From Pseudomonas synxantha (lineage in GTDB: Bacteria > Pseudomonadota > Gammaproteobacteria > Pseudomonadales > Pseudomonadaceae), in NCBI RefSeq assembly GCF_900105675.1, contig NZ_LT629786.1:930001-994000 (forward strand): a stretch of DNA of 64,000 nucleotides, written 5' to 3'. Made by a program: the position numbers and the translations under genes. The notes below the pieces were generated by a model, which was given only the letters and a program-made list of their open reading frames with translations, did no database searches and was not told the origin of the DNA. Below, one piece after another: positions 1 through 64,000 of the stretch. Positions within the stretch are counted from its first letter, which is position 1. Each line of letters starts with the position of its first letter.

Positions 1-22
1 TTGGAAAATGCGGCAGTATCCG

Positions 23-760
23 TTAAAGACGAATGATGTTCAACACATCGCCCGACAGGTTGACCTGCACCGAAGCCCCCCACAGCGGATCACGGCGCAA
101 ATCTTCTGAAACCTTGTACTGGCCTGCGATGGACACTAGCTCAGCGGTCAACTGCTGGCAAAAAATCCGGGCCTTGGTATCACCCTTGATGCCGGCGAGG
201 GCGCGTCCGCGCATCGGGCCGTATACATGGATGTTGCCATCGGCAAGAAGTTCCGCCCCCGGGCTGACCGAGGAGATCACCACGAGGTCGCCACCCTGGG
301 CGTAAATCTGCTGCCCGCCGCGTACGGGCGAGGTGATGATCTTTGTTGGCTTGATCGCAGGCTCGGGCGGTTTTTCCGGTTTTTTCTTCTCTTCACCGAC
401 CAATGGTTCGAGCGGACGCTCACGGGCGCCGGACGGTGGCAGTACTGGCAGTTCAATGGCGATGGCTGCGGCAATGTCTTCGATACGGCTGGCGCGAATC
501 GCCAGGGTACGCAAGCCATGGGAGCGGCATACGCGCATCAGCCCGGGCAAATCAATCGCCCCTTGGCCGGCCGGGAGCTTGTCCAGGGCCAGCACCAGCG
601 GGGCATTGTTGAAAAAGTTCGGCGCCAGGGCGACCTTGGCGGCCAGTTGGCGGTCCAGGGCATCGAGGTCGTTGCGGGCCAGTTCCAGCACGGTAATGGC
701 GAGCATGCTGCCTTTCAGCTGGAACACGGGATCTTGGTCTAGCGGTTCGGTTTGGCTCAT
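23..760 (-). CDS. minC: Septum site-determining protein MinC
   Basis: Inhibitor of FtsZ polymerisation that works with MinD to block division at the cell poles. The 245-residue product begins [10 protein letters not shown]. It has an N-terminal FtsZ-inhibiting domain and, from about residue 135, the MinC C-terminal beta-helix domain with the typical run [16 protein letters not shown] and later [13 protein letters not shown]. The frame stays open upstream to 826, but the start at 760 matches the family N-terminus and length. minD and minE would be expected next on the minus strand, beyond the left edge of the window. The gene is divergent from the lipid A acyltransferase, with about 120 bp between them for both promoters. 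Confidence 0.95.
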
Positions 761-879
761 GGTCGGCGAAAGCGGCTTGTCACGAAAAGTGTCGAGACTT
801 ATAACGAGAACACTCACCCGCCGCAAGCCGAGTCGAACCGTTGTAGAATGCGCGGCCCTTGTCTTTACCGGAATCTGTA

Positions 880-1815
880 ATGGATCGCCCGCGTTTTCGA
901 GCTGTATTTCTTCACCCGCGTTTTTGGCTGCTGTGGCTGGGGCTCGGCCTGCTGTGGCTGGTCACCCAGTTACCGTACCGGGCGCTGTTGACCATTGGTC
1001 GCCTGCTGGGCGCGGGCATGTACCGCGTGGCCGGCGATCGCCGCCGTATCGCGGCGCGCAACCTTGAGCTGTGCTTCCCGGAAAAGTCCGCCAAGGAACG
1101 CAAACGCCTGCTCAAGGAAAATTTCGCCTCCACCGGCATCGCCTTCTTTGAGATGGCCATGAGCTGGTGGTGGCCCAAGCCGCGCCTGGCGCGCCTGGCC
1201 CATGTCGAAGGGCTGGAGCACCTCAAGCAGGCGCAGTTGGAAGGCAAGGGCGTGATCCTCATGGCCTTGCACTTCACCACCCTGGAAATCGGCGCGGCGC
1301 TGCTCGGGCAGAAACACACCATCGATGGCATGTACCGCGAGCACGGCAATCCGCTGTTCGACTTTATCCAGCGCCGTGGCCGCGAACGCCACAACCTCGA
1401 TTCCCTGGCCGTGGAGCGCGACGACGTGCGCGGCATGCTCAAGCTGCTGCGCGCCGGCCGCGCCATCTGGTACGCACCGGATCAGGACTACGGCGCCAAA
1501 CAAAGCATCTTCGTGCCGCTGTTCGGCATCCAGGCCGCCACTGTCACCGCTACCAGCAAGTTCGCACGCCTGGGCAAGGCGCTGGTTGTGCCGTTCACCC
1601 AGGAACGCCTGGCCGATGGCAGCGGTTACCGCTTGGTGATCCATCCGCCGTTGACCGACTTCCCCGGCGAAACCGACGAAGTCGACTGCCTGCGCATCAA
1701 CCAATGGGTCGAAGCCTCGGTACGCGAATGCCCCGAGCAATACCTGTGGACCCACCGCCGCTTCAAGAGCCGACCGGCGGGTGAACCCAAGCTGTACGAA
1801 AAACGCCGCCGATAA
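880..1815 (+). CDS. lpxL: Lipid A biosynthesis lauroyl-type acyltransferase (LpxL/HtrB)
   Basis: Inner-membrane enzyme that adds a secondary acyl chain to the lipid A precursor. The 311-residue product has an N-terminal hydrophobic segment (about residues 12-35, [14 protein letters not shown]) and the acyltransferase motif HFTTLEIG near residue 132, whose His is the expected catalytic residue. Further family blocks are MYREHGNP and WYAPDQDYG. The start at 880 ([10 protein letters not shown]) was preferred to an upstream TTG at 859 because it fits the family length. It is divergent from minC and followed by the patatin-like gene 30 bp downstream. Which acyl chain it transfers (LpxL or LpxM type) cannot be settled from sequence alone. 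Confidence 0.9.
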
Positions 1816-1845
1816 GCGCTGGCTTTTCCCACATGGAGTGACGCA

Positions 1846-2994
1846 ATGCGCCCAGTTGAACCGGTCACAGGCTTGATTCTTTCTGGCGGCGGGGCGCGAG
1901 CGGCGTATCAGGTGGGAGTATTGGCGGCGATTGCCGAGCTGCTGCCGCCAGGGGCGCCGAATCCTTTTCCGGTGATTGTCGGCACGTCGGCCGGTGCGAT
2001 CAATGCGGTGAGCCTGGCCAGCGGGGCCACCGATTTCCGTGCGGCTATCCAACGATTGACGGCGTTCTGGCAGGGCTTTCGCAGTCACCAAGTGCTGCGC
2101 AGCGACTGGCCGGGGGTGATACGCCAGGCCAGTCGTTTCCTCATCCACAGCCTGTTGGGCCTGGGCGCACAGGTACCAGTGGCACTGCTCAACAGCTCGC
2201 CGCTGCGCGAATTATTGCAAGAACGCCTGAACCTGGACGGCATCGACGAAGCCATTCGCTGCAAGCATTTGCAGGCGGTGGCGGTCACGGCCTTCGGTTA
2301 TGAATCCGGGCAAGCGGTGACCTTCTATCAGGGCGGCGGCACCATCGATGCCTGGTTGCGCCATCGCCGGATCGGCGTGCCCACCCAACTGACGGTGGAG
2401 CACCTGCTGGCGAGTTCGGCGATTCCGCTGTTGTTTGCGCCGGTCAAGCTTGATCAGGAGTACTTCGGTGATGGCGCGGTGCGCCAGTCGGCGCCGATCA
2501 GCCCGGCCCTGCACCTGGGCGCCAGCCGCGTATTGGTGGTCGGCGTGAGCGGCAACCCACGGGGCAATGAACCTTCGATGCAACGCACCTACACCGGCCA
2601 GCAGCCGACGCTGGCGCAGATTGGCGGGCATATGCTCAACAGCACCTTCATCGACAGCCTGGAAAGCGATATCGAACTGCTGGAGCGCTTGAACCAGTTC
2701 AGCCGCGTCGTGCCTGCTGATGCAGCGGTACAGGGCCTGGCGCCGGTGGAAGTGCTGGTGATTGCGCCCAGCCAGCCGATCGATGAGATCGCTGCGCGGC
2801 ATCGCCAGGAATTGCCGGCGGCGTTGCGTTTGTTCTTGCGTGGGCCGGGGGCGACCAAGACCAGTGGCGCGGGGGTATTAAGTTACTTGCTGTTCGAGGC
2901 GGGGTATTGCAGCGAATTGATCGAGTTGGGGCGCAAGGATGCGCTGGCCAAGCGCGAAGAAATCACTCGGTTCCTCGGCCTGACGCCGAACTGA
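1846..2994 (+). CDS. Patatin-like phospholipase family protein
   Basis: Predicted serine lipase/acyl hydrolase of 382 residues. The patatin signatures are clear: a glycine-rich oxyanion loop GGGARAAYQVG near residue 14, the nucleophile elbow GTSAG near residue 46, and the catalytic Asp in a DGA motif (YFGDGAVRQ, about residue 207), which complete a Ser-Asp dyad. There is no signal peptide, so a cytoplasmic or membrane-associated role is likely. It lies 30 bp after the lipid A acyltransferase on the same strand and may be co-transcribed. The C-terminal 100 residues carry no motif I recognise. The substrate is unknown. Confidence 0.85.
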   Translation: MRPVEPVTGLILSGGGARAAYQVGVLAAIAELLPPGAPNPFPVIVGTSAGAINAVSLASGATDFRAAIQRLTAFWQGFRSHQVLRSDWPGVIRQASRFLIHSLLGLGAQVPVALLNSSPLRELLQERLNLDGIDEAIRCKHLQAVAVTAFGYESGQAVTFYQGGGTIDAWLRHRRIGVPTQLTVEHLLASSAIPLLFAPVKLDQEYFGDGAVRQSAPISPALHLGASRVLVVGVSGNPRGNEPSMQRTYTGQQPTLAQIGGHMLNSTFIDSLESDIELLERLNQFSRVVPADAAVQGLAPVEVLVIAPSQPIDEIAARHRQELPAALRLFLRGPGATKTSGAGVLSYLLFEAGYCSELIELGRKDALAKREEITRFLGLTPN

Positions 2995-2998
2995 AAAT

Positions 2999-3086
2999 GT
3001 GGGAGGGGGCTTGCTCCCGATGGCGGCGATTCAGTCACAGATACTTTGAATGACACACCGCTATCGGGAGCAAGCCCCCTCCCACA
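2999..3086. repeat. Inverted pair of REP sequences
   Basis: Two copies of the Pseudomonas REP palindrome face each other at 2999-3022 and 3063-3086, with 24 of 24 bases matching in inverted orientation and a 40-bp spacer. The same palindrome recurs at 5540-5628, 19278, 19388, 19616, 27644 and 52522-52575. It lies between the convergent patatin and outer-membrane protein genes, where it could end transcription from both sides. Confidence 0.85.
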
Positions 3087-3105
3087 TTTTGTCCAGCAGT
3101 GTTTA

Positions 3106-3891
3106 TTAGAAGTGGTACTTGACCAGGAAGCTCGCCGTGTCCTGGGTAGTCTTGAAGGCACCGCTGTCTTCGATCCCGTACTTGTTCTTCCAGTAGTCGT
3201 ATTCAAAACCCACATACAACTGCTTGTCGCCCCAATGCAGCGCCTTGCCCAGGTCGTATTTGACCTGCGGGTTGAAGTGCAGGTTGGCGTGATAAGTGCC
3301 ACGGGCGTTCTTGTCGTTATCCACCACCCAGTCCATGAAACCGTCGATCAACACATCGGAGTTGCCCACGGGAATGGTGTAGGACCACACCGGGGTGATC
3401 TGCCAGACACCATCACCCGGGCGGTTGCCTTCGGTCTGGCGCTGGTAGAAGTTCAACTGGAAGTAGTCGAAGCCAGGAATGTTCAAGTCGATGGCAGGAC
3501 CGAGCAGGTAGGATTCGTTATCGCCTTCGCCGAACTCGTAGGTGAAGGCCAGCAACACATCCTTGATCGGGCCGAACGACAGGTCCTTGTCGAAAATCTT
3601 GCCGAATGACAACCGTGGGCTGAACTCGCCGTAGTAAGTATTGGGGCCGACGTTGCCGTCTTCCTTGCCGTTGTAAAAGATACGGTCCAGGAAGAAGAAG
3701 TTGTCGCCATACTTCCAGGAGTCAGCATGTTCGAAGGTGACGGTTTGTTGGATCTGCGGGTTGACGGTAAAGCTCTTGCCCCACAGGTAAGTCAGGCTGT
3801 TGTTCTGCCACTGCAACAAGTCGCCGGCTCCGGCTTGGCCAGCGGCCAGCAGGGATCCTGCCAGCATCAGGCCCTTGAACATAGGTTTCAT
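3106..3891 (-). CDS. Tsx/OmpK-like nucleoside-type outer-membrane channel
   Basis: Predicted outer-membrane beta-barrel of 261 residues. It has a Sec signal peptide (MKPMFKGLMLAGSLLAAGQAG, cleavage near residue 22). Alternating hydrophobic strands rich in Tyr, Trp and Phe follow, and the chain ends in the aromatic terminal strand FLVKYHF typical of BAM substrates. The pattern (LTYLWGKSF near the N-terminus, YVGFEYDYWKNKYG near the end) fits the nucleoside-specific channel family Tsx/OmpK. It lies just downstream of the urate/xanthine permease in the same direction, so uptake of purine bases or nucleosides across the outer membrane is a reasonable inference. About 230 bp separate the two genes, so it may have its own promoter. 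Confidence 0.82.
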   Translation of the reverse strand: MKPMFKGLMLAGSLLAAGQAGAGDLLQWQNNSLTYLWGKSFTVNPQIQQTVTFEHADSWKYGDNFFFLDRIFYNGKEDGNVGPNTYYGEFSPRLSFGKIFDKDLSFGPIKDVLLAFTYEFGEGDNESYLLGPAIDLNIPGFDYFQLNFYQRQTEGNRPGDGVWQITPVWSYTIPVGNSDVLIDGFMDWVVDNDKNARGTYHANLHFNPQVKYDLGKALHWGDKQLYVGFEYDYWKNKYGIEDSGAFKTTQDTASFLVKYHF

Positions 3892-4122
3892 TCGGTTGCT
3901 CCCGAGTTAAAGTTTTTTATGGTTTTCTAATCTGGCGCTCTGATGTGGCGCCTTTGGATTCGCTGAAAAAATCATCTGTTTGGTCAGCTTTTATGCTTAC
4001 AGCAAAAGCCGCGCCAAGGCGGTTAAAAACCGTCGATTCAAGCGGGCGCGGAGAATACTGGCTCCCACGGCCGGGCTCAAGTGCGCCGTTACAGCGCACG
4101 CAGGACGGCCATGGAGCATGCT

Positions 4123-5472
4123 TCAGGTGTGGACGTGCTCAACGGCAACGCGCTCAGCGCCGCCTAGGATGTTGAACAGTATGTTCAGCGACAACGCGCT
4201 GAGGGTGGCCATAGCGATGCCACTATGGGTAATCGGACTCATCCATAGCGGCAATTGCGCGAAGAACTCCGGGCGTACCACGGGGATCAGGCCCATGCCG
4301 ATGCTTACCGCTACCAGCAACTGGTTACGGCGATCAGCAATGTCGGCTTCCTGCAGGATCTTGATCCCGGTCGCCCCCACCATGCCGAACATGGCAATCG
4401 CCGCGCCACCGAGTACCGCCGGCGGGATCGACGCCACCAGGTAAGCGGCTTTGGGCAGCAGGCTCAGCACAATCAAGAAAGCGCCTGCCATGATGGTGAC
4501 CGAGCGGCAGCGCACGCCGGTCATCTGTACCAGGCCGATATTCTGCGCGAAGGAGGAGTGGGTAAAGGTGTTGAAGAAACCGGCAAAGAACGACGCGCCG
4601 GCATCACACAGCAAGCCGCGACGCAGCATCTTCGGTGTGACCTCCTGATCGGTGATCTTGCCCAGGGCGAGGAACATGCCGGTGGACTCGACAAAGATGA
4701 TCACCACCACCAGGCACATCGACAGGATCGGCGCCAACTCGAACCTGGGCATGCCGAAGTGCAGCGGCGTTACCACCTGCACCCACGGTGCCAGGGCCAG
4801 GCCGCTGAGGTCGACCATGCCGAGCAGGCCGCACAAGCCGTAGCCCAGCGCCATGCCGATCAACACCGAGATGTTGACCCAGAAGCCGCGCATGAAGCGA
4901 TTGATCAGCAGGATGGTGGCCAGTACCAGGGCGGCAATCGCCAGGTAGACCGGTGAGCCGAATGTGGCGGCGGCACTGCCACCCCCGGCCCAGTTCACGG
5001 CCACGGGAAACAGCGAAAGGCCGATGGCGGTAATCACGGTGCCGGTCACCAACGGCGGGAAAAAGCGCACGACCTTGGACATGAACGGCGCGATGAGCAT
5101 GCCGAAGAACCCGGCGGCGATGGTCGCGCCGAAGATGCCCTGCAAGCCGATACCGGGCATGCCGGCCATGGCGACCATGCTGCCGACGGCGGCAAAACTG
5201 GCGCCCATCATCACCGGCATGCGGATGCCCACCGGGCCGATACCGAACGATTGCACCATGGTGGCGATCCCGGCCACCAGCAGGTCGGCGTTGATCAGGA
5301 AGGCGATTTCTTCACGGCTCAAGCCCGCGGCCTGGCCAATGATCAGGGGCACGGCGACGGCGCCGCCGTACATCAGCAAGACGTGTTGCAGGCCAACCAG
5401 AATCAGTTGCAAGAGGGGCAGCCGCACCATGGCGGGCGCGGCAGGAATCTGCGGTTCGACTAACTCGGTCAT
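4123..5472 (-). CDS. uacT: NCS2 urate/xanthine permease (UacT-like)
   Basis: Nucleobase:cation symporter-2 of 449 residues with about 12-14 membrane helices. The N-terminal motif LQHVLLMYGGAVAVPLIIG, with its characteristic QH pair, and the central VESTGMFLALGKITD block are diagnostic for the NAT/NCS2 transporters. Position 650 bases from nothing but purine genes supports urate or xanthine as substrate: puuD (urate hydroxylase) lies directly upstream on the same strand and the allantoin genes follow. A REP pair lies between it and puuD. The protein is a close family relative of UacT/UapA-type transporters; xanthine specificity cannot be excluded. Confidence 0.9.
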   Translation of the reverse strand: MTELVEPQIPAAPAMVRLPLLQLILVGLQHVLLMYGGAVAVPLIIGQAAGLSREEIAFLINADLLVAGIATMVQSFGIGPVGIRMPVMMGASFAAVGSMVAMAGMPGIGLQGIFGATIAAGFFGMLIAPFMSKVVRFFPPLVTGTVITAIGLSLFPVAVNWAGGGSAAATFGSPVYLAIAALVLATILLINRFMRGFWVNISVLIGMALGYGLCGLLGMVDLSGLALAPWVQVVTPLHFGMPRFELAPILSMCLVVVIIFVESTGMFLALGKITDQEVTPKMLRRGLLCDAGASFFAGFFNTFTHSSFAQNIGLVQMTGVRCRSVTIMAGAFLIVLSLLPKAAYLVASIPPAVLGGAAIAMFGMVGATGIKILQEADIADRRNQLLVAVSIGMGLIPVVRPEFFAQLPLWMSPITHSGIAMATLSALSLNILFNILGGAERVAVEHVHT

Positions 5473-5539
5473 GCAACACCTCGGATCTTTTTATTTTTGT
5501 GTTGTTTGCAAAGCAATTTTCAAAACACAGCAGAACCCC

Positions 5540-5628
5540 TGTGGGAGGGGGCTTGCTCCCGATAGCGGTGTTTCAGTCACTGATGCTTTGAATGACACAC
5601 CGCAATCGGGAGCAAGCCCCCTCCCACA
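5540..5628. repeat. Inverted pair of REP sequences
   Basis: Inverted REP copies at 5540-5563 and 5605-5628 are identical over 24 bases. The spacer (TTTGAATGACACACCGC) is also shared with the pair at 2999-3086, so the whole doublet is one mobile unit (REPIN-like). It lies between puuD and the urate permease and may lower transcription reaching the permease. Confidence 0.85.
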
Positions 5629-5647
5629 TTGATCCTGTGTGAACCTG

Positions 5648-6931
5648 TCAGTTGGTGCGGGCTCCTTGGTTGATCCAAGTGCCGATCAGGTCTCTTTCCT
5701 GCTGGGTCATCTGGGTGATGTTGCCCAACGGCATGATCTGGCTGGCGACGGCCTGCGCTTGAATGCGTGCCGCCTGCTGCTGGATCTGTGCCGGCGTGTC
5801 GAACATCACCCCAGCCGGCGCGGTGCTGAACAACGGGCTGGTCGGCTTGGCCGAATGGCACACAGTGCAGCGTTGCTCGATCACGTGGTGCACCTGGCCG
5901 AAGTCGGTGGTGGCCTGGGCCGGTGCCGGTTCAGCGGCAGGCGCGGCAGGCGCTGCGGGCTTCAAACCCCCGCCCAATGCCGTTTCCGGCAGTGGCTGGT
6001 ATTCAATCGCCGCAGGCGCCTTGGCCACTTCCGGAGCCGGCTTGGGCCCGGTCACATACGCCAGGCTGATCATCGCCAACGCGCCCACCGGCAAGGTCCA
6101 CGCGTACTTCTGGCTGTTGTGCCGGGTGTTGAAGTAGTGCCGTACCAACACTGCCGCCACCGCGATCCCGGCCAGGATCAGCCAGTTGTATTGGCTGCCA
6201 TAGGTGCTCGGGAAGTGGTTGCTGATCATGATGAACAGCACCGGCAAGGTGAAGTAGTTGTTGTGCCGCGAACGCAGCAGGCCCTTGGCCGGCAGCGCTG
6301 GATCCGGCGTGCGGTTCTCGGCGATGGCCGCCACCAGTGCGCGTTGCGCCGGCATGATGATGCGGAATACGTTACCTACCATGATCGTGCCGATCACCGC
6401 GCCCACGTGCAGGTAGGCACCGCGGCCGCTGAACACCTTGCTGAAGCCGTAGGCCGCCGCAATCAACAGCACGAACAGGATCAAGCCGAGCAGGGCAGGG
6501 CGCTTGCCCAGGGCCGAGTCGCAGAGGAAGGAGTAGATGAACCAGCCGGCGAACAACGAGCCGATGCCCAGCAACACGCCTTCGGTGCCGCTGAGGCTGC
6601 TGCCGGGGGCGAGCAGGTACAGCGTCGGGTTCCAGTAGAACACCACGCACAGCAGCGCGACGCCCGACATCCAGGTGAAGTAGGCTTCCCATTTGAACCA
6701 GTGCAGGTTGTCCGGCATGGTCGGCGGGGCCAGTTTGTATTTTTCCAGGTGGTAGATACCGCCACCGTGGATCGCCCACAAGTCACCGGCCAGGCCGCTC
6801 TTGGGGTTGACGCGATTGAGGTTGTTTTCCAGCCAGACAAAGTAGAACGAAGCGCCGATCCAGGCGACGCCAGTGATCATGTGAACCCAGCGCACGCTCA
6901 GGTTCAGCCATTCCATCAAATGTGCTTCCAC
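5648..6931 (-). CDS. puuD: Membrane-bound urate hydroxylase PuuD with cytochrome c domain
   Basis: Oxidises urate to 5-hydroxyisourate in the inner membrane, passing electrons to the respiratory chain rather than to O2 directly. The 427-residue product starts MEAHLMEWLNLSVRWVH. It has about eight membrane helices in the DUF989-type urate oxidase domain (residues 1-290), a Pro/Ala-rich linker, and a C-terminal class I cytochrome c domain with heme site CTVCH near residue 358 and an axial-ligand Met in QIMPLGN. This replaces soluble UOX or FAD-dependent HpxO in this organism. It is followed by the urate permease and preceded by allA, alc, uraD and puuE on the same strand. Confidence 0.95.
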   Translation of the reverse strand: MEAHLMEWLNLSVRWVHMITGVAWIGASFYFVWLENNLNRVNPKSGLAGDLWAIHGGGIYHLEKYKLAPPTMPDNLHWFKWEAYFTWMSGVALLCVVFYWNPTLYLLAPGSSLSGTEGVLLGIGSLFAGWFIYSFLCDSALGKRPALLGLILFVLLIAAAYGFSKVFSGRGAYLHVGAVIGTIMVGNVFRIIMPAQRALVAAIAENRTPDPALPAKGLLRSRHNNYFTLPVLFIMISNHFPSTYGSQYNWLILAGIAVAAVLVRHYFNTRHNSQKYAWTLPVGALAMISLAYVTGPKPAPEVAKAPAAIEYQPLPETALGGGLKPAAPAAPAAEPAPAQATTDFGQVHHVIEQRCTVCHSAKPTSPLFSTAPAGVMFDTPAQIQQQAARIQAQAVASQIMPLGNITQMTQQERDLIGTWINQGARTN

Positions 6932-6981
6932 AGTCTTTACCTCTCGCCTGTCACCCTGTTGTCGGGTGATCCGGCCTTCTC

Positions 6982-7485
6982 TTATTGGTGGGGGGCGAGG
7001 ATCAACCGCTCATCCTCTTTGAAAAAATGCTCATCGCAGTTATTGCCTGTGCCACTGCGATCAACCACCAGGAAGTCATCCCGCTTTTCGATCGTCAGCA
7101 CCGGGTGGTGCCAGACGCCGCGATGGTAATTGATGCCCTGCCTGCCGTTGGTGACGAAGGCGCGGACCAAGCCTGATACAGGTGCATCGCCAAGTGGCGC
7201 GACCACGATCAGAAAGGGGTTGCCGAGCAGCGGAATAAAAGCCTGGCTGCCCAGCGGGTGTCTTTCCAGCATGCATACGGTCAGCGGCATGTCCTGCGCA
7301 TCGGCGCGGAAGATGCTGATGATGGCGTGGTCTTCAGGTTGTGCTGTTTCGACCGTAGCCAACTTGTGAAAGCGCATGGTCGACCCGTTGTTGATCATGA
7401 AGTGATCGCTGCCGTCGGTTTCGATAACGTCTCCGAAAGGGGCGAAGGCTTCTTTGGTCAGGGGTTCGATCATCAGTGTGCGCAT
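6982..7485 (-). CDS. allA: Ureidoglycolate lyase
   Basis: Cupin-fold enzyme of 167 residues that splits ureidoglycolate into glyoxylate and urea, the last step of this pathway. Family blocks include IEPLTKEAFAPFGDVIE at the N-terminus, MLERHPLGSQAFIPL, and GINYHRGVWHHPVL near residue 120, which holds the conserved active-site His residues. Length equals the usual size for AllA. It lies 50 bp upstream of puuD and downstream of alc, which makes its substrate. A REP pair separates it from alc. Confidence 0.95.
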   Translation of the reverse strand: MRTLMIEPLTKEAFAPFGDVIETDGSDHFMINNGSTMRFHKLATVETAQPEDHAIISIFRADAQDMPLTVCMLERHPLGSQAFIPLLGNPFLIVVAPLGDAPVSGLVRAFVTNGRQGINYHRGVWHHPVLTIEKRDDFLVVDRSGTGNNCDEHFFKEDERLILAPHQ

Positions 7486-7532
7486 GGCTGTCTTCTTAAG
7501 TTTCCAAATTTGATGTTGTCTGGTCTACCGCT

Positions 7533-7598
7533 ATCGCGGGCAAGCCCGGCTCCCACATTTGACCGCGTACCCCTGTGGGAGCCGGGCTTGCCCGCGAT
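7533..7598. repeat. Inverted pair of REP-like sequences (second variant)
   Basis: Arms at 7533-7557 and 7574-7598 match over 25 bases in inverted orientation. The core GCGGGCAAGCCCGGCTCCC is a variant of the REP type at 2999. It lies in the 124-bp gap between allA and alc. Confidence 0.8.
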
Positions 7599-7609
7599 TG
7601 GGTTCACCC

Positions 7610-8605
7610 TTATTTCGCTACCTTGCCCAAGACGCGCAGGCGACTCACACCGCCATCCGGGAACACATTCAAGCGGATATGGGTGATCGGCCCCAGCGCC
7701 TTGATCTGCTCGGCGAAGGTGTGTTCGGCGTGCATTTCCAGTTTCTGCGCCGGCAGCAGCTCGCGCCAGAACAGCGATTGGGTTTCGATCTGGCTGTCAG
7801 TGCCGCCCTTCACGAACGCGCCCTGGATCGAGCAGGTGTCCGGGTAGTTGCCCTTGAAGTGCAGGGTGTCGACGACGATCTTCTCGATCTCGCCCGGGTG
7901 ACCCAACGCGACGATCACCCAGTCATTGCCAGGTGTACGACGGCGTGCGGTTTCCCAGCCGTCGCCCATGTTGATGCCACGGCCCGGGTTGAGGATGTTG
8001 CTCATGCGCCCGAAGTGTTCGTCAGAGCAGGCCAGGGCACGCCCGCCATTGAGCGCGGCAGCCAGGTCGACCTGTTCGTTGTCGCCCACCGAAGACCAGT
8101 CGCGGAACGGCACGCCATACACGCGCAGACGGGCTACGCCGCCATCCGGGTAGATGTTGAAGCGCAGGTGGCTGAACGCCTGGTCGTTGTTGATTTCGTG
8201 GTAGTGGTGGCTGTTACCTTGCAGCTCTACCGCCGACAGCACTTCCACCCACTGGGTGTTGGCATCCGGCTCGCCCGAGGCCAGGAAGCAGGCCTCCAGG
8301 GACGCCGATGGCGGGTAGTTGCCGGTGAAGAATGAAGTGTCGATGTCCACGCCCTTGATCGAGCCGGGCACGCCCAGGCGGATCACTGCGCTGTCGTAGC
8401 CTTCGAAGCGCTTGCGGCGTGATTCCCAGCCGTCCATCCACTTGCCGTTGTCATCGAAAACGCCCTCCTTCCACACGGCCGGGGTCGGCTGGAACAGGCG
8501 GTTGGCGTCGGCGAACCAGTCATCGGTCACCGAGATGATCTTGGTGCCCAGGCGGGCGTCGGCCAGGTTGACGAACTTCTCGAAAGGTACGGCGTAAGCT
8601 TTCAT
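7610..8605 (-). CDS. alc: Allantoicase
   Basis: Hydrolyses allantoate to ureidoglycolate and urea. The 331-residue product begins [18 protein letters not shown]. It contains the two tandem allantoicase repeats: the first with [11 protein letters not shown] and [15 protein letters not shown], the second with [17 protein letters not shown] and [15 protein letters not shown]. Each half ends in an [22 protein letters not shown] block. An upstream in-frame extension to 8860 was rejected because it overlaps uraD and lacks family similarity. It lies between uraD and allA on the same strand. Confidence 0.95.
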
Positions 8606-8646
8606 TCTTCTTGTCTGCCTTAGATAGAGTGGCTGGGGATGGTCGT

Positions 8647-9162
8647 TTAGAGGGTCAGTAAACGGAACAACGCGATCTTGTTGATCTCGTCCAGCGCGCA
8701 CTTGAACTCGGTGTCTGTCGAGTTGTGTATGCGCGTTTCGAACGCGGCGAGGATCTGGTGCCGGTTGCTGCCTTTTACCGCCATGATGAAGGGAAACTTG
8801 AACTTGGCCTTGTAGGCGTCGTTCAGCTCGGTGAAGCGAGAAAACTCTTCGGCCGTGCATTGGTGAATCCCCGCGCCAGCTTGCTCATCGGTGCTGGCTT
8901 GGGTCAGTTGGCCCTGGACGGCGGCTTTACCGGCCAGGTCCGGGTGAGCGTTGATCAATGCCAACTGGCGGGTGTGATCAGCACTCAACAGGATATCGCT
9001 CATGCGCTGGTGCAGGGTTTCGATCTGGTCGATCGAAGCATCCTGGCCCAGCTCGAAGGCCTTTTCGGCCACCCATGGCGAGTGTTCGTAGATATCGGCA
9101 AAGGCCTGGACGAAAGCTTCGCGGCTCAAGGTCGAAGGTTTCAAGGTCTGGAATGCAGTCAT
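8647..9162 (-). CDS. uraD: OHCU decarboxylase
   Basis: Decarboxylates 2-oxo-4-hydroxy-4-carboxy-5-ureidoimidazoline (OHCU) to (S)-allantoin. The 171-residue product begins [18 protein letters not shown]. Diagnostic blocks are [13 protein letters not shown] (catalytic His near residue 72), [13 protein letters not shown], and [11 protein letters not shown] with the following [12 protein letters not shown]. The start at 9162 overlaps the stop of puuE by 4 bp, which implies translational coupling; a longer open frame to 9309 runs inside puuE and was not used. Confidence 0.95.
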
Positions 9163-10085
9163 TTCGCCGCTCCCGTGCAGGGGTGGGTTTGCTGCCAATG
9201 GCGGGCAATGTCGACACGCCGGGTGAACCACACCTGTTCGTGGCTCTTGGCGTATTCGATAAAACGCTTCAAGGAGGCCAGGCGGGCAGGGCGACCGATC
9301 AGGCGGCAATGCAAGCCGATGGACAGCATCTTCGGTGCCTCGGCGCCTTCGGCATACAGCACGTCAAACGCGTCTTTGAGGTACTCGAAAAAATCATCGC
9401 CCTTGTTGAAACCCTGCACCTGGGTAAAGCGCATATCGTTGGTGTCCAGGGTGTACGGGATCACCAGGTGCGGCTTGCCGGTGGGGTTGTTGGGTTCCCA
9501 GTAGGGCAGGTCGTCGTCGTAGGTGTCGCAATCATAGAGGAAGCCGCCTTCCTCCATCACCAGCCGCCGGGTGTTGGGGCCGGTGCGCCCGGTGTACCAA
9601 CCCAGTGGGCGCTCGCCGGTCAGCTCGGTGAGGATGCGGATCGCTTCGAGCATATGCTCGCGTTCCTGGGCCTCGTCCATGTACTGGTAGTCGATCCAGC
9701 GATAGCCATGGCTGCAGATTTCGTGACCGGCATCGACCATCGCACGGATCACATCCGGGTGGCGTTGGGCGGCCATGGCCACGGCGAAGATGGTCAGCGG
9801 GATATCGAATTGCTTGAACAGCTTGAGGATGCGCCACACGCCGGCACGACTGCCGTATTCGTACAACGACTCCATGCTCATGTTGCGCTCGCCTTGCAGC
9901 GGCTGGGCCGAGACCATTTCCGAGAGGAAGGCTTCGGATTCTTTGTCGCCATGCAGGATATTGCGCTCGCCGCCTTCTTCGTAGTTGAGTACGAACGATA
10001 GCGCGATGCGTGCCTTGCCCGGCCAATGGGGGTGAGGAGGGTTACTGCCGTAACCGATCAGGTCGCGTGGGTAGTCAGCGCTCAC
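9159..10085 (-). CDS. puuE: Allantoinase PuuE (polysaccharide-deacetylase fold)
   Basis: Hydrolyses allantoin to allantoate. This is the metal-independent NodB-fold allantoinase, not the amidohydrolase AllB. The 308-residue product begins MSADYPRDLIGYGSNPPHPHWPGKARIA, a highly conserved family N-terminus. Further blocks are MAAQRHPDVIRAMVDAGHEICSHG near residue 110 and WYTGRTGPNTR near residue 165. It is the first gene of the minus-strand catabolic operon (puuE-uraD-alc-allA-puuD-permease). Its upstream region carries a TTGTATACAA palindrome 41 bp from the start codon, a likely regulator site. Confidence 0.95.
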   Translation of the reverse strand: MSADYPRDLIGYGSNPPHPHWPGKARIALSFVLNYEEGGERNILHGDKESEAFLSEMVSAQPLQGERNMSMESLYEYGSRAGVWRILKLFKQFDIPLTIFAVAMAAQRHPDVIRAMVDAGHEICSHGYRWIDYQYMDEAQEREHMLEAIRILTELTGERPLGWYTGRTGPNTRRLVMEEGGFLYDCDTYDDDLPYWEPNNPTGKPHLVIPYTLDTNDMRFTQVQGFNKGDDFFEYLKDAFDVLYAEGAEAPKMLSIGLHCRLIGRPARLASLKRFIEYAKSHEQVWFTRRVDIARHWQQTHPCTGAAK

Positions 10086-10125
10086 TGCAGTCTTCCTTCT
10101 TGTTCGTCGAGGTGGCGATGAGTGA

Positions 10126-10135
10126 TTGTATACAA
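10126..10135. promoter_or_regulatory. Palindromic site TTGTATACAA before puuE
   Basis: A perfect 10-bp palindrome 41 bp upstream of the puuE start. The same core occurs at 18413-18422 before the second purine permease, and a near-match at 10406-10415 lies upstream of uraH. The arrangement suggests an operator for a common purine-catabolism regulator; GntR-family regulators often bind sites of this kind. No regulator gene of that type is present in the window. Confidence 0.55.
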
Positions 10136-10267
10136 CTTATTCGCCACTTTGTAAGTGTGCATTTCTGCATTTTTTCTGAACGGTCGGTTTACAAGGGTTG
10201 CAAGAAACCTGCCTGACTGGTCAATTTAAACAAAATAACTCCGCTGTCTGCGTAGGTGCATAGAACT

Positions 10268-10365
10268 GTAGGAGCGAGCTTGCTTGGGAAAAGCTTTAAG
10301 TCACCGCGTTTCTCCTGAAGACCCGCGGTATCGTTGGCGTTTTTCGCTAGCAAGCTCGCTCCTAC
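10268..10365. repeat. REP-like inverted repeat between puuE and uraH
   Basis: The arms GTAGGAGCGAGCTTGCT (10268-10284) and its exact complement (10349-10365) flank 64 bp. The sequence belongs to the GGAGCGAGCTTGCT class of Pseudomonas REPs, also seen at 28197. Apart from this repeat and the two palindromic operator-like sites, the 430-bp gap between puuE and uraH holds no gene I can support. Confidence 0.75.
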
Positions 10366-10405
10366 TGGGAGCAGGTCAAGAGACGCGATGAGTAGGTTGA
10401 ATTTA

Positions 10406-10415
10406 TTGTGTACAA
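10406..10415. promoter_or_regulatory. Near-palindromic site TTGTGTACAA before uraH
   Basis: One base differs from the palindrome at 10126 and 18413, and the flanking A and T extend the symmetry to 12 bp. It lies about 100 bp upstream of the uraH start, in an AT-rich stretch suited to a promoter. Interpreted as an operator for the same regulator. Confidence 0.45.
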
Positions 10416-10515
10416 TTTTAGTGGAAAGTGTCTTAATCGCTCATCGCCGACTTTTTCACTGCCCTGAAAAAGTGCGGGTTTCTCTTCTACTGACTTCAGG
10501 AGGCGCGTAAACGCC

Positions 10516-10869
10516 ATGGGACGTTTGACCACACACGTTTTGGACGCTGCGCACGGCTGCCCCGGCAGCGCGATCAAGGTCGAGCTGTACCGCGTCGAAG
10601 GCGCGCAGCTGGAACTGGTTGCCAGCGCCCTGACCAACAGCGACGGCCGTTGCGACGCGCCGCTGCTGCAAGGTGACGACTACCGCAGCGGTGTCTACCA
10701 GTTGCAATTCAGTGCCGGCGACTATTACCGCGCCCGTGGTGTGCAATTGCCCCAGCCCGCGTTTCTCGATGTGGTGGTGCTGCGCTTCGGCATCAGCGCC
10801 GAACAGGATCATTACCATGTGCCCCTGCTGATTTCGCCTTACAGCTACTCCACCTACCGCGGTAGCTAA
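10516..10869 (+). CDS. uraH: 5-Hydroxyisourate hydrolase (transthyretin-like)
   Basis: Hydrolyses 5-hydroxyisourate, the PuuD product, to OHCU, the UraD substrate. The 117-residue product has the N-terminal LTTHVLDAAHGCPG motif with the catalytic His, the middle block SDGRCDAPLL, and the C-terminal signature YRGS that distinguishes HIU hydrolases from transthyretin. There is no signal peptide, so it acts in the cytoplasm. An AGGAGGCG ribosome site lies about 10 bp before the ATG. It is divergent from the rest of the pathway and ends in a hairpin terminator at 10911. Confidence 0.95.
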   Translation: MGRLTTHVLDAAHGCPGSAIKVELYRVEGAQLELVASALTNSDGRCDAPLLQGDDYRSGVYQLQFSAGDYYRARGVQLPQPAFLDVVVLRFGISAEQDHYHVPLLISPYSYSTYRGS

Positions 10870-10910
10870 GTCGTCGCCGCGCTTGCCCCCAAATGCTCTT
10901 CGTTGGTTTC

Positions 10911-10937
10911 GCCCGCGCACACTGCGGGCTTTTTTTT
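10911..10937 (+). terminator. Rho-independent terminator after uraH
   Basis: GC-rich hairpin GCCCGC-GCACACT-GCGGGC followed by eight T residues, about 40 bp after the uraH stop codon. Confidence 0.75.
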
Positions 10938-11031
10938 GCCCGCGGCTTGTGCGCCGCACGCCCAACTATGTAACGCACCCTGGGGGGGCGGGGTGCCTAG
11001 GCTCGGCTTTTTCTGTACGGGATAGCCCACC

Positions 11032-14000
11032 ATGAGCACTGACACCACCTCCACCTGGGCCGATAAGCTCGACTTCGACGACCCGCACACTTCACCCGCA
11101 GACCGTGAGGAGGCGATGCGTACGTTGCTGACCCGTCGGCTCAACGCGGTCGCGCAACCCAGCCTGGAAATCAATCGGCTCCACGAAGCACAGGCCAGCG
11201 CCAGCGAAGCGGCCAAGACCCTCAGTGGCTTGCTCGGGCGCGCGCCCAGAGTACTGGGCATCATGCGCAGCGCGCTGCAGGAGGCGTTTGGCCTGGACCC
11301 GGACACCGTGCTGTTCACCGAACCGCGGCCACCGGCCCCGCCCCAGAAGGTCGACAGCCTGACCGAACGCGCACTGGCCTTGCTGATCCAGCCCCACGTG
11401 CCAATCAATATCAACCACTTCACCGCGCTGACTATCAAGGGCGATCCGGCCCGTACCTTGCCCTATACGGCCTGGGATGCGCTGGTGCGGGTCAAGGGGT
11501 TGGCCTTGCTTGGGCGCATCGAACAGGCGACCCGTGAGTACTGGCAACAGCTGGCCCATGGTTCGTGGTTGACCCGTCGCAGGCGCTGGGCGCAATTGCG
11601 TACGTCAATGTTCGCAGCCAATGCGTTGCTGGCCCATCGCGTATACCAACTGTCCGACAGCGGCTTTGACATGCTGCGCAAATTGCTCGAAATACCCGAC
11701 GCTGACCAGCGCCAGCGGGCCGGCGGCGAATGGGCGAATGTGCACGTGTGCAGGGTCATGTGGCCCGGCACCAACCAGCGCAGCGTGCCGGTTCCAGGGG
11801 CCTTGCATATCTATCGCGAGGGCGGTGAGGGGGATTCGCCACACGTGGTGTATCTGCCCGGCCTGTTTCGCCAGTTCTACGAGTTCGGTTCCTGGCACCA
11901 ATTGGTGTGCGACCTGCCAATACTGGTCAATGGCCCGCTGAGTCGCGTGTTGTGGCAGTGCCTGCCGTTGCGGCGCTGGCATGAACTGTGTGAGGCGCCT
12001 GGCGTTACCCCTACGCCGTTCATCCCTCAGCGTGGGAGCCTGTTGCGTGACGACGCGCTGTTCGCCAGCGCCAGCGAGGTGCTGGACGGGCAATGGGATA
12101 ACGAACTGGCGTGCGCCTTGTCGATCAACCACGCCGCGGTGGGCCTTCAGGGCGCGAACGCGTCCGCGGCTCCCGATGTGTGGCGCTTGCTCAAATTCAT
12201 CGAGAAAGGGCGTCGGCGCCTGGTCGCCTTCCCGCGCTTGGGACATACCCTGCAGATTTTGCTGGAGTGGGATCGGCAGCGCCGCAGCGGCGAGATCGTG
12301 GCGGGGCACCTGGCGCCGGAACTTGCGTTGAAAACCCGCCAGGCGCAGCTCAAACGTTATGAAAAAGCCTTGATGGGCTTGCTCGATGCGACGGATGTGG
12401 GCAAGGACAGCGTGGCCTACGAGGATTTCCTCAGCCTTGAACGCCAATGGCAGGCCCAGGTAGCGGCGGCGCGCAAGTGGGCCCAGGGGCCGCTGGCCCG
12501 TGTGTTCGAAAAACAGCATTGGCAGGAGCAACCCGAGGGTTCGCGCAATCGTGCTTCCTTGCTGGGCGCGGCACAGCTGCAGGCTCTGCTGTACGAGGCG
12601 CAGATGCAGCAGCGCTTGAATCTGATCAGCGATGTGCACCTGGCGCATCTGGAAGCGGCGCTGAGTGAAGCCTGGCAGCCTGGGCAACAGGCCACGGATA
12701 CCTGCGTGCTGCAAGTCGCGGTAGGCGGCGATGCCGCTACCTTGTACCCGCTGCTCGGCGCGGTGCTGGTGACCGGCAACGCGGCCCAGGCCGACCCCGG
12801 CGCCTCGTACCCGGTGCTGCTATATGTGGCCGGCCAGTACGGAGGGCTGGTAGCGTTTGACTCCCTGAATGCTTTTGCCGAGGCGCTTGACGCCAGCCTG
12901 AAAAGCCGCGATGGCTCTATGCTGTGGCGCTGTATCGGGCGGCACCAGCGGGAACAAGTGCGCACGGCGATCAGCGCGTTGCCCACGGAGGCCTCCCTGG
13001 TGGTGAGCTATGAAATGATCAAGCGTGCCTTGCTCAAGGACCTGTTCATCAAGCATCTGCAACATCACGTCGCGATGAACAAGCTGATTGATCAGGGAGA
13101 GCGGCTGTTCAGCGAGGTGAGTGACCGGCAGTTGAGCCGCCTGTTATTGGCCCAGGAATTGTTCGACGGCCTGCAGGTGCCGGCCAATGATGCACGAACC
13201 CTGGCCTTGGCCAACCTCAACCTGCTGCAGTCGGCAGCCATCCAGGCGAGCAAGCTGCCCGCCTGGATGGCCACGGCAACCCGCGCCCAACGCCAGCACT
13301 ACAAGGGTCTGTGTCGCCGCTACCTGGCCAATGCCTGGGCGGTTGAACACAAACTGTGGCTGGAGTTGCCCGACCTGGAATCCTATGCCCGCCAGGCACT
13401 GATCGCCCGTTTGAGCCAAGACGGTTTGTACCCGCAATTGGATATCGATAAACCCCTGCTCGATATGCCCGATGATGTGAATTCCCAAATGTGTAGCTGG
13501 TCAAGCCAATGCGCGGTAGGGGACCGCAATGTAAAAATCACCGTCAGTCAGCAGCGCACCACCTTCAGCCTGCTGCAATTGGCGCTGCATAACCTTGATC
13601 CCAAGGCCCCCTGGACTCGCTGGCGCTTGAACCGTGCACGCTGGCTGGACTCGGCCTGGAAAGACCGACTGAGTGTGTCTTACCTGATCAAGACTCTTGC
13701 GTCCCTGGACGTGGGCGGGGAATACGACAAGCTGATCCAGCGTGCATTCTACCCGTCTGGATCGACCCAGGTGCCCGCCCCGGGCCTATCCCAGGCGTTG
13801 GTTTATCGGGCCTTACAGCAAAGGGCCCAGATGCAGGTGTACAGCGCCATTCGCCAAGGCTTGAGCGAACAGGCGCAACGTGTGTTCAGTCGCGTCATGG
13901 CGGCGCAGGTGGCGAGCGATCTGAAAGGTGATGGGCTGGATGTGCAATTGGGCTTGGTGCGTCTGGTGGGCCATACCCTGGAACATGACCGCCATATCGC

Positions 14001-16254
14001 CGGGATACTGGTCATGCAGGACAGCCTTTCCGGACTGTGCGTCGTGTACTGGCCCGCCGCTCTGGAAAGCCCACCCATCGCCGAGTACGCCAGCATGGCC
14101 CTGGCCGAGCAAGCCTTGAACAAGGTCGGTGCCTTGTCCTTGAACCTGAAAGCGTTGGCGCGCCAGGTGGCGCCCGGTTGGGAGGCCCAGGCCGTCGACA
14201 GCTATCCCGGGGAAGATCCGCAGGTGGAACCCCGCCGATTGTTTATACACCGGGTCTATGTACCGGCGGTTGCGCGTTTTGTCAGGCAGCTCGTCAGTTT
14301 TTTCACGGTGCGGCACAAGGTGCCAGCGGTAGACCAAGGCAGTGTCGAAGTACAAATCAGCGAGCAGATTGCGCTGGCGCCCGACGGTTGGCTGGCGACG
14401 GTGGCCACCTCCCAGGGCAACGCCAGGGCGCTGCTGGCCCACGCGCGGATGTTCGAGCTGCAACGCCGTGCCCAGGCCCAGTCCAATTCTTCCCTGGCAT
14501 TAGAGGCGTATCGCGAGCAGCGCTTGGGCGAGCAGCACGCCGCGAGCATTCGTGGGCTGTTGTCATTCGTACCGGTGTTGGGCGTGGGTATCAGCTTGTA
14601 TGAAATGCTGCTCGCGGCGCGGCGCTATCATTTCAGCGGCGATGCCCATGACGCCGTGGATGTAGCGTTCCTTACCCTGATGGCGTTTCTCGATGTGTTG
14701 TCGTCCTTTGGTCCTGCCCCCAAGGGCACGCGTGTTGCGCGGGCCTCCCTGTCGCATTTGCATCGTCACCATGGGTTCGCCAGTGGCGTACTCGCCGGCC
14801 TGAAAGTGTCGCCTGGCAAACCGCTCAGCCTGCTGAGCCATTTCAAATCCTTGAACAGTCTGGAGGGCGCCGTTGAGTTGAAGTGGCCGGAAGGCAAGGG
14901 GCGGTATGTGAAGAATGGCCAGCAGATGGTTACCGAGGGCCAAGAGGCCTACTCGGTGTATCAACGTAAGAATGAATCGGCGCTGCGCCTGAAAGTAACG
15001 CAGGGCGATGGACAAGATGAGTTGCTCTTGAACATCGACCAGCCCAGGGAATGGTTGCTGGGGGCCGATGCGCCGCAACCGGGACCCAGTTCGGGCGTGC
15101 TCAACCCGTGGCGCGGGCAGGCAGAGACGGTGCAGGACTGGCAACCACCGATTGTGCGTACTGCTACGCAAACCAGAATTGTGCAATCAAGCTCAACGGC
15201 TACCCATTGGCAAAATTGGCGCATCCCACCCGGGGAAGTGGGGCAAATATCGCGGTCTCCGTCTGCCGGGGTGTTTTACATTGATCCGGATGCCCGAGGT
15301 TTTCCCCACAATGTCATCCGAGTGGCACCTGCCAATACCCAACTGATGTATCCGGTGAGCAGCTATTACAGAATGCTCCCCGAGGGCAACCGGGCTCCGC
15401 TGCAGGGCATCCAGTTTATCCACAGGAACGAGCCGCTGGTTTCGTTGGCCCGCGCTGATATTGAGCGTTGGACGATTACGCAAACGCTTGAGCAGCCTGT
15501 TCCGGTAACCCATGTTCAAGCCAGTGAATGGCGGTTCCATGCCCCCCTGTTCGACAGGCCTTTGACGGACTATGTGGGCACGGCGTTCCCCACCATGACA
15601 CCCCAAAGCCGGGAGTTCACCGTCGCAAGGTTGATTGAGTTATCAGGCCCAGAGCGCCCTGCAACGGCCACCCATCTGCTCAACCTGCGAGCGGCGATCG
15701 ACGATTGGATACCCCAGCCCCCTGCGCGGCCTGGCCAGACGGATGACTTGCTGCGGATGTTGCGCCCTCACGACCTGGGCGAGGCGTACATACACATCGG
15801 TTTCGATGGTAAAGCGCCTGGTTTCACGCGCGTAGACTTCACTCCGCCTGTCCCTTTAGAGGCCAGGCTCCAGAGAGATAAGCACCTGGTTGCAGCTCGA
15901 CAGGCTACGCAACGAGTGGCAATCCGCAGAGTACTCAATGATCAGGGTTTCACTGTACGGGAGCTCCCGGTAGGACGCGACGGGGCAGGTGTGATACCGG
16001 ACTTGATCGCAACCCATCCCAATTCTCCAAACCGACTGTACTACGTGGCATATCAGTGGCTTGAGAAGGGGAGCATCAGGATGTTGAGCAAGTTCAAGGA
16101 GCGTTGGCTGCGCAAAAGTGCGACAGCAGACGCCGAGGTTAAACTTGCGCTGGAGGAAGGGCGCCTGGTTCCCATCATGTCCGGCATTCAATGGCCAGTC
16201 TTTGGACGGGTGCCTGCCAGTGTTTACTTCATCAAATTGACTACTGTCCCTTAA
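11032..16254 (+). CDS. DUF6543-type giant toxin-like protein (dermonecrotic toxin family)
   Basis: A 1740-residue protein of the large Pseudomonas family usually annotated as dermonecrotic toxin or DUF6543 domain-containing. Residues 1-1100 match in style the N-terminal region of these proteins (paired helical blocks, PVPGALHIYREGGEG, PHVVYLPGL). A hydrophobic helical hairpin at about 1172-1228 (LLSFVPVLGVGISLYEMLL, then AVDVAFLTLMAFLDVL) resembles a membrane-insertion segment. The last 150 residues have no match I know and use codons rare elsewhere here (AGA, AGG, TTA, CTA), as if the C-terminus had been exchanged. There is no Sec signal and no adjacent secretion or immunity gene. It interrupts the purine locus between uraH and the NCS2 permease. 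Target and activity are unknown. Confidence 0.7.
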   Translation: MSTDTTSTWADKLDFDDPHTSPADREEAMRTLLTRRLNAVAQPSLEINRLHEAQASASEAAKTLSGLLGRAPRVLGIMRSALQEAFGLDPDTVLFTEPRPPAPPQKVDSLTERALALLIQPHVPININHFTALTIKGDPARTLPYTAWDALVRVKGLALLGRIEQATREYWQQLAHGSWLTRRRRWAQLRTSMFAANALLAHRVYQLSDSGFDMLRKLLEIPDADQRQRAGGEWANVHVCRVMWPGTNQRSVPVPGALHIYREGGEGDSPHVVYLPGLFRQFYEFGSWHQLVCDLPILVNGPLSRVLWQCLPLRRWHELCEAPGVTPTPFIPQRGSLLRDDALFASASEVLDGQWDNELACALSINHAAVGLQGANASAAPDVWRLLKFIEKGRRRLVAFPRLGHTLQILLEWDRQRRSGEIVAGHLAPELALKTRQAQLKRYEKALMGLLDATDVGKDSVAYEDFLSLERQWQAQVAAARKWAQGPLARVFEKQHWQEQPEGSRNRASLLGAAQLQALLYEAQMQQRLNLISDVHLAHLEAALSEAWQPGQQATDTCVLQVAVGGDAATLYPLLGAVLVTGNAAQADPGASYPVLLYVAGQYGGLVAFDSLNAFAEALDASLKSRDGSMLWRCIGRHQREQVRTAISALPTEASLVVSYEMIKRALLKDLFIKHLQHHVAMNKLIDQGERLFSEVSDRQLSRLLLAQELFDGLQVPANDARTLALANLNLLQSAAIQASKLPAWMATATRAQRQHYKGLCRRYLANAWAVEHKLWLELPDLESYARQALIARLSQDGLYPQLDIDKPLLDMPDDVNSQMCSWSSQCAVGDRNVKITVSQQRTTFSLLQLALHNLDPKAPWTRWRLNRARWLDSAWKDRLSVSYLIKTLASLDVGGEYDKLIQRAFYPSGSTQVPAPGLSQALVYRALQQRAQMQVYSAIRQGLSEQAQRVFSRVMAAQVASDLKGDGLDVQLGLVRLVGHTLEHDRHIAGILVMQDSLSGLCVVYWPAALESPPIAEYASMALAEQALNKVGALSLNLKALARQVAPGWEAQAVDSYPGEDPQVEPRRLFIHRVYVPAVARFVRQLVSFFTVRHKVPAVDQGSVEVQISEQIALAPDGWLATVATSQGNARALLAHARMFELQRRAQAQSNSSLALEAYREQRLGEQHAASIRGLLSFVPVLGVGISLYEMLLAARRYHFSGDAHDAVDVAFLTLMAFLDVLSSFGPAPKGTRVARASLSHLHRHHGFASGVLAGLKVSPGKPLSLLSHFKSLNSLEGAVELKWPEGKGRYVKNGQQMVTEGQEAYSVYQRKNESALRLKVTQGDGQDELLLNIDQPREWLLGADAPQPGPSSGVLNPWRGQAETVQDWQPPIVRTATQTRIVQSSSTATHWQNWRIPPGEVGQISRSPSAGVFYIDPDARGFPHNVIRVAPANTQLMYPVSSYYRMLPEGNRAPLQGIQFIHRNEPLVSLARADIERWTITQTLEQPVPVTHVQASEWRFHAPLFDRPLTDYVGTAFPTMTPQSREFTVARLIELSGPERPATATHLLNLRAAIDDWIPQPPARPGQTDDLLRMLRPHDLGEAYIHIGFDGKAPGFTRVDFTPPVPLEARLQRDKHLVAARQATQRVAIRRVLNDQGFTVRELPVGRDGAGVIPDLIATHPNSPNRLYYVAYQWLEKGSIRMLSKFKERWLRKSATADAEVKLALEEGRLVPIMSGIQWPVFGRVPASVYFIKLTTVP

Positions 16255-16870
16255 GCAGCGACGCCACACCGGCACCGCCGAACAGTGTGGCGCTCACCCG
16301 GTTGAACCAGCTTTGGCCCTTGCCGCTGCGCAGATACCGCGCGGCGCCATGGGCGCCCAGGCCGTAAGCCAGCTTGCACAGCAGGTCGAGCACGGCCCAG
16401 GTGGCAATCATGACCAGCAGCTGTGGAAAGAACGCTTGCTGACTGTTGAGAAATTGCGGCAGGAAGGCGGCAAAAAACAGGATGTCCTTGGGGTTGCTGG
16501 CACCCAACACAAAAGCCCGGCCAAACAGAGCGCCAAAGCGTGGCACTGCCGGCGCCTGCGGGGACTGCGCCACGTGGGCCGGTTGCCGCGCCTGCTGCCA
16601 GCTCTGCCAGGCAAGATAGAACAGGTACAGTGCGCCGACGATTTTCAACGCGCTGAACCACTGCTCCGACGCCAGCAACAGCGCGCCCAGGCCCAAGGCC
16701 GAGGCGCTCAGCAGGCAGATCGAGGCAAACACGCCGCCCAGAAACGCCGGGTATGAACGGCGCAGGCCGTAGTTGAGGCTGTTGCTGATCATCAGCAGCG
16801 ACAGCGGGCCGGGGATCAGGATCACAATCAATGCAGCGCCGCTGAACAGCAGCCAGGTTTCCAGGGTCAT
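16241..16870 (-). CDS. LysE/RhtB-family exporter
   Basis: Inner-membrane amino-acid or metabolite exporter of 209 residues with about six helices. The N-terminal motif LIVILIPGPLSLLMISNSLNYGLR is the LysE/RhtB signature (GPxxL), and ASNPKDILFFAAFLPQF is the second family block. Its 3' end overlaps the toxin gene's 3' end by 14 bp in convergent orientation, leaving no room for an immunity gene downstream of the toxin. The substrate is unknown; LeuE- and RhtB-like annotations are both possible. Confidence 0.85.
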   Translation of the reverse strand: MTLETWLLFSGAALIVILIPGPLSLLMISNSLNYGLRRSYPAFLGGVFASICLLSASALGLGALLLASEQWFSALKIVGALYLFYLAWQSWQQARQPAHVAQSPQAPAVPRFGALFGRAFVLGASNPKDILFFAAFLPQFLNSQQAFFPQLLVMIATWAVLDLLCKLAYGLGAHGAARYLRSGKGQSWFNRVSATLFGGAGVASLLKGQ

Positions 16871-16894
16871 TCACAGTCCTCCATTGGTGCAAAA

Positions 16895-16923
16895 GCCTCA
16901 CCCGGAGGTGAGGCGATTTTTTC
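16895..16923 (-). terminator. Hairpin terminator after the NCS2 permease
   Basis: Perfect 8-bp stem GCCTCACC/GGTGAGGC with a 4-nt loop, flanked by T runs on both sides, so it could work in both directions. It lies between the NCS2 permease stop (16937) and the LysE-type start (16870). Confidence 0.7.
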
Positions 16924-16936
16924 AGCTATTCCCGGC

Positions 16937-18283
16937 CTACAGGAAGATGAACTTGGCGATAAAGATCACGCACAGTACCCACAGGCTGACGGAAATCTCG
17001 CGGTACTTGCCGGTGCCAGCCTTGAGCGCCACATAAGTGATAAAGCCCAGGGCGATCCCATCGGCGACCGAGAACGTCAGCGGCATCATGATCGCGGTGA
17101 CGATCGCCGGGATGCTGTCAGTGGCTTCATCCCAATTGATATGGGCCATGCTCGCCATCATCAGCATCGCGACGTAGATCAGCGCGCCGGCGGTGGCATA
17201 AGCTGGAATCATGCCAGCCAGCGGTGCGAAGAACATCGCCGCCACAAACAGCACGCCCACGGTCACCGCGGTCAAGCCGGTACGACCTCCTGCAGCAACA
17301 CCCGCAGCACTTTCCACATAGCTGGTCACCGGCGGTACGCCGACCATGGCGCCAAACACGCTGGACGCACTGTCGGCTTTCAATGCGCGCGACAGGTTAT
17401 CGATCTTGCCATCGGCATTCACCAGCCCGGCACGTTGGGCGACGCCCATCAGTGTACCGGCGGTATCAAACATGTGTACAAAAAGAAATGCAAATACCAC
17501 GCTGATCATGCTGACATTGAATACACCTTTGATGTCCATCGCCATCCAGGTGGGTGCCAGGCTCGGTGGCGTGGAAAGAATGCCGTTGTAGTGCACCAGG
17601 CCCAGGCCCCAACCGGCCAGGGTCACGACGATGATGCTGATCAGGATCGCGCCGAATACCCGGTGGTAACTGAGAATGGCGATCAGCAGGAAACACACCG
17701 CCGCCAGCAGCGGTGCAGGTTCGTGCAGGGAGCCGAGCTTGATCAAGGTCGCTGGGCTGTCGACGATGATGCCCGCGGTTTTCAGACCGATCACCCCGAG
17801 GAACAAACCGACGCCTGCGCCCATGGCATGACGCAGACTCACCGGAATGCTATTAAGCAGCCATTCGCGCACCCGCGACAGTGTCAGGCCCATGAACAGC
17901 ACGCCGGAAATGAACACCGCGCCCAGTGCGGTTTCCCAGGTGTAGCCCATAGTGCCGACGACGGTGTAGGTGAAAAACGCGTTCAAGCCCATCCCCGGCG
18001 CCAGGCCCACCGGCCAGTTGGCGTACAAGCCCATCAACAGGCAACCCAGGGCGGCGGCGATGCAAGTGGCGACAAATGCCGCGCCGTGATCTATACCCGC
18101 ATCGGCCATGATGTTGGGGTTGACGAAGATGATGTAGGCCATGGTGATAAAGGTTGTGAGGCCGGCGATCAGCTCGGTCTTCACTGTGGTGCCATGCAAG
18201 CGCAGTTTGAACAGGCGTTCCAGCCAACCACCTTGCGGCGCGGCGAGGTCAAGCGTAGGGGCTTCGGTTTTGCGGCTATCCAC
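16937..18283 (-). CDS. NCS2 (AzgA-like) purine permease
   Basis: Adenine/guanine/hypoxanthine-type permease of 448 residues with 12-14 helices. Blocks typical of the AzgA branch are TELIAGLTTFITMAYIIFVNP at the start, VGLAPGMGLNAFF near residue 100, VFLFVHMFDTAGTLMGVA-type sequence near 260 and PPVTSYVESAAGVAAGGRTGLTA near 315. It is a different subfamily from the urate permease at 4123. A TTTGTATACAAA palindrome about 130 bp upstream links it to the puuE/uraH control region. It probably belonged to the same locus before the toxin gene was inserted. Confidence 0.9.
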   Translation of the reverse strand: MDSRKTEAPTLDLAAPQGGWLERLFKLRLHGTTVKTELIAGLTTFITMAYIIFVNPNIMADAGIDHGAAFVATCIAAALGCLLMGLYANWPVGLAPGMGLNAFFTYTVVGTMGYTWETALGAVFISGVLFMGLTLSRVREWLLNSIPVSLRHAMGAGVGLFLGVIGLKTAGIIVDSPATLIKLGSLHEPAPLLAAVCFLLIAILSYHRVFGAILISIIVVTLAGWGLGLVHYNGILSTPPSLAPTWMAMDIKGVFNVSMISVVFAFLFVHMFDTAGTLMGVAQRAGLVNADGKIDNLSRALKADSASSVFGAMVGVPPVTSYVESAAGVAAGGRTGLTAVTVGVLFVAAMFFAPLAGMIPAYATAGALIYVAMLMMASMAHINWDEATDSIPAIVTAIMMPLTFSVADGIALGFITYVALKAGTGKYREISVSLWVLCVIFIAKFIFL

Positions 18284-18411
18284 AGCGAGTACTCCTCAAG
18301 CGTTTTATTGTTATGTCCAGCGCCGGTTACCTTAAGTGGGCACAGCGCTTTGAGGTACTGGCGGGTTTTGTTGACTGAAAGGTCAGGAACTCGCACGAAA
18401 CGAATTATGCT

Positions 18412-18423
18412 TTTGTATACAAA
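18412..18423. promoter_or_regulatory. Palindromic site TTTGTATACAAA before the NCS2 permease
   Basis: Perfect 12-bp palindrome 129 bp upstream of the permease start. It shares its 10-bp core exactly with the site before puuE. Interpreted as an operator for a shared purine-responsive regulator. Confidence 0.55.
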
Positions 18424-18591
18424 TAAAGCAAATAATGTTTTCGATTGTCTGGGCGAAAGAAGATGAAAGGCGGATTTTCATGAAGCAGGAGCAATTTATT
18501 CGGTCCGTTACCTTGAAACAATCCTTCGACACCCGCACCTTATCGGCGCAAGCATTCGGTCAGAGCGCACCAGTGGCATAAGGGGAGCCCC

Positions 18592-19194
18592 ATGTACAAG
18601 GTTTATGGCGATTACAAGTCGGGCAACTGCTACAAGGTCAAATTGATGCTTAACCTGTTGGGCATCCCGTATCAATGGATCGATGTCGACATCCTCAACG
18701 GCGACACCGAGACTGCCGAATTCCTGGCCAAGAACCCCAATGGCAAGATCCCGGTGCTGGAGCTGGAAGACGGCACCTGCCTGTGGGAGTCCAATGCGAT
18801 TCTTAACTTTCTCGCCGATGGCAGTGAGTTCCTGCCGTCCGAACCGCGCCTGCGCACCCAGGTATTGCAGTGGCAGTTTTTCGAGCAGTACAGCCATGAG
18901 CCGTATATCGCGGTGGCGCGGTTTATCCAGTTCTACCTGAACATGCCGGAAGATCGCCTTGAGGAATACAAGACCACCCACAAGGGCGGTTACAAGGCCT
19001 TGAGGGTCATGGAGCGCCAGCTGCAAGCCACGCCGTACTTGGTGGGTGAGCAGTATTCGATTGCCGATATTGCGCTGTATGCCTACACCCATGTGGCCCA
19101 TGAAGGAGGCTTCGACCTGGCGCCTTACCCGGCGGTGCAGGTGTGGTTGCAGCGGGTGGCCAGGCATCCGAAGCATGTGACGATGGTGGATTAA
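18592..19194 (+). CDS. Glutathione S-transferase family protein
   Basis: Cytosolic GST of 200 residues. The N-terminal thioredoxin-like domain (1-80) contains NPNGKIPVLELEDG and the glutathione-binding Glu-Ser pair in LWESNAIL near residue 65. The C-terminal helical domain has the SIADIALYAYTHVA fold-stabilising motif near residue 155. A Ser/Asn-type site is suggested by YKSGNCYKVKLMLN at the N-terminus. AGGGGA lies before the start at suitable spacing. It stands alone between the permease promoter and a repeat-rich gap; substrate unknown. Confidence 0.88.
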   Translation: MYKVYGDYKSGNCYKVKLMLNLLGIPYQWIDVDILNGDTETAEFLAKNPNGKIPVLELEDGTCLWESNAILNFLADGSEFLPSEPRLRTQVLQWQFFEQYSHEPYIAVARFIQFYLNMPEDRLEEYKTTHKGGYKALRVMERQLQATPYLVGEQYSIADIALYAYTHVAHEGGFDLAPYPAVQVWLQRVARHPKHVTMVD

Positions 19195-19204
19195 TCGCAG
19201 GCGC

Positions 19205-19665
19205 AAAGGTAGGAGGGCTTGCTCCTACTAGCGGCCTGACAGCGTACAGCTATCTGACTGATGCACCGCGATCCAAGTGTGGGAGGGGGCTTGCTCCCGA
19301 TAGCGGTGGGTCAGTTAATAATTTATGACTGTTATTCCCCCATCGGGACATGGGGATCTACACAACTTCTGGTACGCCGCCGGCCCATGTGGGAGGGGGC
19401 TTGCCCCCGATGGCGGCCTCACAGCCGACCAGGATGTTCGGTTGGATCGCGTACATATCCATTGTTTAAGTGACGGCCGCTATTGGTTCCGCCCTTACGG
19501 CGGGTCACTTTCGAAAAGCGCGAAAGTAACCAAAGCAGAGCAAGATCAAGAGCGGCTCGCTTCGCATCGTGGTTACTGACGGTCGCATGTCAGAGTTGTG
19601 CAGATACCCATGCCCATCGGGAGCAAGCCCCCTCCCACAGTTAGATAGCGATAAGCTGCCAGGCA
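19205..19665. repeat. Repeat-rich gap: three REP copies and a dispersed repeat
   Basis: This gap of about 480 bp between the GST and LysR genes has no credible gene. It carries REP copies at 19278-19301, 19388-19411 and (inverted) 19616-19639. Between them, at about 19450-19570, lies a longer dispersed element beginning GTACATATCC and containing GGTTCCGCCCTTACGG and AAGTAACCAAAGC. Related copies of this element flank the IS4-like insertion at 27864-27998 and 28493-30058. Confidence 0.75.
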
Positions 19666-19679
19666 GCAAGCCCCCACAT

Positions 19680-20576
19680 TCAGCGCAGCGGTGTATCAGG
19701 TAATTCCTCATTGAGCAGTTCATAGCAGCGTTGTGCTGCCGAGCTCAATGTCATCCCGCTGCGACTGATCAAGCCAATCTCTCGATTCACCCCGGGATGC
19801 TCGATATCGATCCGCTTCAACCCTTCCAGGCTGTCTGCCGCTGACTCCGGCAGCACGCTGATCCCCAATCCCTGGCGCACCAACGCCAATACCGTCGACA
19901 TGTAGTTGGCCTCCATGCCCGCGTTCAGCGTCAACCGGGTCTCGTCAAACAGGGCGTCCACCTGTTCGCGCACGCTGCTGTCGCGTCCGGTAAGGATGAT
20001 CGGCTGCTCTGCCAGTTGTTGCAGGGTCAGTGACCGATAGCGTGTCAGCCGATGGTCCAGCGGCACAAACGCACACAAGCGGTCATTCAGCACCGGCACG
20101 AATTCCAGGCCATGACTCAAGCGCGCACGTACCCCGATGCCAAAATCCACCTCGCCGTTGCGGACCTGGGCATGAATGCGATGGGCCACCAGATCATGCA
20201 GGCGCACCTCAATACCGGCGAAGCGTTCGCGAAACAGGCGCAAGGCCGGGGGCAGGGCGCCGGCGCATACCGAAGGCAGGGCGGCGATGGTCACCACGCC
20301 CCGACGCAGGGCGGCCAGGTCGCGGGAGCCGGTGACGATGTTGTCCAGGTCCAGCAGCAGTTTTTCCATCGGCCCGCGGGCCTCATGGCCGGCAGCGGTA
20401 ATACTCACGTGGCGCGGGCTACGGTCGAGCAGGGCGACGCCGAGCCAGTCTTCCAGTTGTTGCACCTGCACGGTCAGGGCCGACGGCGACAAATGCAGCT
20501 CGTTGGCGGCCTTGGTGAAACTGCCGGTGCGGGCAACGGCAAGGAAAGCCTGGATGTGCTGGATCGAGTTTTTCAT
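19680..20576 (-). CDS. LysR-family transcriptional regulator
   Basis: A 298-residue regulator with a typical N-terminal winged helix-turn-helix (residues 1-60: FLAVARTGSFTKAANELHLSPSALTVQVQQLE) and a type 2 periplasmic-binding-protein effector domain. It is divergent from the CitMHS transporter operon, with 111 bp between the start codons. By the usual LysR rule it probably controls that operon and itself from this gap, responding to the transported acid or a breakdown product. Confidence 0.9.
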   Translation of the reverse strand: MKNSIQHIQAFLAVARTGSFTKAANELHLSPSALTVQVQQLEDWLGVALLDRSPRHVSITAAGHEARGPMEKLLLDLDNIVTGSRDLAALRRGVVTIAALPSVCAGALPPALRLFRERFAGIEVRLHDLVAHRIHAQVRNGEVDFGIGVRARLSHGLEFVPVLNDRLCAFVPLDHRLTRYRSLTLQQLAEQPIILTGRDSSVREQVDALFDETRLTLNAGMEANYMSTVLALVRQGLGISVLPESAADSLEGLKRIDIEHPGVNREIGLISRSGMTLSSAAQRCYELLNEELPDTPLR

Positions 20577-20687
20577 TCTGTTTTTCCGAACGTGCTAGGC
20601 CGAATATTCCAATTTACAAAGACTAACCCGCTTCCAATACTCCAGGGAAAACAATAATCGGCCAACCAGGCCGCCCTGGAGTAACCC

Positions 20688-21980
20688 ATGCTCGCAACCC
20701 TGGGTGTCATCACCATCCTCTGCCTGCTCGCTGCCGTCATGAGCAAACGCCTCTCACCGCTGGTGGCCCTGATCGCCTTGCCGATCATCGCCGCGCTGCT
20801 CGGTGGTTTCGGTCTGCAGACCAGTGCCTTCATCATTACCGGGATCAAGAACGTCGCCCCCGTGGTCGGCATGTTTGTGTTCGCAATCCTGTTTTTCGGG
20901 ATCATGACCGACGCCGGCATGCTTGACCCCATCATTGATCGCATCCTGCGCACGGTAGGGACGCGTCCTACGCGCATTGTTGTTGGTACTGCCACCCTGG
21001 CTCTGCTGGTGCACCTGGACGGTTCCGGCGCAGTCACCTTTCTGGTGACCGTGCCGGCGATGCTGCCGTTGTATACGCGGCTGGGCATCGACAAGCGCAT
21101 CCTCGCCTGCGTCTGCGCAATGGCGGCGGGGGTCAACTTTCTGCCCTGGACCGGGCCGGTACTACGCTCGTCGGCAGCCCTGCATGTGCCTGTCGCTGAC
21201 TTGTTCCAGCCGTTGATCCCGGTGCAGATCGTCGGGCTGATCTTTGTCTTCGCTTGTGCCTGGTGGCTGGGCCATCGTGAAGAAAAACGCCTGGGCCTGG
21301 GCGCTGGTTCGACGGTGGATGCGGTACCGCAACGGGTGCTCAGTGATGAAGATATCAAGCTGCGCCGCCCTCGATTGTTCTGGCTCAACCTGATTTTGAC
21401 CGTGCTGGTGATGGTGGTGATGATCGCCGGTTGGGTCGACCCGGTGGTGATGTTCATGCTCGGCACCGTGATCGCGCTGTGTATCAATTACCCCAACGTC
21501 GACGCCCAGCGTGCACGCATCGACGCCCATGCGAAAACCGCGCTGACGATGGCCAGTATCCTGCTCGCCGCCGGGGTGTTCACCGGCATCATGCAAGGCA
21601 CCGGCATGCTCAAGGCCATCGCTGAAGTGGCGGTGGCGCAGATTCCGGCGGGTCACGGCAAGTTGATCCCGGCAGTGGTGGGCTTTTTATCCATGCCCCT
21701 GAGCATGTTGTTTGATCCCGATTCCTATTATTTCGGTGTGATGCCGGTGATCGCCGAAGTCGGCAAGGCCTTGGGCGTCGACCCACTGCAAGTGGCCCAG
21801 GCCTCGTTGCTGGGCGTGCACACCACTGGTTTCCCGGTCAGCCCGCTGACCCCTGCGACCTTCCTGTTGGTGGGCCTGTGCAAGATCGAACTGGCCGATC
21901 ACCAGCGCTTCACCATCCCTTTCCTGTTTGCCGCGTCGGTGTTGATGACCCTGACGGCATTGCTCCTGGGAGTGATTTGA
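20688..21980 (+). CDS. CitMHS-family citrate-type transporter
   Basis: Inner-membrane carrier of 430 residues and about 12 helices, similar to metal-citrate:H+ symporters (CitM/CitH). Supporting blocks are MLATLGVITILCLLAAVMSKRLSP at the start, a conserved HLDGSGAVTFLVTVPAMLPLY near residue 108, and SVDPLQVAQASLLG-like and TGFPVSPLTPATFLLVGL near the end. One base separates its stop from the AtuA-family start, so the two genes form an operon. In this context the substrate is probably a di- or tricarboxylate or a related hydroxy acid, not necessarily citrate. Confidence 0.88.
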   Translation: MLATLGVITILCLLAAVMSKRLSPLVALIALPIIAALLGGFGLQTSAFIITGIKNVAPVVGMFVFAILFFGIMTDAGMLDPIIDRILRTVGTRPTRIVVGTATLALLVHLDGSGAVTFLVTVPAMLPLYTRLGIDKRILACVCAMAAGVNFLPWTGPVLRSSAALHVPVADLFQPLIPVQIVGLIFVFACAWWLGHREEKRLGLGAGSTVDAVPQRVLSDEDIKLRRPRLFWLNLILTVLVMVVMIAGWVDPVVMFMLGTVIALCINYPNVDAQRARIDAHAKTALTMASILLAAGVFTGIMQGTGMLKAIAEVAVAQIPAGHGKLIPAVVGFLSMPLSMLFDPDSYYFGVMPVIAEVGKALGVDPLQVAQASLLGVHTTGFPVSPLTPATFLLVGLCKIELADHQRFTIPFLFAASVLMTLTALLLGVI

Positions 21981-21981
21981 G

Positions 21982-23307
21982 ATGAATACATTGCGTATCG
22001 GTTCCGGCGCCGGCTATTCCGGCGACCGTATAGAACCGGCTGTGGAACTGGCCGAACAGGGCGACCTGGATTACCTGGTGTTCGAATGCCTGGCCGAACG
22101 CACCATTGCCCTGGCGCAGCAGGTGCGTATCAGCGACCCGCAGGGCGGTTACGACCCGCTGCTGGGTGAGCGCATGCGCCGGGTCCTGCCCTTTGTCGGA
22201 CGGCTTGCAGGGCGTCGCCGCTTGCGCGTGATCACCAATATGGGCGCGGCCAACCCGCTGGCGGCTGCCATTGAAGTACGGCGTATTGCCGCCGAACTCG
22301 GCCTTGGCCTCAAGGTGGTGGCCGTGGTGGGCGATGATGTACTGCATGCCTTGCCTGGCGAGCAGTTACTGGATAACGGCCAGACCGTCGGGTCCCTCGG
22401 CGAGCGGCTGATTTCCGCGAATGCCTACCTGGGTGTGGACGGCATTCTTGAGGCGCTGCGCGTCGACGCTGATGTGGTGATCACTGGGCGTGTGGCCGAC
22501 CCTTCGTTGTTCCTGGCGCCGCAGATGTTTGAGTTCGGTTGGGCCTTTGATGACTGGCAACGCCTGGGCCGCGGCACCTTGGTCGGGCATTTGCTCGAAT
22601 GCGCGGGCCAGGTCAGTGGCGGTTATTTTGCCGACCCGGGTTTCAAGGATGTGGATGACCTGGCGCGCCTGGGTTTTCCACTGGCTGAAGTCGATGCGGA
22701 TGGCCAAGCCTTGATCACCAAAGTCGCAGGCTCCGGGGGGCGGGTCAGCCGGGCCACATGCGCCGAGCAATTGATCTACGAAGTGCATGACCCTGCCGCC
22801 TATTTGACCCCGGATGTGATCGCCGATTTTTCCCAGGTGGGGTTTGTCGAGGAGAACGTGGACCGGGTGCGTGTCCAGGGCGCTGATGGCCGAGCCCGGC
22901 CTGAACAGTTGAAGGTCAGCGTCGGTTATCTGGATGGCTGGATCGGTGAGGGGCAGATGTCCTACGGCGGTCCGGGTGCAATCGCACGGGCCCAACTGGC
23001 GCGAGACGTTGTACTCAAACGTCTGGAATTGATGGGCGTGAGGATGCAGGAGGTGCGCGCCGAGTTGATCGGCATGGACGCGCTGCACGGCCAGCGCAGC
23101 AGTGTTGAACCCTGGGAAGTACGTCTGCGGGTGGCGGCCCGTTGTGAGGATCGCAGTGAAGCCGTGCACGTCGGCAATGAAGTGGAAACCCTCTACACCA
23201 ACGGCCCCTCCGGTGGTGGTGGCGCAAGCAAGAGCGTGCGCCAGGTGGTGGCAGTGGCTTCGCTGCTGTTGCCCCGTGACGCGGTCAAACCGAGGATTGA
23301 AGTATGA
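21982..23307 (+). CDS. AtuA-family protein (acyclic terpene utilisation family, DUF1446)
   Basis: A 441-residue protein of the AtuA/DUF1446 family, named after a gene of citronellol and geraniol degradation whose reaction is not firmly known. Recognisable blocks are LRIGSGAGYSGDRIEPAVELAEQG at the N-terminus, YDPLLGERMRRVLP near residue 55, VITNMGAANPLAAA near 80, and VVITGRVADPSLFLAP near 165. The remaining atu genes are absent, so terpene degradation is not implied here. Start immediately follows the transporter stop, and the stop overlaps the next start by 4 bp. Confidence 0.85.
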   Translation: MNTLRIGSGAGYSGDRIEPAVELAEQGDLDYLVFECLAERTIALAQQVRISDPQGGYDPLLGERMRRVLPFVGRLAGRRRLRVITNMGAANPLAAAIEVRRIAAELGLGLKVVAVVGDDVLHALPGEQLLDNGQTVGSLGERLISANAYLGVDGILEALRVDADVVITGRVADPSLFLAPQMFEFGWAFDDWQRLGRGTLVGHLLECAGQVSGGYFADPGFKDVDDLARLGFPLAEVDADGQALITKVAGSGGRVSRATCAEQLIYEVHDPAAYLTPDVIADFSQVGFVEENVDRVRVQGADGRARPEQLKVSVGYLDGWIGEGQMSYGGPGAIARAQLARDVVLKRLELMGVRMQEVRAELIGMDALHGQRSSVEPWEVRLRVAARCEDRSEAVHVGNEVETLYTNGPSGGGGASKSVRQVVAVASLLLPRDAVKPRIEV

Positions 23308-23624
23308 AACTGCACACGCTGGCCCATTCCCGCACGGGCGATAAGGGCGACACTTCGAACATTTCCATCATCGCCTATCGCTGCGAGGATTATCCGTGGC
23401 TATGTGAACAGCTGACGGCTGAACGCGTGGCCGAGTTCTTTGCCGGTTTACGTGAGCCCGATGCGGCACCGGTTCAGCGTTATGAGTTGCCGAACGTGCA
23501 GGCGCTGAACTTCGTTCTGCCGGGAATCCTGCGCGGCGGCGTGACCCGCTCGCTGGCCCTGGATGCCCATGGCAAGTGCCTGGGTTCGGCACTGCTGGAC
23601 CTGGATTTGCCAACACCGAACTAG
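23304..23624 (+). CDS. AtuA-associated small ferredoxin-fold-like domain protein
   Basis: A 106-residue protein starting MKLHTLAHSRTGDKGDTSNIS. In many genomes this domain is fused to the C-terminus of AtuA-family proteins. Here it is a separate gene whose ATG overlaps the AtuA stop (ATGA), so the two products very likely form a complex. Conserved-looking stretches are the GDKGD loop and NFVLPGILRGGVTRSLALD near residue 70. The biochemical role is unknown. Confidence 0.8.
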   Translation: MKLHTLAHSRTGDKGDTSNISIIAYRCEDYPWLCEQLTAERVAEFFAGLREPDAAPVQRYELPNVQALNFVLPGILRGGVTRSLALDAHGKCLGSALLDLDLPTPN

Positions 23625-23687
23625 ATGCGGGATGGGCGGTGCGACGATTCGACTTGCCCACTCCCACAGTGGTTTCGTGTAGGCCGG

Positions 23688-24059
23688 TCAGACTGCAGCG
23701 AAGCGCTTGTCCAGGTAATCGATGATCACCTTGGAGTCGTACATCCAGGTGGCCTGGCCATTCTCTTCGATGCGCAGGCACGGCACCTTGATTTTGCCAC
23801 CTTGCTCCAGCAGAGTCTGGCGGTCCTGCTCGTTGTTCTTCGCGTCTTTGAGGGCGACCGGCACGTTGAGGCGATGCAGTGTACGGCGGGTCTTGACGCA
23901 AAACGGGCAGGCGTGGAACTGATACAGCGTCAGGCTCTTGGCCGCTTCGTTCACGAGTGCCTGTTGTTCGGCGGGGCGCTGTTTTTTGCGTGGGCGAGTC
24001 AGGAAATCGCCTGCGATGATGATTTGGCCGAGGCCCACTCGAAGTGCTTTGACGAACAT
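23688..24059 (-). CDS. Glutaredoxin / GST N-terminal domain protein
   Basis: A 123-residue protein with a short N-terminal hydrophobic stretch (MFVKALRVGLGQIIIAGDFL), a basic linker, then a glutaredoxin-like domain from about residue 42 (LTLYQFHACPFCVKTRRTL). The CPFC motif near residue 51 is the redox pair, and KVPCLRI holds the cis-Pro. Probably a monothiol/dithiol disulfide exchanger near the inner membrane. It ends just after the AtuA operon in convergent orientation. Confidence 0.85.
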   Translation of the reverse strand: MFVKALRVGLGQIIIAGDFLTRPRKKQRPAEQQALVNEAAKSLTLYQFHACPFCVKTRRTLHRLNVPVALKDAKNNEQDRQTLLEQGGKIKVPCLRIEENGQATWMYDSKVIIDYLDKRFAAV

Positions 24060-24116
24060 GGCTGTTACCTCTTGCCCATAACTGAGGGGGCGCAGCTTAC
24101 CTGATTTCTGCAGGCG

Positions 24117-24148
24117 AAAAAAAACCGGCGATGAACGCCGGTTTTTTT
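24117..24148 (-). terminator. Terminator downstream of folE
   Basis: Hairpin ACCGGCG-ATGAA-CGCCGGT flanked by A8 and T7 runs, so it works in both directions. It lies 13 bp after the folE stop codon on the minus strand. Confidence 0.85.
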
Positions 24149-24160
24149 ACCACTCGCCCG

Positions 24161-24706
24161 TTACTTGATCAGGCTGAGGAATTCGCTGCGGGTAGCCGCG
24201 TTGTCGCGGAACTCACCGAGCATCACCGAGGTGATCATCGACGAATTCTGTTTCTCTACACCGCGCATCATCATGCACATGTGCTTGGCCTCGATCACCA
24301 CGGCCACGCCGAGGGCGCCGGTCACTTCCAGCACGGCATCGGCGATCTGGCGGCTGAGGTTTTCCTGGATCTGCAGGCGGCGCGCATACATGTCGACGAT
24401 CCGTGCGACCTTCGACAGGCCCAGCACTTTGCCGCTTGGGATATAGGCAACGTGAGCCTTGCCGATAAACGGCAGCAGATGGTGTTCGCACAACGAGTAC
24501 AGCTCGATGTCCTTGACCAGCACCATTTCGCTGTTGTCGGAGCTGAACAAGGCACCGTTGGTGACTTCTTCGAGGGTCTGTGCATAACCGCGGCAGAGAT
24601 ACTGCATCGCCTTGGCGGCACGCTTTGGCGTGTCGAGCAGGCCCTCGCGGGAGACGTCCTCGCCGAGTTGGCCGAGAATCTCTGTGTAATTCTGTTCCAG
24701 GGACAT
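24161..24706 (-). CDS. folE: GTP cyclohydrolase I
   Basis: Converts GTP to 7,8-dihydroneopterin triphosphate, the first step of folate and queuosine precursor synthesis. The 181-residue product begins [32 protein letters not shown]. It has the zinc-binding motif [20 protein letters not shown] (Cys and His ligands near residues 73-76), the second metal Cys region in [11 protein letters not shown] and the C-terminal block [11 protein letters not shown]. The start at 24706 gives the normal family length; the upstream in-frame extension is not conserved. Confidence 0.95.
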
Positions 24707-24784
24707 GAAACTACCTGTGGGATTTTCGCAAAGTGCAAGGTTACGGTGGCGGACACATCGCTGCAAGCCTGACGATGGCACTTG

Positions 24785-25342
24785 TTACTCGTCGCGCCCT
24801 TCCAGCATGGTGCGCTTGAGCATCACATACACCGCGCCGGCACCGCCATGGCGGGGCTGGCAGGAGGTAAAGCCGAGCACCTGGGCATGCTGGCGCAGCC
24901 AGGTGTTGACGTGACTCTTGATCATCGGCCGCTTGCCGTCCAGCCGCACAGCCTTGCCGTGGGTGACGCGCACGCAGCGGATTTCGAACCGGGTGGCTTC
25001 GGCGAGGAAGGCCCACAGGGTTTCCCGGGCTTTTTCCACGTTCATGCCGTGCAGGTCGAGGCTGCCTTCGAACGGGATCTGGCCGGCCTTGAGCTTGCGT
25101 ATCTGGCTTTCCTGCACGCCGTCGCGAGCCCACATCAGCTCATCTTCGGGGCCGACGTCGATAACGAACTGGTCTGACAGGCCATCCACCGTGGTGGCAT
25201 CGGTGCGCACGGTCGCGGCCTGGCGCAGCTTGGCGATCTGCGCCCGGTCAGTCTTGGGTTTGCCGGTGTCGGCGCGGTCGTGCTTGATCGGCTTGACGCC
25301 GCGCAGCTCGTTCTTGAACAGGGAAAAATCGTCGTCTTGCAT
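24785..25342 (-). CDS. Smr-domain protein
   Basis: A 185-residue protein with a charged N-terminal half and a C-terminal Smr domain (about 90-180): DLHGMNVEKAR corresponds to the LDLHG motif, followed by VRVTHGKAVR (HGxG-like) and CQPRHGGAGAVYVMLKR. Smr domains of this kind have endonuclease activity in some proteins (SmrA/SmrB in E. coli; SmrB rescues collided ribosomes). This protein is closest in layout to SmrA. It lies 78 bp upstream of folE on the same strand. Confidence 0.88.
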   Translation of the reverse strand: MQDDDFSLFKNELRGVKPIKHDRADTGKPKTDRAQIAKLRQAATVRTDATTVDGLSDQFVIDVGPEDELMWARDGVQESQIRKLKAGQIPFEGSLDLHGMNVEKARETLWAFLAEATRFEIRCVRVTHGKAVRLDGKRPMIKSHVNTWLRQHAQVLGFTSCQPRHGGAGAVYVMLKRTMLEGRDE

Positions 25343-25417
25343 GTCAGCCTCCGCGAAGGGCGGGCAGTTTACCTAAATCGCGGCGGCCAGGGCGCAGCAA
25401 ATGCTATCCAAGCGCCA

Positions 25418-25738
25418 TCAGTCGTGCTTTTTCATCAGGTGCGAGGCGATATTCAACGACAACGGCTGGCGCATCCGCCGACGACTGCGGCGCCACAGCC
25501 ATACACCCAGCCATATTACGAGCAGGCCAATCACTAACAGGATCGCCGAGACGCCGGGGCTGGCATTCAGTTCGCCCAGTGCCGGTGAATGCCCAAACAG
25601 GCCGGCGCCACCAGCGCCCGCCAACAGCACGCCTACTATGGCCAGCAACGCGGCAATGCCGGCTACCAGGCGCAGACGCCAGTTGCTCGGGCCCTTGGGG
25701 CGCAAGCGACGAGCATCAAAACCATCGGATATCTTCAT
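25418..25738 (-). CDS. Small hypothetical two-helix membrane protein
   Basis: A 106-residue basic protein with two predicted membrane helices (about residues 27-48, LVAGIAALLAIVGVLLAGAGGAG, and 66-85, AILLVIGLLVIWLGVWLW) and an arginine-rich loop just after the second helix. No family recognised. It lies between the Smr-domain gene and the isochorismatase gene on the same strand, with about 75 bp before the Smr start. Confidence 0.6.
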   Translation of the reverse strand: MKISDGFDARRLRPKGPSNWRLRLVAGIAALLAIVGVLLAGAGGAGLFGHSPALGELNASPGVSAILLVIGLLVIWLGVWLWRRSRRRMRQPLSLNIASHLMKKHD

Positions 25739-25834
25739 TCCGACCTTTCCTCCAGGGTATCGGCCCTTCGACCGGAAGATACACAGGTTGTTCCAGTGCT
25801 CGAGGTAAAAGCGCCAAATGAGAGGGCTTTGCGG

Positions 25835-25863
25835 ATGAGCGGCGCAGTCAATACGCCGCTCAT
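25835..25863 (-). terminator. Possible hairpin after the isochorismatase-like gene
   Basis: Perfect 10-bp stem ATGAGCGGCG/CGCCGCTCAT with a 9-nt loop, just beyond the isochorismatase-like stop codon. No clear T tract follows, so function as a terminator is only likely. Confidence 0.4.
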
Positions 25864-25873
25864 TGGGGAGTGA

Positions 25874-26464
25874 TCAGATCAGATCTTTGGTCAAGGCGAG
25901 GGTGGCGAAGTTGTCGGCCATGATCGCCATTTCGGTCTGCTGTACGTGCTCGGCACTCAGGATGCCGCCCTTGTAAGGCAGGTCGCGGGTGGCGCAGGCG
26001 TCTTCCACGAGGGTGCAGCGAAAGCCCAGGTTCTTGGCCGCACGCACGGTGGTACTGACACTGGAGTGGCTCATGAAGCCGCAGACGATCAGATCCAGAG
26101 AGCCAAGGTCCTGCAGGTGTTTTTCCAGGCCGGTGCCGTGGAAGGCGCTGGGCAGCAGCTTGCCGATAATGGTTTCGTCACCCTCAGGCTCCAGGCCCGG
26201 AATGAACTCGCCGCGCTCGCCCTGGGGGTCGAACAGGCCGCCGACGGTGCCCAGGTGGCGCACATGCACGATCGGGCGCCCGGCGTTGCGTGCCGCCGCC
26301 GACAGTTGCTTGATATGCTCGACAGCCGCGTCCATGCCCGAAAGGGCGAGTGGGCCGCTGAGGTATTCCTTCTGGGCGTCGATGATCACAAGAGTCGCAT
26401 GATTGAGGTTGGCTGCTGCGTAACCGCGACCGCTGAGTTGAAACATCGTCTTTGGAACGGACAT
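25874..26464 (-). CDS. Isochorismatase-like cysteine hydrolase
   Basis: A 196-residue member of the isochorismatase-like hydrolases. The N-terminal Asp sits in LVIIDAQKEYLSGPL near residue 27, a Lys in ETIIGKLLPSAFHGTGL near 95-105, and the nucleophile region in LIVCGFMSHSSVSTTVRAA. The usual Cys of this last motif appears as Ser (MSHSSVS) unless the upstream VCG Cys serves instead, so catalysis may differ from typical members. No pathway is evident from neighbours. The start at 26464 (MSVPKTMFQLS) was preferred to a longer frame. Confidence 0.8.
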   Translation of the reverse strand: MSVPKTMFQLSGRGYAAANLNHATLVIIDAQKEYLSGPLALSGMDAAVEHIKQLSAAARNAGRPIVHVRHLGTVGGLFDPQGERGEFIPGLEPEGDETIIGKLLPSAFHGTGLEKHLQDLGSLDLIVCGFMSHSSVSTTVRAAKNLGFRCTLVEDACATRDLPYKGGILSAEHVQQTEMAIMADNFATLALTKDLI

Positions 26465-26705
26465 TCTGGGGGCTCCTGTGAGTGGGGCTTTTGCGACATT
26501 GTCCACTGGCTGAGCGCTTCTGTGAATCGCTACTATCGTAAGGTACGCCGTTGCTGGCGTGCAGCCATGTCAAGAGGTGGGCCTGTTTAACACAAAGCGG
26601 GCCAATTGGATGAAATCCGACGTACGGCGCCGGGGTTTTCGTACATCGTCGGTACAGGTGAAGGCTGTTAGAATCGCCAGTCGTTTTTTCCAGGAGTCTG
26701 CCCCC

Positions 26706-27614
26706 GTGATCACTTCCCGCCTGCGCACCTTGCGCGACCACATCCGTTGGGCTGTCAGCCGTTTCCATGGGGAAGACCTGTTTTTCGGCCATGGTACCGA
26801 CAACGCCTGGGACGAAGCCCGGCAATTGGTGCTCGGCGCCTTGCACCTTCCGTGGGAAATTGCCGACAGCTACCTGGATTGCAACCTGGAAGAAGAGGAA
26901 ATCTCCCATGTGCAGCGTTTGCTGCATCGCCGTATCCACGAGCGTGTGCCCACTGCCTACCTGTTGAAAGAGGCGTGGTTCTGCGGCCTGTCGTTTATCG
27001 TCGATGAGCGCGTGTTGATTCCGCGCTCACCGATTGGCGAACTGATTGAACACCGCTTCGAGCCATGGCTGGCCCAGCCGCCGGCACGCATCCTCGACCT
27101 GTGCACTGGCTCTGGTTGCATTGGCATAGCCTGTGCCTACGAGTTCCAGGACGCTGAAGTGGTGCTGGGTGACTTGTCTTTCGAAGCCCTGGAAGTGGCG
27201 AATCAGAATATCGAGCGCCACGGCGTCGACGAGCGCGTCTATACCGTACAAGGCGATGGTTTCGACGGCCTGCCTGGCCAGCGTTTCGACCTGATCGTGT
27301 CCAACCCGCCCTACGTGGATGCCGAAGATTTCGCCGACATGCCAGATGAGTACCAGCACGAGCCGGAATTGGGCCTGGCCTGCGGTGACGACGGCCTGAA
27401 CCTGGTGCGCCGGATGCTCGCCGAAGCGGCCGATCACCTGACCGAGAAGGGGTTGCTGATTGTCGAAGTGGGCAACAGCCAGGTGCACGTCGAAGCGCTG
27501 TACCCGGAAGTGGACTTCGCCTGGCTGGACTTCCAGCGCGGTGGGCATGGGGTGTTCATGTTGACGGCTGAGCAGTGTCGCCAACACCAGGCCATTTTCG
27601 CTGCCAGGGTTTAA
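26706..27614 (+). CDS. prmB: Ribosomal protein L3 N5-glutamine methyltransferase
   Basis: SAM-dependent enzyme that methylates a glutamine of ribosomal protein L3. The 302-residue product starts at a GTG ([15 protein letters not shown]) preceded by AGGAG at 26691-26695; the open frame runs further upstream but length and start block fit this choice. It has the SAM motif [14 protein letters not shown] near residue 132 and the glutamine-methyltransferase signature NPPY in [11 protein letters not shown] near residue 200. It is convergent with nothing and is followed by the repeat island. Confidence 0.95.
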
Positions 27615-27643
27615 CCCAGGTTTAACTGAAGAAACTGGGCCAA

Positions 27644-27730
27644 TGTGGGAGGGGGCTTGCTCCCGATGGGGGAGTGTCAGTAGATGCATTGCTAACTGAC
27701 ACACCGCTATCGGGGGCAAGCCCCTTCTTA
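27644..27730. repeat. REP copy with a decayed inverted partner
   Basis: A full REP at 27644-27667 faces an incomplete copy at 27709-27730 (mismatch after AAGCCCC). It lies directly downstream of prmB. Confidence 0.7.
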
Positions 27731-27863
27731 TCAAACTTCAAGTAATCTACTGATTTTAAAGAGTTAAAATTTAGTCTTAACGCCGGATATTTTGGAGGCG
27801 GCCCAGGTTGCTGCGCGACGGCGCCACGTCGACGATGTGACCGGGTTGTTGGGTTGTTGGGGC

Positions 27864-28580
27864 GAGTACATATCCGTTATTTAGGTTACGGCCACTATTG
27901 GTTCCGCTTTTACAGCGGGTCACTTTTGAAAAGAGCCCAAAAGTAACCAAAAGGCTCTTGCCCCACCACTCGGCACCTCGCCCAGGCTCGGTGTGCCCTC
28001 TCTCCGGCTTGAAACCGTGGGCCGCCGTCATGGGCCATCCTTGGCCCAGGACGGCTAACCCGGCGTCCTGCCGGGTTGCCCACGGCTTCAAGCCTGCGTT
28101 CGGCCAGCGTGGTTTAACGGGGCGCCTAAGATCAAAAGCAAGATCAAGAGCGACTCGCTGCGCATCGCAGATACGCTGGCGGCGCTTCTGCTTTTCTGTA
28201 GGAGCGAGCTTGCTCGCGAAAAACCTGAGAACGCCGCGTTCTTTCTGGTTTCCCGCGTCATCGTTAACGACCTTCGCGGGCAAGCCCGCTCCCACAGGGG
28301 TACGCGCAAGCTTCAACGATCAGGTCGGCTATAAGGCCGCCTCGCTGTGTTTTTGATCTTAGGCGCCCCGTTAAACCACGCTGGCCGGAATTCGACAGGG
28401 ATTTGGGGGGTAAACCGGCAGGGATGCCGGTTTAGCCGCCCCGCGCCATGGATGGCGCGTGGCGGCGGCCCCCCAAATCAATGTCGGATTACGGGCACAC
28501 CGAGCCTGGGCGAGGTGCCGAGTGGTGGGGCAAGAGCGTTTTGCTTACTTTGCCGCTTTTGCAAAGTGAGCCGCTGTAAG
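27864..28580. repeat. Nested inverted-repeat island
   Basis: The roughly 970-bp stretch between prmB and the IS element has no supported gene but is highly structured. Outer arms: 27955-27998 and 28493-28536 are identical over 44 bases in inverted orientation, and each continues outward with a degenerate match (27864-27954 and 28537-28580, resumed at 30009-30058 beyond the IS). Inner arms: 28101-28137 and 28351-28387 match over 37 of 37 bases. Within the inner arms is a REP pair at 28197-28220 and 28273-28296. A related single element lies at about 19450-19570. Confidence 0.8.
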
Positions 28581-30008
28581 AGCCAGCCCTTTCAAGGTCT
28601 TTTCGTTTTGGCAGCCTTAAGTACCCTGTCCGTTGAAACATGCGCATTCACCGCGGTGCCTTTAACCCATGTTTTGGGCTTGGGTACCTTGGGGCCACGG
28701 GGGCTTTTCGCAACTTGTTTAGGTTGGATATTTTTGGCAAGCGCCAATAAGTGCTGAGCCAGTTTTTCCAACGGAATGACAGGAAGATGTTCCGAGGGCA
28801 GCGCAATCTGCATTCCCTCATATCCACTCCTGACCTGAACCGCTAAATGGTAAATCGAGACTTCCCATCCTTCAGGCTGGGTATCCCGATGAGCTTGTTC
28901 AACACTGCGTTTGAGAACAGCCAGGACGTTGTAAGCCAATACCGCCGTTGCGAACCCGAGTAAGGCAGCCTTTGGGCTGCCAAGGGTTTCGATCTCACTT
29001 TCCAGGATCGCTTCCAGTCGCTGGAACATACCTTCAATGCTCCAGCGGCGGCGATACAGTTCGGCGATCTGTTGTGCACTGACGCTCTCAGGCAGGTTGC
29101 TCCAGAACATCAAGCTGCTGTCGCCGGAGTCCGTTGGCGAATGAAGCGTCAGTTCGACACGCCGACATTGGTAACCGCCTTTGACCTGGATGATCTGCTC
29201 ACGCACAGTGCCAGTTTCCACAGGTACTGGCTCTTGCCACTCACCCTCTTGAATCAAACGTGGATGCTTGGCTTGCTGACGAATGACAAAGCAAGTTTGG
29301 ACTTGCTCACAAGCCTCCATAACCGGGAGCGTGCAATAAAGCCGGTCAGCCAGCCACACTTGGCCGGGCTCGGCATTGGCCAATAAAGGCAGCACACAAA
29401 CGCGCTCGCTTGCGTAGGCATCCTCACACGCCTGAAGGTCGACGACCTGATCCAGATCGGGATCGTATGCAACAACCGAAAAACCGGGACGAGCGGCGCC
29501 GCGCTCGTTGCGTAAAGCTCCCAGACGTTTCTCAGTGGATGCCAGGTGATTACCATCCACTACCCGAACCTGCCAGCCCGGCAGCATCGCCGTGCAGCCC
29601 AGTTCCCGGATGGTTGGAGCCAGGCGCTGTGCACAGCCCGTAATCAGGGCGCGCAACAGAGCAGGCTCGGTACGACTGATCTTGTCGTAGAGCGCCGCCA
29701 GGCTAACAGGAAGGTCTTCCAGTTGTCGCGCAGCGGCGTGCAGAGATGGCTTAAAACCCAATGAAACAAGGGACATTAGCTTGATGATGGTCGAGAACAA
29801 TAGCTCACGAGAATACTGCCGTTGCCGGTGTTCTTCGAAAACCTCATCAATCCACTCGGGGGCAATAGCCTGCTGCAGCGCCAGTTTGGCCATGACACTG
29901 GCAGGTGCTTTTTTCTCGAAACGCGCTAGAACTTCCGCCCACATCGTTTAGGTACCCCCTGAATGAAATTTCAGGGGGATTTTACAGAAGACCTTGAAAG
30001 GGCTGGCT
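28581..30008 (-). mobile_element. IS4-like insertion sequence
   Basis: A 1428-bp element with perfect 21-bp terminal inverted repeats (28581-28601 and 29988-30008, outer sequence AGCCAGCCCTTTC). The 5-bp direct repeat GTAAG flanks it at 28576-28580 and 30009-30013. It contains a single intact transposase gene. The 5-bp target duplication is shorter than in most IS4-family groups, so the subgroup assignment is open. It is inserted in the stem region of the repeat island described above. The intact gene and perfect termini suggest recent movement. Confidence 0.85.
28592..29944 (-). CDS. IS4-family transposase
   Basis: A 450-residue DDE transposase. The catalytic acidic residues are seen in VRVVDGNHL (first Asp, near residue 130), WLADRLY (second Asp, near 197) and YRRRWSIE (Glu, near 295). 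The last is the IS4 Y-(2)-R-(3)-E signature, although the Lys of the full YREK motif is not clear. The stop codon lies inside the left terminal repeat. The frame is complete with no internal stops. Confidence 0.9.
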   Translation of the reverse strand: MWAEVLARFEKKAPASVMAKLALQQAIAPEWIDEVFEEHRQRQYSRELLFSTIIKLMSLVSLGFKPSLHAAARQLEDLPVSLAALYDKISRTEPALLRALITGCAQRLAPTIRELGCTAMLPGWQVRVVDGNHLASTEKRLGALRNERGAARPGFSVVAYDPDLDQVVDLQACEDAYASERVCVLPLLANAEPGQVWLADRLYCTLPVMEACEQVQTCFVIRQQAKHPRLIQEGEWQEPVPVETGTVREQIIQVKGGYQCRRVELTLHSPTDSGDSSLMFWSNLPESVSAQQIAELYRRRWSIEGMFQRLEAILESEIETLGSPKAALLGFATAVLAYNVLAVLKRSVEQAHRDTQPEGWEVSIYHLAVQVRSGYEGMQIALPSEHLPVIPLEKLAQHLLALAKNIQPKQVAKSPRGPKVPKPKTWVKGTAVNAHVSTDRVLKAAKTKRP

Positions 30009-30058
30009 GTAAGAGCGGAACCTATAGTGGCCGTTACCTAAACAACGGATATGTACCC
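30009..30058. repeat. Displaced end of the dispersed repeat, right of the IS
   Basis: The sequence GTAAGAGCGG onward through CCTAAACAACGG to GTACCC is the inverted continuation of 28493-28580, separated from it by the IS element. Its reverse complement aligns with 27864-27913. The following gap to 30184 holds a further degenerate REP-like stretch and no gene. Confidence 0.75.
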
Positions 30059-30183
30059 AGGACGAAAACCAACATCCTCGGCTGTCAGGCCGCCACGGGA
30101 GCAAGCTCCCTGGTTTGCTGCGCGACAGCGTCACATCGAAGATGTGGTGGGGACTCCCACATTTGTAATTGCATTCCAGTCTG

Positions 30184-30987
30184 CTACCGGTGCGTGGCAA
30201 TCCAGATCAACAAGCCCGCCTGAAACACCGTAAACGCCACCAGGCATGTAATGGTAAAGCGCAGCCCGCTGTCCTCCCGCTTGAACTTGGTGACCTTTTC
30301 CTCCTCCTTGCGCAACTTCACTTCCTGTTCCATCAGGTTCTGCTCGGCCTGTTGCAGCATCTGCGCGGCTTCGAGAATCTCCACGAACTGCACCTTCTCG
30401 GTGTTCCAGCTGTCGAGCACGCCGCTGACCTTGCCCGGCTGTACATTGCCTTTGAGGTGCTGCACATCGGCATAGGCCACATCAAAGCCCTGGATACGCA
30501 GGAAATGATCGCGGCGCAGGCGCGTGGCTTCGTTGAGGGCGTCCTTGTTGGCCAGGTCCACGCCATCGACGCGGTAGTGTGACCACTTCTTCTTTGCCCA
30601 TGCCGCTGCCTGGGCGACCAGGAAACGGCCGAGACCACGGTTGGCCGGTTCGATTTCCAAGCTGTTGCCTGGGCCAAAGTGCACGCGGTGTTTATCGTGA
30701 TCGACCCAGATATCCAAGTGATTCTGCTCGCGACGCACCCGTTGGCCGGGCAACTGAATGACCATGCGCAGCAAGCTGTGATGTTTGTCATGGCGCTCGG
30801 CATAGCCGAACTGCACGAAGCGCAACGGCCGGGCGCCGGTGGCGCGGTCGGTGGCCAGGGGCGCCAGACGCAGCATCTTGAAATGTTCGGCGTGGACGTC
30901 CGCCCACGGCAGGGCCGGCGCCACGACGGCCTCGGGCCCAGTCGGGGTGTCGGCAGTCGATTCGGGTGTTGCTTCGGTGGTTGTCAT
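30184..30987 (-). CDS. Conserved hypothetical protein, GNAT-like core with C-terminal membrane anchor
   Basis: A 267-residue protein. After an Ala/Pro/Thr-rich N-terminus of about 25 residues, the middle contains RGLGRFLVAQAAAWAKK (about residue 118), which resembles the acetyl-CoA loop of GNAT acetyltransferases. A charged coiled coil follows (about 207-243, EAAQMLQQAEQNLMEQEVKLRKEEEK), and a single hydrophobic helix (about 245-265, FTITCLVAFTVFQAGLLIWIA) lies at the C-terminus. This suggests a tail-anchored cytoplasmic protein. I recognise no characterised family; acetyltransferase activity is only a suggestion. Confidence 0.65.
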   Translation of the reverse strand: MTTTEATPESTADTPTGPEAVVAPALPWADVHAEHFKMLRLAPLATDRATGARPLRFVQFGYAERHDKHHSLLRMVIQLPGQRVRREQNHLDIWVDHDKHRVHFGPGNSLEIEPANRGLGRFLVAQAAAWAKKKWSHYRVDGVDLANKDALNEATRLRRDHFLRIQGFDVAYADVQHLKGNVQPGKVSGVLDSWNTEKVQFVEILEAAQMLQQAEQNLMEQEVKLRKEEEKVTKFKREDSGLRFTITCLVAFTVFQAGLLIWIATHR

Positions 30988-31086
30988 GCGGCGCGATCCT
31001 GTCCAAGCCCGGCGAGCCGACAGTCTTTTTACTGTCGACCCAGGGCTTATCGGCCGTTTTTCCCAGGACTGGAGGCCAATAGTCGC

Positions 31087-32049
31087 TTAACGGGGTTGAA
31101 GTCCGTCGATAAAGCCGACGATGCGCTCGCCCAGCTCAGCGGCGAGGGGCAGTTTCGGGTCGTTGTAGGACGCCAGTTGCTGCTTCACGTTGTTGGGCAC
31201 GATGCGCATGACGTGGTTCATGCCTTCGATCACCGTCAACTGCGCGTCGGGCTTGGCCTTCTTCAGTTGCCGGGCATCCGCTACACCGACCTGGATGTCG
31301 TTGGTGCCCTGGATGATCAACGCCGGCATGCTCAGCTTGGCGAAGGCGGCCGACGGGTCGGCGCGGAACAGGCTGATCAGGTAAGGCTGTACGCTCGGCC
31401 GGAAAATGCCCTCCAGCGGACGCGGCACATCGGCATCCACCTGGCCGGCCTTGAGGTGATCGAGGATTTGATTGCTGCGCAGCAGCAGGGCGGGGGGTAA
31501 GTGATCGGCCAGTTGCTGGCGAATCACCTGGTCCACCGGGCGGGCGCTGCCGGACAAGGAAATGACCCCCGCCGGCGCCAGTTGCGGGGCGGCGAGTGCC
31601 GCCACCAGGGCGCCTTCGCTATGGCCCAGCACGATCAAAGGGCCCATGCGCGGGTCGGCCTTAAGCAACTTGCCCCAGGCCACGGCGTCGGACACGTAGG
31701 CGTCGAGCGTCAGGTTGCGCTCATCCGGCGTGGCCGCCAGGCTCGCGGCCACGCCGCGCTTGTCGTAGCGCACGCTGGCGATGTTGTGCCGGGCGAGTAC
31801 CCAGGCCAGGCGCTTGAGGCTGTCATTGCGGGCGCCGTCGGCGCTGTTGCCATTGCGGTCGGTGGGGCCGGAGCCGGCGATGATCAGCACCACCGGCACC
31901 GGTTTATCGGACTGCGGCAACAGCAACGAGCCAAATAGCTCGCCGCTGCCGGTGTCCAGGCTGATCGGGCGTTGCAGTACGACAGGGGAGGCGGCCTGGG
32001 CCACAGTGGTCAACAGGGTAAGGGTGAACAGTAAAACTCGCAGCATCAT
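31087..32049 (-). CDS. Secreted alpha/beta hydrolase
   Basis: A 320-residue hydrolase with a signal peptide (MMLRVLLFTLTLLTTVAQAA, cleavage near residue 20). The fold motifs are IAGSGPTDRNGN near residue 55 (oxyanion region), the nucleophile elbow GHSEG near residue 143, the Asp region IIQGTNDIQVG near 243 and the catalytic His in MNHVMR near 277. Probably an esterase or acyl hydrolase in the periplasm. It stands alone upstream of the divergent aroC. Confidence 0.85.
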   Translation of the reverse strand: MMLRVLLFTLTLLTTVAQAASPVVLQRPISLDTGSGELFGSLLLPQSDKPVPVVLIIAGSGPTDRNGNSADGARNDSLKRLAWVLARHNIASVRYDKRGVAASLAATPDERNLTLDAYVSDAVAWGKLLKADPRMGPLIVLGHSEGALVAALAAPQLAPAGVISLSGSARPVDQVIRQQLADHLPPALLLRSNQILDHLKAGQVDADVPRPLEGIFRPSVQPYLISLFRADPSAAFAKLSMPALIIQGTNDIQVGVADARQLKKAKPDAQLTVIEGMNHVMRIVPNNVKQQLASYNDPKLPLAAELGERIVGFIDGLQPR

Positions 32050-32192
32050 CGCGCCATCATCAGAGAGGTGCCGGTTGGACCAACGTCTACCGGTAAGGTT
32101 TCGAGGATGAACTAGTCGGTTAGCCTGCGTATACTGGCCGTCTTAAGTTATTACGGTTGACTTGATTCAACTGATTTCACGGAGCGCCCTGC

Positions 32193-33284
32193 ATGTCCGG
32201 CAATACCTTCGGCAAATTGTTCACCGTCACCACCGCGGGCGAAAGCCATGGCCCGGCGTTGGTCGCCATTGTCGACGGCTGCCCGCCAGGCCTGGAGCTG
32301 AGCCTGGACGACCTGCAGCGTGACCTCAACCGCCGCAAGCCCGGCACCAGCCGCCACACCACCCAGCGCCAGGAACCGGACGAGGTCGAAATCCTCTCCG
32401 GGGTCTTCGAAGGCCGCACCACCGGCTGCGCCATTGGCCTGTTGATTCGCAACACCGACCAGAAGTCCAAGGACTACTCGGCGATCAAGGACCTGTTCCG
32501 CCCGTCCCACGCGGACTACACCTACCATCATAAATACGGCGAGCGCGACTACCGTGGCGGTGGCCGCAGCTCGGCGCGGGAAACTGCGATGCGCGTGGCT
32601 GCCGGTGCCATCGCCAAGAAATACCTGGCCACCCAGGGCATCGTCATCCGTGGCTACATGAGCCAGCTGGGCCCGATTGAAATCCCGTTCAAGAGTTGGG
32701 ACTGCGTGCAAGACAACGCCTTCTTCTGCCCCGACCCGGACAAGGTGCCGGAACTGGAAGCCTACATGGACCAGTTGCGCCGAGACCAGGACTCCGTCGG
32801 CGCCAGGATCACCGTAGTGGCCGAAGGGGTGAAGCCGGGTCTGGGCGAGCCGATCTTCGACCGCCTCGACGCCGAGCTGGCCCACGCACTGATGAGCATC
32901 AACGCGGTGAAGGGTGTGGAAATCGGCGCCGGTTTTGCCTGCGTCGCCCAGCGCGGCACCGAACACCGCGATGAGCTGACCCCGGAAGGTTTCCTCAGCA
33001 ATAACGCGGGCGGTATCCTCGGCGGTATTTCCTCCGGTCAGCCGATCGTGGCGCACCTGGCGCTCAAGGCGACCTCGAGCATTACCACGCCGGGTCGTTC
33101 GATCGATGTACACGGCAACCCGGTGGACATGATCACCAAGGGCCGCCACGACCCGTGCGTCGGCATCCGAGCCACGCCGATTGCCGAGGCCATGATGGCC
33201 ATCGTGCTGATGGACCACCTGCTGCGCAACCGTGGGCAAAATGCCGATGTACGCGTGAGTACGCCGGTGCTGGGCCAGCTGTGA
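32193..33284 (+). CDS. aroC: Chorismate synthase
   Basis: Converts EPSP to chorismate, the last shared step of aromatic amino-acid synthesis, using reduced FMN. The 363-residue product starts [23 protein letters not shown], with the family signature GESHG near residue 16, and has [14 protein letters not shown] near 105 and [22 protein letters not shown] near 122. It is followed by the HcaT-like gene 58 bp downstream. Confidence 0.97.
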
Positions 33285-33342
33285 TGTTCTGTGGCGAGGT
33301 GCGAGCTTGCTCGCGCTGGGCTGCGGCGCAGCCCCCCATACA

Positions 33343-34506
33343 ATGACCCCACCGCTCCCGTACTGGCGCCTCTCCAGCTTCTACCTGTTCTACTTCGCCC
33401 TGCTGGGGGCGACGGCGCCGTTCCTGGCGCTGTACTTCGATCACCTGGGGTTCTCTAGCGCGCGCATCGGCGAGCTGGTGGCCATCCCCATGCTGATGCG
33501 CTGCGTGGCGCCGAACCTGTGGGGCTGGATCGGCGACTACACTGGCCGGCGCCTGGCCATCGTGCGGTTTGGCGCGGCGTGCACCCTGGCCAGTTTCTGC
33601 CTGATCTTCGTCAGCAAGACCTACGCCTGGCTGGCGATGGTCATGGCCCTGCACGCGTTTTTCTGGCACGCGGTGCTGCCGCAGTTTGAGGTCATCACCC
33701 TGGCTCACCTGCACAAGCAGACCTCGCGCTACAGCCAGGTCCGCCTGTGGGGCTCCATTGGTTTTATCCTCACCGTGGTGATCATGGGGCGTCTGTTCGA
33801 CTGGCTGAGCCTGGATATCTACCCGGTGGTGGTCGTGGTGATCATGGCCGGCATCATTGGTGCCAGCCTGTGGGTGCCGAACGCGCAGCCCACCAGTCAC
33901 GGCAAGCGCCTGGCCGGAGACGGTTTCCTCATGCAATTGCGTAGTCCCGGGGTGCTGGCGTTTTATGCCTGCGTGGCGCTGATGCAAATGAGCCATGGCC
34001 CGTACTACACCTTCCTCACCCTGCATCTGGAACACTTGGGCTACAGCCGTGGGGTGATCGGCCTGTTGTGGGCGCTGGGGGTGGTGGCGGAGGTGCTGAT
34101 GTTCCTGGCCATGAGCCGCATCCTTGCGCGTTTTTCCGTGCGTCGGGTGCTATTGGCAAGTTTTCTGCTGGCGGCGTTGCGCTGGCTGCTGCTGGGTTCA
34201 TTCGCCGAGTTTTTCTGGGTGCTGCTCCTGGCGCAGCTGCTGCATGCCGCCACGTTCGGCAGCTTTCACGCGGCGGCAATTGCCTTTGTGCAACGCAGTT
34301 TCGGTGACCGCCAGCAAGGCCAGGGCCAGGCGCTGTACGCGGCATTGGCCGGCACGGGCGGCGCCCTTGGTGCCCTGTATTCCGGCTATAGCTGGAACCT
34401 GTTGGGGCCAACCCTGACGTTCAGTATCGCCAGCGCCGCGGCCCTGGCTGCCGCCATTATCATTGGCCTTCGATTGCAAGAGCCGAACCAAGGAACCGTG
34501 CAATGA
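33343..34506 (+). CDS. MFS transporter, HcaT/3-phenylpropionate-permease-like family
   Basis: A 387-residue transporter of about 12 helices from the MFS_1-like group that includes E. coli HcaT. Supporting motifs are YWRLSSFYLFYFALLGATAPFLALYFDHLGFS at the N-terminus and GWIGDYTGRRLAIVRFG near residue 67, the loop 2-3 signature. Start at 33343 chosen over 33307, where the added residues are not family-like. The next gene overlaps its stop by 4 bp, so the two are translationally coupled. Its position after aroC is the same as in other pseudomonads, from memory; the substrate is not known. Confidence 0.82.
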   Translation: MTPPLPYWRLSSFYLFYFALLGATAPFLALYFDHLGFSSARIGELVAIPMLMRCVAPNLWGWIGDYTGRRLAIVRFGAACTLASFCLIFVSKTYAWLAMVMALHAFFWHAVLPQFEVITLAHLHKQTSRYSQVRLWGSIGFILTVVIMGRLFDWLSLDIYPVVVVVIMAGIIGASLWVPNAQPTSHGKRLAGDGFLMQLRSPGVLAFYACVALMQMSHGPYYTFLTLHLEHLGYSRGVIGLLWALGVVAEVLMFLAMSRILARFSVRRVLLASFLLAALRWLLLGSFAEFFWVLLLAQLLHAATFGSFHAAAIAFVQRSFGDRQQGQGQALYAALAGTGGALGALYSGYSWNLLGPTLTFSIASAAALAAAIIIGLRLQEPNQGTVQ

Positions 34507-35033
34507 GTTATGTAGCCGTCTACCCCATCGCCACCGCGGATACTCCGAACAAGGTGCTCACCCATGTCGCTGACATCCAGTCGACCCTGGCCGAGCACGG
34601 CGTACGCTTTGAGCGCTGGCAGCCCAGCCCGGTCGAGAAGGGCGCCAGTGAGGCTGAAATGATCGAGGCTTACCGGGCGCAGATCGATGCCCTTGGGTAC
34701 GCCGCCGTGGAAGTGATTCGCGTAGAGAATGATCATCCACAGAAAGATGAGTTGCGCACCCAGGGCCTGGCCGAACGAACCTACAGTGAAGATCACGTAC
34801 GCTTCTTCGTCGCCGGCCAGGGGCTGTTCACTCTCCATATAGACGATTATGTATACGGCGTGCGCTGTGAGAAACATGACCTGCTGATCATCCCGGCAGG
34901 TTTACCCCACTGGTTCGATATGGGCGAGAACCCGCACTGTGTGACGCTGCGCTTGTTCAACACCGCTCACGGCCGGGTGCCAAAACTCACCGGCGACGAT
35001 ATAGCGGTTCGTTTTCCGGAATTGGACGACTAA
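34503..35033 (+). CDS. Acireductone dioxygenase-like cupin with altered metal site
   Basis: A 176-residue protein clearly homologous to acireductone dioxygenase (MtnD): DTPNKVLTH at residues 13-21, VRFFVAGQGLFTLHIDDYVYGV at 99-120 and PHWFDMGENPH at 135-145. In the family, the metal is held by His-x-His-x3-Glu plus a distant His. Here the first three positions read Arg92, Tyr94 and His98, and only His136 remains. So the dioxygenase reaction of the methionine salvage pathway is unlikely unless binding is rearranged. mtnB and mtnC, expected partners, are not adjacent. It may be a neofunctionalised or decaying paralogue, coupled to the MFS gene. Confidence 0.75.
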   Translation: MSYVAVYPIATADTPNKVLTHVADIQSTLAEHGVRFERWQPSPVEKGASEAEMIEAYRAQIDALGYAAVEVIRVENDHPQKDELRTQGLAERTYSEDHVRFFVAGQGLFTLHIDDYVYGVRCEKHDLLIIPAGLPHWFDMGENPHCVTLRLFNTAHGRVPKLTGDDIAVRFPELDD

Positions 35034-35244
35034 GCATAAAAAATTGAATATTCAACCCAGGCAAGTTGGAATTTGCTGTGGGAAGAAACTTAATTAGTTG
35101 TAGGGCGAAGCTGTTTATTCTGTGCTTTACGCTTTCACCCCATTCGTTATGTAACTCTCTGTTCCGCGTCAATGTTTAAGCCATCTGTCAATAGGAGGAA
35201 TCCGAAAGGTGGCAGCGCATCAGCAGATATCAAAGGAGAGAGCA

Positions 35245-35514
35245 ATGAATGGCCCAGAGCAGACATATCCCCCGTTGGTTATCGTACCCACGGCTGTCAG
35301 GAAGCGCCTGAGCTTGTCTGGCAAGCCCCTGACGCCGACGGAGCTGGAAATCCTGCGGTGGGCCTCAGAGGGCAAGACCGTCTGGGAGATCAGCCAGATT
35401 CGCGCCACCTCCGAAGCCACAGTGAAATTCCATCTGCGCAATATCTACGGCAAGCTGGATGTCACCAACCGTGTGCAGGCGATGAATGAAGCCTCCCGCC
35501 AGGGCTTGTGTTGA
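35245..35514 (+). CDS. Solo LuxR-type helix-turn-helix protein
   Basis: An 89-residue protein consisting of a LuxR/GerE DNA-binding domain with no receiver or ligand domain. The HTH is LTPTELEILRWASEGKTVWEISQIRATSEATVKFHLRNIYGKL (about residues 28-70). The start at 35245 follows AAAGGAGAG at 35233-35240, a good ribosome site; an upstream in-frame ATG at 35209 lacks one. Small LuxR solos often act as dimeric regulators of neighbouring or distant genes; no target is evident. A terminator follows at 35523. Confidence 0.85.
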   Translation: MNGPEQTYPPLVIVPTAVRKRLSLSGKPLTPTELEILRWASEGKTVWEISQIRATSEATVKFHLRNIYGKLDVTNRVQAMNEASRQGLC

Positions 35515-35522
35515 AGGCATAA

Positions 35523-35560
35523 AAAAGGGCCGCGAAGCCTAAAAGCGTCGCGGCCCTTTT
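35523..35560 (+). terminator. Bidirectional terminator
   Basis: Nine-bp stem GGGCCGCGA/TCGCGGCCC (35527-35535 and 35548-35556) flanked by A and T runs. It serves the LuxR solo gene on the plus strand and the convergent DUF3509 gene. Confidence 0.9.
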
Positions 35561-35572
35561 CACGTCGATGGC

Positions 35573-35851
35573 TTAAGCCGAATGGTAAGTCGGCAGCGCA
35601 AACCGGTTCTGGCTTTGCAGCATCGAAATCTGTGGCAGCTCACTGGCTTGTTCGGCCAGGTCGCGGCGAATGGCGCTGATCACCCAGGTCAGTTGATCAG
35701 CGGTGTGCAGCTGCTGGTAAGAGATCGAACGCTTGACCTGCTTACCTTCGCTGTTGCGCAGGGTCAACAGGATGCCGCCGTCTGGACGTGGTTGGGTGGT
35801 GACGTCGTAGTTGGAGAATACTGAAGCGAATTTATCTTGGATCAGGCTCAT
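35573..35851 (-). CDS. DUF3509-family protein
   Basis: A 92-residue protein beginning MSLIQDKFASVFSNYDVTTQPRPDGGILLTL. The pattern (short basic chain with RSISYQQLHTADQLTWVISAIRRDL) fits the Pseudomonas-specific DUF3509 family of unknown function. No signal peptide or membrane helix. The start at 35851 fits the family; the frame extends further upstream without support. It shares a terminator with the LuxR solo gene. Confidence 0.75.
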   Translation of the reverse strand: MSLIQDKFASVFSNYDVTTQPRPDGGILLTLRNSEGKQVKRSISYQQLHTADQLTWVISAIRRDLAEQASELPQISMLQSQNRFALPTYHSA

Positions 35852-35978
35852 GTCTATCAGCTCCGTTGGCTCAAGTTGGCAAGCATGGAGTGATAGGTGC
35901 AGTGATTGTGCCAGTATTGCTTGTCTCAAAAAAACGTTACAAATCAGCTAGTTATAAATTTTTGCAGTTTTCATTTTC

Positions 35979-36020
35979 GTGCATTTTGCATGAAGGCCCA
36001 TCGTGCATCCTGCATTTTGC
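35979..36020. repeat. Direct repeats of TGCATTTTGC spaced three helical turns apart
   Basis: TGCATTTTGC occurs at 35980-35989 and 36011-36020, 31 bp apart start to start, with a further CGTGCATCCTGCA between them. They lie in the 408-bp gap between DUF3509 and the acyl-CoA synthetase gene. No gene in this gap has support; the rest of it shows nothing else I can name. Confidence 0.4.
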
Positions 36021-36259
36021 GTTATCGGGTCGAGCATTTTTCACGCTGGGCCGTCGGCCCTTCACACTATTGACCACGATTTTTTCCAGAAAATTCCATC
36101 GCCAATGGCCGCCGTTGCCTGGGATACAAAACTTTTCAAATCCTGCGTGTACAGCCAAAGAATGGCTGACGTATTTTCCTGCGAGCCATTCGGCGAATTC
36201 CCATGGGGCCGTCGATGTTTCTGGACCAGACCAAGAATAAGAAAAAGGGACGTTCCGCC

Positions 36260-38086
36260 ATGAGTCATCCGCAAAACGACCTCATCACCTGGAGCATGAT
36301 GCTGCGCAAGGTGCCTGCTATCGTACGAGCGCTGCCGCGAGTGGTTCGCGGCATGCGCGCTGCCAATGTCACTGACCCCAGGCAACCCTGCGGCTTGGGC
36401 TGGCATTTCGAGCAAGCCACGCTGCGCAACCCAGATGGCAACGCCTTGCTTTATGCGGACAGCGCGATCAGCTATCGCGACGCCAATCAGCATGCCAATC
36501 GCATGGCCCACTACCTGCAGGCCCAAGGCATTCGCAAGGGGGACGTGGTGGCGCTGTTTATCGAGAACCGCCCCGAGTTGCTGTTGAGCGTGTTGGCCGT
36601 GGCCAAGCTGGGGGGCATCTGCGCCATGCTCAACACCTCGCAAACCCATGCGCCGCTGGAGCACAGCCTGACGTTGGTCAGTCCGGCAGCCATCGTGGTA
36701 GGCGCGGAGCTGTTGAGCGCCTATGCGGCGGTGCGCGATCAGATCGGGATCCCGGCCGAGCGGACCTGGCTCGTCGCGGAACAACCCGGCAGCGCGACGC
36801 CCGCAGGCTACATCGACCTGATGGCCGCCAGCGTCGACGGCCCGGTAGACAACCCGGCGAGCTCCGCGCAGGTTTTCTTCAACGACCCCTGCTTCTATAT
36901 CTACACGTCCGGCACTACCGGCTTGCCCAAGGCCGGCATCATGAAGCACGGGCGCTGGACCAAGACCGCCGTGAGCTTCGGCAGCATCGCACTGGACATG
37001 GGCCCGCAGGACGTTCTCTATTGCACCTTGCCGCTGTACCACGCCACCGGCCTGTGTGTGTGCTGGGGCTCGGCGATTATTGGCGCGTCCGGCTTCGCCA
37101 TCCGGCGCAAATTCAGTGCCAGCCAGTTCTGGGACGATGCGCGCAGGTTCAACGCGACCACCCTTGGCTACGTCGGCGAGTTGTGCCGCTACTTGCTCGA
37201 CCAGCCGCCCAGCGAACAGGATCGCGATAACCGTGTGACCAAGATGGTCGGCAATGGCCTGCGCCCCGGTGTGTGGGCAACGTTCAAGCAGCGTTATGGG
37301 GTCGAGCATATCTGCGAACTGTATGCCGCCAGCGACGGCAATATCGGCTTCACCAATGTGCTGAATTTCGACAACACCATCGGCTTTTGCCTGCAGCATT
37401 GGGCGCTGGTGGATTACGCCCACGACACGAATGAGCCGCTGCGCGGCAGTGACGGGTTCATGCACAAGGTCGCCACCGGCGGCCAGGGCCTGTTGCTGGC
37501 GCGAATCGATGAGAAATCGCCTTTCGATGGCTATACCGACCCCGCAAAGAATCGCAAGGTGGTGCTGACCGACGTGTTCGAAAAGGGCGACCGCTATTTC
37601 AACACCGGCGACCTGGTGCGTAGCATTGGCTTTGGCCACGCGCAATTTGTCGATCGCCTGGGCGATACCTATCGCTGGAAGGGCGAAAACGTCTCGACCA
37701 CCGAAGTGGAAAACGTCCTGCTGCAACACCCGCAGATCGCCGAGGTGGTGGCCTACGGTGTCGAGATCGAAAACACCAATGGTCGTGCAGGCATGGTCGC
37801 CATCACCCCCAGCGAATCGCTGGCCGCCCTGGACATGCGCCAATTGTTGCAATTCGCCCACGGGCAGTTGCCGCATTATGCGGTGCCGCTGTTCCTGCGT
37901 ATCAAGGTAAAGATGGAAACCACCGGCACCTTCAAGTACCAGAAAGTGAAGCTCAAGGAGGAGGCGTTCGACCCGGACAAGGTCGGCAATGATCCGGTCT
38001 ACGCCTGGTTGCCAGGTACGGACAGCTACGTGCCCGTCACCGGGCAGTTGTTGGCGCAGATCCAGGGCGGGCAGTTGCGTTATTGA
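36260..38086 (+). CDS. Long-chain acyl-CoA synthetase (FadD6/FATP-like)
   Basis: A 608-residue AMP-forming acyl-CoA synthetase. The ATP/AMP motif YTSGTTGLPKAGIMKHGR lies near residue 217, the second motif YAASDGNIGF near 355, FNTGDLV near 450 and the family-typical KWKGENVSTTEVEN-like RWKGENVSTTEVEN near 473. The layout is that of the fatty-acid-transport-protein group of very-long-chain synthetases, as seen for FadD6-like proteins. The start at 36260 (MSHPQNDL) lies within a longer frame that begins at 36203. No pathway partner is adjacent; fatty-acid activation is the safe call. Confidence 0.88.
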   Translation: MSHPQNDLITWSMMLRKVPAIVRALPRVVRGMRAANVTDPRQPCGLGWHFEQATLRNPDGNALLYADSAISYRDANQHANRMAHYLQAQGIRKGDVVALFIENRPELLLSVLAVAKLGGICAMLNTSQTHAPLEHSLTLVSPAAIVVGAELLSAYAAVRDQIGIPAERTWLVAEQPGSATPAGYIDLMAASVDGPVDNPASSAQVFFNDPCFYIYTSGTTGLPKAGIMKHGRWTKTAVSFGSIALDMGPQDVLYCTLPLYHATGLCVCWGSAIIGASGFAIRRKFSASQFWDDARRFNATTLGYVGELCRYLLDQPPSEQDRDNRVTKMVGNGLRPGVWATFKQRYGVEHICELYAASDGNIGFTNVLNFDNTIGFCLQHWALVDYAHDTNEPLRGSDGFMHKVATGGQGLLLARIDEKSPFDGYTDPAKNRKVVLTDVFEKGDRYFNTGDLVRSIGFGHAQFVDRLGDTYRWKGENVSTTEVENVLLQHPQIAEVVAYGVEIENTNGRAGMVAITPSESLAALDMRQLLQFAHGQLPHYAVPLFLRIKVKMETTGTFKYQKVKLKEEAFDPDKVGNDPVYAWLPGTDSYVPVTGQLLAQIQGGQLRY

Positions 38087-38192
38087 TTCTGGCTATGGCG
38101 GCTTTTGACAAAAAAGCCATGACACTGGGGAACTCCCTCGCAACACTGAGCGCCTTATTCAATTACATAAGCCGCCTCAGCAAGGAGCCCCC

Positions 38193-38708
38193 ATGTCAGA
38201 CCAGCCCAAACAAATGACCGAAGACGAAGCTGCCGAGTTTGCCGAGCAGGTCTTCGACGTTGCCCGCCGCGGTGACGCCGCCATGCTCGCGGCGTTGTTG
38301 GCAAAGGGCTTGCCGGCCAACTTTCGTAATCACAATGGCGATACCTTATTGATGCTCGCGGCCTACCACGGCCACCCCGAGGCGGTAAAAGTACTGCTGG
38401 AACACCAGGCCGACCCCTTGATCGCCAACGACAAGAACCAGTTGCCGATTGCCGGCGCGGCGTTCAAAGGCAACCTGCCGGTGGTGCAGGCGCTGATCGA
38501 CGGCGGCACACCGGTTGAGGCGGCGTCGTCGGACGGGCGTACGGCCTTGATGATGGCGGCGATGTTCAATCGCGTTGAAATGGTGGATTACCTGCTCAGT
38601 AAGGGCGCAAACCCCAAGGCCACCGATGCACAGGGTGCCACTGCGCTGGCGGCGGCAAAGACCATGGGCGCGGTGGATACGGCGGCGCAGTTGCAGAAAC
38701 TGGTGTAG
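38193..38708 (+). CDS. Ankyrin-repeat protein
   Basis: A 171-residue protein with about four ankyrin repeats (about residues 33-160): NFRNHNGDTLLMLAAYHGHPEAVKVLLEHQ, PLIANDKNQLPIAGAAFKG, AASSDGRTALMMAAMFNRVEMVDYLLSKG and ATDAQGATALAAAK. No signal peptide. A protein-binding role in the cytoplasm is likely. In Pseudomonas a similar gene (ankB) neighbours a catalase; no catalase is here. An AAGGAG site precedes the ATG. Confidence 0.88.
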   Translation: MSDQPKQMTEDEAAEFAEQVFDVARRGDAAMLAALLAKGLPANFRNHNGDTLLMLAAYHGHPEAVKVLLEHQADPLIANDKNQLPIAGAAFKGNLPVVQALIDGGTPVEAASSDGRTALMMAAMFNRVEMVDYLLSKGANPKATDAQGATALAAAKTMGAVDTAAQLQKLV

Positions 38709-38748
38709 GCTACGCGCCCTCCAAAACCCGCCCGCCATAGGATCGCCC

Positions 38749-39279
38749 ATGAAAACCGCCCTCGTCGAACTCATCAGCAAAATCAGCGCCGGCGTCATGG
38801 GCGACGATGAGGTCGTGCGTATCGCCGAAGAAGCGGCCCAGGCCTACGCGGACCCGGCGGCGTTCCTGGCGGCCAACCCGGATATCAACTACGACGACAG
38901 CTTCCCGATCCCGCTGGGTGAATGGGTGGTGGTCGGTAGCTTGCCGGACACGGTGTTGTTCCAGGCCGATACCTATGTCGACCTGTTTGCCCAGATCGTC
39001 GCGTCGTTCGGCCCGGGCGTGGCGTTCAACCTCAAGCCCAAGCAATTGGCCAAGACCGAAGACCTGACTGCGCTGAACCGTATCCAGATCCAGATGAGTG
39101 CCCTGAGCCCGGAAGACGGCGGTTATGTGCTGATGAACTTCAGCCAGTTGCTGGACGACGAGATCCAGGCGGTACTGGTATTTGGCAACGACCTGCCACG
39201 GGTGCTGGAGTTGTGCGCCGAAGTCGGCATCAAGGCCGAGCCATCCCTGGAAGCCTTGAAGATTGCCGTACACGTCTGA
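38749..39279 (+). CDS. Hypothetical protein
   Basis: A 176-residue acidic protein starting MKTALVELISKISAGVMGDDEVV. Predicted alpha/beta, with no signal peptide, membrane helix or recognised motif. The hydrophobic stretches (EWVVVGSLPDTVLFQ, EIQAVLVFGNDLPRVLELC) look like a folded globular core. It starts 41 bp after the ankyrin gene and is probably in the same transcript. Confidence 0.6.
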   Translation: MKTALVELISKISAGVMGDDEVVRIAEEAAQAYADPAAFLAANPDINYDDSFPIPLGEWVVVGSLPDTVLFQADTYVDLFAQIVASFGPGVAFNLKPKQLAKTEDLTALNRIQIQMSALSPEDGGYVLMNFSQLLDDEIQAVLVFGNDLPRVLELCAEVGIKAEPSLEALKIAVHV

Positions 39280-39347
39280 AAATAAAACGGAACCCCCGCC
39301 AGGCCTGGCTATCCTACAAGGGCATGCCCTCACTTAGGAGCGACACC

Positions 39348-39539
39348 ATGGGTTCCACTTTTAATGGCCTGATTGGCCTGATCATCCTCGCGCTGGATAT
39401 CTGGGCGATCATCAACGTGTTCAAAAGCGGCGCGAGCACGGGCGCCAAGGTGCTGTGGATCTTGTTGATCCTGTTGTTGCCGGTACTGGGCCTGATCATC
39501 TGGGCGATTGCCGGGCCACGCGGTAACGTGCGGATCTGA
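39348..39539 (+). CDS. Small PLDc_N-type membrane protein
   Basis: A 63-residue protein with two hydrophobic helices (about 6-24, NGLIGLIILALDIWAIINVF, and 34-57, KVLWILLILLLPVLGLIIWAI). It matches the short PLDc_N membrane module found before phospholipase D-like domains and in stand-alone proteins. The start at 39348 is preceded by TAGGAGCGACACC. No function assigned. Confidence 0.72.
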   Translation: MGSTFNGLIGLIILALDIWAIINVFKSGASTGAKVLWILLILLLPVLGLIIWAIAGPRGNVRI

Positions 39540-39615
39540 AGCCGCCGTAGAGGCGGTGCAGCGCGGCTGGGTCTACGGTGCGTCTGATGCACCGCAGGCG
39601 CAGCCGCGTAGCTGG

Positions 39616-40761
39616 TCACGCTGCCTGTGACAATCGAGCCAGCGCTCTGCGGAAGCCATCCACCTTGTTCGCATCCCCGCGGGTCCTGTGGGTAATAACG
39701 CCATAGGCGTAAGGAAGCAGCCCCTCCAGCCAGTCTCGAGGGCGTGCCTCGACGCTATCGTCCAGGGTCGCGACGACCCAGTCCGGCAACCATGACATAT
39801 CGCGATCAGAGAAGTTGACCTCACCTGCGATCAGCAATGCCAGAGTGGTGCGCAGCGATGATGGGTCTTTCAGCAGGCGCTCCTGCAGTGCCAGGCAAGC
39901 TTGCGGGTGATCCAGCAGCTCAAGCAGATCGCCGGGTTTGTCCAGCACCAACGGCGGCACAAGCAGTGCGGACAAGGCCGGTAACGCACCCACCCAACGT
40001 TTATGCACCTCCCGATCAATCCCTGCGAAGTCCAGTGCTGGCGGTACATTCGGCGTGTCTTGGATAACCGTTGGCGTCAGGTAGCGCAGGCGAAGGCCCA
40101 TGAGGTCCATGAACAGCCGGTCACTGACACACAACGACCCCACGGCTGCAGTGGTGGAGGGCGGTGGGCCGATGATGAACGTCGCATTGCGTCGGTGGGG
40201 CAGGTGGTGAATGTCGCCCCAGCTGTCATTCAGGCGCTTGGCCAGCCAGGCCTGCGGCGTAGAACCTATGAACGGCTCAAGGTTCATGGGCACGCCAAAA
40301 CCGTTGAATACCACATGACCGCGAGGGTTCAGGCGGCTTTTGAGCCGTTGGTGAAAACCCTGATCAAACACGATCGGGGCGTAACCCTCCTCGGTGTAGA
40401 GATCGACGATGATCACATCGAACCGCTCGGAGGTCGCGCCCAGGAAGTGCGCGGCATCGTCGACCACACTGTCAAAGCGCAGATGCGCTGCCAGTCGGTT
40501 GCGGTTTTCCAGGCTTCGCACGGCGGCGGTCTCGTCCAGGTCGACGGCCAACAGGCGGGTCACCCGGGTACTGGCTGCGATGGGCGCCAGCGCCACGCCA
40601 TCCGAAAGCCCCAGCATCAACACCGAGATGCCCGCCTTCGATGGGTCGCCCAGGAAGCCGATGCAACCCATGTCGTCATAATATTGGCCGCAGAAGATCT
40701 GTTCATGGCGAGCGGGTTCAAGCCGGTCCTTGAGGTCTGGCGTGGTCAAAGGCAACTCCAT
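39616..40761 (-). CDS. Spermidine-synthase-like (SAM-binding) protein in the YcaO operon
   Basis: A 381-residue protein; the last gene of the operon. The N-terminal half looks like a class I methyltransferase or aminopropyltransferase: the nucleotide loop VLMLGLSDGVALAP near residue 46, acidic end of strand 2 in LLAVDLDETAAV near 68 and a motif IIVDLYTEEGY near 113, as in SpeE-type enzymes. The C-terminal 180 residues are helical and unfamiliar. The frame is open to 41277 but would run far into the MFS gene, so the start at 40761 was used. In context it may methylate the peptide product or act on a small molecule. The substrate is unknown. Confidence 0.65.
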   Translation of the reverse strand: MELPLTTPDLKDRLEPARHEQIFCGQYYDDMGCIGFLGDPSKAGISVLMLGLSDGVALAPIAASTRVTRLLAVDLDETAAVRSLENRNRLAAHLRFDSVVDDAAHFLGATSERFDVIIVDLYTEEGYAPIVFDQGFHQRLKSRLNPRGHVVFNGFGVPMNLEPFIGSTPQAWLAKRLNDSWGDIHHLPHRRNATFIIGPPPSTTAAVGSLCVSDRLFMDLMGLRLRYLTPTVIQDTPNVPPALDFAGIDREVHKRWVGALPALSALLVPPLVLDKPGDLLELLDHPQACLALQERLLKDPSSLRTTLALLIAGEVNFSDRDMSWLPDWVVATLDDSVEARPRDWLEGLLPYAYGVITHRTRGDANKVDGFRRALARLSQAA

Positions 40762-40790
40762 TTGCAAGTGGTGGGTGATGACGAGACGCG

Positions 40791-42095
40791 TCAGCGCGCG
40801 AACGCTGCCGGGTATTTTTCCAGGTAGGCATCGCTCAGTTGCGTGTCCTGGGTGCGCATGAACGTTTTGAAGTCGGGTACCAGAAACACCAGCAACGACA
40901 ACAGCAGCACCATGACGCCCAGCAGGGTGATGGTCAGCGCGACGCCCAGATGTGCGATCAGGCCGGTCATCGCGAAACTGCCCAAGGGGCTGGCTGCGGC
41001 AGAGAGAAACGCCACCGTGGCAAAGATCCGGTTGCGATGGAGTTTGGGGGTTGCCAGTAACCTCACGGCCGAGGTGGGGATGTTGATCAGCATCAGGCCG
41101 ACGCCCCCGCAGAAAAAGGCCGCCGGCACCAGCAACGACGAAGACACGGTGCCGACCACCACCAGGTTTAACCCCAGTAACGCAAAGCCTGCGGATACAC
41201 ACAGGTCGCGGGGGAGGCGATCGGATAACCAGCCGATGATTTTGTAGCTGCCTGCCAGAATCCCCAGCCCGAAACATGAGTCCAGAAGACCGATGTAAGT
41301 GACCGGGTAATGGATGACGTCTTTTACGTAAAGTGGCAGCAGGATGGTGAAAAAGGGAAACAAGGCAAAGTTGATCAGCATCGCGACAATGGCCAGGTAA
41401 AACTCGACCTTCACGCCATACACCACCTTGAAGCCGGAGTAGATCATGCGCCAGCCGCTGGTGGAGGGGGCATTGTCGCTGTGGCTGGTGGCACCGACGG
41501 AGTTAGGTATGGTCGCTATCAGCGCCCCGGCGAAGAGAATCGCAACGAAATCGGCGGCAAACGCAAATGTGATCCCGAACCCATAGATCAACCCACTGGC
41601 CATGACGGGCCCCAGCAGGATCGAAAAGGACGACATCACACTTTTGGTGCGAAAGGCCAGGGAGACTTTATCGTCGTGCGCAAATAAAGGAATGATCGAG
41701 GCCTGGAGCGGATCACGTACGCCGACAATCGCGCTGCTGACCATCATCAGCGCGCCCACCGTCCAGGGGTTGAAAGACCCCGTGGCAGACAGTATCACCA
41801 TCAACAAGGCGGTCAGCAAACTGAGCCAGGAAGCCAGCTTGATGATCAGGATCTTGTTGTACTTGTCCCCCAGCCACCCCAGCAGGGGTTTGGCTAATAC
41901 CTCGGCTGCGATGGAGCAGGCAATCATATTGGCAAAATAAAGTGCAGACCCGGTTTCCTGCAACGCCCACCAGGCCACCGCCAGTTGATTGCAGCGGCCC
42001 CCCAGCACCATCAACAAAAAGCTGAATTGCACTTTCAGCAGACGTCGGTCGATGCCGGGAAAACCCCAGGTGATGCCTGAAGAATTTGCACTCAT
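40791..42095 (-). CDS. MFS exporter in the YcaO operon
   Basis: A 434-residue transporter with about 12 helices, beginning MSANSSGITWGFPGID. It has a drug-exporter-like layout with PLLGWLGDKYNKILIIKLASW near residue 70, the loop 2-3 motif. The start at 42095 is preceded by AAGGTCCCTC at good spacing. It lies between the E1-rhodanese gene (46 bp) and the SAM-protein gene (29 bp). Export of the finished product or self-protection is the likely role. Confidence 0.78.
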   Translation of the reverse strand: MSANSSGITWGFPGIDRRLLKVQFSFLLMVLGGRCNQLAVAWWALQETGSALYFANMIACSIAAEVLAKPLLGWLGDKYNKILIIKLASWLSLLTALLMVILSATGSFNPWTVGALMMVSSAIVGVRDPLQASIIPLFAHDDKVSLAFRTKSVMSSFSILLGPVMASGLIYGFGITFAFAADFVAILFAGALIATIPNSVGATSHSDNAPSTSGWRMIYSGFKVVYGVKVEFYLAIVAMLINFALFPFFTILLPLYVKDVIHYPVTYIGLLDSCFGLGILAGSYKIIGWLSDRLPRDLCVSAGFALLGLNLVVVGTVSSSLLVPAAFFCGGVGLMLINIPTSAVRLLATPKLHRNRIFATVAFLSAAASPLGSFAMTGLIAHLGVALTITLLGVMVLLLSLLVFLVPDFKTFMRTQDTQLSDAYLEKYPAAFAR

Positions 42096-42141
42096 TGAGG
42101 GACCTTTGATCCGGAGGGGATAACTGCGCAATCAGCGGCGT

Positions 42142-43266
42142 TCACGGCGCGACCAGCGTGGCGTTGTCAGGAAAAGTCGTCAGGTAGCGCTCGATGCCGC
42201 CCTCAAGGCTGAAGAGCTCCGCGTGTGGGTGGATGCTGCGAACCGCCAGCAGGGCGGCCTTGCTCCTGACCCCGGATTTGCAATAGAAGACGATACGGCG
42301 GGTGGTATCCAGTTCTTGCCGGCGATCGAGTATGTCTTTGAGCGGAATCAAGCGGCCGCCCAGCGAAGCGTGCAGGTGTTCATGGCTGTCGCGTACGTCG
42401 ACCAGTTGAAAGGGCGCTTGTGACTCGAGCCAATCATGCAATTTGTCGGGCGACAGCCAATCGCTGTCACGCCATGCAGGCGTGGTGGAAGCCCCCAGGG
42501 CGGGTGCGGGAAGGCGGTTCCGGTTTTTATGGACGCTCAACAGGTGGAAGGTGTTGTCCAGGCAGTCGATGGACAACAATTTGCCGCTCAATGGCTCCCC
42601 GGCCTGGAGGATGAGTTTGAGCACTTCGTTGGCTTGAAAGCAGCCGAGCAGGCCAGGTATGACGCCCAGCACGCCGGCTTGCGCACAGTTTTGCGTCAAG
42701 TGTGGAGGCGGTGGGGTTTCGAACAGATCGCGAAAGCACGGCCCCCGCTCCTGGGTGGCTTGGTGGTAGTGATTAAATACCGACACCTGGCCTTCGAACT
42801 GACTGATCGAGGCATAGACCATCGGTTTCTCACCGGCGACACAGGCATCGCTGATGAGGTATTTGGTGTCGAAGTTATCCGTGGCGTCGACGATGATGTC
42901 GTAGCTCGCCAGCAGCGACAGCACATTGTCCGGGTTCAGCGTGGTGGCAAAGGTATCGACGACGATGTCCGGGTTCAACTGGTTGACGCGCCGCTTGGCG
43001 GCCGACACTTTCAGTTCGCCCACATCGGCCACCCCATAGAGAATCTGTCGATGCAGGTTGCTCAGGTCGACGATGTCGTTATCAACGATGCCGAGCGTGC
43101 CGACCCCGGCGCCTGCCAGGTACAAGAGCACCGGGCAGCCCAGCCCTCCGGCGCCGACCACCAGCACCTTGCTTTCTTTGAGGCGTTGCTGGCCCTGGGC
43201 ACCGACTTCACTGAGGATTATCTGGCGGGCATAACGGGAGGTGTCCGTCTTCAGGTCGCACTGCAT
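42142..43266 (-). CDS. E1-like ThiF/MoeB adenylyltransferase with C-terminal rhodanese domain
   Basis: A 374-residue fusion like eukaryotic MOCS3/Uba4. The E1 domain (about 1-245) has the ATP loop VLVVGAGGLGCP near residue 34, DLSNLHRQ near 69, and the catalytic-Cys block NCAQAGVLGVIPG near 182. MoeB relatives have PCYRCLF with two zinc Cys; here it reads PCFRDLF, so one expected Cys is Asp. The rhodanese domain (about 265-374) keeps the active loop CKSGVRS (Cys329). It would adenylate the Gly-Gly end of the adjacent carrier and load sulfur on it. ATG two bases after the carrier stop implies coupling; a GTG at 43275 is the alternative. Confidence 0.88.
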   Translation of the reverse strand: MQCDLKTDTSRYARQIILSEVGAQGQQRLKESKVLVVGAGGLGCPVLLYLAGAGVGTLGIVDNDIVDLSNLHRQILYGVADVGELKVSAAKRRVNQLNPDIVVDTFATTLNPDNVLSLLASYDIIVDATDNFDTKYLISDACVAGEKPMVYASISQFEGQVSVFNHYHQATQERGPCFRDLFETPPPPHLTQNCAQAGVLGVIPGLLGCFQANEVLKLILQAGEPLSGKLLSIDCLDNTFHLLSVHKNRNRLPAPALGASTTPAWRDSDWLSPDKLHDWLESQAPFQLVDVRDSHEHLHASLGGRLIPLKDILDRRQELDTTRRIVFYCKSGVRSKAALLAVRSIHPHAELFSLEGGIERYLTTFPDNATLVAP

Positions 43267-43267
43267 G

Positions 43268-43540
43268 TCAGCCACCTGCCACGGCGTTGATCAGAATCAA
43301 CTGCGCATTACTGTCCAGGACGCGGCCGCGGTCTTGCGCACTCATTACCGGAACCCCGTTGACGAACAAGCCCACGAACGGCAGTGGGTGAAGGTCCTCG
43401 GAGAACACCGGGCCAATCAACGCGGGAAACCGCGCGGTCAGGTTGCCCAGTACATCATTGACACACAAACCCTCGGCCTCGTGGGTTTTATGTTGGTCGG
43501 TGTAAGGCATGAACTGCCGGGGAAAGTGTACGACTGCCAT
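43268..43540 (-). CDS. ThiS/MoaD-like sulfur-carrier protein ending in Gly-Gly
   Basis: A 90-residue ubiquitin-like protein. Its last residues are VAGG, and the stop follows the second Gly, so no processing by a JAMM protease is needed. This is the tail used by ThiS and MoaD to carry a thiocarboxylate. The middle (LPFVGLFVNGVPV) fits the beta-grasp fold. The gene sits between the HExxH protein (3 bp) and the E1-rhodanese fusion, its obvious partner. Its neighbours suggest sulfur for the peptide pathway, not for thiamine or molybdopterin. The similarity to ThiS/MoaD is by layout and tail and is weak along the chain. Confidence 0.78.
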   Translation of the reverse strand: MAVVHFPRQFMPYTDQHKTHEAEGLCVNDVLGNLTARFPALIGPVFSEDLHPLPFVGLFVNGVPVMSAQDRGRVLDSNAQLILINAVAGG

Positions 43541-43543
43541 GGG

Positions 43544-44314
43544 TCATCCTTGAGCGTTGTCAGTGGTCAGTTCACTGGAGAACGTATCCAGCCTGGAGGT
43601 GATCAGCTTGCCGATTTCAGACAATTCGGCGGATGCCTGGAGCGTGGCCAGGCTCTGCAGGAAATACTGGTGCAGAAAATCCAGCCGTTCGGGGCGCGCC
43701 CGCCCGGAGCCGCTCGCCACCAGGCGCTGGTGATAGTTCACGGCGCTGACCGCGAACAGGCAAGCCAGCAGGACACCTCGAGGGTTCTTGCCGCCGGTGC
43801 CCGATGGCAGCACGTAGTCGTTCGCGCTGTCCTTGAGCTGGAAGTCGTAAATCTCGGCGATCATGCTGCACCAGATATGCGACAGCTCATGCACGAGCAG
43901 TTCCTCAAGATCGGTGATGCTGGTGAACGCGTCTTCACCCAGGAACATCTGTTGCGGCAGCACCGGATTGGTCAGGCTGACCTGGTGCGTCAGCAACTTA
44001 TAGATATTCACTGGCAGATCGAACAGTTTGCTCCAGTGCGGCAGCAAGGCTTTAAGGTTGCTCCTGGCTTCGGCCAGCATGAACTGCTCGGCGTTACCCA
44101 GCGCTTGATGGGGTGGAAACTCAGGCGCGCCTTCGACGTGCTGGTGATACAGGTCGGTGGCAAAATCAGGTTGCAGATAAGTGGCTAACGGTAACTCGCT
44201 GCCCGCAATATTCCTGCGTACAACGGCGACGAGGGTTAGAAGTTTGGTGCTGTTGAAGTGTGGATTTACAAACGGCAAGCCGTTTATTTCACACAGTATC
44301 TCTGATGGCGACAT
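43544..44314 (-). CDS. HExxH-motif protein of RiPP-type gene clusters
   Basis: A 256-residue protein with the metal-binding motif His142-Glu-Leu-Ser-His146 in LVHELSHIW. No signal peptide, so it is not a typical secreted protease. Proteins with this motif near peptide-modifying enzymes are annotated as HExxH putative peptide modification proteins; some members of that group are iron/2-oxoglutarate peptide beta-hydroxylases, from memory. Which applies here is unknown: it may process the leader peptide or oxidise a side chain. It overlaps TfuA by 26 bp and precedes the carrier by 3 bp. Confidence 0.72.
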   Translation of the reverse strand: MSPSEILCEINGLPFVNPHFNSTKLLTLVAVVRRNIAGSELPLATYLQPDFATDLYHQHVEGAPEFPPHQALGNAEQFMLAEARSNLKALLPHWSKLFDLPVNIYKLLTHQVSLTNPVLPQQMFLGEDAFTSITDLEELLVHELSHIWCSMIAEIYDFQLKDSANDYVLPSGTGGKNPRGVLLACLFAVSAVNYHQRLVASGSGRARPERLDFLHQYFLQSLATLQASAELSEIGKLITSRLDTFSSELTTDNAQG

Positions 44315-44990
44315 TCTGTTTTACCGTCTTCGTCCATGGTTTTAGTTTGAGAAAATCGATCAAGTCCAGACTTTTTATTCTGTAGGCCGAAAAGTTGGCC
44401 AGGGCACTGTCTATGGTGGGTTCCGCGACAGGCAGTGCCATCAAGGCGTCTTTCAGACAACTGAGCGTGCGATGTCCGTACCACATGTTTTTCAGGTAGT
44501 GCAGGGTTTGCTGTGCGTGGGCTGGCGTGATGATTTGCTCCGCCGTCCAGTGCTTCAAAAACTGCCGGATATGGATAAGCGGCTCGCTGAGCGAAAGGTA
44601 AGGTGCTTGTGCCTGGTGCACCAATGTCACTTCGTCGTCGGACATGTCCGGGTCGCTGGCGAATTGCCGATAGACTTCGCCAAAGCCGGTCATTCCCAAC
44701 CTGTCCATTTCACAGGCGCGAATGGCCCCCATGGAAGACAGGCCCCAAATGCGCCAACCGGCGTTCAGGGCCGTCAGGATCTCGGCATGCCCGACAGCAG
44801 GGTGTGCATGGAAAACGCCATCGACAATCGCAAGATCCGAAGGCGGCGATTGCGCAACCAGGCGTTCTATGTCGCCGCGTTTGACGGGAGGGCATACCAC
44901 CAGGTCGTCGCTGCACAGCAGTCGGCTGTCGATGCCTTGCAGGGAAGGGCCCGCAAATAGCATGCAGGTTTCAAGCGCTTTGTTTGACAT
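44289..44990 (-). CDS. tfuA: TfuA-like protein
   Basis: A 233-residue protein of the TfuA family. The core signature is present: LAIVDGVFHAHPAVGHAEILTAL near residue 55, followed by WGLSSMGAIRACEM near 85 and GMTGFGEVYRQF near 100. TfuA is the partner of YcaO enzymes in peptide backbone thioamidation (methanogen McrA glycine, thioviridamide-type peptides). From memory, it releases sulfide from a thiocarboxylated carrier. Overlap with YcaO (20 bp) and with the HExxH gene (26 bp) shows strong coupling. The frame is intact. Confidence 0.9.
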   Translation of the reverse strand: MSNKALETCMLFAGPSLQGIDSRLLCSDDLVVCPPVKRGDIERLVAQSPPSDLAIVDGVFHAHPAVGHAEILTALNAGWRIWGLSSMGAIRACEMDRLGMTGFGEVYRQFASDPDMSDDEVTLVHQAQAPYLSLSEPLIHIRQFLKHWTAEQIITPAHAQQTLHYLKNMWYGHRTLSCLKDALMALPVAEPTIDSALANFSAYRIKSLDLIDFLKLKPWTKTVKQNVAIRDTV

Positions 44991-46188
44991 ACGTAAGTAA
45001 CCTCGGACCGACCCTTTTCAACCCGGGTTCAAAGGCTTCAAGTCCCGGAATCATGATTCTGACCACCGTGATGTCGTCCGTGGCCTTGCTAAGCACAACC
45101 CTCAGCACGCTACTCAGGCCGATGGCCTGCAACCGCTCGATAAGCAACGTCCAGGCCGATTCGATGGTGGGGATCGCGGCTTCCTGGCAGTTGATGGCGG
45201 AGTAATCGATCATCTGTTCACGGGAGGTCGCCACGTTACGCAAGCGTGAGATCGCTTCAAGCTCCACGGAGCGGCCTTTCTTCTCGAAGTATTTGACCCG
45301 CTCAATGATGTCGTCCCGGCCTCCGTGGATGTGACTCAGACGGCTTTGGGCCGCTTCGCAGATTGCCCGGATCAAGGCGATTTCCTTGATCGGATGCAGC
45401 CCTGAGCCAGTCGCCACAGAGATAGGGGCCTGGGGGGACTCTTCCATGATGAACGCCTGGAAGTAGGCCAGTCCAAAGCAGTTCTCGGTGTAACGGACCG
45501 ACAGGCTCAGGCCCGCGTCATTGACCTTGCTGATCAGGGCAGCGATCTCTGCGCTGTATTGGTCCAGATGGACGAGGCAGGAACGGTCACGCAGGTGATT
45601 AAAGGCCTGGACATCGCGCTCCATCAGCTCGCACACCGCATGCACCGAGGCTTCCACCAAGTCATTGCCGGAGGCCAGGCCACTGGAGCTTTCCCCAAAG
45701 AGTTGTTGCCCTGGGTTCTCGGGGTAGGGAATGAACACTAGTTCGGCGGGTGCAAGAACCTTTTTCTCGCGCAATACGTCTTCGACTTCGACGGCCATGA
45801 TGAGCGCGTCGGCATTGGCAGAGAAGCCATACAGCATGCAGAACTGATTGAACGCTATGCGGCCCTCATGGCTGTCGATGAGTTGCCGGGGAGTGGTCTG
45901 CACCAGTGTCAGTTGGGCTGTATTGTATTGCGCAAGGCTGAATTCGATAGCCTCCATGTACGCGCCTATCTTGGCTTCGGCTGGCCTGAGGCCTTTGCCT
46001 GCATTGACGCACAGCGAGCCCTTGAGGGCATCGGGTCGGATACTGGCAAACACTGGGATACCGATACGGTCCAGCCAGGTTGTGTCGGTTACACGAGTAA
46101 TGCCCAGGCGTGGGGCAAGGTCGTTGGTGATGATGGTTAATGTTTCTTCGGCACTGCGACGACGAAGGCTCGAACTAAGCCTTTGCAT
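44971..46188 (-). CDS. YcaO-domain protein
   Basis: A 405-residue ATP-dependent YcaO enzyme that activates a peptide amide by phosphorylation. Diagnostic blocks are GKGLRPAEAKIGAYMEAIEF near residue 64, GLASGNDLVEASVHAVCELMERD near 172 and CEAAQSRLSHIHGGRDD (Cys277-Arg283 region). The C-terminus lacks the PxPxP tail of azoline-forming cyclodehydratases. With TfuA next door this points to thioamide rather than thiazoline/oxazoline formation. AAGG lies 9 bp before the ATG. It follows the candidate precursor by 77 bp, with a hairpin between them. Confidence 0.92.
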   Translation of the reverse strand: MQRLSSSLRRRSAEETLTIITNDLAPRLGITRVTDTTWLDRIGIPVFASIRPDALKGSLCVNAGKGLRPAEAKIGAYMEAIEFSLAQYNTAQLTLVQTTPRQLIDSHEGRIAFNQFCMLYGFSANADALIMAVEVEDVLREKKVLAPAELVFIPYPENPGQQLFGESSSGLASGNDLVEASVHAVCELMERDVQAFNHLRDRSCLVHLDQYSAEIAALISKVNDAGLSLSVRYTENCFGLAYFQAFIMEESPQAPISVATGSGLHPIKEIALIRAICEAAQSRLSHIHGGRDDIIERVKYFEKKGRSVELEAISRLRNVATSREQMIDYSAINCQEAAIPTIESAWTLLIERLQAIGLSSVLRVVLSKATDDITVVRIMIPGLEAFEPGLKRVGPRLLTYVKQSA

Positions 46189-46233
46189 AAGTTGTTACCT
46201 TGGCGTGATGAAAGTTAAACAAGCACACACTGG

Positions 46234-46263
46234 AAACGGGAGGGAATGACTTCCCTCCCGTTT
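46234..46263 (-). terminator. Hairpin between precursor and YcaO (likely attenuator)
   Basis: A perfect 13-bp stem (46234-46246 and 46251-46263, stem AACGGGAGGGAA) with a 4-nt loop lies directly after the candidate precursor stop. On the coding strand it is followed by only three T residues, so termination would be partial. Such a hairpin would keep peptide mRNA high and enzyme mRNA lower, as in many RiPP operons. Confidence 0.65.
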
Positions 46264-46265
46264 TT

Positions 46266-46442
46266 TCAGGCTGCGATTTTCACTTCTTCAGCCAGGGCCA
46301 GCGTCAACACGTTGTTGTTCGACTGGTGTGCAACAAAGCCAGCATGCATCAGGCTTTCATCGTTCAGAATGACGGAAAACTTCTCCGCTGTTTCCGAATC
46401 CAGTTCCAGTTCAAAGGTTGCATTGTTAACGAGAGCGTCCAT
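46266..46442 (-). CDS. Candidate RiPP precursor peptide
   Basis: A 58-residue peptide beginning MDALVNNATFELELDSETAEK and ending LALAEEVKIAA. It is the first gene of the operon and lies 77 bp upstream of ycaO on the same strand. AGGAA in a GGATAGGAAAAAC context precedes the start at 46442; an earlier ATG at 46460 has no ribosome site. The acidic N-terminal half looks like a leader, and the C-terminal half (from HAGFVAHQSNNNV) is a possible core. There is no Cys and little Ser or Thr, which fits thioamidation better than azole formation. Assignment as a precursor comes from position and size, not homology. Confidence 0.68.
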   Translation of the reverse strand: MDALVNNATFELELDSETAEKFSVILNDESLMHAGFVAHQSNNNVLTLALAEEVKIAA

Positions 46443-47162
46443 TTTGTTTTTCCTATCCATAGCATTGCGTTTAAGGATGTGTGTTGCGCAACGGCTATGA
46501 AACTTGCAGGCGGGGGAGCGGGTGTCAAGACAATACAATTATTTTCAATTCTGCCTTTTTGCGATGAAAGGACTGAATGGTTAATTGAAAATATAGGCTG
46601 ATAGGCGCGTCTGCATTTCATGCAAAAGGAGCCGAAGTCTAATGCAGCAGCAGGTTTGCGCCGTCGCGCGCAACAGCGATGCATAGCTTGGTGTATGACT
46701 TTGGCTTCGGTGATTGGGCGCATGTTCAGTCGGTTTCATGACCCCCATAATGGGGACGACTGCCTTCGGCAAATTACCGGTGCGATTGGCGGATACACCG
46801 CGCAAAAGTGATGGCGTAAGAATGGCATCTGCGATGCGTCACCCGTACCGATCATTTTTTTTCAGCTGCGTGGACTAAGAATGACCGGGCAATTCGTATT
46901 TTGTGTATCGAGATATTCGCTGCACAGAATTTTCACATTCCATCCAAGACAATTCGCCGGCTTTAATCGCCTGGCAAGGCTCTATTCCTGGGATTTCTAA
47001 AGACCCTGCCACGTTGCACGTTCAGTAATTAATAGCCTTGCCGGCCTTGATCGGGCACCATTTGTGCCGCCGCGTTAACCGCCTACCCCAGCCAGCCTGG
47101 GCGAGGGACGGACGCCACTGCCTTATTTCGCAACTTAAACTTCCAATGGGTCCTAAAACGAC
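46443..47162. other. AT-rich 700-bp gap upstream of the precursor
   Basis: No gene supported here on either strand; short open frames show no family features. Part of it (46530-46600) is more AT-rich than its surroundings and must hold the promoter of the precursor operon on the minus strand. A TTGACA (minus strand, 46523-46528) is a possible -35 element, but no good -10 is spaced from it. The right part (46980-47160) is the upstream region of the LtaS-like gene. Confidence 0.5.
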
Positions 47163-49250
47163 ATGGCAAACCCGGACGCCCTGAATCAGCAGCGAGCTGC
47201 AAATCGCCTGCTGCAACCGACCGTCAAATCCCATCTGGCTTACACGCTGCTGTGCGCACTGGTCATGATGGTGATGTTCTCCCTGCTGCGCCTGGCGTTG
47301 CTGGTCTACAACCGCGAGATGATCCTGGATACGCCGGCCTCGACGTTCCTGGAAGCGTTCGCCAACGGCCTGCGCCTGGACATCCGCCTGGTCATGTACC
47401 TGCTGATTCCGCTGTTGTTGGCGCTGTTCAGTGTGCGGGCCATGGCGGCGCGCGGGTTCTTCCGCTTGTGGCTGACCGTTGCGTCGAGCATCGCCTTGTT
47501 CCTGGGCCTGATGGAGATGGACTTCTACCGCGAATTCCACCAGCGCCTCAACGGTCTGGTCTTCCAGTATGTGAAGGAAGACCCGAAAACCGTGATGAGC
47601 ATGCTCTGGTACGGGTTCCCGGTGGTGCGTTACCTGCTGGCCTGGGCTGTGGGCACGCTGATCCTGAGCATGGCCTTCAAGGGCGCCGACCGCGCAACGC
47701 GCCCGCGTGGACCCTTCAGTGGCGGCACCATCAGCACGCGCCAGGTGGCACCGTGGTACAGCCGCATCGCGGTGTTCGTGGTCTGCCTGCTGGTCGCCGT
47801 GGTCGCCATCCGGGGCACCCTGCGTCAGGGCCCGCCGTTGCGCTGGGGTGACGTCTACACCACCGATTCCAACTTCGCCAACCAGCTGGGCCTCAATGGC
47901 ACCCTGTCGCTGATCGCTGCGGCGAAGTCGCGCTTCTCCGAAGATCGCACCAATATCTGGAAAGCCACCCTGGAACAGCCATTGGCCACCCAGACCGTGC
48001 GTGACATGCTGGTGTTACCGCAGGAAAAACTGGTGGATACCGACACCGCCGCCGTGCGCCGTGACTTCACGCCACCGGCCGAGAAGACCCTGCCGATCAA
48101 GAACGTCGTGGTGATCCTGATGGAAAGCTTCGCCGGTCACTCGGTGGGTGCATTGGGACGTCCGGGCAATATCACCCCGTACTTCGACAAGCTGACCAAG
48201 GAAGGCTTGTTGTTCGACCGCTTCTTCTCCAACGGTACCCACACCCACCAGGGTATGTTCGCCACCATGGCCTGCTTCCCGAACCTGCCGGGTTTCGAAT
48301 ACCTGATGCAGACCCCGGAAGGCAGCCACAAGCTGTCGGGCCTGCCGCAGTTACTCAGCGCCCGTGATTTCGACGATGTGTATGTCTACAACGGCGATTT
48401 CGCCTGGGACAACCAATCGGGCTTCTTCAGCAACCAGGGCATGACCAACTTCATTGGCAGAAATGACTTCGTGGACCCGGTGTTCTCCGACCCGACCTGG
48501 GGCGTGTCCGACCAGGACATGTTCAACCGTGGCCTGGAAGAATTGAAAGCCCGTGAAGGCGGCAAGCCGTTCTATGCTCTGCTGCAGACCTTGTCCAACC
48601 ACACACCGTACGCGTTGCCGACGCCATTGCCGGTTGAAAAAGTCACCGACCGTGGCAGCCTCAACGAGCACTTGACGGCCATGCGCTACTCCGACTGGGC
48701 CTTGGGCCAGTTCTTTGAAAAGGCCCGCAAGGAACCGTACTTCAAGGAGACCCTGTTTGTGATCGTGGGTGACCACGGCTTCGGCAACGAGCAGCAGATC
48801 ACCGAGATGGACCTGGGCCGCTTCAACGTACCGATGCTGATGATCGCGCCGGGCATGCAAGAGAAGTTCGGCGAGCGTGATCACACGGTGGGCACCCAGA
48901 TCGACATCGTGCCGACCATCATGGGTCGCCTGGGCGGCGACACACTGCACCAGTGCTGGGGTCGTGACCTGCTCAACCTGCCGGAAGGCGACAAGGGCTT
49001 CGGCGTGATCAAGCCGTCGGGCAGCGACCAGACCGTAGCCTTGCTCACCGGTGACCGTGTGCTGGTATTGCCCAAGGAAATGCCACCCAAGTTATGGGAA
49101 TACACACTGGGTGCCGAACCGACCGGCAAGGTGATCCCGGAGTCGCCGGACGAGGCTGCACTCAAGCAGAAACTTGAGTCGTTCCTGCAAACTGCAACCA
49201 AGAGCCTGCTGGATAACACCGCGGGTGTCGTGGATGGTAAGCCGGACTAA
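47163..49250 (+). CDS. LtaS/OpgB-like sulfatase-fold phosphoglycerol transferase
   Basis: A 695-residue inner-membrane protein. The N-terminal 200 residues hold about five membrane helices (for example LAYTLLCALVMMVMFSLLRLALL and LVMYLLIPLLLALFSV). The remainder is a periplasmic alkaline-phosphatase-fold domain: VVVILMESFAGHSVGALG near residue 318 (first metal Glu), FFSNGTHTHQGMFATM near 355 (nucleophile Thr region) and FVIVGDHGFGNEQ near 535 (metal Asp-His). Family members move phosphoglycerol to polymers or glucans. Here it probably modifies periplasmic glucans or an envelope polymer; the substrate is unknown. A strong terminator follows. Confidence 0.88.
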   Translation: MANPDALNQQRAANRLLQPTVKSHLAYTLLCALVMMVMFSLLRLALLVYNREMILDTPASTFLEAFANGLRLDIRLVMYLLIPLLLALFSVRAMAARGFFRLWLTVASSIALFLGLMEMDFYREFHQRLNGLVFQYVKEDPKTVMSMLWYGFPVVRYLLAWAVGTLILSMAFKGADRATRPRGPFSGGTISTRQVAPWYSRIAVFVVCLLVAVVAIRGTLRQGPPLRWGDVYTTDSNFANQLGLNGTLSLIAAAKSRFSEDRTNIWKATLEQPLATQTVRDMLVLPQEKLVDTDTAAVRRDFTPPAEKTLPIKNVVVILMESFAGHSVGALGRPGNITPYFDKLTKEGLLFDRFFSNGTHTHQGMFATMACFPNLPGFEYLMQTPEGSHKLSGLPQLLSARDFDDVYVYNGDFAWDNQSGFFSNQGMTNFIGRNDFVDPVFSDPTWGVSDQDMFNRGLEELKAREGGKPFYALLQTLSNHTPYALPTPLPVEKVTDRGSLNEHLTAMRYSDWALGQFFEKARKEPYFKETLFVIVGDHGFGNEQQITEMDLGRFNVPMLMIAPGMQEKFGERDHTVGTQIDIVPTIMGRLGGDTLHQCWGRDLLNLPEGDKGFGVIKPSGSDQTVALLTGDRVLVLPKEMPPKLWEYTLGAEPTGKVIPESPDEAALKQKLESFLQTATKSLLDNTAGVVDGKPD

Positions 49251-49263
49251 CTGACTGGCAATA

Positions 49264-49296
49264 AAAAAGAGGCCTTCCAGAAGGCCTCTTTTTTTT
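49264..49296 (+). terminator. Terminator after the LtaS-like gene
   Basis: Nine-bp stem AGAGGCCTT/AAGGCCTCT with CCAG loop, preceded by A6 and followed by a run of T residues. Confidence 0.92.
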
Positions 49297-49321
49297 GCTT
49301 CTTAAACGCTTGGCGCGGCGT

Positions 49322-49474
49322 TTATATCCGGCCGAGCAACAACAGTACCAGCAGCACTACCAGCACGACACCGAGGATACCCGACGGGCCATAGCCCCAG
49401 TTACGCGAGTGCGGGAACACCGGCAGGCCACCCACCAGCAGGAGAATCAGGATAATGATCAGAATGAGGCTCAT
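49322..49474 (-). CDS. DUF3309-family small membrane protein
   Basis: A 50-residue protein too short for usual gene-length cut-offs. It begins MSLILIIILILLLVGGLP and ends VVLLVLLLLGRI, with FPHSRNWGYGPSG between two hydrophobic helices. The pattern is that of DUF3309, a family of tiny, abundant membrane proteins. The start at 49474 follows a GGAAAAAACC stretch. Function unknown; some relatives are associated with stress or stationary phase, from memory only. Confidence 0.8.
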   Translation of the reverse strand: MSLILIIILILLLVGGLPVFPHSRNWGYGPSGILGVVLVVLLVLLLLGRI

Positions 49475-49801
49475 GGTTTTTTCCTTATAGGTCTTTGATA
49501 AAGACCGGTTATTTACGATACCCCCGTCTATCTGATTACGGGCGCCTTACTAACTCCGACTCTGTCATTGCACAGAAAATTCAGTGTTTTTTAAAAGCAT
49601 TTCGTTCAGACGCTTATTTCTTTTAACACGTACGCAGATCTACCTGACTAGTTGAAGTTTATTGAACTTAGGCTATAGGCCGGTATCTGACCGAGCCCGC
49701 GGTTTGCCTGGGGCATTCATCACTCTGATGGTGAGTGGGTGCAGGAAAAACCTTCGCTACACTGCCGGTCACTTCTTTCGTGAACCACAAGGCTACTTCC
49801 T

Positions 49802-50617
49802 ATGCAAAACCGCATGATGATCACTGGCGCCGGGTCCGGCCTGGGTCGTGAAATCGCTCTGCGCTGGGCCCGTGAGGGTTGGCAGTTGGCCTTGTCGGAT
49901 GTCGGCGAGGCCGGGTTGCAGGAAACCCTCAGGCTGGTTCGCGAGGTGGGCGGTGACGGTTTCACCCAGCGCTGTGACGTGCGTGACTACAGCCAGCTCA
50001 CCGCGTTGGCCCAAGCGTGCGAGGTGAAGCTGGGTGGCATTGATGTGATCGTCAACAATGCCGGCGTGGCCTCAGGCGGGTTCTTCGCCGAACTGTCCCT
50101 GGAGGACTGGGACTGGCAGATCGCAATCAACCTGATGGGCGTGGTCAAGGGTTGCAAGGCGTTCCTGCCGCTGCTGGAAAAAAGCAAGGGCCGGATCATC
50201 AACATTGCGTCGATGGCCGCGCTGATGCAGGGCCCGGCCATGAGCAACTACAACGTGGCCAAGGCCGGCGTGGTGGCGTTGTCGGAAAGCCTGCTGGTGG
50301 AACTCAAGCAGCAGGAAGTCGGCGTGCATGTGGTATGCCCATCGTTTTTCCAGACCAACCTGCTCGACTCCTTCCGGGGGCCGACCCCGGCCATGAAGGC
50401 ACAGGTGGGCAAGCTGCTCGAGAGTTCGCCCATCACCGCGACTGACATCGCCGATTACATCTACCAGCGTGTGGCCGCAGGCGAATTCATGATCCTGCCC
50501 CATGAGCAAGGGCGCATGGCCTGGGCGTTGAAACAGAAAAACCCGCAGTTGTTGTATGACGAAATGACGCTGATGGCTGACAAAATGCGCGCCAAGGCCC
50601 AAGCAGTTAAAGGCTGA
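49802..50617 (+). CDS. SDR-family oxidoreductase
   Basis: A 271-residue short-chain dehydrogenase/reductase. It has the NAD(P) loop TGAGSGLGREIALRWA near residue 9, VNNAGVASGGFF near 84, and the catalytic Ser in IINIASMAALMQGPAMSNYNVAKAG with the YxxxK-like Tyr-Asn-Val-Ala-Lys near residue 158-162. The classical dehydrogenase type, substrate unknown. It stands alone, with about 300 bp of featureless DNA upstream and 127 bp before csrA-like. Confidence 0.9.
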   Translation: MQNRMMITGAGSGLGREIALRWAREGWQLALSDVGEAGLQETLRLVREVGGDGFTQRCDVRDYSQLTALAQACEVKLGGIDVIVNNAGVASGGFFAELSLEDWDWQIAINLMGVVKGCKAFLPLLEKSKGRIINIASMAALMQGPAMSNYNVAKAGVVALSESLLVELKQQEVGVHVVCPSFFQTNLLDSFRGPTPAMKAQVGKLLESSPITATDIADYIYQRVAAGEFMILPHEQGRMAWALKQKNPQLLYDEMTLMADKMRAKAQAVKG

Positions 50618-50744
50618 TCAGGGCGAGGTCTGTCAGTTAAATTACCTTCTTGGGTAGGCAGCGCCTGATTTGATCGCAAGCCATTGCCGGTCCATTTTCA
50701 AGGGCGCATGGTCAAGGTCCTGTCACTCGAAAAGGACAACCGCC

Positions 50745-50948
50745 ATGCTGGTCTTGAGCCGCAACCTAGGCGAAGCCATCTCCATCGGCGATGACATCGT
50801 CGTGCATATCCTCGAAGTAAACGGGACCCACGTGAAATTCGGCATCGACGCGCCAAAGGACGTGAAAGTGCACCGAGCCGAGGTGTACCAGAGGATTGTC
50901 AAACACCAGGGGCCCGCCACCCATCCGGTGCCGGTCCCCAATCTCTAG
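50745..50948 (+). CDS. csrA: CsrA/RsmA-family regulator paralogue
   Basis: A 67-residue RNA-binding regulator beginning [20 protein letters not shown]. The CsrA core is present, including [19 protein letters not shown], with the RNA-contacting Arg of VHR (near residue 44) kept. It differs from the usual RsmA/RsmE sequence at several core positions (for example VLSRN in place of ILTRR, HVKFGID in place of QVRIGIN), so this is an additional paralogue, not the main copy. AAAAGGACAACC precedes the start. Confidence 0.9.
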
Positions 50949-50958
50949 GCGCAGGTGT

Positions 50959-51186
50959 TCAGTCGAACAGATGCTTGGGCACATCGTGCTTGAGCATCAG
51001 TTGGCATTGCTCGCTCTCGGGGTCGAAGACGATCAGTGCCTGGCCCTTGGTCAGCGCCTGGCGCACGCGCAGCACGCGGGTTTCCAGGGGCGTATCGTCG
51101 CCATTATCAGTGCCGTCGCGGGTGACGAAGTCTTCGATGAGGCGGGTCAGGGTGTCGACTTCAAGTGCATCGTAGGGAATCAGCAT
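50959..51186 (-). CDS. YheU-family protein (UPF0270)
   Basis: A 75-residue acidic protein starting MLIPYDALEVDTLTRLIEDFVTRDGTDNGD. The N-terminus matches the YheU/UPF0270 family, of unknown function, which begins with MIIPW- or MLIPY-type sequence. Its stop lies 10 bp from the CsrA-like stop in convergent orientation. Confidence 0.82.
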   Translation of the reverse strand: MLIPYDALEVDTLTRLIEDFVTRDGTDNGDDTPLETRVLRVRQALTKGQALIVFDPESEQCQLMLKHDVPKHLFD

Positions 51187-51261
51187 ACAAGCCTCTGGGG
51201 TCAGGTCCCGGCGATGCTACTGCGCCGGGACCTTTGTTGCCAGTACCAGGAATTGCCCGTG

Positions 51262-52446
51262 TCAGGACTTCTGACCGACCAGGCTGTCCACTGACGGCAC
51301 GCGGGTGTCGCTTTCCATTTGCGTTTCATGCTCAATCTGATGACTGAACCGATCCAGGGAGCCCTGGGCCGGTTGCGCATCGCTGGCGAACACTGGCGGG
51401 CTAAGGATGTACGCGCCCAGCAAGCGACTCAGAGCGGCCAGGCTGTCGATGTGGGTGCGTTCGTAGCCATGGGTGGCATCGCAACCGAAGGCCAGCAGGG
51501 CGGTGCGGATGTCATGACCGGCAGTCACAGCCGAGTGCGCATCGCTGAAGTAATAACGGAACAGATCGCGGCGCACCGGCAGGTCGTTATCAGCCGCCAG
51601 GCGCAGCAGGTGCCGCGACAGGTGATAGTCATATGGCCCGCCGGAATCCTGCATCGCCACGCTCACCGCATGTTCGCTGGAGTGTTGGCCGGGGGCGACC
51701 GGGGCGATATCGATGCCGACAAACTCACTGACATCCCAGGGCAGGGCGGCCGCCGCGCCACTGCCGGTCTCCTCGGTGATGGTGAACAGCGGGTGGCAGT
51801 CGATCAGCAGCGGCTCGCCACTGTCGATGATCGCCTTGAGCGCGGCAAGCAGGGCGGCGACACCGGCCTTGTCATCCAGATGGCGAGCACTGATGTGCCC
51901 GCTCTCGGTGAACTCCGGCAGCGGGTCGAAGGCCACATAGTCACCGATGCTGATGCCCAGGGAGTCGCAGTCGGCGCGGGTGGCACAGTAGGCGTCCAGG
52001 CGCAGCTCCACGTGATCCCAGCTCACTGGCATTTCATCCACGGCGGTGTTGAACGCGTGCCCGGAGGCCATCAACGGCAACACGCTGCCGCGAATCACGC
52101 CGTTATCGGTGAACAGGCTGACACGGCTGCCTTCGGCAAAGCGGCTTGACCAGCAGCCCACTGGGGCGAGGGTCAGGCGGCCGTTGTCCTTGATCGCACG
52201 CACGGCGGCGCCGATGGTGTCCAGGTGCGCGGAGACGGCCCGGTCCGGGCTGTTTTTCTGGCCCTTGAGAGTGGCGCGAATGGTGCCGCGCCGGGTCATC
52301 TCAAACGGGATGCCAAGTTCTTCCAGGCGTTCGGCGACGTAGCGCACGATGGTGTCGGTGAATCCTGTCGGGCTGGGGATGGCGAGCATTTCCAGCAGCA
52401 CTTTTTGCAGGTAGGCGAGATCGGGTTCGGGGATAGTTCGGGTCAT
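51262..52446 (-). CDS. M42-family aminopeptidase-like protein of the NAGGN cluster
   Basis: A 394-residue M42-type metallopeptidase homologue. Zinc-site regions are visible: AVSAHLDTIG near residue 71, ISARHLDDKAG near 185 (Asp ligand) and ITEETGSGAA near 222 (catalytic Glu pair). The C-terminal block has CDATHGYERTH near 340. A protein of this kind is always found with asnO and ngg in NAGGN osmoprotectant loci and is annotated as osmoprotectant NAGGN system M42 family peptidase. Its task is not settled; it may degrade the dipeptide. Start MTRTIPEPDLAYLQK at 52446; a longer frame upstream was not used. Confidence 0.9.
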   Translation of the reverse strand: MTRTIPEPDLAYLQKVLLEMLAIPSPTGFTDTIVRYVAERLEELGIPFEMTRRGTIRATLKGQKNSPDRAVSAHLDTIGAAVRAIKDNGRLTLAPVGCWSSRFAEGSRVSLFTDNGVIRGSVLPLMASGHAFNTAVDEMPVSWDHVELRLDAYCATRADCDSLGISIGDYVAFDPLPEFTESGHISARHLDDKAGVAALLAALKAIIDSGEPLLIDCHPLFTITEETGSGAAAALPWDVSEFVGIDIAPVAPGQHSSEHAVSVAMQDSGGPYDYHLSRHLLRLAADNDLPVRRDLFRYYFSDAHSAVTAGHDIRTALLAFGCDATHGYERTHIDSLAALSRLLGAYILSPPVFASDAQPAQGSLDRFSHQIEHETQMESDTRVPSVDSLVGQKS

Positions 52447-52521
52447 GGAAACTCCTGATGAGTTGGGGGCATCGATGGTTTCGATGAAAGGGTTGAGAGA
52501 TTCGTTGCCTGTGCCGGCCTC

Positions 52522-52575
52522 ATCGGGGGCAAGCCCCCTCCCACAGGCAAATGTGGGAGGGGGCTTGCCCCCGAT
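52522..52575. repeat. Inverted pair of REP sequences in the NAGGN operon
   Basis: Arms at 52522-52545 and 52552-52575 are perfect inverted copies over 24 bases with only a 6-bp spacer. They lie in the 154-bp gap between ngg and the M42 peptidase gene and could form a strong mRNA hairpin. Confidence 0.85.
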
Positions 52576-52600
52576 AGCGGTTTCACATTCAACACAATCC

Positions 52601-54346
52601 TCAAGCGGTCGGCTGACTGTGCGGAAACAACAAATCCACAAACTTTTCTGCGGTAGGTTGCGGTTCATGGTTGGCCAGCCCGGCCCGTTCGTTGGCTTCG
52701 ATAAACACGTACTCCGGTTGGTCGGCCGCCGGCACCATCAGGTCCAGCCCGACCATGGGAATATCCAGGGCGCGGGCAGCACGCACGGCGGCGTCCACCA
52801 GCGTTGGGTGCAGGATCGCCGTGACATCTTCCAGGCAACCCCCGGTATGCAGATTGGCGGTACGTCGCACGGCTAGTTGCACGCCCTGGGGCAGGATGCT
52901 GTCGTAGCCATAACCTGCGGCTTTGAGGGTGCGCTCGGTTTCCGCATCCAGGGGGATTTTGCTCTCGCCATCGGTGGCAGCCTGGCGACGTCGGCTCTGG
53001 GCTTCGATCAACGCGCGGATGGAATGCTGGCCGTCGCCGATTACCTCGGCCGGGCGACGAATCGCGGCGGCGACCACTTCAAAACCGATCACCAGGATGC
53101 GCAGGTCCAGGCCCTCGTGGAAGCTTTCCAGCAACACACGACTGTCGAACTGGCGCGCCGCCTCAATGGCTTGCTGCACCTCCTCAATGGTTTGCAGGTC
53201 TACCGCCACGCCCTGGCCTTGCTCGCCGTCCAGCGGCTTGACCACGATGCGCTGGTGTTCATCGAGGAACTCCAGGTTGTCGTCGGCACTGCCCGCCAAC
53301 TGCTGCGAGGGCAGTTGCAGGCCGGCGGCCTTGAGCACCTTGTGGGTCAGGCTCTTATCCTGGCACAGGGTCATGCTGATGGCGCTGGTCAGGTCGCTCA
53401 GGGATTCCCGGCAACGCACGCGGCGCCCGCCATGGCTGAGGGTGAACAGGCCCGCGTCGGCATCGTCGACCTGCACATCAATGCCGCGCCGATGGGCTTC
53501 CTCGACGATGATCCGTGCATAGGGGTTGAACTCCGCCTGCGGCCCGGGGCCGAGGAACAGCGGCTGGTTGATGCCGTTCTTGCGCTTGATCGCAAAGGTG
53601 GTCAACGCGCGGAAGCCAAGCTTGGCATACAGGCTCTTGGCCTGGCGGTTATTGTGCAGCACCGACAGGTCCAGATAGCTCAAGCCACGGCTCATGAAGT
53701 GCTCCACCAAGTGGCGCACCAGCACTTCACCCACGCCTGGGCGCGTGCATTGCGGGTCGACGGCCAGGCACCACAGGCTGCAACCGTTTTCCGGATCCTG
53801 GAAGGCTTTATGGTGATTGAGGCCCATCACGCTGCCTATCACCGCCCCAGTGTCTTCATCCTCGGCCAGCCAGTACACCGGGCCGCCTTGGTGGCGCGGG
53901 GTCAGGCGCTCGGCATCGACGGGCAACATGCCGCGGCCTTGATACAGTTGATTGACCGCCTGCCAATCGGCATCGCTTTGCACCCTGCGAATGCGAAAGC
54001 CGCGAAACACCCGGGTTGCCGGGCGATAATCGCTGAACCACAAGCGCAGGGTGTCGGACGGATCCAGGAACAACTGCTGAGGGTCTATCCCGAGGATCTG
54101 CTGGGGCGCTGCCACATAGAGCGCGATGTCGCGCTCGCCGGGCTGCTCATTGAGCAGTTCCTGGGCCAGGCTGGCCGGGTCCGGGAAGGTATGGCCGATC
54201 AGCAACCGCCCCCAGCCGCAATGCACGGCAATCGGCTCGGCGGCCAGTGGGCTGCCATCTTCGGCCAGGCGCGCCTGCAGGCGCTCGTAGGTCGGCGCCT
54301 GGCCCTTGAGTAAGCGTTGGCTATACGCCGCGGCATTCGGTTTCAT
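52601..54346 (-). CDS. ngg: N-acetylglutaminylglutamine synthetase
   Basis: A 581-residue two-domain enzyme making the osmoprotectant dipeptide NAGGN precursor. The N-terminal part contains a GNAT acetyltransferase domain (about 115-260: GSVMGLNHHKAF, QCTRPGVGEVLVRHLVEHF as the acetyl-CoA loop). The C-terminal part is an ATP-grasp ligase (about 290-575) with IVVKPLDGEQGQGVAVDL near 370 and YVFIEANERAGLANHEPQP near 555. It starts 3 bp after the asnO stop, so the two are coupled. The product accumulates under osmotic stress. Confidence 0.92.
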   Translation of the reverse strand: MKPNAAAYSQRLLKGQAPTYERLQARLAEDGSPLAAEPIAVHCGWGRLLIGHTFPDPASLAQELLNEQPGERDIALYVAAPQQILGIDPQQLFLDPSDTLRLWFSDYRPATRVFRGFRIRRVQSDADWQAVNQLYQGRGMLPVDAERLTPRHQGGPVYWLAEDEDTGAVIGSVMGLNHHKAFQDPENGCSLWCLAVDPQCTRPGVGEVLVRHLVEHFMSRGLSYLDLSVLHNNRQAKSLYAKLGFRALTTFAIKRKNGINQPLFLGPGPQAEFNPYARIIVEEAHRRGIDVQVDDADAGLFTLSHGGRRVRCRESLSDLTSAISMTLCQDKSLTHKVLKAAGLQLPSQQLAGSADDNLEFLDEHQRIVVKPLDGEQGQGVAVDLQTIEEVQQAIEAARQFDSRVLLESFHEGLDLRILVIGFEVVAAAIRRPAEVIGDGQHSIRALIEAQSRRRQAATDGESKIPLDAETERTLKAAGYGYDSILPQGVQLAVRRTANLHTGGCLEDVTAILHPTLVDAAVRAARALDIPMVGLDLMVPAADQPEYVFIEANERAGLANHEPQPTAEKFVDLLFPHSQPTA

Positions 54347-54349
54347 CGA

Positions 54350-56122
54350 TCAGATTCCTTGTTCGCTGAGCCACAGGTTCAGCGCCGCCAACTGCCATAG
54401 CTTGGAGCCGCGCAGCGGGGTCAGTTGACCCTGGGGGTCGGTGAGCAAGCGGTCGAGCATGGCCGGGTTGAACAGGCCACGGTCCTGGCTCGGGTCCAGC
54501 AGCAGCTCACGCACCCAGTTCAAGGTGTCGCCTTGCAAGTGCTTGAGGCCGGGCACCGGGAAATAGCCTTTCTTGCGGTCGATGACTTCGCTGGGGATAA
54601 CCCGGCGTGCCGCTTCCTTGAGTACCTGTTTGCCGCCGTCGGGCAACTTGAACTTGCCCGGCACGCGGGCCGACAGCTCCACCAGGCGGTAGTCGAGAAA
54701 TGGCGTACGCGCTTCCAGGCCCCAGGCCATGGTCATGTTATCCACGCGCTTGACCGGGTCATCCACCAGCATCACCGTGCTGTCCAGGCGCAGGGCCTTG
54801 TCCACGGCGGCATCCGCTCCTGGCATGGCAAAATGTTCGCGCACAAAGTCACCGGCGGCGTCGTTGGCGGTCAGCCATTTCGGCGCGACAGTGGCCGCGT
54901 AGTCGTCGTAACTGCGATCGAAGAAGGCATCGCGGTAAGCGGCGTAGGGATCGCTCGCGCCATCCACCTGCGGGTACCAGTGGTAACCGGCAAACAGTTC
55001 GTCGGCGCCCTGGCCGCTCTGCACTACCTTGCAATGCTTGGCCACTTCCCGCGACAGCAGGTAGAAGGCGATGCAGTCATGGCTGACCATCGGCTCGCTC
55101 ATGGCGCGGAACGCCGCCGGCAATTGCTCGATGATTTCGCTCTCGGCGATGCGCAGTTGGTGATGACGGGTGCCATAGTGCTTGGCGATCAGGTCCGAGT
55201 ACTGGAATTCGTCGCCGCGTTCGCCACCAGCATCTTCAAAGCCGATGGAAAAGGTCGACAGGTCCTGCACGCCGACTTCACGCAGCAGGCCGACGAGCAT
55301 GCTCGAATCGACGCCGCCGGAGAGCAGCACGCCCACATCCACAGCGGCGCGTTGACGGATGGCCACGGCTTCGCGGGTGCTGTCGAGGACGCGGTCGGTC
55401 CAGTCTTCAAGGCTGAGGTTCTGCTCATCCTCATGGGGGCCGTAGGGCAGGGTCCACCAGGTTTTCTGCTCGGTCTTGCCGCTGGCATCGATGCGCATCC
55501 AGGTGGCGGGCGGCAGCTTTTCGATACCCGCCAGCAAGGTGCGCGGTGCGGGCACAACGGCGTGGAAATTCAAATAATGATTAAGGGCCACTGGGTCCAG
55601 GATCGGGTTGATATCGCCGCCCTTGAGCAGCGCCGGCAAGGCCGAGGCAAAGCGCAGGCGCTGGCCGGTGCGCGACAGGTACAAAGGTTTTACGCCCAAG
55701 CGGTCACGGGCGATGAACAGGCGCTGGGCGTCACGTTCCCAGATGGCGAACGCGAACATGCCATTGAGCTTGGGCAGCAGTGCCTCACCCCAGGCGTGAT
55801 AACCCTTGAGCAGCACTTCGGTGTCGCCGCCCGAATAGAAGGCGTAACCCAGGGCTTCCAGCTCTTGACGCAGTTCCGGGAAGTTATAGATCGCGCCGTT
55901 GAAGGCCAGGGACAGCCCTAGTTGGGCGTCGACCATCGGTTGGGCGGAGCCATCCGACAGGTCCATGATTTTCAGGCGACGGTGGCCCAGGGCAATCGGC
56001 CCTTGGGCATGGAAGCCCCATGCGTCGGGGCCTCGGGGGGCGAGGTGATGAGTGATGCGTTCTACCGCTGCCAGGTCGGCAGGTTGATGATCAAAGCGTA
56101 ACTCGCCAGCTAATCCACACAT
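54350..56122 (-). CDS. asnO: N-acetylglutaminylglutamine amidotransferase (AsnB-like)
   Basis: A 590-residue class II glutamine amidotransferase. The nucleophile Cys2 follows the initiator Met (MCGLAGELRF). The N-terminal domain includes HRRLKIMDLSDGSAQPM near residue 48 and FNGAIYNF near 75. The C-terminal synthetase domain has the PP-loop LLSGGVDSSMLVGLL near residue 270. It amidates the dipeptide in NAGGN synthesis. First gene of the asnO-ngg-peptidase operon, transcribed away from the NEL toxin gene. Confidence 0.94.
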   Translation of the reverse strand: MCGLAGELRFDHQPADLAAVERITHHLAPRGPDAWGFHAQGPIALGHRRLKIMDLSDGSAQPMVDAQLGLSLAFNGAIYNFPELRQELEALGYAFYSGGDTEVLLKGYHAWGEALLPKLNGMFAFAIWERDAQRLFIARDRLGVKPLYLSRTGQRLRFASALPALLKGGDINPILDPVALNHYLNFHAVVPAPRTLLAGIEKLPPATWMRIDASGKTEQKTWWTLPYGPHEDEQNLSLEDWTDRVLDSTREAVAIRQRAAVDVGVLLSGGVDSSMLVGLLREVGVQDLSTFSIGFEDAGGERGDEFQYSDLIAKHYGTRHHQLRIAESEIIEQLPAAFRAMSEPMVSHDCIAFYLLSREVAKHCKVVQSGQGADELFAGYHWYPQVDGASDPYAAYRDAFFDRSYDDYAATVAPKWLTANDAAGDFVREHFAMPGADAAVDKALRLDSTVMLVDDPVKRVDNMTMAWGLEARTPFLDYRLVELSARVPGKFKLPDGGKQVLKEAARRVIPSEVIDRKKGYFPVPGLKHLQGDTLNWVRELLLDPSQDRGLFNPAMLDRLLTDPQGQLTPLRGSKLWQLAALNLWLSEQGI

Positions 56123-56432
56123 AAAGTCCTTACCGGTTTTTCCGTTGGGGAGAGGTCAACACATCGCGCGCTGAACGCGCAGGTACTCTGAAACTGACCC
56201 AGGCATACCCGTGGAGTTTTAGAACGATAAGTTATAAGCGATCAGGGCATGAGGCGCTGATCAGTGTTCGCGGCTTGGCGCAGGCTCTGGGGCCAGTGCG
56301 TTAGATAGGTCAAGGATGCACGCAAATTGTGGGCTGATGGACCGCGCAAACCAGCAGGTATTCAAACCCATTCCCGGAGGCGGCGGGCATATGGTGGAGC
56401 GTCATTATTCAAGGTTGTCATGGAGGTCATGG

Positions 56433-59400
56433 ATGTCACAGGTAAGTGAGGTGGTTACGCCAACGGTGTGGGCACAGTTGCCCGGCAAGCTGCTGGAGGC
56501 CACCCAGGATCTGGATATAACCCAAGTGCTGCTCGACCGGTTGCCCGGCTGGATGGTTCGTGCTGACGCTCGCAGCCTGGCGCATATCAAGCGCGAGCAC
56601 GTGGACAGTGAAGTACTGCGCGAGGCGCTCAATACGCTACTGAAGAACCTGGAACCGCTCGATGAGTTCTGCAGCGAGCGACTTGAAGCGTTGCTGGTTT
56701 CCAAGGGGCAGCATCTGGATGTGAAACACGATGTGCTGGAGTTGCCCCACCGCTCAATGACCAACGCCAACCCGGACCTGCTGGGCCCGCTGTTGATGAC
56801 GGTGACGGTCGAGAAGCGCACGCTGCTGCAGGCCGCCATGCAGAATTTCAGCGCTTCCCAGGCTGAGGACGGTGGCCTGGGGATCGGCGCACTGGTGCGT
56901 AACGTCGGCACGGGGCTTGAGGTCGAGTCAATGAGCGCTGTCGAGTTTGCCGGTTACTGTCGCGAGCTGGATCTGGGCGCGGCCTATCAGGAACATCTAC
57001 GGGAGGTCTTCGATTTGCCCGCCCCCGGTGAAGTGATGGCGGCGGATGCCTTTAACCCGGCGGCCAGGGACATTGGCCGGCTCAAGTTGAGCGACATGCG
57101 CCTGGACCTGCATATCGCCCTGGGCAAGGGGCACGTGCGCCAGGAGACCGGCACGCTGCTGTTCAAGGTGCTTTGGTCAGGCAGGGACACTTATCCAACC
57201 CGCGACCTGTTGCTGGAGGGCCGCGCGCTGGTCTGGCATGGGTTGAACATCGACCAGGCCTGCGCGTGGAGTGTGCTGGTGTTTTCCGGCAGTGCCGAGC
57301 AAGACCTGTCCTCGGGTCGCTGCGTGGTGTACATGCCCAACGATCCAGCCCGCCCATGGTTCGAGTACGACACCCTGGCGGCGTTCAAGGGCTATCTATC
57401 GTCCAAGCTGCAGGAGCCTGCCTATCGCGAGTTCTTCAAAGGCTATCTGGATGAATCCGAACGCGTGGACTTTTTCCAGCGCTTTGATACCCGCAAGGCC
57501 GTGGAAAGCCTGGAGGCGGTATCGGCCCCGGTCAGCGTGTCGCGGTTTTTTTTCGATGCCTACGTGGGCAAGGCGCAATTGGATGCCAGGGTGTTGGCGG
57601 TGCCGGTGGCAGAGGTCGACGAGGAGGCCCGCCGATCACTGATCGAGCGGTATGTGGAGCTGGGGCTGACATTGGCCAATATCGCCGGTTTTTTCGTGCC
57701 GGGCCTGGGCCAGTTGATGCTCGGGGTGGGTGTCGGCCAGCTGTTGGGCGAGGTCTATGAGGGCGTACAGGACTGGCAGCACGGGCACAAGACCGATGCG
57801 CTGGAGCACATGACCAATGTGGCTGAAGGCATTGCGTCAATGGCGCTGATGGCCGTCGGGGGCAAAGCCGTGGGGGCTCTGTTCAAGGACGCTTCGCGTA
57901 TGCCGGCGAGTTATTTCGAGCAGTTCGAGGCGGTCAAAGCCGCGCAGGGCGAGTCACGGTTATGGCGACGCGACCTGCGCCCTTACCAGCAGTCGGTGGC
58001 TGCCGAGGTGCTCGCCACGCCCAGTTACAAAGGCATCTACCAATATCAAGGGCGCTCTTATATCGCGATTGACGGCGCGATCTACCGGGTGTCTTTCGAT
58101 GCTGGCGTCGGTCGCTGGCGGGTACTGCATCCGGTGCGTCAAACGGCTTATCGCCCGCTCTTGGAACACAATGGTTTCGGCGGCTGGCGCCATCAGGCCG
58201 AGCAGGTCGAGCAGTGGAACAGCCCGGCTTATGTACTCGAACGCCTGTCTCCCGGACTCAGATCACTGCCCGACGGCCGCCTGGATGAAATCATCAGCAC
58301 CACCAACAGCCGGTTGCCCTGGTTACGCCAACTGGCCCAGTACAACCAGCCCTTGCCGCAGCGGCTGCGCGACTGTGTGATGCGTTGGCGCCAGGAGCAA
58401 TTGATTCGCGACCTGGCCTGGCAACTGGAATTCCAGAACCAGCCCGATGCCGGTACGGGGGTCGTGCAAATGCTGGCTTTGCCGATGCTGGAAGGGTGGC
58501 CCAAGGGGCGTTTTTTCGAGCTGCTGGACGCCGAGGGAAACTTGCTCAAGCGCTATCCCGATACCGCTCCATTCGATTACGAAGACATGAGCATCCACGT
58601 CAGTGAGCAGCAACTCAAGGACGGCCAGGTGATGCACACGCTGCTCGAGACCTTCAGCGCCAAGGAGCGCGACGTGCTGCTGGGTGAAAAAGCCGACATC
58701 CAGCAGGCCCATAAGCTACTGCGTGCGCGTTTGCTGGCGGGGGTAAAACGGCATTACCGCACGCTGTTCGACCAGCTCTGCGAACATGCTGATCCGCCCG
58801 CTTCGGGCATTGCCGACGTGCTCAAACACCGCTTCCCAGAATTGCCCACCGGGATGATCGAGGAGCTATTGTCCCAGGCGTCATCGCTTGAGCGTCTGTA
58901 TCTGCGTGAGACTGGCAGCGTGCCCTTGCGCCTTTTTCAGCGTGCCGGGCAGGCGTTGCGCGAACTGCAGGAAGACCGTGCGGTGGCCGGTTTCTACCTG
59001 CCACCGTTGGCCACCGAATCAACTGAGCGCCTCGCGGTCAGCCTACTGGGGCGGTTACCGGGATGGCCGGCGCAACTGCGCTTGCAAGTGTATGAACAGG
59101 CGCTGGACGGCGCCTTGCTCGGCAAGCTGGAAACTCCCACCGCGACGCGTTTGCGCAAGCTGGTCAAGTCCGCCCGGGGCTACCAGGCCTTCGACGAGCA
59201 GGGCCAGGCCCTGCATGAGCCGCTGCCGGGGCCGTTGGGCTTTTACCAGGCGCTGCTGAGCACGCTTTCGGCCACAGAACGCACCGGCCTGGGGATTTAC
59301 TCCACCGGCGAGCGGGGGGCCAGACAGCTGCAGTTGAAACTGCGCTGGCGGGTCGGGGATGAACGTGACCTGGTAGCCGGGCATCTGCGCCGCGCCTCTG

Positions 59401-61247
59401 CCGAACCCCTGCCGTTGTGGCGCGAGGGTTGCGTGCAGGCTTCACCGCCTGAGGTCACGCCACAGCCGGCGGCACTGATACGCAAGGTGAAAAAACTCTA
59501 TCCCTTGCTGAACGACGCCCAGGCCTCAAGCCTGATCGAAGAGCTGGGGGCTGACCACATGGCCCGTGCCCGCGCGGTCAAGGGCCTGCAGAACGACTAT
59601 GAAACCCTGCGCTCAGTGCTCAATACCTGGCGCCATGACCGGGCCGCGCTGGCGAAAATCCCCGGTACGCCTGCGGACGCCCGGTTTGGTCGCAAAATCA
59701 TCGCACGGCGGCTGAAAGCCTGCTGGCGGCGGATGACCACCTTGAATAAAGAGGCCGGCGTGTCCCTCGACGGGATGCTCGGCGGGCCGCTGCCGATATT
59801 GCCACCCGAGATCAAATTCACGCATGTACGCCAACTGTCGATGAAGAACATGGGCGTCGGCGATGAAGTGGCGTATTTCCTCAAACACTTCCCCGGGCTC
59901 AAGTCCCTGGAGCTGTCGGGCAACCGCTTGACCCGTCTGCCGGAGGTACTGTCGCACATGCCGCAGTTGCAAGCCTTGTACCTGGATGACAATCAACTGG
60001 TGCTGACCAACTACATGCGCACCAAGCTGGCAGACCTGCGCACCCTCAGGATCATGAACCTGGCGGGCAACCCGCTGGTTGATCCGCCTAAGGTCGATCA
60101 CCTGTTCGACTTGCACCAATTGATCCTGCATGACTGCCGGCTCAAGACCTTTCCCGAACACTTGTGGCGTTTGCCCTACCTGACCAGTGTGGACCTGCGC
60201 GAGAACGACATTACCGAGCTGCCGGCGTGGTTGTTCACGGCGCATCGGGATCGCACCCGGGGTATCAACTTGCGCCACAATCCATTGTCGGCATCCACAA
60301 GCCGGCAAGTGCTCGATTATCGTCGCCAGCGCGGCGTGGGCATGGGCTTTTACGAAGACGATGACGCACGCTTGAACGAGCAGGCCGCTCGCGAGTTGTG
60401 GATGCCCGATTCGCGGCAGACGGACTACGCGCAGAAAGACCTGATGTGGCAAATGTTGAAGGATGACAGGCACAGTGACGGCTTGTTCAAGTTGCTGGCC
60501 GAGCTGGGCGGAGCGGCCGACAGCGAGCATGTGCGTGAAGACATGACCCGGCGCGTGTGGCGGGTACTCGAGGCGAGCAGCCAGCGCGCCGACCTGGCCA
60601 CCGAAGTATTTGAACGTGCATTCACCCCGTATAACTGTGATGACGGCGCGGCGGTGAGCTTCAGCGCCCTGGAAATCCTGGTTGAAATCAGCGATGCGCG
60701 CATGCAGGTCGAGGGCGGCCAGCTGTCCGCCAAGCCCTTGTTGGCGCTGGGGCGCGGCCTGTATCGGCTCGATCGCCTGGAAAGCATTGCGCGCAACCAC
60801 AGCATCGCCAACCCCGGCGGCGATGCCTTGGAGGTCAGCCTGGCCTACCGTACCGGCCTGGCCAGCCGTTTCTATCTGCCAGGGCAGCCTAAGCACATGC
60901 GTTATGCCAGTTTGGGCGGTGTCACCCCGGCGGCGCTGAGTGATGCGGAACTGAAGATCAAGGCCGCGGAAATATCGCCTCTACTGTTGCGTTTCCTCAT
61001 TAATCTGCCGTTCTGGACGGACTACCTCAAGCGCGCCTATGCCGCCAGTTTCAGCACCCTTAACGAGCCGTTCGAGACGCGTATGCAGGCAGTGTTCGAA
61101 CAAGGCGCGGATCTTGATGACGAAACCTACCGATCACGCATGGATGGCATTCTGCGGGAGCAGGTCACCGCCGAAGAGGTCGCCTTCGAGCGCCTGACCC
61201 TGGCGGCCATGCGCGCTGATGAACTGGGGGTGTGCGAAATTCGCTAG
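56433..61247 (+). CDS. DUF6543 toxin with leucine-rich repeats and NEL-type E3 ligase-like domain
   Basis: A 1604-residue protein of the same large family as the one at 11032. The N-terminal DUF6543-type region is followed by a hydrophobic helical segment (about 406-450, LTLANIAGFFVPGLGQLMLGVG) and a second at about 460-480. Leucine-rich repeats span about 1130-1270 (LKSLELSGNRLTRLPEVL, LQALYLDDNQL, LRIMNLAGNPL, VDLRENDITELPAWL). The last 280 residues resemble the NEL E3 ubiquitin-ligase domain of Shigella IpaH and Salmonella SspH: the expected Cys-x-Asp motif is Cys1402-Asp-Asp. The start at 56433 has GGAGG 6 bp upstream; the frame is open from 56316, and an ATG at 56391 is also possible. 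No secretion signal seen. Confidence 0.8.
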   Translation: MSQVSEVVTPTVWAQLPGKLLEATQDLDITQVLLDRLPGWMVRADARSLAHIKREHVDSEVLREALNTLLKNLEPLDEFCSERLEALLVSKGQHLDVKHDVLELPHRSMTNANPDLLGPLLMTVTVEKRTLLQAAMQNFSASQAEDGGLGIGALVRNVGTGLEVESMSAVEFAGYCRELDLGAAYQEHLREVFDLPAPGEVMAADAFNPAARDIGRLKLSDMRLDLHIALGKGHVRQETGTLLFKVLWSGRDTYPTRDLLLEGRALVWHGLNIDQACAWSVLVFSGSAEQDLSSGRCVVYMPNDPARPWFEYDTLAAFKGYLSSKLQEPAYREFFKGYLDESERVDFFQRFDTRKAVESLEAVSAPVSVSRFFFDAYVGKAQLDARVLAVPVAEVDEEARRSLIERYVELGLTLANIAGFFVPGLGQLMLGVGVGQLLGEVYEGVQDWQHGHKTDALEHMTNVAEGIASMALMAVGGKAVGALFKDASRMPASYFEQFEAVKAAQGESRLWRRDLRPYQQSVAAEVLATPSYKGIYQYQGRSYIAIDGAIYRVSFDAGVGRWRVLHPVRQTAYRPLLEHNGFGGWRHQAEQVEQWNSPAYVLERLSPGLRSLPDGRLDEIISTTNSRLPWLRQLAQYNQPLPQRLRDCVMRWRQEQLIRDLAWQLEFQNQPDAGTGVVQMLALPMLEGWPKGRFFELLDAEGNLLKRYPDTAPFDYEDMSIHVSEQQLKDGQVMHTLLETFSAKERDVLLGEKADIQQAHKLLRARLLAGVKRHYRTLFDQLCEHADPPASGIADVLKHRFPELPTGMIEELLSQASSLERLYLRETGSVPLRLFQRAGQALRELQEDRAVAGFYLPPLATESTERLAVSLLGRLPGWPAQLRLQVYEQALDGALLGKLETPTATRLRKLVKSARGYQAFDEQGQALHEPLPGPLGFYQALLSTLSATERTGLGIYSTGERGARQLQLKLRWRVGDERDLVAGHLRRASAEPLPLWREGCVQASPPEVTPQPAALIRKVKKLYPLLNDAQASSLIEELGADHMARARAVKGLQNDYETLRSVLNTWRHDRAALAKIPGTPADARFGRKIIARRLKACWRRMTTLNKEAGVSLDGMLGGPLPILPPEIKFTHVRQLSMKNMGVGDEVAYFLKHFPGLKSLELSGNRLTRLPEVLSHMPQLQALYLDDNQLVLTNYMRTKLADLRTLRIMNLAGNPLVDPPKVDHLFDLHQLILHDCRLKTFPEHLWRLPYLTSVDLRENDITELPAWLFTAHRDRTRGINLRHNPLSASTSRQVLDYRRQRGVGMGFYEDDDARLNEQAARELWMPDSRQTDYAQKDLMWQMLKDDRHSDGLFKLLAELGGAADSEHVREDMTRRVWRVLEASSQRADLATEVFERAFTPYNCDDGAAVSFSALEILVEISDARMQVEGGQLSAKPLLALGRGLYRLDRLESIARNHSIANPGGDALEVSLAYRTGLASRFYLPGQPKHMRYASLGGVTPAALSDAELKIKAAEISPLLLRFLINLPFWTDYLKRAYAASFSTLNEPFETRMQAVFEQGADLDDETYRSRMDGILREQVTAEEVAFERLTLAAMRADELGVCEIR

Positions 61248-61254
61248 GCAGGGT

Positions 61255-63246
61255 TCATGGGGTCTGCCCAGGCTTGCCGCGAATCAGCTCGCGCAAGACA
61301 AAGCGGTTGGGATGGCACGCCTGGGCGACAGGAGCGGGCAATGGCAGCGGTTCGTTATCCAGCCAGGCGGCCAACAGTTCTGCCGACAAGGGCGCGGTGA
61401 TCAAACCGCGTGAGCCATGGCCGCTGTTGATGTACATGCCGTCCAGCCAGGGGCAGGGCATATCGGGCACTTGCCGGGCATCCCGGGCGAGTACGCCGTA
61501 GGCTTGGGCGAAGGCCGCTGCATCGGCCAGCGGGCCTACGATGGGCAGGTAGTCGGGGCTGGTGCAGCGAAATGCCGCACGGCCTTTCAAGGTTTCCAGC
61601 GGCAAGGCATCGGCTTGCAGGGCATGCAGCAGCGGTGGGGAGATTTCCCTCAGCAGGGCCAGGTTATCGGCATGTTCGGCCAGGGTGGGGGTCAAGTCGT
61701 CGCTGTTGAAAGCAAAACTGGCGCCCAGGGTATGTTCGCCCAGGCGTGCGGGGGCGACGTAGCCTTGGGCACAGACCACCGTGCTCAAGTGTTGGCTTTC
61801 AGTGGTTTGCGCCAAGCGGGTGATTTGCCCACGAATCCGCTTGAGGGGCAGGGCGGCACTGAAGGGGAAGCGTTTGACCTCGGCGGCCCCGGCGAGGACC
61901 ACCACCGGTGCACTGGCGATCAGCGCCTCGGCGTCACGGGCCTGCCATTGGCCGTCGACCTGCTGCAAGGTCAGCGCTTCCTGATGAAGGCGCACCTCAA
62001 TACCTGGATGGCGGGCCTGCCACTCGCACAACGCTGGCGGATGGACCCAGCCGCCCTCGGGGAAAAACAACCCGCCCTGGTCCAGCGCCACGCCAGCGAG
62101 GGCTTGGGCCTGGGCTGCATCCACCGGGTGCAGCAGGTCCGGGGCAAACGCCTGCGCCAGTTGTGCCTGGCGCTCGGCTTCCTTGGGGTTGAACGCCAGT
62201 TGCAGCACGCCGCAAGCGTCCCAATCCACACCGCGCTGCAACTGCTCGAGCAGCCTGCGGGTGTAGCCGAAGCCGCTCACAATCAACTGCGACAGTGTGG
62301 TGCCATGGGCCGACAGCTTGAGGTACAGCACCCCTTGCGGGTTGCCGGACGCCTCCTGGGCCAGCGCCGCATGCCGCTCCAGCAGGCACACCTGCCAGCC
62401 GCGTGCCGCCAGGCTGGCCGCGGTGGCACAACCGGCCAGCCCCGCGCCGATCACCAGGGCGCGGCGTTCTGCATAGTGGGTGGTTGGGCGGGCGAACCAC
62501 GGTGGTGTAGCCGTGGGCCTGGGAATATCGGCTGGCCAGCCGACGAACTCACCGCGCAGGATTTCCCACTTGTGGCCGATGCCCGGCGTGCGCTTCATCT
62601 TGAAGCCCGCCGCGTTGATCAGGCGCCGCACCCAGCCAGTGCTGGTGAAAGTGCTGATGGTCGAGCCCGGCGCCGCCAGGCGCGCCAGTTCGGCAAACAG
62701 CTCGGCGGTCCACATATCGGGGTTTTTCGCCGGGGCAAAGCCGTCGAGGAACCATGCATCAATCTGTGCATCCAGTTGCGGCAGTTGTTCCAGGGCATCG
62801 CCGATCAACAGGGTCAGGGTCACGCGGCCTTGGCCCAGCACCAGGCGCTGGAAACCCTGGTGGATGGCGATGTATTGCGCCAAGAGTTGTTCGGCCAAGG
62901 GTTGCAGTTCAGGCCAGAGGGCCAGGGCACGTTGCAGGTCAGTGTGGCTGAGCGGGTATTTTTCCACGCTGACAAAGTGCAGCCGTGCGCCGGCCACCGC
63001 ATGCTGCTCGAACAGTTGCCAGGCGCAGAGGAAATTCAAGCCGGTGCCGAAGCCTGTCTCGCCGATTACCAGTCGCCCGCCGGCAGGCAAGGCGGCGAAG
63101 CGCTCCTGCAGGCGGTTTTGCTCAAGGAACACATAACGGGTTTCTTCAAGGCCCGACTGGTCGGAGAAGTACACATCGTCGAACACCCGCGAGTGCGGGC
63201 GGCCTTGGTCATCCCAGTCGAGCTGGGCGTGGGTGATGGGGTTCAT
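61255..63246 (-). CDS. mnmC: Bifunctional tRNA 5-methylaminomethyl-2-thiouridine enzyme MnmC
   Basis: A 663-residue two-domain enzyme that finishes mnm5s2U at the wobble position of tRNAs. N-terminal methyltransferase (about 1-235): VIGETGFGTGLNFL near residue 60 and DAWFLDGFAPAKNPDMW near 170. C-terminal FAD oxidoreductase (about 255-663): VIGAGLAGCATAASLAARGW near 265, and the end block WLDGMYINSGHGSRGLITAPLSAELLAAWL near 610. Both domains appear intact. Convergent with the NEL toxin gene, 7 bp between their stops. Confidence 0.95.
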   Translation of the reverse strand: MNPITHAQLDWDDQGRPHSRVFDDVYFSDQSGLEETRYVFLEQNRLQERFAALPAGGRLVIGETGFGTGLNFLCAWQLFEQHAVAGARLHFVSVEKYPLSHTDLQRALALWPELQPLAEQLLAQYIAIHQGFQRLVLGQGRVTLTLLIGDALEQLPQLDAQIDAWFLDGFAPAKNPDMWTAELFAELARLAAPGSTISTFTSTGWVRRLINAAGFKMKRTPGIGHKWEILRGEFVGWPADIPRPTATPPWFARPTTHYAERRALVIGAGLAGCATAASLAARGWQVCLLERHAALAQEASGNPQGVLYLKLSAHGTTLSQLIVSGFGYTRRLLEQLQRGVDWDACGVLQLAFNPKEAERQAQLAQAFAPDLLHPVDAAQAQALAGVALDQGGLFFPEGGWVHPPALCEWQARHPGIEVRLHQEALTLQQVDGQWQARDAEALIASAPVVVLAGAAEVKRFPFSAALPLKRIRGQITRLAQTTESQHLSTVVCAQGYVAPARLGEHTLGASFAFNSDDLTPTLAEHADNLALLREISPPLLHALQADALPLETLKGRAAFRCTSPDYLPIVGPLADAAAFAQAYGVLARDARQVPDMPCPWLDGMYINSGHGSRGLITAPLSAELLAAWLDNEPLPLPAPVAQACHPNRFVLRELIRGKPGQTP

Positions 63247-63399
63247 GGCGGCTCATAAAGGAAAGCGGGCAAAGACAAGGCGGCCATTCTAGCCGATCAA
63301 CAGGGGTTGGATTGACCCAAGGCAATCCCGGGTGGAATTTCCTGCCACAGGCCGTTGCCCAATCCGCTAGTCTTGAGCCATCTTGAAACGGAGCTGCCC

Positions 63400-64000
63400 A
63401 TGTTCGAATCCGCCGAAATCGGTCACGCCATCGACAAAGACACCTATGACGCCGAAGTGCCGGCCCTGCGCGAAGCCTTGCTGGAGGCGCAATACGAACT
63501 GCAGCAGCAGAAGCGCTTCCCGGTGATCGTTTTGATCAACGGCATCGAGGGCGCCGGCAAGGGCGAGACCGTCAAGCTGCTCAATGAGTGGATGGACCCG
63601 CGCCTGATCGAAGTGCGTACCTTCGACCAGCAGACCGACGAGGAACTGGCGCGCCCACCGGCCTGGCGCTACTGGCGGCAACTGCCGGCCAAGGGCCGCA
63701 TGGGTATCTTTTTCGGCAATTGGTACAGCCAGATGCTGCAAGGCCGGGTCCATGGCCAGATCAAGGACGCCCGTCTCGACCAGGCCATTGCCGGTGCCGA
63801 GCGCCTGGAAAAAATGCTCTGTGACGAAGGCGCGCTGATTTTCAAGTTCTGGTTCCATCTGTCCAAGAAGCAGATGAAAGCACGCCTCAAGGCCCTGGCA
63901 GACGACCCGTTGCATAGCTGGCGCATCAGCCCGCTGGACTGGCAACAGTCCAAGACCTACGACAAGTTCGTGCATTTCGGTGAGCGCGTGCTGCGTCGCA
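63400..64000 (+). CDS. pap: Polyphosphate:AMP phosphotransferase (PPK2 family), 5' part
   Basis: The first 200 residues of a PPK2-type polyphosphate kinase; the frame is still open at the right edge. It begins MFESAEIGHAIDKDTYDAEVPALREALLEAQY and has the P-loop NGIEGAGKGETVKLLNEWMDPR near residue 47-65, then FFGNWYSQML and LIFKFWFHLSKKQMKARLKALADDP near 145-170. The full two-domain Pap enzymes are about 500 residues long, so most of the second half lies beyond this window. It transfers phosphate from polyphosphate to AMP. Confidence 0.9.
   Translation, partial: MFESAEIGHAIDKDTYDAEVPALREALLEAQYELQQQKRFPVIVLINGIEGAGKGETVKLLNEWMDPRLIEVRTFDQQTDEELARPPAWRYWRQLPAKGRMGIFFGNWYSQMLQGRVHGQIKDARLDQAIAGAERLEKMLCDEGALIFKFWFHLSKKQMKARLKALADDPLHSWRISPLDWQQSKTYDKFVHFGERVLRR

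Follow-up and report, generated by a model that had tools for sequence, protein, structure and literature searches.

The question raised by this locus in Pseudomonas synxantha is whether a run of minus-strand genes makes a RiPP with a thioamide in its backbone and carries its own sulfur supply for that purpose. The window referred to below is the whole stretch of DNA that was analysed, 64,000 nucleotides in length.

Gene content, layout and distribution

A sequence-only reading had placed eight minus-strand genes, many of them overlapping, at 39616..46442. All eight were located there: a precursor peptide, YcaO, TfuA, an HExxH protein, a ThiS/MoaD-like carrier, an E1-rhodanese, an MFS exporter and, last, a SAM-fold protein of spermidine-synthase-like type. 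Pfam or NCBIfam matches back the families of all but the peptide. The motifs that had been named (YcaO blocks AAQSR and GLASGN, the TfuA signature, HELSH, the GG end and CKSGVRS of the rhodanese) are likewise present. The SAM-binding gene stands as described except for its start, which is more likely at 40761 (381 aa) by comparison with relatives L037 and L038. The features are as follows.

39546..47162, strand not assigned: operon-holding interval between two flanking genes (271 and 290 bp in relatives L086 and L087, which do not have the operon)
39616..40761, minus: spermine-synthase-like SAM-fold protein, 381 aa, putative tailoring enzyme of Pseudomonas clade A (PF01564, 2e-9, on the 377-aa form)
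40791..42095, minus: MFS exporter, 434 aa (PF07690, 5e-24; TIGR00900, 5e-34, under its cut-off)
42142..43266, minus: E1 adenylyltransferase fused to rhodanese, 374 aa (ThiF, 3e-81; rhodanese, 6e-9; PDB 6yub Uba4, 7e-56)
43268..43540, minus: ThiS/MoaD/SAMP-like sulfur carrier, 90 aa, ending in VAGG (Pfam ThiS; AGG end)
43544..44314, minus: HExxH protein, 256 aa, probable alpha-ketoglutarate/iron peptide beta-hydroxylase (TIGR04267; PDB 8s5f)
44289..44990, minus: TfuA, 233 aa, proposed hydrolase of the carrier thiocarboxylate (PF07812, 1e-37; PDB 6xp8, 2.5e-23)
44971..46188, minus: YcaO enzyme, 405 aa, proposed ATP-dependent backbone activation for thioamidation (Pfam, 2e-52; NCBIfam)
46234..46263, minus: hairpin with a 13-bp stem and 4-nt loop, between the precursor stop codon and YcaO (folding of a 96-nt stretch)
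46266..46442, minus: precursor peptide, 58 aa (homologues upstream of YcaO in other genera; dN/dS)
46311..46343, minus: residues 34-44 of the precursor, AGFVAHQSNNN, where the predicted core is best conserved, with the motif H-x-[SA]-N-N (alignment; motif tally)

YcaO and TfuA overlap by 20 bp, TfuA and the HExxH gene overlap by 26 bp, and the carrier and E1 genes are separated by 1 bp. A sigma-70 promoter scan was uninformative, with 1 site against 3.1 expected, and no Rfam element was found at the gathering threshold between 46100 and 47300, around the peptide. The 96-nt stretch that holds the hairpin folds at -33.1 kcal/mol (z -3.8). A hairpin after the precursor, at z<=-2.3, was found in 19 of the 23 regions folded, with a different sequence in other clades, and it likely serves as an attenuator or a 3'-end stabiliser.

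The identical gene order was found in two Pseudomonas clades, Glaciimonas and Vibrio; Roseateles and Herbaspirillum have a like order with the MFS gene placed first, and the gene set also occurs on one Pantoea plasmid and one Paraburkholderia plasmid. A search of plasmids with the window peptide gave no match, nor was there a near match to the operon DNA on plasmids; the Pantoea and Paraburkholderia peptides nonetheless lie beside their YcaO genes. The operon is not a chance arrangement, as the peptide is kept across species and further genera show the gene order again. The SAM-fold gene was present in 11 of 32 loci, every one from Pseudomonas, and the tailoring genes vary by clade, being JmjC/cupin or methyltransferase genes.

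This distribution bears on a reading in which YcaO and TfuA act on a housekeeping protein, as they do on uL16 or McrA, while the small ORF merely happens to lie next to them. The nearest family of the YcaO is indeed McrA-modifying, but the patchy spread (8 of 398 Pseudomonas genomes, own included), the empty site in two relatives, the exporter, the changing set of tailoring genes and the conservation of the peptide together speak for a specialised product. A second, separate YcaO is encoded in the genome in a 754-aa frame, which, going by size alone, is perhaps the uL16 enzyme. A housekeeping target was rejected on distribution and context and is the least probable of the readings weighed here.

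The precursor peptide and the HExxH protein

The small peptide is a real gene, as judged by selection on it, the usual hairpin after it and its relatives upstream of YcaO. Its dN/dS was 0.011-0.135 in all six cross-species pairs compared, which indicates purifying selection; in two pairs (omega 0.011 and 0.036) it was the most constrained gene of the operon, and constraint was good in the other four as well. Kindred peptides precede the YcaO gene in Glaciimonas, Vibrio, Roseateles and Streptomyces, among others. The lack of any conserved small peptide in homologous loci, which would have told against the sequence-only reading, was not borne out: profile matches were obtained in 21 of the 32 loci scanned at E<=0.01 (7 of these 21 from outside Pseudomonas) and in 26 at E<=1, with no match in 6. 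At E values up to 0.1 the window peptide matched no Pfam or NCBIfam family, and no known leader family scored above cut-off in either collection for the peptide and ten relatives. It contains Ser and Thr and has no Cys.

Alignment of the upstream peptides, which that reading had proposed, showed them to be conserved around the H-x-[SA]-N-N core motif. The motif was present in 21 of 23 loci with the HExxH enzyme (the exceptions are L052 and L060) versus 0 of 11 without it, in a tally covering ORFs up to 260 aa plus wide flanks; the motif of L038 was missed when ORFs were held to <=100 aa. Shared ancestry weakens this test of co-distribution, and with ancestry taken into account the linkage is not significant, the tree offering only two well-supported independent contrasts, too few pairs for significance.

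One point is absent from the sequence-only reading: the most likely role of the HExxH protein is that of a hydroxylase. It matched NCBIfam TIGR04267 at 8e-9 (35.7 bits, under the curated cut-off of 40) and had no match in Pfam; its best PDB match was 8s5f, ChlH, at a weak profile E of 0.026. The metal motif is intact, and H142, E143, H146 and R210 are invariant in 18 HExxH sequences. Profile searches for the protein gave 1 match in 369 class-level genomes (own genome) and 3 in 398 phylum-level genomes (own genome, a genome of clade B and a Pseudomonas genome with a partial match), numbers too few for further co-occurrence testing. HExxH enzymes that hydroxylate RiPP residues are described, one pair of them from Pseudomonas (PMC12636437).

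The same protein might instead be a peptidase that trims the leader or follower, or an oxidative cutter of the backbone, with thioamidation unchanged. Such a role would suit the absence of other protease families among the eight genes (Pfam, NCBIfam), the clade-dependent length of the peptide tail after the NN motif in the alignment, and the example of PflC, a Pseudomonas alpha-ketoglutarate HEXXH enzyme described as both hydroxylating and cleaving (PMC12636437). It is unlikely, however, given that the sole family match is to the aKG-HExxH peptide beta-hydroxylase model, that the best structural match is ChlH, and that no peptidase family in Pfam or NCBIfam matched up to E 0.1.

YcaO, TfuA and the proposed sulfur supply

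The YcaO scored 204.8 bits against the McrA thioamidation model, 84.8 against the azoline-forming SagD model and 30 against the E. coli-type YcaO model. The McrA equivalog model has a cut-off of 365, which the first score does not reach, and the protein is therefore not that equivalog. It is most likely of the thioamide-forming and not the azoline-forming type, an assignment made from profile scores, the outgroups of the YcaO tree being TfuA-linked and none azoline-forming. The sequence-only reading would have been undercut by a place among azoline-forming members, and the profile scores (205 versus 85 bits) indicate otherwise. Formation of azolines or another heterocycle, with TfuA as an accessory, is chemistry known in the YcaO superfamily, and the peptide offers Ser and Thr. 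Besides the scores, on which an azoline-type YcaO was rejected, the missing Cys, the lack of any dehydrogenase family (Pfam, NCBIfam) among the eight genes and the adjacency of TfuA to YcaO in the window and in 32 of 32 scanned loci make this reading extremely unlikely.

In TfuA, the serine of the SMG motif and a downstream lysine are kept in 33 aligned rows, and the serine aligns with the solved TfuA structure 6xp8. A catalytic Ser-Lys pair is described for TfuA (PMC13185837), as is hydrolysis by TfuA of thiocarboxylated ThiS for YcaO (PMC8153245, PMC13063428, PMC13185837).

The carrier matched Pfam ThiS marginally (22.6 bits, cut-off 22.5), its best PDB match having an E of 0.09. The AGG C-terminus was found in 21 of 21 carriers, those of the window, 18 loci, Pantoea and Paraburkholderia. 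The E1 Cys and the rhodanese Cys are kept in 20 of 20 E1s. The CxxC pairs of MOCS3/Uba4/MoeZ-type E1s are zinc ligands, and the first pair is missing in all 20 operon E1s while it is present in Uba4 and in the fused E1 of the same genome. Carrier, E1, rhodanese and TfuA all have their active-site residues intact, which fits the route proposed in the sequence-only reading, from persulfide to carrier, to TfuA and YcaO, and to the peptide.

The carrier and E1-rhodanese genes share one gene run with YcaO-TfuA in 18 of 32 loci, a count of loci fetched by YcaO that leaves the frequency of the pair apart from YcaO outside it; neither gene was found near YcaO in seven of seven actinobacterial loci. 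All seven of those genomes have an E1 relative elsewhere, the match extending into the rhodanese part in four, as would be expected if a sulfur supply is needed and a dedicated one is optional. The loci with carrier and E1 do not form one clade on the YcaO tree (3 changes, AU p 0.024), which leaves out L001 and L003 (probably wrong frames, branch length 10), the long rows L035 and L078, and L046 (split YcaO frame). A second E1-rhodanese, in this case fused to a carrier, is encoded in the genome of the window and might be another source of sulfur. A rule by which a dedicated E1-rhodanese is found only in genomes that have no other was rejected; it fits 3 of 4 non-Pseudomonas Pseudomonadota genomes and fails for Vibrio and for the window's own genome.

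Carrier and E1-rhodanese pairs serve small-molecule pathways in other Pseudomonas, for example thioquinolobactin and pyridine-dithiocarboxylate, and by analogy the thiocarboxylate could serve a small-molecule product here, with the peptide incidental. This is very unlikely in view of the shared gene run in 18 of the 32 YcaO-fetched loci, the absence of small-molecule backbone genes among the eight, and the strong constraint on the peptide (omega 0.011 and 0.036 in two of six pairs).

Proposed pathway and known systems

In line with the sequence-only reading, the operon quite probably makes a RiPP whose backbone contains a thioamide, and it has the proposed sulfur relay on board; a side chain of the peptide is probably hydroxylated as well. 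Gene content, synteny, the conserved peptide, conserved active-site residues and the co-distribution of motif and HExxH gene are observed, and from these we infer every chemical step. Persulfide would be taken up by the rhodanese domain of the E1 protein, and the E1 domain would adenylate the C-terminal Gly of the carrier, sulfur transfer then giving a carrier thiocarboxylate. TfuA would hydrolyse the thiocarboxylate and hand sulfide to YcaO, which with ATP would activate a backbone amide of the peptide and exchange O for S. Next, the HExxH enzyme would hydroxylate one residue within the H-x-[SA]-N-N stretch. The SAM-fold protein may add further tailoring, a protease encoded elsewhere would trim the peptide, and the MFS protein would export it. 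Our guess is that the thioamide lies in or near the AGFV segment, which has counterparts in some loci without HExxH; by analogy with StdA, it could alternatively lie on Asn. For the hydroxyl the guess is His or Asn within HxxNN, a segment found only in loci with HExxH. With the entire proposed relay and its substrate in one operon, each step is open to deletion or reconstitution, and the pairing of HExxH with YcaO-TfuA, together with the motif, directly predicts where two modifications should sit; no product of this peptide family was found in the literature.

More tentatively, the family could be a separate RiPP class that has spread horizontally in Pseudomonadota and Actinomycetota and has more distant kin in other phyla. 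Its defining feature would be an H-x-[SA]-N-N core with both a backbone thioamide and an HExxH beta-hydroxyl, and in Pseudomonadota its sulfur would come from a carrier and a zinc-less E1-rhodanese that are dedicated to thioamidation of the peptide. If so, the thioamide and hydroxyl pair beside His could bind metal.

The sequence-only reading knew of no characterised Pseudomonas pathway with this gene set. No report of the cluster's product was found, but the gene order is already in print: a 2021 Pseudomonas pan-genome paper lists a putative 'YcaO cluster' of the same organisation (putative precursor, YcaO, TfuA, unknown-domain protein, ubiquitin-like protein, E1/ThiF-like, MFS, methyltransferase), the likeness being one of listed gene order (PMC8719888). 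In its passages on YcaO, TfuA and RiPPs the gene in the HExxH place is called 'unknown', and product, motif, relatives and mechanism are not given.

The std cluster of Streptomyces thermodiastaticus (PMC13174530, preprint 2026) shares YcaO-TfuA, an MFS protein, an iron enzyme that hydroxylates and a short precursor with a conserved S-N motif close to its C-terminus, and its product is described as having a thioamide on Asn. It differs in having an MNIO instead of HExxH, a protease-carbamoyltransferase and the motif SNKEWQE, and the genes listed there include no carrier or E1. Thioviridamide-type thioamitides share YcaO-TfuA thioamidation, and thiostreptamide S4 has His beta-hydroxylation, but they carry an AviMeCys ring on Cys with a flavoprotein and other genes (PMC8153245); no AviMeCys-forming family was found among the eight genes in Pfam or NCBIfam, and the window peptide has no core Cys. 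The archaeal McrA thioglycine system has the nearest YcaO and TfuA profile families, and its loci are sometimes near thiF, moaD and moeB, but its target is a large enzyme subunit and not a small precursor (PMC5589413). The alpha-ketoglutarate HExxH RiPP enzymes ChlBH, BpmH and PflC/PosC belong to the same family by a weak profile match, PflC and PosC being from Pseudomonas, whereas ChlBH is described as fused to a radical SAM protein and PflC as lying beside an MNIO-nitroreductase and not YcaO-TfuA (PMC12636437).

Gene content and the precursor peptide

The genome that holds the window consists of one contig of 6.84 Mb, and the window's YcaO is 98-99% identical to its counterparts in Pseudomonas khavaziana and P. 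libanensis. All eight genes claimed by the sequence-only reading were found:

39616-46442, minus strand: precursor peptide, YcaO, TfuA, HExxH protein, carrier, E1-rhodanese, MFS exporter, and spermine-synthase-like SAM-fold protein

Family-profile matches were obtained for YcaO, TfuA, ThiF with rhodanese, ThiS, MFS, and the spermine-synthase-like SAM fold. The genes overlap or are almost contiguous, except where the precursor is separated from YcaO and where short gaps flank the exporter. Interpretation of the locus as a thioamide-type RiPP operon stands, with chemistry that is predicted throughout. Elsewhere in the window, very large ORFs were noted at 56316-61247 (1643 aa, with leucine-rich repeats by eye) and 11032-16254 (1740 aa).

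The precursor peptide is a real gene. Its dN/dS was 0.011-0.135 in all six pairs compared (50-58 aligned codons); it was the most constrained gene in two pairs and fell among its neighbours' values in the other four. A single genome-collection scan yielded 32 loci, which were searched with a profile derived from seven peptides of Pseudomonas. At E<=0.01 the profile matched 21 loci, and at E<=1 it matched 26. Pseudomonas contributes 14 of the 21 stronger matches, which was to be expected; the other seven come from Glaciimonas, Roseateles, Vibrio, and four actinobacteria, so that the conserved small peptide on which the original proposal depended is present at homologous loci beyond Pseudomonas. 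No profile match was found in six loci (L058, L059, L062, L063, L064, and L066), all of which except L058 have similar-looking small ORFs, identified by eye, adjoining YcaO or TfuA. The aligned peptides have the consensus F-x-LD...E-x-F...L-x-DE-x-x-M-x-AGFVAH-x-SNN, and no Pfam or NCBIfam family covering the window peptide or ten relatives was found.

The interval between the precursor stop codon and YcaO contains a hairpin with a stem of 13 bp and a loop of 4 bases. The 96-nt stretch containing it has a folding energy of -33.1 kcal/mol, which corresponds to z -3.8 relative to dinucleotide-shuffled controls. Of 25 post-precursor regions collected, two were too short and 23 were folded; z<=-2.3 against mononucleotide shuffles was reached in 19, many of them close relatives, and was not reached in L052, L055, L061, and L068. 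The stem sequence varies from clade to clade. An attenuator that allows excess precursor synthesis would have this appearance, and the hairpin may act as one.

Sulfur supply

Three papers describe hydrolysis of thiocarboxylated ThiS by TfuA, which feeds YcaO (PMC8153245, PMC13063428, PMC13185837), and another states that ThiF and ThiS homologues sometimes partner YcaO-TfuA pairs (PMC9576775). This sulfur logic is thus already known, having been published for YcaO-TfuA systems, and the whole relay is plausibly contained in the operon. The operon-encoded route proposed from the sequence fits the conserved active-site residues of carrier, E1, rhodanese, and TfuA. The carrier ends in AGG in 21/21 sequences, all 20 E1 proteins retain both the E1 cysteine and the C-x-[ST]-G loop of rhodanese, and TfuA, which matches the solved structure 6xp8 (2.5e-23), keeps its SMG serine across 33 aligned rows. 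The first CxxC pair of E1, which has a zinc role, is missing from all 20 operon-type E1s and present in Uba4 and in the fused E1 encoded elsewhere in the window's genome.

That fused protein is a second E1-rhodanese joined to JAMM and carrier domains; the dedicated copy is therefore not accounted for by need alone. It has 629 aa (locus L079, 6846-8735, ~654.8-656.7 kb) in the order JAMM peptidase-carrier-E1-rhodanese; E1 and ThiS were assigned by searches and the other domains mostly by sequence reading. Cysteine-synthase-like, serine-acetyltransferase-like, and AlaX-like genes are its neighbours, and by its look L079 is a fused carrier-based cysteine route. An E1 relative was found elsewhere in 7/7 actinobacterial genomes that have this YcaO without a nearby carrier or E1, the match extending into the rhodanese part in four. 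Four Pseudomonadota genomes from outside Pseudomonas were tested as well: three have only short additional E1 matches that lack the rhodanese part, and the fourth, from Vibrio, has a second long match.

The HExxH enzyme and the core motif

The HExxH protein matched no Pfam family; with the aKG-HExxH peptide beta-hydroxylase model it reached 35.7 bits, short of the cut-off of 40. Residues H142, E143, H146, and R210 are invariant among 18 relatives, whose profile matched 8s5f (ChlH) in the PDB at E 0.026, the next chain being a radical SAM protein at 0.42. Of the 23 loci that carry the HExxH gene, all but L052 and L060 have the motif H-x-[SA]-N-N in ORFs near YcaO (21 loci; in L041 the peptide is split). 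The motif was found in 0 of 11 loci without the gene, although absence of the gene is less sure at L059, where just 624 bases follow TfuA. Counted by architecture, the motif occurs in 9/11 with HExxH versus 0/11 without (Fisher p 2e-4). Shared ancestry may account for this link, since the tree gives only two well-supported independent contrasts. The actinobacterial locus L056, which has both the enzyme and the motif but lacks carrier and E1, hints that the motif accompanies the HExxH enzyme. From this co-occurrence, our guess is that hydroxylation would occur at HxxNN and thioamidation closer to AGFV; alternatively, an asparagine might be thioamidated, by analogy with StdA of Streptomyces thermodiastaticus (PMC13174530).

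Distribution, mobility, and relation to known systems

This YcaO is present at >=49% identity in 8 of 398 Pseudomonas genomes, the window's own included. The order YcaO-TfuA-HExxH-carrier-E1-MFS is common to Pseudomonas clades A (the window's) and B, Glaciimonas, and Vibrio; the spermine-synthase-like gene is a clade A addition, and the MFS gene leads the order in Roseateles and Herbaspirillum. Carrier and E1 occur together in 18/32 loci. The core genes are followed by a JmjC/cupin protein in Vibrio and clade B (from one tested locus, L048) and by a methyltransferase in Glaciimonas, Herbaspirillum, and a cyanobacterial MAG. The gene set also occurs on one plasmid each of Pantoea ananatis, where the carrier gene is present without annotation, and Paraburkholderia megapolitana, with peptides containing HNANN and HEANN; no further record was found by a plasmid search with the HExxH protein.

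In two of 14 relative loci (L086 and L087), the operon-flanking genes, 7.6 kb apart in the window, are separated by 271 and 290 bp, and the Pseudomonas genome search found both genomes to be without this YcaO; side-by-side flanks were not seen in the short stretches inspected of the other 12. The window's flanking genes also occur in four clade A loci (L037-L040). None was nearby in seven other Pseudomonas loci (four clade A, three clade B), where the operon is therefore located elsewhere. The YcaO tree places clade A together with Glaciimonas, and clade B together with actinobacteria (each grouping starred); the carrier-E1 loci are not a single clade (3 changes, AU p 0.024).

Split genes, one in each of three Pseudomonas copies (peptide in L041, HExxH in L043, YcaO in L046), suggest cluster decay in some strains, or assembly errors. 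A distant YcaO-TfuA pair (L035, Pseudomonas genome G122; 26-31% identity) with an E1-like gene ~5.6 kb off is a different thioamide-type locus. On the Paraburkholderia plasmid (L078, 2186-13937), a second, divergent YcaO-TfuA cluster adjoins the first, with a carrier ending in LAGG, an E1 with, by eye, an N-terminal rhodanese-like part, three cupin genes, an O-methyltransferase, and a candidate peptide without HxxNN. A third YcaO gene of the window's genome (L036, G000:C1:1640955-1641923; E 1.4e-34 to PF02624) has no operon genes found around it.

The sequence-only reading knew of no characterised Pseudomonas pathway with this gene set. No paper characterising the product was found among the main texts of open-licence papers; the gene order itself, however, was already printed in 2021, as a 'YcaO cluster' of exactly this order among Pseudomonas strains (PMC8719888), whose cluster description has an 'unknown domain protein' in place of the HExxH gene. 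'TfuA-related' clusters of P. palleroniana are named without gene detail in the relevant passage of PMC11963402. This type of system is known and the cluster was previously catalogued. The present analysis adds a likely assignment for the HExxH enzyme, a peptide family with H-x-[SA]-N-N that spans several genera, the hairpin after the precursor, the site found empty in relatives, and the status of every active site along the sulfur chain.
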